In this document: positions 1-29,884 of the stretch, one piece after another
Position numbering within the stretch: position 1 is the first letter of the stretch
Layout: each line of letters starts with the position of its first letter
From: a virus
Reading direction: 5' to 3' (one strand)
IMG/VR virus record: IMGVR_UViG_3300031658_000069
Coordinates: 1 to 29,884 of that record
DNA: 29,884 nucleotides
Position numbers and translations under genes: made by a program
Notes under the pieces: model-generated
What the model saw: the letters and a program-made list of their open reading frames with translations, nothing else
What the model was told of the DNA's origin: nothing
Databases searched by the model: none

Positions 1-41
1 TCGCTTGCCTTGGCTTCTAGCCAATCCGTGTAGATGCTCAT
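1..41 (-). CDS. Start of an unidentified early gene (partial)
   Basis: Reading the minus strand, an ATG at 41-39 overlaps the TGA stop of the upstream Sak4-like gene (ATGA overlap) and opens a frame MSIYTDWLEAKAS that runs off the window. The 4-base overlap indicates translational coupling in a minus-strand early operon. Only 13 residues are visible, so the product cannot be named; phage Sak4-type ATPase genes are often followed by other replication or recombination genes. Confidence 0.6.
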   Translation of the reverse strand, partial: MSIYTDWLEAKAS

Positions 42-703
42 TTTGCACCCCCAACCTTAGCAATGATCTCGCCAAGATCTGGCGTTTCCCACGCATCAAG
101 CTTGCCGCTGCGGTCCTTAGCCAGCCATAGGCCATCGGAGTCGCACATTAATGCACGCTGAGTCTTGCCGTCTTCGTCTTTTTCAATGCGAAGTGCGAGC
201 ACCTCATCAAAGAAGTACGGTAGTTTTTGCGCGGTTTTATTTCCTGGAAGAGACGGGAAGTACAACATGCGCCCCATTTCATCCTGCTGCTTTTCTAATT
301 TAGCAGTCATTAAAACGTGCATATCCAGATCACGGAAGGCGCGAATAATCTCGCTCAACTGCACATCCATCTCCCCGTATGCTGCCCGGCCATCCTTGTT
401 TATTTTCTTCTCGTGAGCCAATACTACCTCGGCAATTTCAGAGATGGAGTCCAGAACAACCGACTCAAATTCGTCTGAAGATTCCAACCAAGCATAAGCT
501 TCGTGAAGATCAGTCATACTTTTTATTTCTATAAAAGGTATATTGTCATCCTTCAATGAGAGCAGTCCGCCCTCAGCTGATAGAACAACTGGTTTAGGTA
601 GTGTCTTCGACAGCGTGGTTTTACCGCAACCCGCTTGACCGTAGACCAAAACCTTTAGACCCTTATTGCTTAGGTCGCCTGTACTTAGTAGCTGTATAGC
701 CAT
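38..703 (-). CDS. Sak4-like phage recombination ATPase (RecA-fold, AAA_24 type)
   Basis: The 221-residue protein is a single P-loop ATPase domain. Walker A is GQAGCGKT (about residues 22-29), and a hydrophobic strand ending in Asp85 (SVVLDSIS) fits Walker B. The shape (short N-terminus, P-loop at once, 'SAEGG' after the first helix, total near 220 residues) is that of phage Sak4-type RecA-like proteins, which work with single-strand annealing or recombination during phage replication. The start ATG at 703 is preceded on the minus strand by AAAGGA with good spacing. It is transcribed away from the primase genes and overlaps the next minus-strand gene by four bases. The family assignment is good; the exact role (annealing, repair or recombination-dependent replication) is inferred from family knowledge. 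Confidence 0.82.
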   Translation of the reverse strand: MAIQLLSTGDLSNKGLKVLVYGQAGCGKTTLSKTLPKPVVLSAEGGLLSLKDDNIPFIEIKSMTDLHEAYAWLESSDEFESVVLDSISEIAEVVLAHEKKINKDGRAAYGEMDVQLSEIIRAFRDLDMHVLMTAKLEKQQDEMGRMLYFPSLPGNKTAQKLPYFFDEVLALRIEKDEDGKTQRALMCDSDGLWLAKDRSGKLDAWETPDLGEIIAKVGGAK

Positions 704-721
704 TATGTTTATCCTTTTTAA

Positions 722-753
722 AACTTCGGCTGGAAAGATTTCCGCTTGAAGTT
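722..753. promoter_or_regulatory. 32-base inverted repeat in the divergent control region
   Basis: Arms 722-736 and 739-753 are separated by GA. The outer six bases (AACTTC/GAAGTT) and inner five (GGAAA/TTTCC) are perfect complements; the middle four pair mostly as G-T. It lies between the divergent Sak4-like and helix-turn-helix genes. It is a candidate operator for the adjacent HTH protein or a leader hairpin for the minus-strand transcript. Binding is inferred. Confidence 0.4.
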
Positions 754-759
754 GTTGCT

Positions 760-788
760 ATCGTATCCTCTTTAATGCATGATAACAA
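760..788 (-). promoter_or_regulatory. Candidate sigma-70-like promoter for the minus-strand early operon
   Basis: On the minus strand, TTGTTA (788-783) and TACGAT (765-760) are separated by 17 bases; each matches four of six consensus positions. It would start transcription near 753, immediately at the inverted repeat 722-753, and read into the Sak4-like gene. On the plus strand only a weaker pair is seen (TTGAAG 746-751, TTTAAT 771-776, 19-base spacer). Confidence 0.35.
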
Positions 789-826
789 GCATTGAAGGTA
801 AAAAAATTAACATAAGGATGAAAAAA

Positions 827-1009
827 ATGACTTTAGACCAAATCAGAGAGCAGCTTGCAGACAGCAACCTGCGTAAGGTTGCCGAAGCATGTGGCCTGCA
901 CTATAACGTAGTGACCAGGCTAATGAAGGGCGACACGGACCCACGCTACTCAACAGTTGAGCTTTTGGCCAACTATATAAAGGCGCGGGAACATGGCCAA
1001 AATATTTGA
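827..1009 (+). CDS. Small helix-turn-helix DNA-binding protein
   Basis: A 60-residue protein from the ATG at 827. This start is chosen because AAGGA (814-818) sits eight bases upstream; in-frame ATGs at 779 and 818 would give up to 76 residues but lack a good ribosome site. Residues about 13-45 (VAEACGLHYNVVTRLMKG) form a typical helix-turn-helix of the XRE/Cro kind, followed by a short helix (VELLANYI). The gene overlaps the primase-helicase by 17 bases, so the two are co-translated. It faces the divergent minus-strand operon across a region with an inverted repeat, so it may act as a Cro-like early regulator. No integrase or other lysogeny gene is seen, so calling it a lysogeny repressor would be unsupported. 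Confidence 0.65.
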   Translation: MTLDQIREQLADSNLRKVAEACGLHYNVVTRLMKGDTDPRYSTVELLANYIKAREHGQNI

Positions 1010-3017
1010 TCACCCTTTTAGACCGCTAGAAGCTCCCAAGGCTGATCCGCCAGAATTCCAGTTAATCGCTGCAATGGTGGCGTCAGGATTAGTTCCTCCT
1101 GATAAGGTCCACCTCGATGGCCAGCTCCACAGATGGGGCGGAAGCGGCAAGCGAGACAAGAACAGTTGGTACTGTTGCTTTGCCGATGGCATTCCTGCTG
1201 GCAGATTTGGCGATTGGCGCTTAGATCTTGAGGTCACTTGGCGAGCAGACGTTGGACGAGCGTTGACTAGTGCAGAGCAGATGGCCCACAGTCGCAGATT
1301 GAGTGAGTCTAAAAAAGTTCGTGACGCTGAAGTGGCCCAGAAACGTGAAGTCGCAAGCCATACAGTTGAAACTATCTGGAGTAAGTGTACAGGATCTGAG
1401 GATACTCACCCGTACCTGCAGCAGAAGGGAATCAGCTCCCATGGCTCTCGTGTGACTGGCGATGGACGCCTGGCCCTGCCTTTATATGGCACAGATGATA
1501 GTATTAGTAGCCTGCAGTACATTAGCTCGGAAGGCGGTAAGCAATTCCATGCTGGTGGTGCAGTGTCTGGAAAGTTCTGGACCCTGGGCACTATGGACGA
1601 GGATGGACCGCTCTTTATTGCTGAAGGCTTTGCTACGGCGGCAACCATTACCGAAACCACAGGCAGGCCATGTGTTGTAGCCTACAGCGCCAGTAACCTG
1701 CCCGCAGTCACTGAAGTCATGCGTCAAAAATACGGTGCTGGCCAAGAAATAATTGTCGTGGCAGACAACGACGATCACGGCGTGGGGAAGAAATATGCAG
1801 ATATGGCGGCTGACAAATACGGCGCTAAAGTGATCATGCCGCCCATCAATGGTGACGCTAACGACTACGCCAAGGAGACTAGCGAACAAGACTTACTGGA
1901 TCTACTTTTGCCACCCTCCAGCAGCATCTACGACACACTTCGAGTGGTCAGCGGTGACTCTCTGCCAGAGGAATACAACGCCCCGGACGAGCTAATCCAG
2001 GACATGATTGTGCGTAAGTCGCAGTCGCTTTTGTTCGGTGACAGTAACTCAGGCAAGACCTTTTACGCTTTGTCAATGGCCCATTCTATCTGTGAAGGCG
2101 TGAATTTTATGGGAAAGAAAGTAGAACAAGGCGCGGTAATATACCTGGCAACAGAGAGTCCAGCAAGTGTCATCAGCCGGGTTCAAGCCATAAAAGACTA
2201 CCATAACTGCCAAATGAAGAACCTTTTCATCGTCCAAATCCCCATCAATTTCTTTACCAGCGACCAACATGCCATCGAAGTTATTGCCCTCATTAAGCAG
2301 GTTGAGGCCGACACAGGCGTCAAGGTTAACCTCGTTATTGGTGACACATTAGCTCGCATGACAGCAGGTGCAAACGAGAACTCTGGCGAGGATATGGTGC
2401 CCATTTTGCAGCGCATAGACTCGGTTATTTACGAGGCTAATACTGCCTTTTTAATCATCCACCACAGTGGTAAAGATGCGTCCAGAGGTGCTCGTGGTAG
2501 CTCAACAATCAGAGCCCATATAGACACTGAAATCTACGTGGTAGAGGAGAATCTACAGCGCACAGCGACCATAACCAAGCAACGAGAACTGCCCTCAAAG
2601 GGCGTTGAAATACCCTTTAAGTTGGCCGTTGTGGAGATGGGAATCAGCAAATTTGGCGAGCAAGTCAGCACCTGTGTCGCAGTATTTGATGACGAAGAGC
2701 GCGTCCAAAAGGTCAAAAAAGACTCCAAAATAGAGAAGAATAAGAAGCTTATTGAGCGTGCCTGGTGGTCAGGTGGTGCAGAAATTCGCCCATTTAAAGA
2801 CTCAAACGTGCCTTATATTAGCACCTCAGCCTTCAAAGAAATGCTAAGAAATGATGGATTAAAGGACTCAGCCATCAACAATTACATGAAGCCAAGCTAC
2901 GATAATGGTCCTATATGTGTGCTAATAAACGGCGAAATAATCGCCAAACATGAGCATGGATATGTCATTTTAGACCTCATTATGGCCTCTGCTTTTATGC
3001 TCAGGAAGGGTAAATAA
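993..3017 (+). CDS. Primase-helicase (TOPRIM plus RecA-like helicase)
   Basis: The 674-residue protein combines RNA primer synthesis with DNA unwinding at the phage fork. The N-terminal part has a phage primase signature (DGQLHRW, then WYCCFADGIPAGRFGDWR, residues 42-76). The TOPRIM domain follows: Glu211 in IAEG and the acidic cluster DNDD (258-261). A RecA-like helicase domain has Walker A GDSNSGKT (349-356), Walker B ending IGD (about 449-451), and an IIHHSGKD...RGARGSS segment (488-504) typical of RepA/AAA_25-type helicases. The C-terminal 100 residues look like a winged-helix region. There is no clear CxxC zinc ribbon, unlike T7 gp4. The start ATG lies inside the end of the HTH gene with only a weak ribosome site, consistent with coupling. 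The repeat array just downstream (3029-3145) may be its replication origin. Confidence 0.88.
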   Translation: MAKIFDHPFRPLEAPKADPPEFQLIAAMVASGLVPPDKVHLDGQLHRWGGSGKRDKNSWYCCFADGIPAGRFGDWRLDLEVTWRADVGRALTSAEQMAHSRRLSESKKVRDAEVAQKREVASHTVETIWSKCTGSEDTHPYLQQKGISSHGSRVTGDGRLALPLYGTDDSISSLQYISSEGGKQFHAGGAVSGKFWTLGTMDEDGPLFIAEGFATAATITETTGRPCVVAYSASNLPAVTEVMRQKYGAGQEIIVVADNDDHGVGKKYADMAADKYGAKVIMPPINGDANDYAKETSEQDLLDLLLPPSSSIYDTLRVVSGDSLPEEYNAPDELIQDMIVRKSQSLLFGDSNSGKTFYALSMAHSICEGVNFMGKKVEQGAVIYLATESPASVISRVQAIKDYHNCQMKNLFIVQIPINFFTSDQHAIEVIALIKQVEADTGVKVNLVIGDTLARMTAGANENSGEDMVPILQRIDSVIYEANTAFLIIHHSGKDASRGARGSSTIRAHIDTEIYVVEENLQRTATITKQRELPSKGVEIPFKLAVVEMGISKFGEQVSTCVAVFDDEERVQKVKKDSKIEKNKKLIERAWWSGGAEIRPFKDSNVPYISTSAFKEMLRNDGLKDSAINNYMKPSYDNGPICVLINGEIIAKHEHGYVILDLIMASAFMLRKGK

Positions 3018-3028
3018 TGGCTCTCAAT

Positions 3029-3145
3029 AAAGGTACAAGAAGGTACATTGTACCTATTTTGTACCTTGTACCTTTTACCGTCAAAAGTGTACTAAAAAGG
3101 TACATAAAGGTACAACAACCCTTTAGGGGTTGTACCCTTGTACCT
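3029..3145. repeat. Array of GGTACA/TGTACC half-sites (candidate origin iterons or operator)
   Basis: Four direct GGTACA copies begin at 3032, 3042, 3099 and 3109; five inverted TGTACC copies begin at 3049, 3060, 3067, 3131 and 3139. A near copy, TGTACT, lies at 3088. Two half-sites make the perfect 15-base palindrome AGGTACA-T-TGTACCT (3041-3055). A 7-bp hairpin, ACAACCC/GGGTTGT, spans 3115-3133. This is the only real gap between the primase-helicase and the packaging genes. Dense inverted and direct short repeats next to a primase gene fit an origin or a multi-site operator; which one is inference. Confidence 0.6.
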
Positions 3146-3193
3146 AAGTACTAACCCAAGTTTCTTGGCCTATGGTTAAGATCATAATTAAAG

Positions 3194-3202
3194 TGATATA
3201 AT
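3194..3202 (+). promoter_or_regulatory. Extended -10 promoter for the packaging/head operon
   Basis: TGA-TATAAT (3194-3202) is a perfect extended -10 element; a -35 at 17 bases (GGTTAA, 3174-3179) is poor, as is common for extended -10 promoters. It lies 42 bases before the small terminase start and just after the GGTACA array. The same AAGTG-(1-2 bases)-TATAATA pattern recurs before 13770, suggesting a shared phage promoter class read by host RNA polymerase. Confidence 0.55.
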
Positions 3203-3243
3203 ATTCGCTTGAATAAATCGACTGGCTAACGGAGACGATTGTG

Positions 3244-3735
3244 ATGCGCTACAAAGATGCAGAAAAGAATAAGATCAGCGAAAAAGTATTCGCTCTCATG
3301 GAGACAGGACTTCCTTGTGGAAAGTCTTGCTTCAAGGTTGGTGTTCCTAAGAGTACGTTTCTCGGATGGGTGAAGCCGGAAGGCAAGCTTGCCGACCAGT
3401 ACGCGGGCGCGCGCGAGGCAATGATACACGCAATTGCTGAAGAAGTGCTACAGATTTCCGACACCGAGCCGGTGTCAATTGTTGACCAGCACGGCATCTC
3501 TCGTTATGACTCTGCTGCAGTGCAGCATCAACGCTTGATGGTGGACAGTAGAAAATGGCTGCTCTCCAAGATGATGCCAAAAGTCTATGGCGACAAAACA
3601 ACACAAGAAGTCACTGGTGCAAATGGTGGCCCTCTCACAATCACAGCTCTCGACCTCAAGAACCTGACGGACGAAGAGCTCGACAATATGGACTACCTTA
3701 TGTCCAAAGGATCTAAAGAAGCTGACGTAAAATGA
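3244..3735 (+). CDS. Terminase small subunit
   Basis: The 163-residue protein should recognise phage DNA and regulate the packaging motor. Residues about 12-45 form a helix-turn-helix (ALMETGLPCGKSCFKVGV, then STFLGWV). A central helix (IAEEVLQISD) is followed by a conserved C-terminal segment (RLMVDSRKWLLSKMMPKVYG) that is the hallmark of Sf6-gp1-like small terminases. It directly precedes, and overlaps by four bases, the large subunit. GGAG (3231-3234) serves either the ATG at 3244 or a GTG one codon earlier at 3241; the ATG is preferred. The C-terminal acidic tail (LTDEELDNMDYLMSKG) is likely the contact to the large subunit or portal, by analogy with the family. Confidence 0.85.
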   Translation: MRYKDAEKNKISEKVFALMETGLPCGKSCFKVGVPKSTFLGWVKPEGKLADQYAGAREAMIHAIAEEVLQISDTEPVSIVDQHGISRYDSAAVQHQRLMVDSRKWLLSKMMPKVYGDKTTQEVTGANGGPLTITALDLKNLTDEELDNMDYLMSKGSKEADVK

Positions 3736-5300
3736 ACTCGATGTCGCCAGCTCTTGTAGCCGAGGCCATCCAGTACGAAAGAGACAGGCGACTCGCCTCG
3801 GCATCACTGTACGCATTCGTTCGCCAGTCTTGGCACGTTGTTGAACCTGGTGTTCCTTTTGTTGAGTCCTGGCACATCCAAGAGATCTGCGAGCACTTGG
3901 AGGCCATCAGCTCTGGTGATATTCGCAAACTACTGATCAATATTCCCCCCAGGCATTCAAAATCCACAATCGTCTCAGTAATCTGGCCGATGTGGGAGTG
4001 GCTGACTGACCCGGCACAGAAGTTTCTGTGCGCATCTTATTCTGGTGCTCTCTCGATCCGTGACAATCTCAAGGCTCGACGACTGATTCAATCGCCCTGG
4101 TATCAAGAGCGCTGGGGTCACATGTTCAAGCTATCCGGCGACCAGAACGCAAAGCAACGCTTTGAGAACTCTGCTACCGGGTATCGCATCGCAACATCGG
4201 TTGGTGGTACTGCAACTGGTGAGGGTGGCTCCCGGCTACTGCTCGACGATCCGCACGCTGCCCAGGAGGCGCAATCCGATGCAATCCGGGAGTCATCGCT
4301 CGAATGGTTCGACCAGGTGTGGTCCACACGACTAAACGACCCCAAGAAGGATGCAATGGTGACCGTCATGCAGCGTTTGCATGAAAGAGACATCAGTGGC
4401 CACATTCTAGAAGATATTGGCGGGTGGGAGCATCTGATGATCCCGGCAGAGTGGGACGGCAAGCGCCGCAAGACTAGCCTGGGCCAGTATGATCCTCGCA
4501 CCAAGAAGGGCGAGCTGATATGTCCTGAGCGTTTTGGTGAGGATGAGGTTAAAGATTTGAAGCGCCTGCTCGGTGTTTACGGCACGGCGGGTCAGCTGCA
4601 GCAAGATCCGAACCCATCTGAGGGCGGTATACTCAAGACTGACTACATCGAGATGTGGCCGCACAAGCGTGGCCTGCCGCCGTTTGAGTATATCCTGCAG
4701 AGCTATGACTGCGCGTTCACTGAGAAGACGACCGGCGACCCAACAGCGTGCAGCGTGTGGGCCGTGTTCACTCACGATGGAAAGCGCAACGTCATGCTGA
4801 TCGACGCCTGGGATGAGCACCTAAGCTACCCGGATCTGCGCGCCAGGGCGATCAAGGACTGGGCCACAGAGTACGGCGGCATGAGCAAAGAGAGCGAGTT
4901 CTCTAGGCCACGACGACCTGACAGAATCTTGGTCGAGGCCAAAGCGTCTGGACAATCTTTGCTTCAAGACCTAAGATTGGCTAATGTCCCGGCGATTGGC
5001 TACAATCCGGGTAACGCTGACAAGGTTAGCCGGGCCCACCAGGCAGCCCCAACACTGGAGCTCGGCATGGTGTGGATACCTGAGTCTAAGAAGAATCCAG
5101 GCCACTTTGTGACCTGGGCGCATGATTTCGTCAAGCAATTGTCGAAGTTTCCTGTTGCGCCGCACGATGACTACGTTGATACTTTCACGCAGGCCATCAT
5201 ATATTTTAAGAATGATCGCTGGTTTGAGTTGCCACAGGCAAAAGATCCCGACGAGCGCAAAGTCGAGAGAACGGCTAGGACTAACCCTTACGCAGCTTAG
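3732..5300 (+). CDS. Terminase large subunit (packaging ATPase and nuclease)
   Basis: The 522-residue motor pumps DNA into the prohead through the portal and cuts the concatemer. The ATPase half has a Walker A variant, NIPPRHSKST (70-79), and Walker B LLLDDPH (169-175). The RNase H-like nuclease half shows the expected acidic residues: Asp326 in SYDCAF, Glu402 in VEAK, and Asp479/Asp480/Asp483 in PHDDYVD. Length and motif order are normal, and all visible catalytic residues are present. The ATG overlaps the small-subunit stop (ATGA). The P-x-x-H-S-K-S form of Walker A is a usual variant in this terminase family, not a defect. Confidence 0.95.
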   Translation: MNSMSPALVAEAIQYERDRRLASASLYAFVRQSWHVVEPGVPFVESWHIQEICEHLEAISSGDIRKLLINIPPRHSKSTIVSVIWPMWEWLTDPAQKFLCASYSGALSIRDNLKARRLIQSPWYQERWGHMFKLSGDQNAKQRFENSATGYRIATSVGGTATGEGGSRLLLDDPHAAQEAQSDAIRESSLEWFDQVWSTRLNDPKKDAMVTVMQRLHERDISGHILEDIGGWEHLMIPAEWDGKRRKTSLGQYDPRTKKGELICPERFGEDEVKDLKRLLGVYGTAGQLQQDPNPSEGGILKTDYIEMWPHKRGLPPFEYILQSYDCAFTEKTTGDPTACSVWAVFTHDGKRNVMLIDAWDEHLSYPDLRARAIKDWATEYGGMSKESEFSRPRRPDRILVEAKASGQSLLQDLRLANVPAIGYNPGNADKVSRAHQAAPTLELGMVWIPESKKNPGHFVTWAHDFVKQLSKFPVAPHDDYVDTFTQAIIYFKNDRWFELPQAKDPDERKVERTARTNPYAA

Positions 5301-5312
5301 GAGTACACTATT

Positions 5313-8300
5313 TTGAGAGGCAATGCATTCCAACGAGGCCGTTCACCGCTGCAGAGATTTGCTCAAGGCTCGGACGAGCCGGTAGCAGAGATCAGCCAGC
5401 CATACCAGCCATCCAGCTCAATACCTAATGTTATTGGTGACGTAATCACCGACACAGTCTCTGGAATGTTCGGCCCCATCGGCGCGTCAGCCATTTCTCT
5501 TGGCGAGCAATACTTCACCGACCATACGATGGAGGAGCTTGAGGCGAACAACGCAGCTTACAATAAAGCCTTTAACTACAATCCCCGGACCGCCGGTGGC
5601 CAGGCCATCAACAAGGGCGCCATGGATCTTATGACCCAGGGCGTTACGGCTGGGATGGAAGCATACAGCGAAAACAAGGACAGCCTGGGCCCGATACCTG
5701 GCATGGTTGACTACGGGCTTGAGAAGTACAACGAGCTCGACCCTGAGACTCAGTTTGCTTTAGGCAATGTGCTAACTGTTGGCGAGGTTCTGCCTATTGG
5801 CAAAGCGGCCAGCATGGTCAAGCAAGGAGTGAAAGGCGCAGTAGACACCAGAAGGATAGGCCGTGCAGCTGATTTAGTGCCGGACGAAAGCGCTTACCTG
5901 CCCCTCCAGGATAGACTGGAAGAGATGGGAGCTCGGCAGCTGGCCGTCGATGATGTCCCGCCGGTTCCGGAAGTTGCTGTTGTATTGACAGATATTGACC
6001 ACCGCCTAACACCAATGGCGCGTGGAGTTGCAGATAAGCGAATTGCCCTGGAGAAAGAGATGGCTCTGCTAGAGGCGGAGCGATCTGGCAAAAAGCCAAA
6101 GGCTGTCCAGAGTCGCGTTAAAATCGACGACCTGGCAAAAACATTTGATGAGGACCACCTCAACGTACATGGCAGAAAGCTAGACCCGACAGTGCCAGAG
6201 GACCAGTTAACAGCTGCGCGAATCATTGCCGCCGACATCGACGAACAGATGACGCAAGCAAACTCCGGCGCAGGATGGTATGATGCCGATGTTGAGAAGA
6301 CTTTCCAGATGCTGGGCGAGATACCTGGCCTAGAAGCATTAAAGAATAATGAGACGAAAAGAATAATCTGGTCGGCTCTTGCTGCGCCTACATCAATTGG
6401 GCAGAAGGTTATAGGCAACACGAAGGCGGCTACGGCTGCCATGTTGACCTATGCGCGAACCGGAGAGATCCCAACCGTAGCGCCAGGCAAGGGAGCAGTG
6501 ACCGAAGGCATACAGAATGCTGGGTGGGGCTTCAAGCAAAAGTCAGTAGAGCCTGGCATGAAAGTCATATCGAAGCTGCTCAGCAAGTACGGCGAAGAAG
6601 GTTTTGCAGACTGGTGGCTATCGCCTCACTCTCTAAAAGAGTTGACAGATATTAGGAAAGAGGCCGGGCTAGGCGGTGCGCCTACCGGGCTAAGTGGCGG
6701 CAAAGACAGCATCCACCTTGGAGCTATGATTCTTGGCGACAAGACAGGCCGCTTCTCTCTGAACATAAATGGATACGAGGGGACCACGAAAGACGTTTGG
6801 TATTCTCGTAGCTACAACCGCGCATTCGGTCAGATGTTTGGCGCGAACGATCCGAAGACTGGGTTGCCTGTAGTTCAGGGCGGGCCCAGGAATCAAACTG
6901 AACGCCGACAAATGGAAGCGTTCAACCAGCTGGTGCTGGACAATACTGCGTTAAAAGGATTATCAGAAGCCGATGCACAAGCGGTTCTGTGGTTCTATGA
7001 ACAAGGTTTATATTCCCGTCTAGGCGTTAAATCACGCCCAGGCTCATTTAGTGAAGGTGTAGGAGAAGTATATGGGTCTCTCGGAGTACGACAGCCAGTT
7101 CGCGGAAGCGATGGCATTGAAATTGAAATTGAACCGCCAGGCGCGCTCGAAGACTTCCGAGGCATCAGCGGTCGCAAGCGAGCCATCCGTGCAAACAGAC
7201 GGGCTGGCCTCGACGCGGGCACCGATAATGGCGGCGGTAATCTCTCGGAATCCGGGCCTTACCGAAGCGAAATTATCGAGAATGATGGACGAGATGGGCT
7301 TTTAAGCTTTTCCCCTGATCCAGCTACTCTAGGCAAATACCAGGCGGCAGGGCTCAACCTGCCGAACATCAACCAGGTAGACTCGCCATCCAACGCCGCA
7401 ACTTATAATACCGACATGACAGAAGCCATGTCTGGCCATGAGTTCGGCCCTCAAGTAGAAATCAAGAGTGCAGAAGACCTTGCTCAGGCAAGTCTGTTCC
7501 GCACCACCGATGGCAGCGGCTTTGCCATCAAGCCTGACGGCGATATTGTCGCCGTATTCACTTCCGCAGGCGAGCCCAAAGGCGGCTCTTACTCAATGAT
7601 CCAGGCAGCGGTCCAAGCGGGCGGCAAGAAGCTTGATGCATTCGATACCTATCTTCCAGACATTTACGAGTCAGCCGGATTCCGTCCAGTTGCCCGACTC
7701 CCGTGGAACGACGACTACGCCCCGGCAGGATGGGATAAGAAGACGTTCGTAGAGTTCAATAATGGCGAGCCAGATGTCGTTTTCTTTGTCCAAGATTCAA
7801 ACTACTTTGGTGGCGCAAAAGATGTCCCCATCGTTAAAGACTACGACCAGGCTGTTTCTCTTCAGGACCAGGCGCTGCAAGCTCTGGCCAATCCAGTAGA
7901 AGGTTTTGCTGCAGGCGGAATGGTTCGTCAAGAATACAACGCCGACCGCATCAACCAGATTGCTATGGATATTCAGGGTTACGCTGGAGGAGGCTTGATA
8001 GATAAAGCCATTCAGAAAGGCGCCGAGGCATTAGGCTTTGGCCATGACCGACAGCTTGCTATTAGCCAGGAAGCCGTGGACCTTACCAACGAAATGGTAG
8101 ACGCCGGGCTGATCGAAGAGCGCTACAGAGTTGAGCTCTTGGTTCCCAAGTCTGGCGAAGAACAGACCAGGCAGAACGCTGGCATCAGAGGCGATGAAGA
8201 GGTATTCAACGCCGTAAACCACGCGCTATTCTCCTATGATGCAGGGCAGAGCAAGATTGCTTCCATTGCCAGCCAGGCAAAAGAAATGTACCAGGGCGTA

Positions 8301-8690
8301 AAGAAGAAGCTGAAAGGCGGCGACCCTAAGTCTGAGTACCTTGATTACTTTAACAACAAGTTCGGCTTTAACCTGGCAGAGCAGGGGTTGGATCGTAATC
8401 AAGCCAAGAACGCTATTATGGATAGCATTGGAAACATAGACCAGAAAGGCGTTAGAGGCCGACTAACTCGTGGCGAAGAGCTGGTAGGTGGTGAGGTCTT
8501 GGTGACCAACGCTGAAGACATAGACTATGCATTTGCTGAAGGCGGAGCAGTTAACGCTAAATATGACGCAGATAAGATAAATAAAATTGCACAGGGTATA
8601 ATGTCTGAGAACTTTGCCGAAGGCGGTCCAGTGATTTATAACGCTAGCAGGATTAATGAAATCGCCAACCGAATACTAGAGGAGTTGTAA
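5313..8690 (+). CDS. Very large multidomain phage protein (possible ejected or polyvalent-like protein)
   Basis: The 1125-residue protein starts at a TTG (5313), supported by TAGGAG (5298-5303) nine bases upstream; no ATG in frame is near. The N-terminal third is Ala/Gly-rich with amphipathic stretches (IGDVITDTVSGMFGPIG). The middle, roughly residues 330-585, is a soluble domain that includes QAVLWFYEQGLYSRLG, a motif I have seen in other large phage proteins. Residues about 722-830 end in DIYESAGFRPVARLPW, resembling the end of a GNAT acetyltransferase fold. The C-terminal 260 residues carry three copies of a [FY]A-x-GG ... YxAxRINxIAxxI motif. Placement between terminase and portal with a size over 1000 residues suggests a virion or ejected protein. 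Function is not established; enzyme activity is inference. Confidence 0.6.
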   Translation: MRGNAFQRGRSPLQRFAQGSDEPVAEISQPYQPSSSIPNVIGDVITDTVSGMFGPIGASAISLGEQYFTDHTMEELEANNAAYNKAFNYNPRTAGGQAINKGAMDLMTQGVTAGMEAYSENKDSLGPIPGMVDYGLEKYNELDPETQFALGNVLTVGEVLPIGKAASMVKQGVKGAVDTRRIGRAADLVPDESAYLPLQDRLEEMGARQLAVDDVPPVPEVAVVLTDIDHRLTPMARGVADKRIALEKEMALLEAERSGKKPKAVQSRVKIDDLAKTFDEDHLNVHGRKLDPTVPEDQLTAARIIAADIDEQMTQANSGAGWYDADVEKTFQMLGEIPGLEALKNNETKRIIWSALAAPTSIGQKVIGNTKAATAAMLTYARTGEIPTVAPGKGAVTEGIQNAGWGFKQKSVEPGMKVISKLLSKYGEEGFADWWLSPHSLKELTDIRKEAGLGGAPTGLSGGKDSIHLGAMILGDKTGRFSLNINGYEGTTKDVWYSRSYNRAFGQMFGANDPKTGLPVVQGGPRNQTERRQMEAFNQLVLDNTALKGLSEADAQAVLWFYEQGLYSRLGVKSRPGSFSEGVGEVYGSLGVRQPVRGSDGIEIEIEPPGALEDFRGISGRKRAIRANRRAGLDAGTDNGGGNLSESGPYRSEIIENDGRDGLLSFSPDPATLGKYQAAGLNLPNINQVDSPSNAATYNTDMTEAMSGHEFGPQVEIKSAEDLAQASLFRTTDGSGFAIKPDGDIVAVFTSAGEPKGGSYSMIQAAVQAGGKKLDAFDTYLPDIYESAGFRPVARLPWNDDYAPAGWDKKTFVEFNNGEPDVVFFVQDSNYFGGAKDVPIVKDYDQAVSLQDQALQALANPVEGFAAGGMVRQEYNADRINQIAMDIQGYAGGGLIDKAIQKGAEALGFGHDRQLAISQEAVDLTNEMVDAGLIEERYRVELLVPKSGEEQTRQNAGIRGDEEVFNAVNHALFSYDAGQSKIASIASQAKEMYQGVKKKLKGGDPKSEYLDYFNNKFGFNLAEQGLDRNQAKNAIMDSIGNIDQKGVRGRLTRGEELVGGEVLVTNAEDIDYAFAEGGAVNAKYDADKINKIAQGIMSENFAEGGPVIYNASRINEIANRILEEL

Positions 8691-8691
8691 C

Positions 8692-11289
8692 GTGGCTGAA
8701 GAAAACGAGATTGAAGTAGAAATAGAAGAAATCACAATGGTAGAGCTCCCAGAAGAAGACGAGCTGGAAGTTGAAGACACCGAAGACGGTGGAGCGATTG
8801 TTCTAATGGAAGAGATTTCCGTGAAGGAAGGCTCTGAGCACTTTGCGAACATCGTGGAAGAGGTGGACCAGCGCCTACTGAAGACCACTATCGACGACTT
8901 GATGACCAAGATTGAGCGCGACAAAGAGGCTCGCCAGAAGCGCGACCTTCAGTACGAAGAAGGCTTACGCCGCACCGGCCTGGGCGATGACGCACCAGGT
9001 GGAGCCACGTTCCAGGGAGCCAACAAGGTTGTGCATCCCATGCTGGTCGAGGCGTGTGTTGACTTCTCCGCACGTTTTATTAAGGAAATCTTTCCGCCTA
9101 CTGGCCCCGTTAAGTCCAAGATCATAGGCGAAGCAGATAAGGCTAAGGTCGGCAAGGCCCAGCGCAAGACTGAATTCATGAACTGGCAGACCACCGAACA
9201 GATGGTCGAGTTCCGCTCCGAGCTAGAACAGCTCAGCACGCAGCTGCCACTAGGTGGCGGTCAGTACATGAAGTTCATGTGGAACGCTCGATTCATGCGC
9301 CCTGTGTCTGAGTTCGTACCTATTGACGACATCTACTTACCATTCTCTGCCACTAACTTCTACACCGCAGAGCGAAAAACGCACGTTCAGTACGTGACTC
9401 AAATGGAGTACGAGAAGCGTGTCGAGGCGGGCATGTACGCAGATATTGACCTGCCTATTGCCAATGAGCCAGAGTTTAGCGCAGCTGAGCGTGCCAACGA
9501 GAAAATCGAAGGCAAGCAAAACACCAGCTACAACGAAGACGGTCTGCGGACCATCTTTGAGATCTACACGTTCATGGACTTTGAAGATGGCGAAGGCTTG
9601 GCCCCGTACATCTTGAGCGTGGACAAGTCATCTGATAAAGCCCTGGCTATCTACCGCAACTGGGAAGAAGACGACGACAGGAAGAATGAGCTGCATTGGA
9701 TTGTAGAGTTCCCATTCGTGCCATGGCGCGGCGCTTACCCAATCGGCCTGACTCATATGATCGGCGGATTGAGCGGCGCAGCGACTGGCGCATTACGAGC
9801 CCTACTAGACTCGGCTTACATCCAGAACGTACCGACACTACTGAAGCTGAAGGGCGGACCAAACGGTCAGACTCTGAATGTTCAGCCGACTGAGATCGTT
9901 GAGATGGAAGGCGGCGCGTTGATCGATGACGTTCGTAAGCTGGCTATGCCGCTGCCGTTCGCCGGTCCAAGCCCGACTTTGTTCCAGCTGCTAGGCTTCC
10001 TAGTTGATGCAGGCAAGGGCGTGGTTCAGACTTCCTTTGAGAAGTTTAACGACCAGAATCCTAATGCCCCGGTGGGCACCACGATGGCTATCATCGAGCA
10101 GGGCATGGTTGTGTTTAGCTCAATCCATTCTCGCTTGCATGCCTCGATGGCTCGCAGCTTTAATATCCTGCACCGCATCAACAGCATGTACTACACGCAG
10201 GAAGAGCTCGATGCCCTGGACGCGGGATTAGAGATCACTGCAGAAGACTTCGATGGCCCATCTGATGTTGTACCGATCAGCAACCCGGCGATCTTTAGTG
10301 AGGCTCAGCGCTTCGCACAGATCCAGGCGATCATGGCGCGTGCTGAAAAAATGCCGCAAATGTACGACCAAAAAGCTGTCGAGGAAATGTTCCTACGGAC
10401 GCTAAAGGTTCCCGCTTCAGAAGTATTGAAGCCGCTACCAGGATCAGAAGACCGAGATCCAGTAAGCGAAAACGTGGCAGCTGCAATGAACCAGGGCATC
10501 TATGTGCTCCCTCAACAGGATCACCTGGCTCACCTGCAGGTTCACTTACCGTTCTTAAAGTCGCCAATGTTTGGGTCTAGCCCTGGCATCATGAGCACGT
10601 TCTTTTATCCAATGGCCATGCACATGCGTGACCATCTATTGAACTACTACCTGGTGGAGTCGCATAACGCCATCGACGAGGCGCAGAGTCAAGAACTGAT
10701 CCCGGAAGAAGCAGAGCAGCAGGTTGATGTAATCCTCAAGGTTCAGCAGTTTATTGAAGGACAGCTAGGTGGATTCGCTGAAGAACTGGTTCAGATTAAT
10801 CAACAAGCAGAACAATTCAAGCCTGAAAACCAGCCGCAACAGCCAGGTGATGCAATGAAGATTGCAGAGCTTAGCGCGCAGATTAAGCAGGGCGAGCTTC
10901 AGCAGCGCACCGAGCGTGATGGCGCCAGGCTACAACTGGACAACGCCAAAATGCAGGCGGCTAATGAGATTGCACAGCTTAAAATGCAGCAGAGCGCCGA
11001 GATGGAGCGCGCCAAGCTGGCAGCCAAAGAAGCGGACCGTGACGAAAGGGCAGAAATTGCCGGGCTTCGTGAAATGTCTGCAACAGAGCGCAATAACATC
11101 AGTGAGATGTCTGAGACGGATCGCCTCAATACTCGTGAAGCAGGCGAGAATAAGCGTAAGGCAGAAGACTTGGCAGCACGAGAGCGCATTAACAGCGCAG
11201 ATAACATGACCGCCAAAGAATTGGCAGCTATGGAAATGGAGTCTGGTGAAAAGACTTCATACACTAGCGGGAAGGGAATTGATCCATAA
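8692..11289 (+). CDS. Portal protein
   Basis: The 865-residue protein forms the dodecameric ring at the capsid vertex through which DNA is packaged and ejected. It follows the terminase genes, is of portal size, and has typical portal features: an acidic N-terminus; a segment around residues 95-130 (GATFQGANKVVHPMLVEACV); ARFIKEIFPPTGPVK, where the wing domain begins; and a long Gln/Glu/Ala/Lys-rich coiled-coil C-terminus (about 665-850), like the barrel helices of podovirus portals. The start is GTG at 8692 with AGAGGAG (8678-8684) at good spacing. Its stop overlaps the next ATG (TAATG). It is larger than the 536-residue T7 portal, so the phage is not a close T7 relative. The assignment rests on position, length and sequence feel rather than a diagnostic motif. 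Confidence 0.85.
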   Translation: MAEENEIEVEIEEITMVELPEEDELEVEDTEDGGAIVLMEEISVKEGSEHFANIVEEVDQRLLKTTIDDLMTKIERDKEARQKRDLQYEEGLRRTGLGDDAPGGATFQGANKVVHPMLVEACVDFSARFIKEIFPPTGPVKSKIIGEADKAKVGKAQRKTEFMNWQTTEQMVEFRSELEQLSTQLPLGGGQYMKFMWNARFMRPVSEFVPIDDIYLPFSATNFYTAERKTHVQYVTQMEYEKRVEAGMYADIDLPIANEPEFSAAERANEKIEGKQNTSYNEDGLRTIFEIYTFMDFEDGEGLAPYILSVDKSSDKALAIYRNWEEDDDRKNELHWIVEFPFVPWRGAYPIGLTHMIGGLSGAATGALRALLDSAYIQNVPTLLKLKGGPNGQTLNVQPTEIVEMEGGALIDDVRKLAMPLPFAGPSPTLFQLLGFLVDAGKGVVQTSFEKFNDQNPNAPVGTTMAIIEQGMVVFSSIHSRLHASMARSFNILHRINSMYYTQEELDALDAGLEITAEDFDGPSDVVPISNPAIFSEAQRFAQIQAIMARAEKMPQMYDQKAVEEMFLRTLKVPASEVLKPLPGSEDRDPVSENVAAAMNQGIYVLPQQDHLAHLQVHLPFLKSPMFGSSPGIMSTFFYPMAMHMRDHLLNYYLVESHNAIDEAQSQELIPEEAEQQVDVILKVQQFIEGQLGGFAEELVQINQQAEQFKPENQPQQPGDAMKIAELSAQIKQGELQQRTERDGARLQLDNAKMQAANEIAQLKMQQSAEMERAKLAAKEADRDERAEIAGLREMSATERNNISEMSETDRLNTREAGENKRKAEDLAARERINSADNMTAKELAAMEMESGEKTSYTSGKGIDP

Positions 11290-11987
11290 TGGCATTTCTA
11301 CAGAGCAACATACCGTATTTTAAATGTTGGGTTAGAAAGGAATACACGCATAATCATGAGAAGTTTCATGGGGAGTTTATTCACGCGATGGCGGTTGCGG
11401 TCACGACAATGCCGTCAAGATGCCTAAGCTTTCAGGTTATATTTACCGGGGCGGAAACATATGACAATGACGATCAAAATGTTCACGGCGGGGCAATGTG
11501 GGCAAGAATGCCCATAACCGCTTTGGTAGCAGACGAACCGTTTGAGGCGTGGCCAGCGCCTATGCTTGTGCATGACGCTCAGCCATGGGACTGCTCTTCT
11601 CGGACTCACAGTGTTTACAAGCTAGACAGGTGCTCGCCCTCACCATGGCTCGCTAAAATAAACGGGAAGATGTATCCCGCTAAGTATTACTTTACTGTTG
11701 ACTACACGGATTCAGAAATAGCAGATGACCCTGCTCAGCATAAGCAATCTCATGTGCTGGAGCTTCTGGACGCAGGAGAGTGGACAGGTAATATTGTAGC
11801 TCTGCCAAATAATCGAGTAAGAGTTACGGCTCCAGCTTGGTTTGAAAGCGGAGAAGGAGCCCCAGAGTTTCGTCCATCTCAGCACACGCATCACAGCAAG
11901 TCTGATTTGGATTACACCCTGGACGTTAATCAAGTTTTTAATAATTTATATGCAGAGGAAGACTCAGATGAAAAAAATGAAGACTAA
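11289..11987 (+). CDS. Conserved hypothetical protein after the portal
   Basis: The 232-residue protein begins at an ATG overlapping the portal stop (TAATG). It is rich in aromatic residues and His/Trp (HNHEKFHGEFIHAMAV, PFEAWPAPMLVHDAQPWD) and has no signal peptide or membrane segment. The C-terminus is acidic (LYAEEDSDEKNED). I know proteins of this look in marine podovirus genomes at this position, always as hypothetical. It overlaps the next small gene by 20 bases. Its place between portal and scaffold suggests a role in head assembly or as a minor virion protein, but no domain is recognised. Many histidines late in the protein (PSQHTHHSK) could bind metal; that is speculation. Confidence 0.75.
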   Translation: MAFLQSNIPYFKCWVRKEYTHNHEKFHGEFIHAMAVAVTTMPSRCLSFQVIFTGAETYDNDDQNVHGGAMWARMPITALVADEPFEAWPAPMLVHDAQPWDCSSRTHSVYKLDRCSPSPWLAKINGKMYPAKYYFTVDYTDSEIADDPAQHKQSHVLELLDAGEWTGNIVALPNNRVRVTAPAWFESGEGAPEFRPSQHTHHSKSDLDYTLDVNQVFNNLYAEEDSDEKNED

Positions 11988-12132
11988 AGGCTACTCCAAA
12001 GGCGGCAAGATGAAAACTAAAGGCTACGCAAAAGGTGGCCAAGTAAACATGGACTCAGACCAAGTATCTCAGCACAAGCGCATGGCCGCTGGGCATGCTG
12101 TTAACCAAGGCTCTAGTAAAGCGCCTAAGTGA
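11968..12132 (+). CDS. Small basic protein with a tandem KTKGY-KGG repeat
   Basis: A 54-residue, lysine/glycine-rich peptide. The ATG at 11968 has AGAGGA (11954-11959) eight bases upstream, inside the end of the preceding gene; a longer in-frame reading from 11842 has no ribosome site. Two copies of MKTKGY[SA]KGG are encoded by a 33-base tandem duplication (11977-12009 and 12010-12042), diverged mainly at third positions, so selection has kept the protein repeat. High charge suggests nucleic-acid or capsid-interior binding. Tiny Lys/Gly-rich proteins of this type occur in marine phage head modules; their function is unknown to me. The stop TGA overlaps the GTG of the next gene. Confidence 0.65.
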   Translation: MKKMKTKGYSKGGKMKTKGYAKGGQVNMDSDQVSQHKRMAAGHAVNQGSSKAPK

Positions 12133-12326
12133 ACATCGATTCAAAACTACTGAATCTTCTCAAGGCTAATCAGGCAGAGTTTGCGCTTGAAGCTTTGAAG
12201 AAGCCTCATAAAAGCGATGCCTTCGAGTACGGGTTTCGCGTTGGAATGGTTGCTGGATATGAAGCATCCATCAATGTGCTCTTAAACTTACTAGACGAGG
12301 AACGAAATAATGACGACGACCTATGA
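12129..12326 (+). CDS. Small conserved hypothetical protein
   Basis: A 65-residue protein starting at GTG (12129) that overlaps the previous TGA (GTGA) and ends inside the next gene by 17 bases. It is helical and amphipathic (LLNLLKANQAEFALEALKKP, then FEYGFRVGMVAGYEASINV) and ends acidic (LLDEERNNDDDL). No membrane segment or known motif is evident. Short 'FEYGRRVG...G' helical proteins of this kind occur near phage co-chaperonin genes. Tight overlap on both sides supports it as a real gene translated by coupling. Function unknown. Confidence 0.65.
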   Translation: MNIDSKLLNLLKANQAEFALEALKKPHKSDAFEYGFRVGMVAGYEASINVLLNLLDEERNNDDDL

Positions 12327-12726
12327 GGACGCAATCGCGGAGGCTTTTCCAACTGTTTGTCCTGGAATTCAGCCTTTCGGTAGCCGCGTTCTGGTTCAAA
12401 TACGCACCGCTAAGAACAAAACAGCGGGTGGAATAATACTCACTAACGATACCACTGATACGGAGAAGTGGAATACGCAAGTCGCTAAAGTTGTCACAGT
12501 TGGACCATTGGCTTTCAAAAATCGTAATACGATGGAGAGCTGGCCAGAGGGTAACTGGTGCAAGGAAGGTGAGTTTGTAAGGGTTGCTAAATACGGAGGA
12601 GATCGATGGGAAGTACCTATTCCCGGAGCTACCAACGGCGAAGCAGCAATGTTTGTAATTTTTAATGATCTTGACATTCTGGGTAGCGTTATTGGCGATC
12701 CATTAAAAGTTAAGGCATTCATCTGA
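12310..12726 (+). CDS. GroES-like phage co-chaperonin
   Basis: The 138-residue protein has the GroES core: FGSRVLVQI at the start, the flexible loop with KTAGGIIL (about residues 36-44), which in GroES docks onto GroEL, then VAKVVTVGP, EGEFVRVAKYGGDRWEVP and a final strand. It is longer than bacterial GroES (about 97) because of an insertion, FKNRNTMESWPEGNWCKEG, also seen in phage versions. Phage co-chaperonins such as T4 gp31 enlarge the GroEL cage so capsid protein can fold. Its position just before scaffold and capsid fits that role. GAGGAA (12297-12302) precedes the ATG by seven bases. The assignment is strong; the capsid client is inferred. Confidence 0.87.
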   Translation: MTTTYEDAIAEAFPTVCPGIQPFGSRVLVQIRTAKNKTAGGIILTNDTTDTEKWNTQVAKVVTVGPLAFKNRNTMESWPEGNWCKEGEFVRVAKYGGDRWEVPIPGATNGEAAMFVIFNDLDILGSVIGDPLKVKAFI

Positions 12727-12740
12727 TAAGGAGATGAGTA

Positions 12741-13691
12741 ATGAGTGAAGAAATCGAAGACGGCGTCTTAATTGAAGACGATGAACATGAAAATGAAAAT
12801 GACAATATCGTCATTGTTGAGGACGATCCTGCTAAGGCGGAGTCAGACGATGACGGTGATGACGAACGTGTCGCAGCAGAATCTGACGACGATGACTCTG
12901 AGCGCGAAGCAATTCGTGAGCGGCGTCGAAAGGAAAAGGTAGATCGCAAAGGACGGCGCGAGACTGCCATCAAGCGCGACAAGACCGAGCTGGACTTCTT
13001 GCGAGGTCGCAACGACGATCTTGAAAGGCGTATCAGCACACAAGAGCAGCGTGCTCACAGTCAAGAGCTTCACGGCATTGACCAGGCAATTGCTCAGGCC
13101 CACAAAGAAGTAAACATGGCTGAGCGGGTGATCGCCAAAGCTGTTGAGAACAACAACGGCAATGACGTTACCAAGGCGATGAAGTATCGTGATGAGGCCA
13201 TGAATAAAGCGCAGCAGCTGAATTATAATAAACAGCAAGCAGCGCAACAGGTCAACACGGCTCCATCGGTTGATGATCGAACCATGCATCATGCGAGGCA
13301 GTTCATGGAAGATAATCCATGGTATGACTCTAATGGTCGTGATGAAGACTCTGCAATCGTAATGGCGATTGACCAATCTCTTAGCCGAGATGGGTACAAT
13401 CCTCAGACCGAGGAGTATTGGGATGAGCTTACGAATAGGGCGTCTCGACGTTTGCCAGAAAGGTTTGACGACGATGCTTCTTCAGGCAAGCCGACCAAGA
13501 CAGCACGCAAAGCTAGAGGCGGACCAGCGGTAGGCTCAGGTAAAGAGCATGCCCCAAATTCCACCAGGAGAGAGGTTTATATTAGTCCAGAGCGCAAGGC
13601 CGCCTTAGTGGAAGCCGGTGTTTGGGATGATCCGGTACTTCGTACACGCTATGTTAAAAGATACGCGGCCTACGATAAAACCAACGCCTGA
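12741..13691 (+). CDS. Scaffolding protein
   Basis: The 316-residue protein has an extremely acidic N-terminus (runs of Asp/Glu, residues 1-55), a charged helical middle likely forming coiled coil (ERRRKEKVDRKGRRET to about residue 165), a small folded region around residues 178-235 (MEDNPWYDSNGRDEDSA), and a basic C-terminus (SPERKAALVEAGVWDDP, then RYVKRYAAYDK). This architecture and its position between portal and capsid genes match phage scaffolding proteins, which assemble inside the prohead and leave before or during packaging. The basic end probably contacts the capsid shell, by analogy with other phages. AAGGAG lies just upstream of the ATG. No protease is seen, so removal is probably by exit rather than cleavage. 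Confidence 0.8.
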   Translation: MSEEIEDGVLIEDDEHENENDNIVIVEDDPAKAESDDDGDDERVAAESDDDDSEREAIRERRRKEKVDRKGRRETAIKRDKTELDFLRGRNDDLERRISTQEQRAHSQELHGIDQAIAQAHKEVNMAERVIAKAVENNNGNDVTKAMKYRDEAMNKAQQLNYNKQQAAQQVNTAPSVDDRTMHHARQFMEDNPWYDSNGRDEDSAIVMAIDQSLSRDGYNPQTEEYWDELTNRASRRLPERFDDDASSGKPTKTARKARGGPAVGSGKEHAPNSTRREVYISPERKAALVEAGVWDDPVLRTRYVKRYAAYDKTNA

Positions 13692-13716
13692 TCAAAAATA
13701 AACCACTTGCTTTAAT

Positions 13717-13729
13717 AAGTGTATATAAT
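13717..13729 (+). promoter_or_regulatory. Promoter-like element ahead of the capsid block
   Basis: AAGTG-TA-TATAAT (13717-13729) sits in the 78-base gap after the scaffold gene, 41 bases before the next ATG. The -10 is perfect; no good -35 exists at 16-18 bases. The pattern, including a downstream TGAA...AATCG segment, resembles the element at 3191-3220. It likely boosts transcription of capsid genes. Confidence 0.5.
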
Positions 13730-13769
13730 ACATACTGAAGCAATCGCTGAATAAAGGAGCGACTATATA

Positions 13770-14306
13770 ATGAGCAACACAGACGAACGAGTAAAGAAAT
13801 CTGCAGACGAAGGACGAGAGAACCGTGCAATGACAGACCGTGTCATTACAGAAAATCGGGAGGTCTCTGAGAGCGAGCGGGTAGAAATGTTCCGTCAGAA
13901 TTTATTTCAGTCTTCATTGCCTGACTTACCTGACTTACCTGGCTGGCATATGTGCTGGCTTACAACATCTAATCCACGTGATTCAATCCAAATGCGTATT
14001 CGCTTAGGGTATGAACCAGTTAAGCCAGAAGACGTTCCTGGCTGGGAGTATGCTTCACTCAAGACGGGTGATTGGCAAGGCTTCATTGGGGTTAATGAAA
14101 TGCTGGCGTTTAAGCTGCCTATCTCGCTATACGAGAAATTTATGATGGAAGCCCATCATGACGCTCCGAACCGAGAAGAAGGTAAGTTACGAGACACCGC
14201 TGACTTCTTGGCCCAACAGGCCGAAGGATCAGGAAGCAAGATTGTGCAAGGTGATGGTAATAAAGAACTTGGAGAAAGCCGCTTAGGTCAATTTGACTTA
14301 GGTTGA
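13770..14306 (+). CDS. Conserved hypothetical protein in the capsid operon
   Basis: The 178-residue protein is preceded by AAAGGAG ten bases before the ATG. The N-terminal 45 residues are charged and probably disordered or helical (DERVKKSADEGRENRAM), followed by a folded core: LPDLPGWHMCWLTTSN, then RIRLGYEPVKPEDVPGWEY, then FKLPISLYEKFMMEAHHDAP. The C-terminus is polar (GSGSKIVQGDGNKELGESR). The 'LPGWHMCWL...RIRLGYEPV' pattern is familiar from many marine podoviruses immediately upstream of capsid genes, always unannotated. DNA encoding DLPDLPG is a short in-frame duplication (gacttacct twice, 13923-13940). Likely a head assembly or minor head protein; that is inferred from position. Confidence 0.72.
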   Translation: MSNTDERVKKSADEGRENRAMTDRVITENREVSESERVEMFRQNLFQSSLPDLPDLPGWHMCWLTTSNPRDSIQMRIRLGYEPVKPEDVPGWEYASLKTGDWQGFIGVNEMLAFKLPISLYEKFMMEAHHDAPNREEGKLRDTADFLAQQAEGSGSKIVQGDGNKELGESRLGQFDLG

Positions 14307-14337
14307 CGAACAATCTATTTAACCAAAGGAGCTTAGT

Positions 14338-14931
14338 ATGTCTACGACTACTGAAGCATTTGGCTTCCGCGCGTCCTACCACAATAGTGGTCGAATTACG
14401 GCGAAAGCTTACACCATTGCCTCTGGATACGCCATGAACGTATTCTCCGGTGACCCTGTAAAACTAGTTGATGCAGGTACAATCCAACTAGCAACTTCTG
14501 ACGGCACTCGTTCTGGAACAGCTGGCGGTATCAATAACCTTGGTATCTTTGCTGGCGTTTCTTATGATGATGCATTAGGAAAGCCAACTCTCTCGCCATT
14601 TTGGCCAGCGAGCGCATCAGCAACAAATATCGTGGCATGGGTTTATGATGACCCTGAGATTATATTTGATGTTGAGTACCCTAACCCATCTGCAGGAACT
14701 ACGGTTCAAACTGCTGTTGGCGAAGAGTGCGACTGGACTATAGCTTCACCAGGTGGCTCTACTGCTACTGGTTTATCTAATACGTCACTTACTGCTATCC
14801 AAGCTACCTCTGGTCAGTACCAGATTACAGGTATCACGGGTGGTCCGAATAACTTGATTACAGATGCATTTGTAAAGGTTTCAGTTCGTATTAACGAACA
14901 CCAATACAAAGCTTCCGTAAACTCAATTTAA
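14338..14931 (+). CDS. Putative capsid decoration / minor head protein
   Basis: The 197-residue, Gly/Ser/Thr-rich, beta-type protein is preceded by AAAGGAG and ends 13 bases before the capsid gene. Sequence such as GYAMNVFSGDPVKLVDAGTI and LGIFAGVSYDDALGKPTLSP indicates short beta strands typical of small head decoration proteins that cap the capsid lattice. The C-terminus returns to structured strands (AFVKVSVRINEHQYKA). A decoration gene directly upstream of the capsid gene is a common phage order. No specific family motif is recognised, so a fibre-like head protein remains possible. Confidence 0.62.
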   Translation: MSTTTEAFGFRASYHNSGRITAKAYTIASGYAMNVFSGDPVKLVDAGTIQLATSDGTRSGTAGGINNLGIFAGVSYDDALGKPTLSPFWPASASATNIVAWVYDDPEIIFDVEYPNPSAGTTVQTAVGEECDWTIASPGGSTATGLSNTSLTAIQATSGQYQITGITGGPNNLITDAFVKVSVRINEHQYKASVNSI

Positions 14932-14944
14932 GGAGGTCTAGAAC

Positions 14945-15859
14945 ATGGCTACTCCAATGAGAAGTACGGACTTTCGGTCGGTCGTTGAGCCAATCCTCAA
15001 CGAAGTTTTTGACGGAGTTTATGATCAGCGAGCTGACGAATGGAAGAAGATCTTCCGCGAGCAGAAAGGTATTCCACGCAACTACCATGAAGAACCAGTT
15101 CTTTACGGTTTCGGCGCGGCACCTGAGCTTCCAGACGGTATGGCAGTTACATATCAATCAGGCGGCATCTTGTTTGTACAGCGTTATCTTTACCACGTGT
15201 ATGGCCTTGCGTTTGCATTGACCAAAGTGTTGGTTGAAGACGGCGACCATATTCGTATCGGTCAGACTTACGCTAAGCATTTAGCCCAGTCTTTGATTGA
15301 AACGAAAGAGACGTTGACTGCCAACATCATGAACCGTGCGTTTAACGCTGCGTTTACTGGTGGTGATGGTGTTTCGTTGACTGCTACCAATCACCCAATT
15401 GTGAATGGTGTATTCAGCAACCAGCTAACTACTTCTGCTGTGTTGTCTCAAACCTCTCTTGAGCAGATGCTCATTCAAGTTCGCAACGCTGTTGATAACA
15501 ACGGTAAGCGTATTCGTTTGAATCCTACTCAAATCGTTACTGGTCCTAGTAATGTTTTCCAAGCGGAAACTTTGCTTAAATCAGTATTGAGGTCTGGTAC
15601 TGCTGATAACGACATTAACCCTGTTAAATCAATGGGTCTATTGTCGGATGGTCAAGCTAACCTTTCCCGTATCACTTCTACCACCGCTTGGTGGGTTCAA
15701 ACTGACGCTCCTGAAGGCTTAAAGCTTCTCATGCGCCGTGGTTTGGAGAAGTCTATGGAAGGCGACTTTGCAACTGACTCTATGCGCTATAAAGCGACTG
15801 AGCGTTACACAGTTGGTTGGACTGACCCACGTGCCGTATATGGCACATCTGGTGTGTAA
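14945..15859 (+). CDS. Major capsid protein (HK97-type)
   Basis: The 304-residue protein has the strongest ribosome site in the window, AAGGAGGT (14932-14939). It shows a short helical N-terminal arm (PILNEVFDGVYDQRADEWKK), an elongated loop region (GIPRNYHEEPVLYGFG), a long spine helix (GQTYAKHLAQSLIETKETLT), ATNHPIVNGVFSN, and a domain with NNNGKRIRLNPTQIVTGPSN, a combination typical of HK97-fold capsid proteins without a maturation prodomain. The C-terminus YTVGWTDPRAVYGT is usual for this group. It ends a transcription block: a strong terminator follows 11 bases after the stop. Assignment is by sequence type, size, order and expected expression level. Confidence 0.9.
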   Translation: MATPMRSTDFRSVVEPILNEVFDGVYDQRADEWKKIFREQKGIPRNYHEEPVLYGFGAAPELPDGMAVTYQSGGILFVQRYLYHVYGLAFALTKVLVEDGDHIRIGQTYAKHLAQSLIETKETLTANIMNRAFNAAFTGGDGVSLTATNHPIVNGVFSNQLTTSAVLSQTSLEQMLIQVRNAVDNNGKRIRLNPTQIVTGPSNVFQAETLLKSVLRSGTADNDINPVKSMGLLSDGQANLSRITSTTAWWVQTDAPEGLKLLMRRGLEKSMEGDFATDSMRYKATERYTVGWTDPRAVYGTSGV

Positions 15860-15870
15860 GTAAGCACCCC

Positions 15871-15919
15871 GTTCCAGGCTCTAGAGGCTCCCCTTCTAGA
15901 GTCTGGAACACTAATTTTT
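15871..15919 (+). terminator. Strong intrinsic terminator after the capsid gene
   Basis: A 15-bp stem pairs 15871-15885 with 15895-15909 (one G-T pair), loop GGCTCCCCT, followed by CTAATTTTT (T run 15915-15919). Its position 11 bases after the capsid stop suggests it sets a step down in expression, or protects the capsid mRNA 3' end. Confidence 0.85.
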
Positions 15920-15920
15920 A

Positions 15921-15975
15921 ATCTTGTTGTTGACAGCTTCGGCTGACGACATGCAGACAGCAACAGGATCTTTTT
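15921..15975 (+). ncRNA. Second structured element: nested hairpin with T run
   Basis: The outer arms 15921-15932 and 15958-15969 pair over 12 bp, two of them G-T. Nested inside is a CAGC-TTCG-GCTG tetraloop hairpin (15934-15945), extendable by GTTG/CGAC around an A-A mismatch. TTTTT follows at 15971-15975. It is a second terminator or a short structured leader RNA for the next gene, which starts at 15999. The tandem arrangement directly behind the strong capsid terminator is unusual. Confidence 0.5.
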
Positions 15976-15998
15976 AACTCGCATGTGAGGCATTTAAT

Positions 15999-16466
15999 AT
16001 GAGTAATACAACTTTTAGTGGTCCAGTCACTTCGACCAACGGTTTTGTCGGCGACCTAACGGGTAATGTAACGGGTAACATCAGCGGCAGTGTAGCTAAT
16101 CCTACCTATACGCATACAGCTGTAACAGCTAACGCTACTGCAACACTGACAGCAGCTAAGGTTGCTTCAGGATACATCACCTCTACTTCCGCTGCTGCCA
16201 CTACTCTAACATTGCCTACGGGTACGTTATTGGGTACGGCTTTGGGCGCAGCAAAGGGTACTGTATTTGACCTGTATATTGATAACACCGCAGGCGCGAG
16301 TGTCGTGACCATGGCTGTTGCCGTGAATGGCATCAAGTCCGCGTTAGCCGCTGCAGAAGCAGGCGGATCTGGTCTTTTAACCATACCGTCTGGCGTTACT
16401 GGTCAAGCACAATTTACTCTTATGTTCTCTAGCGCAACCGCCTACACATTTAGCCGCGTTGCATAA
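15999..16466 (+). CDS. Virion structural protein with fibre-type N-terminus
   Basis: The 155-residue protein begins with TFSGPVTSTNGFVGDLTGNV, a pattern (FSGPVTSxNGFxG) widely seen in phage head-fibre, decoration or baseplate-associated proteins. The remainder is Ala/Thr/Val-rich beta sequence (TLTLPTGTLLGTALGAAKG, then VFDLYIDNTAGASVVTMAV). GTGAGG lies eight bases upstream of the ATG. It stands alone between two terminator elements, so it forms a small transcription unit right after the capsid gene, suggesting a high-copy virion protein. The exact location (capsid surface or tail) cannot be told. Confidence 0.62.
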   Translation: MSNTTFSGPVTSTNGFVGDLTGNVTGNISGSVANPTYTHTAVTANATATLTAAKVASGYITSTSAAATTLTLPTGTLLGTALGAAKGTVFDLYIDNTAGASVVTMAVAVNGIKSALAAAEAGGSGLLTIPSGVTGQAQFTLMFSSATAYTFSRVA

Positions 16467-16476
16467 ACTAGATCAG

Positions 16477-16495
16477 CCCACTTCGGTGGGTTTTT
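16477..16495 (+). terminator. Intrinsic terminator
   Basis: CCCAC-TTCG-GTGGG stem with a stable TTCG tetraloop (16477-16490), followed by five T (16491-16495), 10 bases after the stop of the preceding virion gene. It is the third terminator-like element within 650 bases, showing that expression of this region is finely graded. Confidence 0.88.
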
Positions 16496-16514
16496 GAACT
16501 TAGAGGAGTAAATC

Positions 16515-17162
16515 ATGCGACCAATTAAAGTAGGTACACTGACACCCACGGACACCTCTGCAGTCTGGTTCAACGCGAACGGACTGACGAGTACCGGGGC
16601 GGCGGTTGCTGTTACGCAAACTAGTACGGGAGACGGCCTCGCTCATCGAGTGACGTTAACCGCTCCAGTCCAGGCTACCCTGGCAGGTGTTGCATTCACG
16701 ATTGTGGGAACTAACGCCAGCGGCGCTGCCCAGAGTGAAGTGATTGCAGCTGGCCCGGCAAGCGGAGCAACCGTGAGCGGAGCTAAGTTCTTCCTTACTG
16801 TTGAAACAATCCAACCTGGCGCCACCATGGGCGTTAAAGTCCTTTCTGTGGGTATATTGGCTGAAGCCATCGGCCACTGGAATAACCTAGAAAACACAAT
16901 GTCTGCCCCGATGGTTATGGTCGGCGTTACTGGAACCATCGATTATAGCGTGTACCAAACACCTGCTAATATCTTTGATGCCCCAGAGCGAGACGCAGTG
17001 TATACGTCTATCGGTATGCCAATTACTGGCCTCTCTACTGTCACAGCTAATGTTTTGGCTGCAGGTGGTGAAAGTTGCCGGGCGATTATGCTTCGAGTTA
17101 ACTCATTTACCGCTGGCGCAACCATCACGATGTACATCAATAACTCAGGAGGCGGATACTAA
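16515..17162 (+). CDS. Putative virion protein (beta-rich)
   Basis: The 215-residue Thr/Val/Ala/Gly-rich protein has no membrane segment. AGAGGAG precedes the ATG. Alternating hydrophobic strands (HRVTLTAPVQATLAGVAFTI, then MGVKVLSVGILAEAIGHW, and a C-terminal CRAIMLRVNSFTAGATITMY) suggest a beta-sandwich fold. It comes directly after a terminator, so it must be transcribed by read-through or an unseen promoter. Its stop overlaps the next ATG (TAATG). The position between capsid and adaptor genes suggests a head or head-tail interface protein. I do not recognise a named family. Confidence 0.6.
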   Translation: MRPIKVGTLTPTDTSAVWFNANGLTSTGAAVAVTQTSTGDGLAHRVTLTAPVQATLAGVAFTIVGTNASGAAQSEVIAAGPASGATVSGAKFFLTVETIQPGATMGVKVLSVGILAEAIGHWNNLENTMSAPMVMVGVTGTIDYSVYQTPANIFDAPERDAVYTSIGMPITGLSTVTANVLAAGGESCRAIMLRVNSFTAGATITMYINNSGGGY

Positions 17163-17677
17163 TGACCATTAAGTATATGGACGAATTTGAATTCCCTTCT
17201 GACTTCGGTTTTACTAGCTCTTCGACACCTGTGAAGATGAATCGTGGCGGGATGAAGAATCTCCGCGACGAGGAAGCTCGCGTTATTGGCGTCCAGGACA
17301 ATGCAGCTGATGAGATGCGCAGAATTGAAGGTCGTAGATCAAATGATGCAGCTGAGCGTAAAGATAAACGTGCCCAGGTAGCTCGCGTTGGATCTCGTGA
17401 GCGTAACGCTCATGATGAGATGACTCGATTACGTGGCGAAGCTGAGAATGGTTTTAGAGCGGCTAAAGGCGGTTCTAAAAAGGACTGGATCAAAGGCGCT
17501 GTAAAAAAGCCAGGAGCTCTTCGTGAGTATATGGATACTCCGGAAGGGCAGAGCATTCCAAAAGGCAAGCTAAACAAGGTTGCCTCTGGAAAGCCAGCTG
17601 TAGCAGGTGGTCCTAAGCCATCAGCCAAGACAATGCAACGAGCAAACCTCGCTAAGTCATTTTCTAAGATGAAATAG
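17162..17677 (+). CDS. Basic, charged hypothetical protein
   Basis: A 171-residue protein with a short folded start (MDEFEFPSDFGFTSSSTPVK), a long highly charged helical middle (residues about 35-105, repeated Arg/Asp/Glu, coiled-coil-like) and a very basic, Pro/Gly/Lys-rich end (GKLNKVASGKPAVAGGPKPS). Overall charge is strongly positive toward the C-terminus, suggesting binding to DNA or to an acidic virion surface. It is coupled to the upstream gene through TAATG and followed closely by another small basic gene. No known domain is recognised. Confidence 0.6.
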   Translation: MTIKYMDEFEFPSDFGFTSSSTPVKMNRGGMKNLRDEEARVIGVQDNAADEMRRIEGRRSNDAAERKDKRAQVARVGSRERNAHDEMTRLRGEAENGFRAAKGGSKKDWIKGAVKKPGALREYMDTPEGQSIPKGKLNKVASGKPAVAGGPKPSAKTMQRANLAKSFSKMK

Positions 17678-17687
17678 GAAATTAGTC

Positions 17688-17909
17688 ATGAAACAAGGTT
17701 ATAATGATCGCTTAGATGACTCGATGGGCGCTAGGAATGGCAAAAAAGGCCAGTCTATGAAGTCTCGCCGCCATGAAAGCGAAGGCATGGAGAAATCCAT
17801 GGGAAAACGTAAGTTTTCAGGCGATATGAGCAGCCTATGCGGCTGTAGCACAGGCGGATCTCTCGAAGAATTCAAAGAAATGGGAACCATGAAGAAGTCT
17901 TGGACTTAA
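17688..17909 (+). CDS. Small basic Gly/Met-rich protein
   Basis: A 73-residue protein, ten bases after the preceding stop, with a TAGGAAA ribosome site. It is rich in Lys, Arg, Gly, Met and Ser (SMGARNGKKGQSMKSRRHES) and holds a Cys pair near the centre (LCGCSTGG). It resembles the other tiny basic proteins of this module (54 residues at 11968). The possible role is nucleic-acid or capsid binding, by composition only. It could instead be a metal-binding peptide through CGC; unknown. Confidence 0.55.
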   Translation: MKQGYNDRLDDSMGARNGKKGQSMKSRRHESEGMEKSMGKRKFSGDMSSLCGCSTGGSLEEFKEMGTMKKSWT

Positions 17910-17927
17910 ATCCTGCTTCTTTATAGG

Positions 17928-17950
17928 GTATGCTGTATCAGCAACCATAC
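17928..17950 (+). promoter_or_regulatory. Imperfect hairpin in the gap before the adaptor gene
   Basis: GTATG-CTG (17928-17935) pairs with CAG (17939-17941) and CATAC (17946-17950) around a CAAC bulge. There is no T run after it, so it is not a terminator. It sits in the 65-base gap before the 336-residue adaptor gene and could be an mRNA processing or protein-binding site. Weak. Confidence 0.25.
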
Positions 17951-17974
17951 TAGATTAACGAATATGGGAATGAT

Positions 17975-18985
17975 ATGGCATACTCCGGCAATATTGGTGT
18001 AAAAACCTTCAACGCCCTGAAAGTGATAGACCACGCCTTCAGGCGATGTCGGCTGCCTGCTCAAGCAATCACTTCAGAGATGCAAGAGTACGCTCTTGAC
18101 TCTCTGACATTCATGCTTGACGAGTTAGCTAACATCCGCACCCCTGCCTGGTGCATAGAACAGCAAATCCTGCCTTTATACGAAAATAATCAAATTGTGA
18201 CGCTTCCAAAGGGCACAATAGACGTTTTAAACCTGAATTTAAACATACTTCAGGAGCTAAGCGGCACTGTAACGGCCACAAATACCTCTTATTTAGTCAA
18301 TTTTACCACCGAAACTATCGTTAATTTCATCGGAATTAAGTGGTCTGCGGGCGCTATTCCGGTCACTTTTCAGACCAGTACGGACAATATTACGTGGGTT
18401 GATGTCGGCACTTCGACTAGTTTAAACCTATCTACGGCAGCTACAGCGGTAGCCGGTAACATTACCTGGACCCAGATAACGGGCGCTTTGGCTAAGCAAT
18501 ACTTCAGAATCGTGCCGACTGACGGCGTTTCTACCATTTCTTACACCACAATAACGCTAGGTAATATGCCTCAAGCGATTCCCCTGGGTATCTTGAGTAG
18601 AGATAATTACGTCAATCAGAGCAATTTAGTCTTTGCCGGGCGTCCAAGCAGCTTCTATTATCAGCGCGATATTCCGCAGCCTGTGGTAAATCTTTGGCCA
18701 GCGCCAAGCGCTGCGTCTGAAAAGTACCAATTAGTGCTCTGGCGTCATCGTCAAATCATGGATACAGACAATCTACAGCAAGAAATAGAGATCCCTAACC
18801 GCTGGCTAGAAGCCATAATAAACGGTTTAGCCGCCAGGGTTTGTGCTGAAACTCCCGCTGCTGATGCTCAACTTATGCCAATGCTCGATGCTAAGGCAAC
18901 AATGAGCATGCAGAGAGCGTGGGATGGCGACAACGATGGATCTCCAATTCAGATTAATCCAGGCATAGGAGCTTATACAGCATGA
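17975..18985 (+). CDS. Head-tail adaptor / tail tubular protein with inserted beta domain
   Basis: The 336-residue protein has an N-terminal helical domain (VIDHAFRRCRLPAQ, then EYALDSLTFMLDELANI) like P22 gp4/T7 gp11-type adaptors that cap the portal. The adaptor core resumes with PLGILSRDNYVNQSNLVFAG, FYYQRDIPQPVVNLWPAPS and a C-terminal helix (RWLEAIINGLAARVCAETPA). Between them, residues about 96-195 form a Ser/Thr/Ile/Val-rich insertion (VTFQTSTDNITWVDVG, then LAKQYFRIVP) resembling a discoidin (F5/8 type C) carbohydrate-binding fold. The adaptor part is likely; the insert's fold is inferred from the W-V-D-V-G and Y-F-R-I patterns. The stop overlaps the next start (ATGA). Confidence 0.7.
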   Translation: MAYSGNIGVKTFNALKVIDHAFRRCRLPAQAITSEMQEYALDSLTFMLDELANIRTPAWCIEQQILPLYENNQIVTLPKGTIDVLNLNLNILQELSGTVTATNTSYLVNFTTETIVNFIGIKWSAGAIPVTFQTSTDNITWVDVGTSTSLNLSTAATAVAGNITWTQITGALAKQYFRIVPTDGVSTISYTTITLGNMPQAIPLGILSRDNYVNQSNLVFAGRPSSFYYQRDIPQPVVNLWPAPSAASEKYQLVLWRHRQIMDTDNLQQEIEIPNRWLEAIINGLAARVCAETPAADAQLMPMLDAKATMSMQRAWDGDNDGSPIQINPGIGAYTA

Positions 18986-19287
18986 GCACTTATCTCGATC
19001 CGATGGGGCAACCCACATTCGGAATCGCCATATGCGCTAGATGCTCTGGCAAGTTCTTGCTGGCTGAACTTTCTCCTGATCCTAACTTCCCTGGGCTTAT
19101 GGTTTGCGCAGCAGACAAGGACGAATACGATCCTTATCTCTTGCCGCCAAGGCGTCCAGATCAAATTGTTTTGCCGTTTAATAGGCCCGACACCAACATA
19201 AACACACACCCGGCTGGCGTCATTCAAGAAGCTGGCGATGAATTTATTGTCACTGAAGACGGCAAGGAATTCCTGGAGATGAATTAA
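18982..19287 (+). CDS. Small phage structural protein with putative zinc-binding cysteines
   Basis: A 101-residue protein coupled by ATGA to the adaptor, with TAGGAG upstream. It contains CARCSGKF near residue 18 and a third Cys in PGLMVCAADKDEYDPYLLPP. This C-x2-C ... C-x3-D-E-x-D-P pattern followed by a Pro/Arg-rich stretch (PPRRPDQIVLPFNRPD) is one I know from small neck or tail proteins of marine and enterobacterial podoviruses. It probably binds zinc for stability. The acidic C-terminus (VTEDGKEFLEMN) precedes the TAATG overlap with the fibre gene. Neck stopper or adaptor accessory is likely but inferred. Confidence 0.6.
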   Translation: MSTYLDPMGQPTFGIAICARCSGKFLLAELSPDPNFPGLMVCAADKDEYDPYLLPPRRPDQIVLPFNRPDTNINTHPAGVIQEAGDEFIVTEDGKEFLEMN

Positions 19288-20945
19288 TGACGACAGATGT
19301 TCCCAGTAATTTAATACCCAGCAGGGTAACTCAGCTTCCTACTGCGCCAGTGGCTTCGCCAGATGGCTTGTTGCTGTTCACTTATCAGGGCGTTAGCTAC
19401 CAGATTCGTGCTGGCGACCTTCTTAATGTCACGGGTGTTCCAACGTCCAGGCAAGTGCTTGCCGGGACCGGAATGGCTGGCGGCGGTCCTTTATCGTCTG
19501 ATGTGACCCTGAGTATTGCTCCGGGTGGCGTAGGAACGACTCAGCTGGCTATTAGCGGCGCGACTGCCGGAACCTATGGCGATGCTGCTAATGTGCCCGT
19601 TCTCACTGTAGACGCCACAGGACGCATCACAGCGGTTAGTTCTGTACCAGCTACTATTACGGGTTATGTTCCAACAAGCCGTCAGATCATCGCTGGGGCA
19701 GGCTTAGAGGGTGGCGGCAACCTATTCTCTGACGTTACCTTAACTGCAGACTTTGAAGATACGGCGCCATTAACTGCTACCACTGGCGGTTCGGCAGGCT
19801 CTTTAAATGAGCTTTCCAGAGGCGATCACCAGCATCCTCCAGTAGATCTTAATGATGCAGACCAAATTGATGGCACATTGCCGATTGACCAGGGCGGTAC
19901 AGGTAGAAGTAACTCTAGCACCCCTGGTGGTGTCGCTTATGGCGGCGGTAGTGATATACGGTTAGGTTCTGCAGGTGCTTCTGGCCAAGTATTGGTTTCA
20001 GGCGGTACAGGAGCCTATACGTGGGGTTCTGCGATTGTCGTGACCGATCAGCCAGCTAACGTGATTTACGGTGGCCCGGCTGCAGGAGCAGACGCCCCAA
20101 CCGCTTTCCGAGCACTGGTTAATGCTGACCTACCTGCTTCTGGCGCAGTTGCCGGGACATATGGATCTTCTGCCTTGATCCCTGTCGTTACCGTTGACGC
20201 AAAAGGCGTGATAACTGGCGTAACAACGGCCTCTTTTCAGACCGGTTTAGCGTATCAAGGCGTCTGGAACGCATCTACAAACACCCCAGCTTTGGCCTCT
20301 GGAACAGGAACACAGGGCTATTATTACATCGTAAGCGTTGCCGGAAGCACTAATTTAGACGGAATAACCGACTGGGCTGTAGGTGACTGGGCTGTATTTA
20401 GCGGCGCTGTTTGGCAGAAACTTGATCAAACTAACAGTGTAGTCTCTGTAAATGGCGCGTCAGGTGTTGTCGTCTTGGATGCTGCAGACGTAGGTGCTGC
20501 TGCAACAGACGGAACAGGCGCCACAGGTACTTGGGCTATTTCCATATCTGGAACGGCTGCAAGCGCTACTAATGTGGCGGGTGGCGCAGCTAACCGAATA
20601 GTTTATAATACAGGTTCAGGTGCGAGTGGCTTCTTAGTTGCTCCCACTGTAACGGACACATTTTTAAAGTGGACTGGTTCCGCATTTACTTGGACCACTG
20701 CGGTAACAGCAGCGGTTACCAGTTTTAGCGCAGGTACGACAGGGCTTACGCCAAGTACAGGCACGACTGGCGACATTACTTTAGCGGGTACTTTAGCTGT
20801 AGCCAACGGCGGCACAGGACTAACAACACCAGGAGGTAGCGGAAACGTATTAACCTCTGATGGCGCAGGTAATTGGGCCTCTACCACACCAGCAGCTGGC
20901 GTAACACTTGATGATGTAATTGCTCTGTCAATTGCACTAGGATAG
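19287..20945 (+). CDS. Tail fibre protein
   Basis: The 552-residue fibre has an N-terminal attachment segment (SRVTQLPTAPVASPDGLLLF, then YQIRAGDLLN), repeated beta units with G[TA]G[ML][AE]GGG-(PN)L-S-DVTL (two copies, about residues 60 and 150), NGGTG-type repeats (GTLPIDQGGTG; LAVANGGTG), a GDHQHPPVDL segment, and an ending WASTTPAAGVTLDDVIALSI. These are hallmarks of trimeric phage fibre shafts. The N-terminus should bind the tail hub; the tip function is probably supplied by downstream proteins. Its C-terminal SGNVLTSDGAGNWASTTPAA recurs in the 199-residue protein at 21535, so the two are paralogues. Confidence 0.82.
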   Translation: MTTDVPSNLIPSRVTQLPTAPVASPDGLLLFTYQGVSYQIRAGDLLNVTGVPTSRQVLAGTGMAGGGPLSSDVTLSIAPGGVGTTQLAISGATAGTYGDAANVPVLTVDATGRITAVSSVPATITGYVPTSRQIIAGAGLEGGGNLFSDVTLTADFEDTAPLTATTGGSAGSLNELSRGDHQHPPVDLNDADQIDGTLPIDQGGTGRSNSSTPGGVAYGGGSDIRLGSAGASGQVLVSGGTGAYTWGSAIVVTDQPANVIYGGPAAGADAPTAFRALVNADLPASGAVAGTYGSSALIPVVTVDAKGVITGVTTASFQTGLAYQGVWNASTNTPALASGTGTQGYYYIVSVAGSTNLDGITDWAVGDWAVFSGAVWQKLDQTNSVVSVNGASGVVVLDAADVGAAATDGTGATGTWAISISGTAASATNVAGGAANRIVYNTGSGASGFLVAPTVTDTFLKWTGSAFTWTTAVTAAVTSFSAGTTGLTPSTGTTGDITLAGTLAVANGGTGLTTPGGSGNVLTSDGAGNWASTTPAAGVTLDDVIALSIALG

Positions 20946-20954
20946 GAGAATAAG

Positions 20955-21287
20955 ATGGCAAATGCATTTACACGAAAACTATCCACAGGCATTGGCACTG
21001 CGCTAACTGCTGTCGGTAGTTATACGGTTGGAGCTTCGACTCAAACCACGGTTATCGGACTAACGGTAGCCAACACGAGCGCAGCAACCGTAAACATCGA
21101 CGTAACCGTTAATGACGGGTCTACAGATTACTATGTTGTTAAGGACGCTCCTGTACCTGTTGGCGGTGCTCTGGTGCCAATCGGCGGTAACCAGAAAATA
21201 GTCTTGATTACGGGCGACTCTATAAAAGTCAACTCAAGTGCGGCGTCATCAGTTGATGCAGTGTTATCAATTTTGGAGATCACATAA
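20955..21287 (+). CDS. Small beta-rich fibre-associated protein
   Basis: A 110-residue protein with TAGGAG upstream, ten bases after the fibre stop. It is almost all short beta strands (TTVIGLTVANTSAATVNIDV, then KIVLITGDSIKVNSSAASSV). The pattern matches the 133-residue protein at 22144 (VASNVDGSNAVNVSVDIYTN), so the two seem to be paralogues, each following a fibre gene. Likely a minor virion or fibre-joining protein known from cyanophage-like structural modules; specific function unknown. Confidence 0.62.
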   Translation: MANAFTRKLSTGIGTALTAVGSYTVGASTQTTVIGLTVANTSAATVNIDVTVNDGSTDYYVVKDAPVPVGGALVPIGGNQKIVLITGDSIKVNSSAASSVDAVLSILEIT

Positions 21288-21288
21288 C

Positions 21289-21507
21289 ATGTCTAATCCT
21301 TATATCGGTAATACGCCAACTAACGTCCCACTAACGACTGATCAACTGGCAGATGGTATAGTAACCACTGCTAAACTAGCCTCGCCCATCGCTCCCACCA
21401 TTGTAGGTGGTACGATTGACAATGCTGTTATCGGGGGCACTACTAAAGCCGCTGGTTCTTTCACAACTGTAACTGCTACCACTGGAATAACTGGCGGTAC
21501 TTTTTAA
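21289..21507 (+). CDS. Short fibre-like protein
   Basis: A 72-residue protein. The start at 21289 is chosen over an in-frame ATG at 21238 because GGAG (21275-21278) precedes it and the longer form would overlap the upstream gene heavily. It contains PTNVPLTTDQLADGIVTTAK and IDNAVIGGTTKAAGSFTTV, motifs of phage fibre shafts and collar proteins. It could be a free linker subunit or the remnant of a larger fibre gene split by duplication. Confidence 0.6.
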   Translation: MSNPYIGNTPTNVPLTTDQLADGIVTTAKLASPIAPTIVGGTIDNAVIGGTTKAAGSFTTVTATTGITGGTF

Positions 21508-21534
21508 TGATATTTTTAATGAGCGGAGGCTAAC

Positions 21535-22134
21535 ATGGCTGAAACAGGATACACACCGATTCAACTCTATCGCACGGCGACTGGTTCAGCTGTTCCTACT
21601 GCTGGAAACATGGCTGATGGCGAGCTTGCGATTAACACTAACGATGGCAAGTTGTTCTTTAAGAACTCTGGAGGAACAGTCACTGAGATTGCATCCACTG
21701 GCGGTTCAACGGGAACGGTTAGCTCGGTTGGCGGTACAGGTACCGTTAACGGCATCACACTGACGGGCACTGTAACCAGTACGGGCAACTTGACGCTAGG
21801 TGGAACACTAGCCAACGTAGACTTAACTTCTCAGGTTACTGGAACGCTACCAATTGCCAATGGTGGTACCGGTTCTACCGCTACGGCATACGCCAGCCTA
21901 ACGGCAAATGTCACAGGTACGTTACCAGTTGCTAATGGTGGCACAGGAGCAACCTCTTTAACTGCTAACAATGTAGTGCTTGGTAATGGCACTTCTGCTG
22001 TTCAAGTGGTCGCGCCAGGAACTTCTGGTAATTTATTAACCTCAAACGGAAGTACGTGGGCATCTACCACTCCTGCCGCGAGCGGTATTTCTGCAGGTTT
22101 AAGCATTGCGTTAGCAATGGTAATGGGATTTTAG
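21535..22134 (+). CDS. Tail fibre-like protein with ANGGTG repeats
   Basis: A 199-residue protein preceded by GGAGG. It starts with the common fibre N-terminal unit (PTAGNMADGELAINTNDGKL, then FFKNSGGTVTEIA), then Gly/Thr/Val shaft sequence and two ANGGTG units (LPIANGGTGSTATAYASL and LPVANGGTGATSLTANNVVL), ending TSNGSTWASTTPAASG and a hydrophobic tail (LSIALAMVMGF). The ending is shared with the larger fibre at 19287. It may form a second, shorter fibre or a segment of one composite fibre. Confidence 0.75.
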   Translation: MAETGYTPIQLYRTATGSAVPTAGNMADGELAINTNDGKLFFKNSGGTVTEIASTGGSTGTVSSVGGTGTVNGITLTGTVTSTGNLTLGGTLANVDLTSQVTGTLPIANGGTGSTATAYASLTANVTGTLPVANGGTGATSLTANNVVLGNGTSAVQVVAPGTSGNLLTSNGSTWASTTPAASGISAGLSIALAMVMGF

Positions 22135-22143
22135 GAGAAAAGC

Positions 22144-22545
22144 ATGGCTAATCCAAACATCGTCGCTGTAACGAGTATTTACGGCAAAACTACTTATTTA
22201 ACACCATCGGCAACCACTTCAGTGGTATTACTGCCTAATGCGGCTTCAAGCGGTACGGTTATGAAAATTAACCAGATTGTGGCTTCAAACGTAGACGGTA
22301 GTAATGCTGTTAACGTGAGCGTTGACATATACACCAATGGTGCAGTGGCTCAAGGTTCTGCCCCATCAGGCGGTACAGCGTACCCGATTGCTTCGACAAT
22401 CTCGGTTCCTGCTGATGCCACGTTGATTGTGGTAGACAAGACAACAGCCATTTACTTGGAAGAGGGCACTTCAATTGCCGTCACAAGTGGAACGGCCAGT
22501 AAGATTTCATACAGCGTGAGTTACGAATTGATCTCTGCTGCATAA
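22144..22545 (+). CDS. Small beta-rich fibre-associated protein (paralogue of 20955)
   Basis: A 133-residue protein with AGGAGA upstream of the ATG. Strands VMKINQIVASNVDGSNAVNV, then AYPIASTISVPADATLIVVD and ISYSVSYELI align by eye with the 110-residue protein encoded at 20955, sharing order and spacing. The combination fibre gene plus this small protein occurs twice in a row (19287-21287 and 21535-22545), pointing to a segmental duplication followed by divergence. Likely virion-associated; role unknown. Confidence 0.62.
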   Translation: MANPNIVAVTSIYGKTTYLTPSATTSVVLLPNAASSGTVMKINQIVASNVDGSNAVNVSVDIYTNGAVAQGSAPSGGTAYPIASTISVPADATLIVVDKTTAIYLEEGTSIAVTSGTASKISYSVSYELISAA

Positions 22546-22560
22546 AGAGGATGTAAGACG

Positions 22561-23676
22561 ATGGCCATAACCGACAGAAAAGGCGGGTTTATATTCCCTG
22601 GTTACGATCCGCTTCAGGTACCAAATCCGCCTACGGGTGTTGCGGCATCAGCCTCACCATCTTCATCGGTAACTTTTACTGCCCCCACAGTTGTTGGCGG
22701 TGCGGCCATAACGTCTTATACGGCTACCGCAATACCAGCTTCTGGGGTAGCAATTACTGCTACGGGTGCCAGTTCCCCTGTAGTTTTATCGGGGCTTGCT
22801 ATTGGAACCGCTTACTCCGTCCGTGTTACCGCTTTTAATCCCTACGGCCCCAGCGCATCCAGTACCCCTGTGAGTGTAACGCCTATCTCCCCTGGGCAAT
22901 CAGCTTACACAACTGCGGGAACTTTTTCTTGGGTTGCCCCTTCTGGAGTAACCAATGTTTCCGTTGTAACCGTTGGTGGTGGTGGTGGCGGCACATATAA
23001 CGGTAGTGGTAATAGTGGTGGCGCTGGCGGTGGTCTTGCTTGGAAGAATTCTATTTCAGTTACTCCGGGGAGTTCTTATACAGTAGTAGTTGGTGCAGGA
23101 GGACTACCCTCACCAGGAGACAACGTGGTAGTAGCGAGTGGACAGGATTCAACTTTTCAGACTGTTACTGGTGGAGGTGGAGCTAACGCACTCAGAAGTA
23201 CTACAGCGATTGGAGGCGCACCATCAAATCACGGTGGAGGAGGTTCTGGAGGAGATGCATACGAAGGAGGCAATGGCGGTGGTGGTGCCGGTGCTGGCGG
23301 TTATTCCGGTGCTGGAGGAAGGTTTCAATCCGGAACTGCCTATGATGGCGCAGGCGGTGGTGGAGCTGCGGGTGTTACCGGTAGTGGATCTACTGGTGCT
23401 GGTGCTGGTGGCGGTGTTGGTATTTTAGGAGAAGGCGCTTCTGGTACTGCGACTAATACCGTAGGTAGTAGTGTTGGTGGTGGTGGTGGCTCAGGTGGTG
23501 CAACTGGTGCTGGAGGCGGTAATAGTCATGCTATCAATAATGGTGGCTTATATGGCGGTGGCGCGGCTGGTATGTATAACGGCACTACAGCAGCCACAGG
23601 CGCTTCTGGCGCGGCTCGTATCATCTGGCCAGGAGATACTAGATACTTTCCATCCACAGGCACAGGGGATCAATAA
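22561..23676 (+). CDS. Fibronectin-III plus polyglycine adhesin (tail fibre tip), copy 1
   Basis: A 371-residue protein with AGAGGA before the ATG. Residues about 20-110 form a fibronectin type III domain (PNPPTGVAASASPSSSVTFT, then GTAYSVRVTAFNPYGPSASS). Next comes AYTTAGTFSWVAPSGVTNVS and VVTVGGGGGG, the start of a glycine-rich domain of about 230 residues built of GGGGAGG-type runs, ending ARIIWPGDTRYFPSTGTGD. Such glycine-rich tips form polyglycine-II sandwiches in phage adhesins (Salmonella phage S16 gp38 is the known structure) and bind host surface receptors through variable loops. A sulfotransferase gene follows at once. Confidence 0.78.
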   Translation: MAITDRKGGFIFPGYDPLQVPNPPTGVAASASPSSSVTFTAPTVVGGAAITSYTATAIPASGVAITATGASSPVVLSGLAIGTAYSVRVTAFNPYGPSASSTPVSVTPISPGQSAYTTAGTFSWVAPSGVTNVSVVTVGGGGGGTYNGSGNSGGAGGGLAWKNSISVTPGSSYTVVVGAGGLPSPGDNVVVASGQDSTFQTVTGGGGANALRSTTAIGGAPSNHGGGGSGGDAYEGGNGGGGAGAGGYSGAGGRFQSGTAYDGAGGGGAAGVTGSGSTGAGAGGGVGILGEGASGTATNTVGSSVGGGGGSGGATGAGGGNSHAINNGGLYGGGAAGMYNGTTAATGASGAARIIWPGDTRYFPSTGTGDQ

Positions 23677-24222
23677 GTGTATATTAAAAGTATTAATAGC
23701 TACTTCATAGAAAACCCCAAATGTGGTTCGCGTACTGTGGATTATGTTTTGAAGAGTATTTTCCCCGTTGACGATATGTCCCTTGAAGGGCATTTACCTT
23801 TTGAAGATGTAATAGGTAAAATACCTAAAGACGCCAAAATATACGGTGTAGTAAGGAATCCTCAAGATAGGCTGATTAGCGCGTTATTCATGTGGTGTAC
23901 CACCACGGCACAGGTAGATGAACATTTAAGAAGAGTGCTTGGAGGGATGAAAAGTAATGATCGATGTCTAGTCCATCATGTATACGGACCTCAAGTACGT
24001 TATGTTCCTAATTCTCCAAGGGTAAAGATTTTTACTTTTGAAAACTTAACCGCTCTCATTAGATTATTGGGGTGGAAGAAAGAAATACCCCAGCAAAATA
24101 AAGCGTTGGTTGGCCTGTCTGCAGAAGATGCGAAAAATAGACCATTATTTTCTGAAGTGTTAAATCTTTATAAAGATGATTTTTCTTTATATCAAAATAT
24201 CCGCCTAGCGGGAGGTCAATAA
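23677..24222 (+). CDS. Sulfotransferase (Sulfotransfer_2-like), copy 1
   Basis: A 181-residue protein whose GTG start (23677) directly follows the adhesin stop, with AGGGGA (23664-23669) as ribosome site. NPKCGSRT (13-20) is the PAPS 5'-phosphosulfate loop; VVRNPQDRLISAL (58-70) is the 3'-phosphate-binding motif with Arg60 and Ser68. His39 in EGHLPFEDV is placed like the catalytic histidine of carbohydrate sulfotransferases. It would move sulfate from PAPS to a sugar or protein hydroxyl. The family is normally longer, so it is compact but has all core motifs. It is AT-rich: the line 24121-24180 is 17/60 GC, against 33/60 at 9241-9300 in the portal gene. The substrate is unknown. Confidence 0.78.
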   Translation: MYIKSINSYFIENPKCGSRTVDYVLKSIFPVDDMSLEGHLPFEDVIGKIPKDAKIYGVVRNPQDRLISALFMWCTTTAQVDEHLRRVLGGMKSNDRCLVHHVYGPQVRYVPNSPRVKIFTFENLTALIRLLGWKKEIPQQNKALVGLSAEDAKNRPLFSEVLNLYKDDFSLYQNIRLAGGQ

Positions 24223-25352
24223 TGCCCAATTTATCTGGTAAGTGGACACAGTCACAAGTTTTATCTGCGGGCATAGCTTGGTATAAATTACCTGGTCCAC
24301 CAACCAGCGTTTCATCAGTTGCAGGAAATGCCAATGCAGTTGTTTCGTTCACTGCTCCCGCTGACTTAGGAATACCATCCGTTTATCAATACGTTGTCAC
24401 TGCAACGACTGGTGGTACCAGCGTAACTGGGACGGGATCATCATCTCCCATCACAATATCGCTGACCAATGGCCTCACCTACACGATTGTAATTCAGGCA
24501 CAAAACACCGCAGGATATAGCGCTTCTGCCTCAGGCGGATCAGTTTCCCCTGTTGGGCCACTGCAATACGCCTACACAACGGCGGGAACTTATACTTTTG
24601 TAGCTCCAACGAACCTAAGCCCATCTACCGTATCTGCTATAGCGGTGGGTGGCGGCGGCGCTGGATCAGCAGGTAGAGCTGGAGGTAACGGTAATGGCGG
24701 CGGCGGTGGCGGTTTAGGTTATGTTAATAACGTAAGTGTTTCTGGGGGGACTAGCTATACCGTTGTGGTTGGTGCCGTTGGGGGTAATAGCACTATAAGT
24801 TCATTTAGTCTAGCGGGTAATGGTCCTACCGGAACGTATAATGATACTGGCGGTACATACACAGGTGCTGCTGGTGGTGGTAACGGAGGTAACGGTGGTT
24901 ATAACGGTAGTCCTGGCGGAGGCGGAGCTGGCGGATATTCTGGCGGAGGCGGTACAGGTAGCGGTAAGGGTGGTACTGGCGCAGGATCAGGCTCTCCTGG
25001 CGGTGCTGGCGGTGGTGGAGTAGGAATATTAGGTCAAGGCTCTAATGGTGCTGGCGGTACAAGCTCTTATAGTGCCGGAACAGCTGGGCAGAATGGCGGC
25101 GGCGGCGGCGGCGGTGGTTCTTATAATGGTGCCGTAGGCGGCGGTGGTGGCGGGTCAGGCGGTAATAATGGCTCTAACTCCACAGGAACTATTGTCGGGG
25201 CTGCAGGTGGCGGCTATGGCGGAGGCGGAGGCGGTGGAGCCACGTCAGGTTTAGGAGCTGGTGGAGCAGGCACATCTGGTGCAGTTCGTATAATCTTTTC
25301 TACGTCTGGCATGTCAAGATCATTTCCATCTACAAATACAGGAGATTTATAA
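24222..25352 (+). CDS. Fibronectin-III plus polyglycine adhesin, copy 2
   Basis: A 376-residue paralogue of the protein at 22561. Order is the same: short lead, fibronectin-III domain (PGPPTSVSSVAGNANAVVSF, then GLTYTIVIQAQNTAGYSASA), AYTTAGTYTFVAPTNLSPST, glycine-rich domain, and ending VRIIFSTSGMSRSFPSTNTG. GGAGG precedes the ATG, which overlaps the sulfotransferase stop (TAATG). The adhesin copies differ mostly inside the glycine-rich loops, as expected for receptor-binding diversification. It probably offers an alternative or additional tip on the fibres. Confidence 0.78.
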   Translation: MPNLSGKWTQSQVLSAGIAWYKLPGPPTSVSSVAGNANAVVSFTAPADLGIPSVYQYVVTATTGGTSVTGTGSSSPITISLTNGLTYTIVIQAQNTAGYSASASGGSVSPVGPLQYAYTTAGTYTFVAPTNLSPSTVSAIAVGGGGAGSAGRAGGNGNGGGGGGLGYVNNVSVSGGTSYTVVVGAVGGNSTISSFSLAGNGPTGTYNDTGGTYTGAAGGGNGGNGGYNGSPGGGGAGGYSGGGGTGSGKGGTGAGSGSPGGAGGGGVGILGQGSNGAGGTSSYSAGTAGQNGGGGGGGGSYNGAVGGGGGGSGGNNGSNSTGTIVGAAGGGYGGGGGGGATSGLGAGGAGTSGAVRIIFSTSGMSRSFPSTNTGDL

Positions 25353-25795
25353 TGAAATGTTATATTAGAGTAGTAGACGGTGCTCCTCATGAACACCCAA
25401 TTGTTAAAGTTAATATGGAGCAGGCTTTCCCTGATATAGATCTTGATAACCTGCCGCCTGAATTTAATCAGTTTGTTCGGCTTGAGGCTCCAGCATTAGG
25501 CGTGTACGAGAAAAATCAGACCGTTTTTTATGAGCTTGTTGAGGGTATGGCCGGTACTTATACGGACGTATTTTCCTGCGAACAGATGACCACAGAAGAA
25601 ATAACGGCCAAACAGGACGTTGTTAAAGCTGAATGGGCTGTTTCCCCAAACTGGGCTTCTTGGACATTCAATGACGCCCTATGCACTTACGTTCCTCCTG
25701 TTCCAATGCCCGACGATGGTCTTTTATATGCATGGAGTGAAAGCACGCTGACTTGGGTTCAAGTTGACTATCCTTGGGATGGGGAGATTTCATAA
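25352..25795 (+). CDS. Putative fibre-assembly / fibre-associated protein
   Basis: A 147-residue protein coupled by TAATG on both sides. It starts MKCYIRVVDGAPHEHPIVKV and contains AFPDIDLDNLPPEFNQFVRL and a Trp-rich end (WASWTFNDALCTYVPPVPMP, then LTWVQVDYPWD). This type (MKxYI...PxEHPI...AFPDID..NLPP.F) is common beside glycine-rich adhesins in marine myo- and podoviruses and looks like a small chaperone or capping subunit of the tip. It sits between adhesin copies 2 and 3 and may serve one or both. Confidence 0.62.
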   Translation: MKCYIRVVDGAPHEHPIVKVNMEQAFPDIDLDNLPPEFNQFVRLEAPALGVYEKNQTVFYELVEGMAGTYTDVFSCEQMTTEEITAKQDVVKAEWAVSPNWASWTFNDALCTYVPPVPMPDDGLLYAWSESTLTWVQVDYPWDGEIS

Positions 25796-26757
25796 TGTCA
25801 ATTAAAGACTGGCCAGGTGGTGTTATATCAAATTCTCCAGTAGTTCCTGCAGGGCCGTATCAAACTGACGCGGCTTCTGGTATATGGACCTTAGATCAAG
25901 CTGCTGACTATGCTAAGCAGGGTATTTGGCCTGTGGCGGGGAGTGTCGCTCCAATGAATGTTGACTACCTATTAGTGGCTGGTGGCGCTGGCGGTGGTGG
26001 TGGCTATTACGGTGGTGGTGGTGGAGCTGGCGGCATGCAAACCAGTACTGTCAGTATTATAGTAGGTGCTACTTTCTCTATCAGTGTGGGTGGTGGCGGT
26101 GCTGGTGGTAATCATTACTCCCACGGAGCCCCTTGGCGCGGGACTAGCGGTACTAATTCTAGTATATCGGGTGGCGCATCTGCTTCCTCAACGGGCGGCG
26201 GTGGTGCTGGTGGTTATAAATCAGGCTATCAAACAGGTCTAAATGGTGGATCAGGTGGTGGATCAGCTAATGGAACCCCCGCAGGCGGCACAGGAGTAGT
26301 AGGGCAGGGCTATGCAGGTGGTGGTGGTGGGTCTTATGATAATAACGGCAGTGGTGGTGGTGGTGGTGGTGCGGTTGGTATAGCCCCACCTACTAGCAAT
26401 ACTGGTGGTTATGGTGGCGTTGGCCTATCTAACTCAATAATAGGTTCAGCAACTTATTATGCAGGCGGTGGTGGAGGTGCTTCACAGACAGGCACTGCTG
26501 CTGGTGGAAATGGTGGTGGTGGTAATGGCACCAGTCAATTCCATACAAATGGTGGTAATGGTACAGCAAACTCAGGCGGTGGTGCTGGCGGAATGAGAGG
26601 TGGTAATGCTGATGGCGGCACAGGAGGTTCTGGCGTTGTTATACTCCGTTACCCTGACTCTAACGGAACAGCCGCCTCAGTATCAGGTGCGACTTACTCT
26701 AACCCTACTGGCTACCATGTTTATAAGTTCAACGGCTCTGGTTCGATAACCTTCTAA
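25795..26757 (+). CDS. Glycine-rich adhesin, copy 3 (no fibronectin domain)
   Basis: A 320-residue protein starting at the ATG at 25795 (TAATG overlap; GGGGAG upstream). Residues 1-45 (SIKDWPGGVISNSPVVPAGP, then GIWTLDQAADYAKQGIWP) are the fibre-binding lead seen in many cyanophage-like structural proteins. VDYLLVAGGAGGGGG begins the glycine-rich domain, ending GGSGVVILRYPDSNGTA and a last strand (YHVYKFNGSGSITF). It lacks the fibronectin-III domain of copies 1 and 2, so it likely came from another source. It includes a perfect (GGT)7 tract at 26351-26371. Confidence 0.76.
   Translation: MSIKDWPGGVISNSPVVPAGPYQTDAASGIWTLDQAADYAKQGIWPVAGSVAPMNVDYLLVAGGAGGGGGYYGGGGGAGGMQTSTVSIIVGATFSISVGGGGAGGNHYSHGAPWRGTSGTNSSISGGASASSTGGGGAGGYKSGYQTGLNGGSGGGSANGTPAGGTGVVGQGYAGGGGGSYDNNGSGGGGGGAVGIAPPTSNTGGYGGVGLSNSIIGSATYYAGGGGGASQTGTAAGGNGGGGNGTSQFHTNGGNGTANSGGGAGGMRGGNADGGTGGSGVVILRYPDSNGTAASVSGATYSNPTGYHVYKFNGSGSITF
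26351..26371 (+). repeat. Perfect (GGT)7 microsatellite inside adhesin copy 3
   Basis: Twenty-one bases of uninterrupted GGT-phase repeat encode glycine. Because units are codons, slippage would change glycine number without breaking the frame. Similar shorter tracts occur in the other adhesins, for example GGC repeats near 25097-25112. This could diversify receptor-binding loops; no variation can be seen in one sequence. Confidence 0.8.
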
Positions 26758-27560
26758 TGGCTAATAAACTGGTGCTATTGGCAGGACTACCCCGAACTGG
26801 TTCCACGTTACTAGCGAATATACTTGCTCAGAATAGTAGATTCCATCTTGAAAGTAATTCGGGTCTATGTCAGTTGATGTGGGATATGCAGGAGTCATGT
26901 GATAGTAATTGTGTAGAACAGTTAACCGCTAACAACAAGCTAGAATCAGTAAGATCTAGCCTTGTTGGGGGGTTGCCAGATATTTATTACAAAGGGATTT
27001 CTGACAAGGTTATTTTTGATAAGTGTCGCCCGTGGGTGATGCCTGCAAATATAAAAATGGCCAAAGAATACATCTCTAAGGATATTAAAGCGATTGTTCT
27101 TGTTAGGCCTATAAATCAGATAATAAAGTCTTTCGCTAAGTTGCATTTTAAAAATGGTGGGGACGCCTCTATTTATAGTGAATTATTAGAGAATGATTTG
27201 GAAGTGGTGATGCGGTCATTTACAGCCACCTACTTAGCGGCAAAAGAAAAATACAGTAACTGTTTATTTGTATCTTACGATAGCATTGTTGAAGACACTG
27301 CAAACGTATTAAGAGAAATATACAGCTTCATTAATGAAGATAAATTTATACATGATGTTAATTCAGTTAGGCAGGTTATCAGTGAAGAGAAATCCACATA
27401 TAACCTAAAAAATATACATTCTATAAGAAATAAAGTTTCTAAAATTAAGAATGATATAGTCTTACCTGAGTGGGTTGAAGAAAAATGTCGCATCATGACT
27501 AACGCTCTTTACACAGAATTCAAGGGGATGAAAAATGGCTCACTTTGCGGAACTGAATAA
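26757..27560 (+). CDS. Sulfotransferase (Sulfotransfer_3-like), copy 2
   Basis: A 267-residue protein with the PAPS loop LAGLPRTGSTLLANIL (8-23) at the N-terminus and a 3'-phosphate-binding motif VLVRPINQIIKSFAKL (114-129) with Arg117 and Ser125. FDKCRPW (87-93) matches the DK-P segment often seen after the first helices. It shares no obvious similarity with the sulfotransferase at 23677 beyond these motifs, so the two arrived separately. The ATG overlaps the adhesin stop (TAATG) without a clear ribosome site. It is strongly AT-rich: the three lines 27241-27420 hold 50 G/C in 180 bases. Marine phages are known to carry this family near fibres; the substrate is not known. Confidence 0.83.
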   Translation: MANKLVLLAGLPRTGSTLLANILAQNSRFHLESNSGLCQLMWDMQESCDSNCVEQLTANNKLESVRSSLVGGLPDIYYKGISDKVIFDKCRPWVMPANIKMAKEYISKDIKAIVLVRPINQIIKSFAKLHFKNGGDASIYSELLENDLEVVMRSFTATYLAAKEKYSNCLFVSYDSIVEDTANVLREIYSFINEDKFIHDVNSVRQVISEEKSTYNLKNIHSIRNKVSKIKNDIVLPEWVEEKCRIMTNALYTEFKGMKNGSLCGTE

Positions 27561-27921
27561 TGATAACGTGGTTATTCGTGTCTTAGTGGTAAGAAATGAA
27601 GACATTTTAGACTCTAATGGAGACGAGTCTGAAGACGTTGGGGTCAGTTACTGCCAGGCACTTTTTAGCGGTAATTGGGTTCAGACCAGTTATAACCATA
27701 ATATCAGAAGAAAGTATGCTGAAATTGGCGGATATTATGATGAAAGTGCTAATGTATTTATTAGTTATAATCCTTATCCTAGCTGGATTCTTAACGAGAA
27801 TAGTGACTGGGAAGCGCCGCATAGCGCCCCTAGTGATGATAACCATTATCGGTGGGATGAATCTACGGTAGATTGGGAGCAGATACCTTATGATGAATTA
27901 CCTCCCGCATTGCAATCTTAG
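27535..27921 (+). CDS. Fibre-associated structural protein (MAHFAEL type)
   Basis: A 128-residue protein that overlaps the sulfotransferase by 26 bases, with GGGGATG just upstream of the ATG. MAHFAELNNDNVVIRVLVVR, then ILDSNGDESEDVGVSYC, NWVQTSYNHNIRRKYAEIGG and PYPSWILNENSDWEAP follow a pattern very common in cyanophages and other marine phages, where it is found in fibre or virion contexts, sometimes fused to fibres. It probably closes the fibre/adhesin module. The specific function is unknown. Confidence 0.68.
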   Translation: MAHFAELNNDNVVIRVLVVRNEDILDSNGDESEDVGVSYCQALFSGNWVQTSYNHNIRRKYAEIGGYYDESANVFISYNPYPSWILNENSDWEAPHSAPSDDNHYRWDESTVDWEQIPYDELPPALQS

Positions 27922-27930
27922 GGTGATACC

Positions 27931-27981
27931 GTGCTAGCTGCAATAAGCGCGTTAATCGGACCAGTTTATGCTAGCCGATAA
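27931..27981 (+). CDS. Possible 16-codon leader peptide before the holin-like gene
   Basis: GTG at 27931 with TTAGGGTGA upstream opens a 16-residue frame (M/VLAAISALIGPVYASR) that overlaps the start of the following gene by 14 bases. The holin-like gene's own ATG has only a weak site (CGGA), so translation of this short frame could drive it by coupling. Hydrophobic composition recalls the first residues of phage holins, so it may also be a decayed start. Tentative. Confidence 0.3.
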   Translation: MLAAISALIGPVYASR

Positions 27982-28168
27982 GCTGAACGATTTGCGCATA
28001 GTGCCTCGCGGTATGCTGATCGTATACATGGTGGTTTTTTACCAGGTGATTCAGTGGTTCATGGATTTGCCTGACCCTAGCATAGCCCAGGCAGGTCTTG
28101 TGTCAGTAGTAACAAGCGCAGGCGCGGCATGGTTCGGTTTATATGTCAGCACAGGAGTTAAGAAGTAA
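27968..28168 (+). CDS. Small holin-like membrane protein
   Basis: A 66-residue protein with two predicted membrane helices (about residues 13-35, GMLIVYMVVFYQVIQWFMDL, and 40-62, AGLVSVVTSAGAAWFGLYVS), a charged N-terminus and a basic end (VKK). Size, two helices and the short basic tail fit class II holins of podoviruses, which time lysis by opening the inner membrane. It is followed without gap (TAATG) by another membrane protein. No endolysin is visible in the window, so the lysis enzyme must lie elsewhere. Confidence 0.65.
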   Translation: MLADKLNDLRIVPRGMLIVYMVVFYQVIQWFMDLPDPSIAQAGLVSVVTSAGAAWFGLYVSTGVKK

Positions 28169-28626
28169 TGATTGCAAGTTTATTAGCGGTTATCACCTCA
28201 TCAACTGTGGGTGGTATTGTTGGCGGTGTATTTGGCTGGCTTAATAGGCGTGAAGATAGGATCGTCGGCTTACAGAATCAAACGCATGAATTAAGGATGA
28301 TTCAAGCTCGCGCCAACGCCGGGCAGCAAATATCAGAAGCTAGAGCCTTTGAAGAGTCACAGAAAACGGTGGGGTGGTTTGCTGCCGGTATTAAATCAGC
28401 AATAAGGCCGATTATTACCGGAGTACTTTACTGGTATGTATGGAAGTTTATAGTAGTGCTGCAAGACATTACCGGTGGTCTTGAAAGTATTGATCCCGTA
28501 GCAGCGCTAGCATTGTATGAAATGATTATGTTGTCCATTGTTAACTTGGCATCTATGGCAACTAGCTGGTGGTTTGCATCACGACCTAGCGGCGCGAACA
28601 CCATAGCAATTAGTAGAGAGAAATAA
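28168..28626 (+). CDS. Membrane protein, possible 3-TM holin/lysis protein
   Basis: A 152-residue protein: membrane helix 1 at residues 3-24 (LLAVITSSTVGGIVGGVFGW), a charged helical segment (30-65, HELRMIQARANAGQQISEAR), then an 'IRP' (79-81) leading into helix 2 (82-98) and helix 3 (115-136), ending in a short polar tail. This architecture with RP before the second helix is typical of a widespread marine phage membrane protein and of 3-TM holin families. AGGAG upstream and TAATG overlap tie it to the holin-like gene. It may be the true holin, with the 66-residue protein as partner or antiholin. Confidence 0.6.
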   Translation: MIASLLAVITSSTVGGIVGGVFGWLNRREDRIVGLQNQTHELRMIQARANAGQQISEARAFEESQKTVGWFAAGIKSAIRPIITGVLYWYVWKFIVVLQDITGGLESIDPVAALALYEMIMLSIVNLASMATSWWFASRPSGANTIAISREK

Positions 28627-28627
28627 T

Positions 28628-29260
28628 ATGAGCTACACGATGACTTACGACAGTCTCCTGGTAGATCTTCGCCGCTATTTAGAGCGAGGATTCACTGAGG
28701 CGAGCGATCAGATCGTATTTGATCAGCTTCCACGTTTAATTACGCTGGGAGAGCGCAGAATTGCTCGTGAGCTGAAGATAGAAGGCTTTATAAGGGCGGT
28801 GAATTTACCCCTTTCCATAGGTGTTTCAACGTATTTGAAGCCGGATAGGTGGCGAGATACCGCATCCATGAACATTGCTGGCACTTCATTGTTTTCCAGG
28901 TCTTACGAGTATTGCCGTAATTACTGGACAGATGAGTCCGAAACAGGTACTCCTGAGTTTTATGCTGATTATGACTATCAACATTGGCTAATCGTGCCCA
29001 CTCCTGCTGCTGCAAGCACCATGGAAATATTATACTATGAACAACCTGCACTGTTAGGCGATGATCTACAGAGTAATTGGCTGACAGAATACGCGCCAGA
29101 TGTACTATTATATGCTTCATTGTTAGAGGCGACTCCATTCTTGAAGAATGACGAGCGTGTTCCGATGTGGACGGGAATGTATGATCGGGCAGCGCAAGCG
29201 TTAAACGGCGAAGATCTGGCCAAGATTATGGACCGATCCGCACAAAGGAGTGAAGCATAA
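28628..29260 (+). CDS. Head-tail adaptor, SU10-like
   Basis: A 210-residue protein with N-terminal helices MTYDSLLVDLRRYLERGF and QLPRLITLGERRIARELKIE, a central beta region (INLPLSIGVSTYLKPDRW pattern, then GTPEFYADYDYQHWLIVPTP), and C-terminal helices (EYAPDVLLYASLLEATPFL, VPMWTGMYDRAAQALNGED). This is the layout of phage SU10/phAPEC8-type adaptor proteins that bind beneath the portal. It lies unusually far from the portal, behind the lysis genes, and a second adaptor-like protein is encoded at 17975. Its stop overlaps the next ATG (TAATG). Confidence 0.78.
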   Translation: MSYTMTYDSLLVDLRRYLERGFTEASDQIVFDQLPRLITLGERRIARELKIEGFIRAVNLPLSIGVSTYLKPDRWRDTASMNIAGTSLFSRSYEYCRNYWTDESETGTPEFYADYDYQHWLIVPTPAAASTMEILYYEQPALLGDDLQSNWLTEYAPDVLLYASLLEATPFLKNDERVPMWTGMYDRAAQALNGEDLAKIMDRSAQRSEA

Positions 29261-29884
29261 TGCCTAGTTATACCGATGTGTTTGGCGGCGCCAACATTTA
29301 TCCAAGCGAGATCAGCTACAGCGCTGTTGCCCTGAGCGCAGATATAACCCTAAGCTGGCCTGAAGAAACGTCAACAAACGTCAATCTCGCCACGCGAATA
29401 ATGGATGTAACCCCGGCTTCTGCCGGTTTTAGTATTATCCTTCCAGATGCTCAAAAAAGCGGAACAGGTAATACGATTCTTTTTAATAACAAGGGCTCTG
29501 ACATATTTACTGTCAAGAATGCTGGAGGTGTTCAAGTTGGCACTATCGCTGCTGGTCAGCTTTGGCAGGTCTATTTAACGGACAACACCACGACTAACGG
29601 TGTTTGGCAGCTTCTTCAGTACGGCGCAACAACTTCAAGCGCTAATGCTTCGGCTTTGGCTGGTACGGGCATTGTGGCCGTGGGTACGGTTCTTTCTCAG
29701 TCAGTGCCTATTACAGCGTTTAACTCCAATTACACTGCTGGCGATACTGACCGAGCCAGGATGTACAACTGGACTGGAGCTGGCGGTGTTCTAACGCTAC
29801 CAGATCCAACTGTTGTGGGAGATAACTGGTTCATTTACCTGCGTAACTCCGGTTCTGGCCAAGTTGCAGTTACTCCAACAGGTT
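29260..29884 (+). CDS. Phage structural/fibre protein (3' end beyond window)
   Basis: The open frame from the ATG at 29260 (TAATG, with AAAGGAG upstream at 29244-29250) encodes at least 208 residues. It begins MPSYTDVFGGANIYPSEISY and SAVALSADITLSWPEETSTN, then repeats two units of the form 'LATRIMDVTPASAGFSIILP' and 'ARMYNWTGAGGVLTLPDPTV', each followed by NTILFNN- or NWFIYLRN-type strands. This N-terminal type is familiar from marine podovirus tail or fibre proteins encoded beside the adaptor. The protein is cut by the window end, so total length and tip are unknown. Confidence 0.75.
   Translation, partial: MPSYTDVFGGANIYPSEISYSAVALSADITLSWPEETSTNVNLATRIMDVTPASAGFSIILPDAQKSGTGNTILFNNKGSDIFTVKNAGGVQVGTIAAGQLWQVYLTDNTTTNGVWQLLQYGATTSSANASALAGTGIVAVGTVLSQSVPITAFNSNYTAGDTDRARMYNWTGAGGVLTLPDPTVVGDNWFIYLRNSGSGQVAVTPTG

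Follow-up and report, generated by a model that had tools for sequence, protein, structure and literature searches.

We found that a dense array of short repeats, directly behind the primase-helicase gene of a marine phage, is probably a replication origin whose iterons would be bound by the C-terminal winged helix predicted for that same primase-helicase. The DNA analyzed, called the window here, is the whole of IMG/VR virus record IMGVR_UViG_3300031658_000069 (29,884 bases), and its terminase and head genes identify it as a tailed phage. A preliminary description of the array had offered three readings, namely, a replication origin with iterons, a pac/terminase recognition site, and an operator cluster controlling late genes. 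The first is favored, since the array is linked to the primase and its unit covaries with the predicted winged helix of that protein. The linkage comparison speaks against the second, and the third is less likely because it is the primase, not the terminase, that the array accompanies. Taken as a whole, the earlier interpretation is thus partly supported.

Repeat array and gene neighborhood of the window

As previously described, nine exact copies of GGTACA or its complement TGTACC, four direct and five inverted, lie within 113 bp (3032 to 3144), between the primase-helicase and terminase genes. The array starts 14 bp past the primase stop codon, and no open reading frame of at least 50 aa covers it, in agreement with the claim that no gene explains it. 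Counting GGTACA over the whole window, as had been proposed, shows that the word is concentrated at the array: there are 26 matches, compared with 12.05 ± 3.48 expected from shuffles, and with 9 of them in the array, the remaining 17 are spread across 29.7 kb. The densest cluster of any single 6-mer per 150 bp has 9 copies at the array versus 3 to 5 when the whole window was simulated 60 times with a first-order Markov model. Clustering in the array is far above chance.

The units fall into two blocks. Block A (3032 to 3072) holds two direct units (GGTACA on the + strand at 3032 and 3042) followed by three inverted ones (TGTACC, i.e., GGTACA on the - strand, at 3049, 3060, and 3067), and it includes the 15-base palindrome AGGTACATTGTACCT that had been noted at 3041 to 3055. 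Block B (3099 to 3144) has two direct units 10 bp apart (3099 and 3109) and two inverted units 8 bp apart (3131 and 3139). Its center is a palindrome corresponding to the hairpin of the preliminary description (3115 to 3133; ACAACCC-TTTAG-GGGTTGT), which overlaps the first inverted unit. The spacer between the blocks (3073 to 3098) is 26 bp long and A+T-rich and contains a degenerate unit, TGTACT, at 3088 to 3093. An extra GTAC lies outside the nine exact units, at 3147 to 3150 within TAAGTACTAA. The array had further been placed ahead of a promoter; a + strand scan from the array to terS gave no sigma-70-like promoter, although a TATAAT near 3197 can be seen by eye. A literature search of open-licence papers returned nothing relevant on GGTACA iterons in phages.

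The gene order at the left end of the window is Sak4-like, HTH, primase-helicase, array, small terminase (TerS), and large terminase, followed by further genes including those for head proteins. The Sak4-like single-stranded DNA annealing protein (38 to 703, - strand; phrog_124, 2.9e-57) is encoded divergently in the same replication/recombination module as the primase, and its gene adjoins the primase gene in relatives too. A 76-aa HTH_3 protein (779 to 1009, + strand; Pfam, 5.6e-5), a probable regulator, is the upstream partner of the primase and is kept in many relatives. The primase-helicase itself (993 to 3017, + strand; 674 aa), which we propose to be the initiator, joins a TOPRIM domain (Pfam Toprim_3, 1.2e-11) to an RSF1010-RepA-like helicase (Pfam AAA_25, 1.4e-28), the latter with a profile match to the RSF1010 RepA structures 1g8y, 1nlf, and 1olo (E 1e-7).

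Other features of the window lie apart from this module. The large terminase gene is followed by two very long open reading frames without a Pfam match (5313 to 8690, 1125 aa, and 8692 to 11289, 865 aa), and the structural region contains a co-chaperonin GroES-like gene (12310 to 12726; phrog_3188, E 1.3e-11). Seven copies of CGCCAG at 24772 to 24910 form a repetitive stretch inside a late gene (open reading frame 24222 to 25352). GC skew is strongly positive at 22500 to 29500 (maximum 0.275), unlike in the remaining window.

Linkage of the array to the primase-helicase gene

Comparison with related loci shows that the array belongs to the primase-helicase gene and not to the terminase. The array is present in three loci (L011, L012, and L018) that have no homologous TerS or terminase in the 3.9 kb after it; in L018, it is followed by ParB-like and glucosyltransferase-like genes and then by terminase genes of other families. 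Conversely, loci L103 to L109 carry homologous TerS and TerL (TerL 84 to 85% identical) without a window-type primase and without the array, and the gene upstream of the terminase in one of them (L106) matches other primase families. The distance from the array to terS also varies, from about 100 bp in the window to about 2 kb in Salicola phage CGphi29 and about 6 kb in Alteromonas phage PB15. Conservation together with the terminase genes, by which a pac or cos site would be recognized, was not seen. The Sf6-type TerS (3241 to 3735, + strand; Pfam, 1.6e-21) is the neighbor of the array, not its partner. As a separate observation, the L018 glucosyltransferase, encoded together with the ParB-like protein behind the array (6199 to 7828), is related to HMC glucosyltransferases.

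Conserved architecture and turnover of the unit word

Among relatives, the architecture of the array is kept while its unit word turns over. We compared 138 nonredundant core-family loci, a nonrandom set gathered with a few query proteins, and scored an array wherever at least six nonoverlapping copies of one 6-mer occurred within 280 bp past the primase stop codon. Such arrays were found in 104 of the 138 loci, compared with 11 of 1380 Markov shuffles (0.8%), 12 of 2081 segments of 280 bp taken elsewhere in these loci (0.6%), and 0 of 956 segments from within the primase gene (0%). In three isolate genomes, unit density is 35 to 45 per kb in the array versus 0.3 to 0.4 per kb elsewhere, a difference of about 100-fold.

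Loss of the array in close relatives had been named in advance as a refutation; instead, every relative with at least 72% primase identity that reaches this position keeps it, with 9 to 12 GTAC cores each in the same place, although the word is not always GGTACA. As the half-site, GGTACA holds for the window and fails as a general word: it is shared by L001, L011, and L018, whereas arrays of other close relatives use GGTACT (L002 to L005, L007, and L009) or TGTACAA (L006, L008, L010, and L014). The letters flanking the GTAC core shift together within each of these arrays. Loci with primases about 50% identical have no GTAC arrays and show the same design in other words, mostly GCCCCT/AGGGGC, with CCGGAC in L027 and L028. 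Named isolates with primases only 34 to 38% identical also carry the array, namely, Salicola phage CGphi29 (GGGACA), Alteromonas phages XX1924 and PB15 (GGTTCA), and Idiomarinaceae phage 1N2-2 (GGTACA). Altogether, there are more than 20 kinds of unit, among them GGTACA, GGTACT, GGTTCA, GGGACA, AGGGGC, and CCGGAC.

More distantly, Roseobacter phages CRP-406 and CRP-811, which align with only a portion of the query (27 to 35% identity), have arrays after their primase/helicase genes. The CRP-811 array has 11 copies of CTACAAA, a word that occurs nowhere else in the 4.8 kb analyzed, and this phage shares the central palindrome of block B, with the same AACCCTTTAGGGTT center. Dense repeats also follow the stop codon for several TOPRIM/RepA proteins encoded on bacterial genome contigs.

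The conserved layout consists of block A followed by two direct units, a small TATA- or TTTA-centered palindrome, and two inverted units. Where block B is recognizable with such a center, its left units are 9 to 10 bp apart in 25 of 28 cases; 18 to 23 bp lie across the palindrome, and the right units are 7 to 10 bp apart. The palindrome is conserved in position and its center is usually TATA or TTTA, with stems that are varied but complementary. In many relatives (L140, L150, L165, L173, L185, and others), we also noticed a recurrent GGGGGCAAAA-like stretch separating the two blocks and GATGCGG-like stretches that recur just past block B, and both are possible further conserved origin elements.

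No obvious array was seen in L118 (primase 33% identical) or L023 (69%). One clade, in which the primase has an altered C-terminal domain (SRRNLIDGK or the like; L124 to L134, L142 to L145, L148, L151 to L158, and L161 to L163) is array-free in the DNA examined; after the stop codon, the array occurs in 0 of 20 such loci, and there is none in the flanks of those examined. Six other loci (L191 to L195 and L243) have GGTAC-type arrays with 10-bp spacing behind primases with a quite different C-terminal domain (KRKLRS...SNSKKQAF...), pointing to the possible existence of another type of reader domain.

Covariation of the unit with a predicted winged helix

Sequence comparison across relatives suggests how the unit could be read. 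The C-terminal domain of the primase-helicase (residues 566 to 674; 2688 to 3014, + strand) is predicted to be a winged helix: the AF2 model of this domain, built with 28 sequences, has a pLDDT of 88 and a pTM of 0.75, and its order of helices and strands is that of a winged helix. Neither a Pfam scan nor a sequence search of PDB gave a convincing family for the domain, and structure comparison gave nothing below E 0.09 with Foldseek and Z scores of at most 6.8 with VIA-align. Among the weak PDB structure matches are many winged-helix proteins, for example, linker histone, SmtB/HlyU, and RuvB; since these matches are weak, the assignment follows from the predicted topology. The corresponding domains of P4 alpha, SaPI Rep, and pRN1 are absent from the match lists, an absence that excludes nothing.

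Within this domain, the array unit appears to be read by the region around residues 625 to 638. In a partial Mantel scan of 67 representatives with less than 92% identity, we compared the k-mer spectrum of the array with sliding windows of the primase alignment while controlling for identity of residues 1 to 560. The peak fell on residues 625 to 638 (DSAINNYMKPSYDN; coded by 2865 to 2906, + strand), the predicted recognition helix and following loop; in the AF2 model, residues 625 to 632 lie in one helix, followed by a KPSYDNG loop. At this peak, the partial r is 0.572, a value reached by 0 of 2000 permutations in a test that models the tree incompletely, a shortcoming that an independent-pair test addresses in part. 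Windows before residue 590 have a mean of 0.004 (standard deviation, 0.196; maximum, 0.384). In 33 independent nearest pairs, the partial Spearman coefficient between the helix segment and the unit, given core identity, is 0.80. The rest of the C-terminal domain alone reaches 0.77 in these pairs, almost equal to the helix, and the helix retains 0.44 (P = 0.007) when that rest is also removed, suggesting that the whole domain evolves with the unit and that the helix adds to this.

Particular segments go with particular words. GGTACA accompanies [NK]NYMK[PA]SYD in the window, in L011 and L018, and in the 36%-identical L117, while KNYTKVSYG is paired with GGTTCA, NYMKMSYE with TGTACA, and ERTAKNKTE with AGGGGC. 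The pairing of helix and word extends to a member of another clade, L201, which has the word AGGGGC and a helix 79 to 86% identical to those of most of the AGGGGC group, with a core only 46 to 49% identical. Among the 67 representatives, 20 of the 24 with GGGG-word arrays have K, D, or E at residue 631, and 18 of the 30 with A/T-step words have Y there.

Proposed origin and alternative explanations

According to the proposed mechanism, the primase-helicase would use its C-terminal winged helix to bind the GGTACA units, and the spacing of the units at about one helical turn in two blocks would let helicase subunits assemble on the DNA. The spacer, as a melting region by analogy, and block B would then melt, and the TTTA-centered hairpin of block B, exposed as a single strand, may become the place where the TOPRIM primase is loaded or starts priming. 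Binding is suggested by the covariation and origin activity by the position of the array, its linkage, and known analogues, while melting and the hairpin role are likewise conjectural steps. As in iteron origins, the array is a compact noncoding cluster of short units enriched over the rest of the genome, and a putative cognate initiator encoded next door fits the unit, as judged from sequence covariation and linkage. Cumulative GC skew, another check proposed at the outset, gives no independent support; in two isolate genomes, its minimum lies about 2 to 2.5 kb from the array, at the divergent promoter/gene pair, where it is confounded with gene direction. Points that count against the origin model are the mismatched C-terminal domain of L191 to L195 and L243, the correlation of the HTH protein with the unit, and the near equality of the rest of the C-terminal domain and the helix.

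The array could instead be a site at which the primase-helicase acts in copy control, autoregulation, or partition and not at the start of replication, which we consider unlikely. The covariation evidence all concerns binding and none of it initiation, the next gene in L018 is ParB-like, and P4 has a second repeat region, for copy control. However, the unit forms no second dense cluster in the window or in the three isolate genomes, which leaves no evident candidate for alternative origin repeats, and analogous 3' arrays in PICIs have been shown to be origins (PMC6092414).

It is quite improbable that the array, instead of being an origin, is an operator through which the 76-aa HTH protein regulates the primase or genes downstream. 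Short inverted units are typical of operators, the HTH_3 gene shares the module in many relatives, and the HTH protein correlates somewhat with the unit; its partial r of 0.305, however, compares with 0.664 for the primase helix in the same 39 loci. Moreover, GGTACA is absent from the HTH gene's own divergent promoter region, and the HTH core is identical in the window (GGTACA), L005 (GGTACT), and L006 and L008 (TGTACA). The unit thus changes while the core of its supposed reader stays constant.

We regard as very unlikely that the array is a structured RNA or terminator ending the primase transcript, with selection acting on complementarity and not on a shared word. Such a role would fit the strong single-strand folding of the array (z, -5.9), the single terminator-like match at 3041 to 3055, and the stems at the center of block B, which vary yet stay complementary. 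Nevertheless, one word is common to all arms within each locus, including direct repeats about 10 bp apart, and pairing alone needs neither. Additionally, no Rfam family reaches its gathering score in the window region or nine relatives, and the unit varies in step with a segment of a protein. A hairpin that forms part of an origin would agree with the origin reading. Least probable is a pac/cos-like packaging site read by the adjacent TerS: terminase recognition sites often lie near terS, and the Sf6-type terS starts close downstream here, but the reading is contradicted by the loci with an array and no homologous TerS (L011, L012, and L018), by the reverse case (L103 to L109), and by the remote terS genes of CGphi29 and PB15.

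Implications

A literature search of open-licence papers found no published origin for these phages. With the origin reading, the position of a candidate, directly 3' of the primase-helicase gene, becomes predictable in over 100 sequenced relatives, among them cultured isolates of Salicola, Alteromonas, Idiomarinaceae, and Roseobacter. Since a 6-bp word and a short winged-helix stretch covary in a large natural data set, the specificity and evolution of initiator-origin pairs become directly testable with small proteins and short DNAs. More tentatively, these loci may well represent a widespread class of tailed-phage origins built on TOPRIM/RepA primase-helicases, in which a fixed architecture has had its 6-bp word rewritten more than 20 times together with the recognition helix. 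If so, they would offer a natural, readable protein-DNA recognition code, perhaps arising from avoided cross-recognition between co-infecting phages, along with a hairpin for primer synthesis.

Comparison with known systems

The closest parallels are found in SaPIs and other PICIs. The C-terminal domain of SaPI Rep recognizes iterons directly downstream of the rep gene (PMC7581432), and PICI origins lie immediately 3' of the initiator gene (PMC6092414). These systems share with the proposed origin an initiator helicase, two iteron sets immediately 3' of its gene, and recognition, proposed in the present case, by a C-terminal domain (PMC7581432, PMC6092414). The array of the window begins 14 bp past the stop codon, likewise in most relatives, and where SaPI/PICI iteron sets flank an AT-rich region, the window has two blocks and a 26-bp A+T-rich spacer. 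In contrast to these satellites with a SaPI-type Rep helicase, the genomes here are those of tailed phages with terminase and head genes, the helicase is RecA-like (AAA_25, RSF1010 RepA type) and fused to a TOPRIM primase, and direct and inverted units surround a hairpin. The Cch2 helicase of SCCmec similarly binds double-stranded repeats just past its own gene, where direct repeats are needed (PMC7581432), but it is D5/SF3-like, has a separate primase-polymerase, and is served by few repeats.

The origin of pRN1 is a stem-loop 3' of the replication gene, and P4 alpha binds origin repeats by a winged helix (PMC4234260). In pRN1, as here, the origin lies directly 3' of a primase-helicase gene (orf904) with a small regulator upstream, and the element is kept in shape and not in sequence (PMC4234260). 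Unlike the proteins described here, the pRN1 protein combines a primase of the archaeo-eukaryotic type with an SF3 helicase, and its large stem-loop has no iterons. RSF1010 has a RepA-type helicase and, at its origin, iterons and stem-loops (ssiA/ssiB), and the window protein would provide a hexameric RepA-type helicase as judged by its profile match. RSF1010, however, divides the work among three separate proteins (RepA, RepB', and RepC), with RepC on the iterons, whereas a single protein is proposed to bind them here. The helicase of P4 alpha belongs to SF3. Like the protein described here, in which the winged helix is predicted, P4 alpha unites a TOPRIM primase, a helicase, and a winged helix that binds repeats (PMC4234260); the window differs in its RecA-like helicase, no SF3 helicase being found, and in having the array right behind the gene. 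Thus, by joining a DnaG-type TOPRIM primase, an RSF1010-type helicase, and a predicted winged helix in one protein, the system resembles SaPI/PICI, P4, and pRN1 in its working and is a member of none of them.
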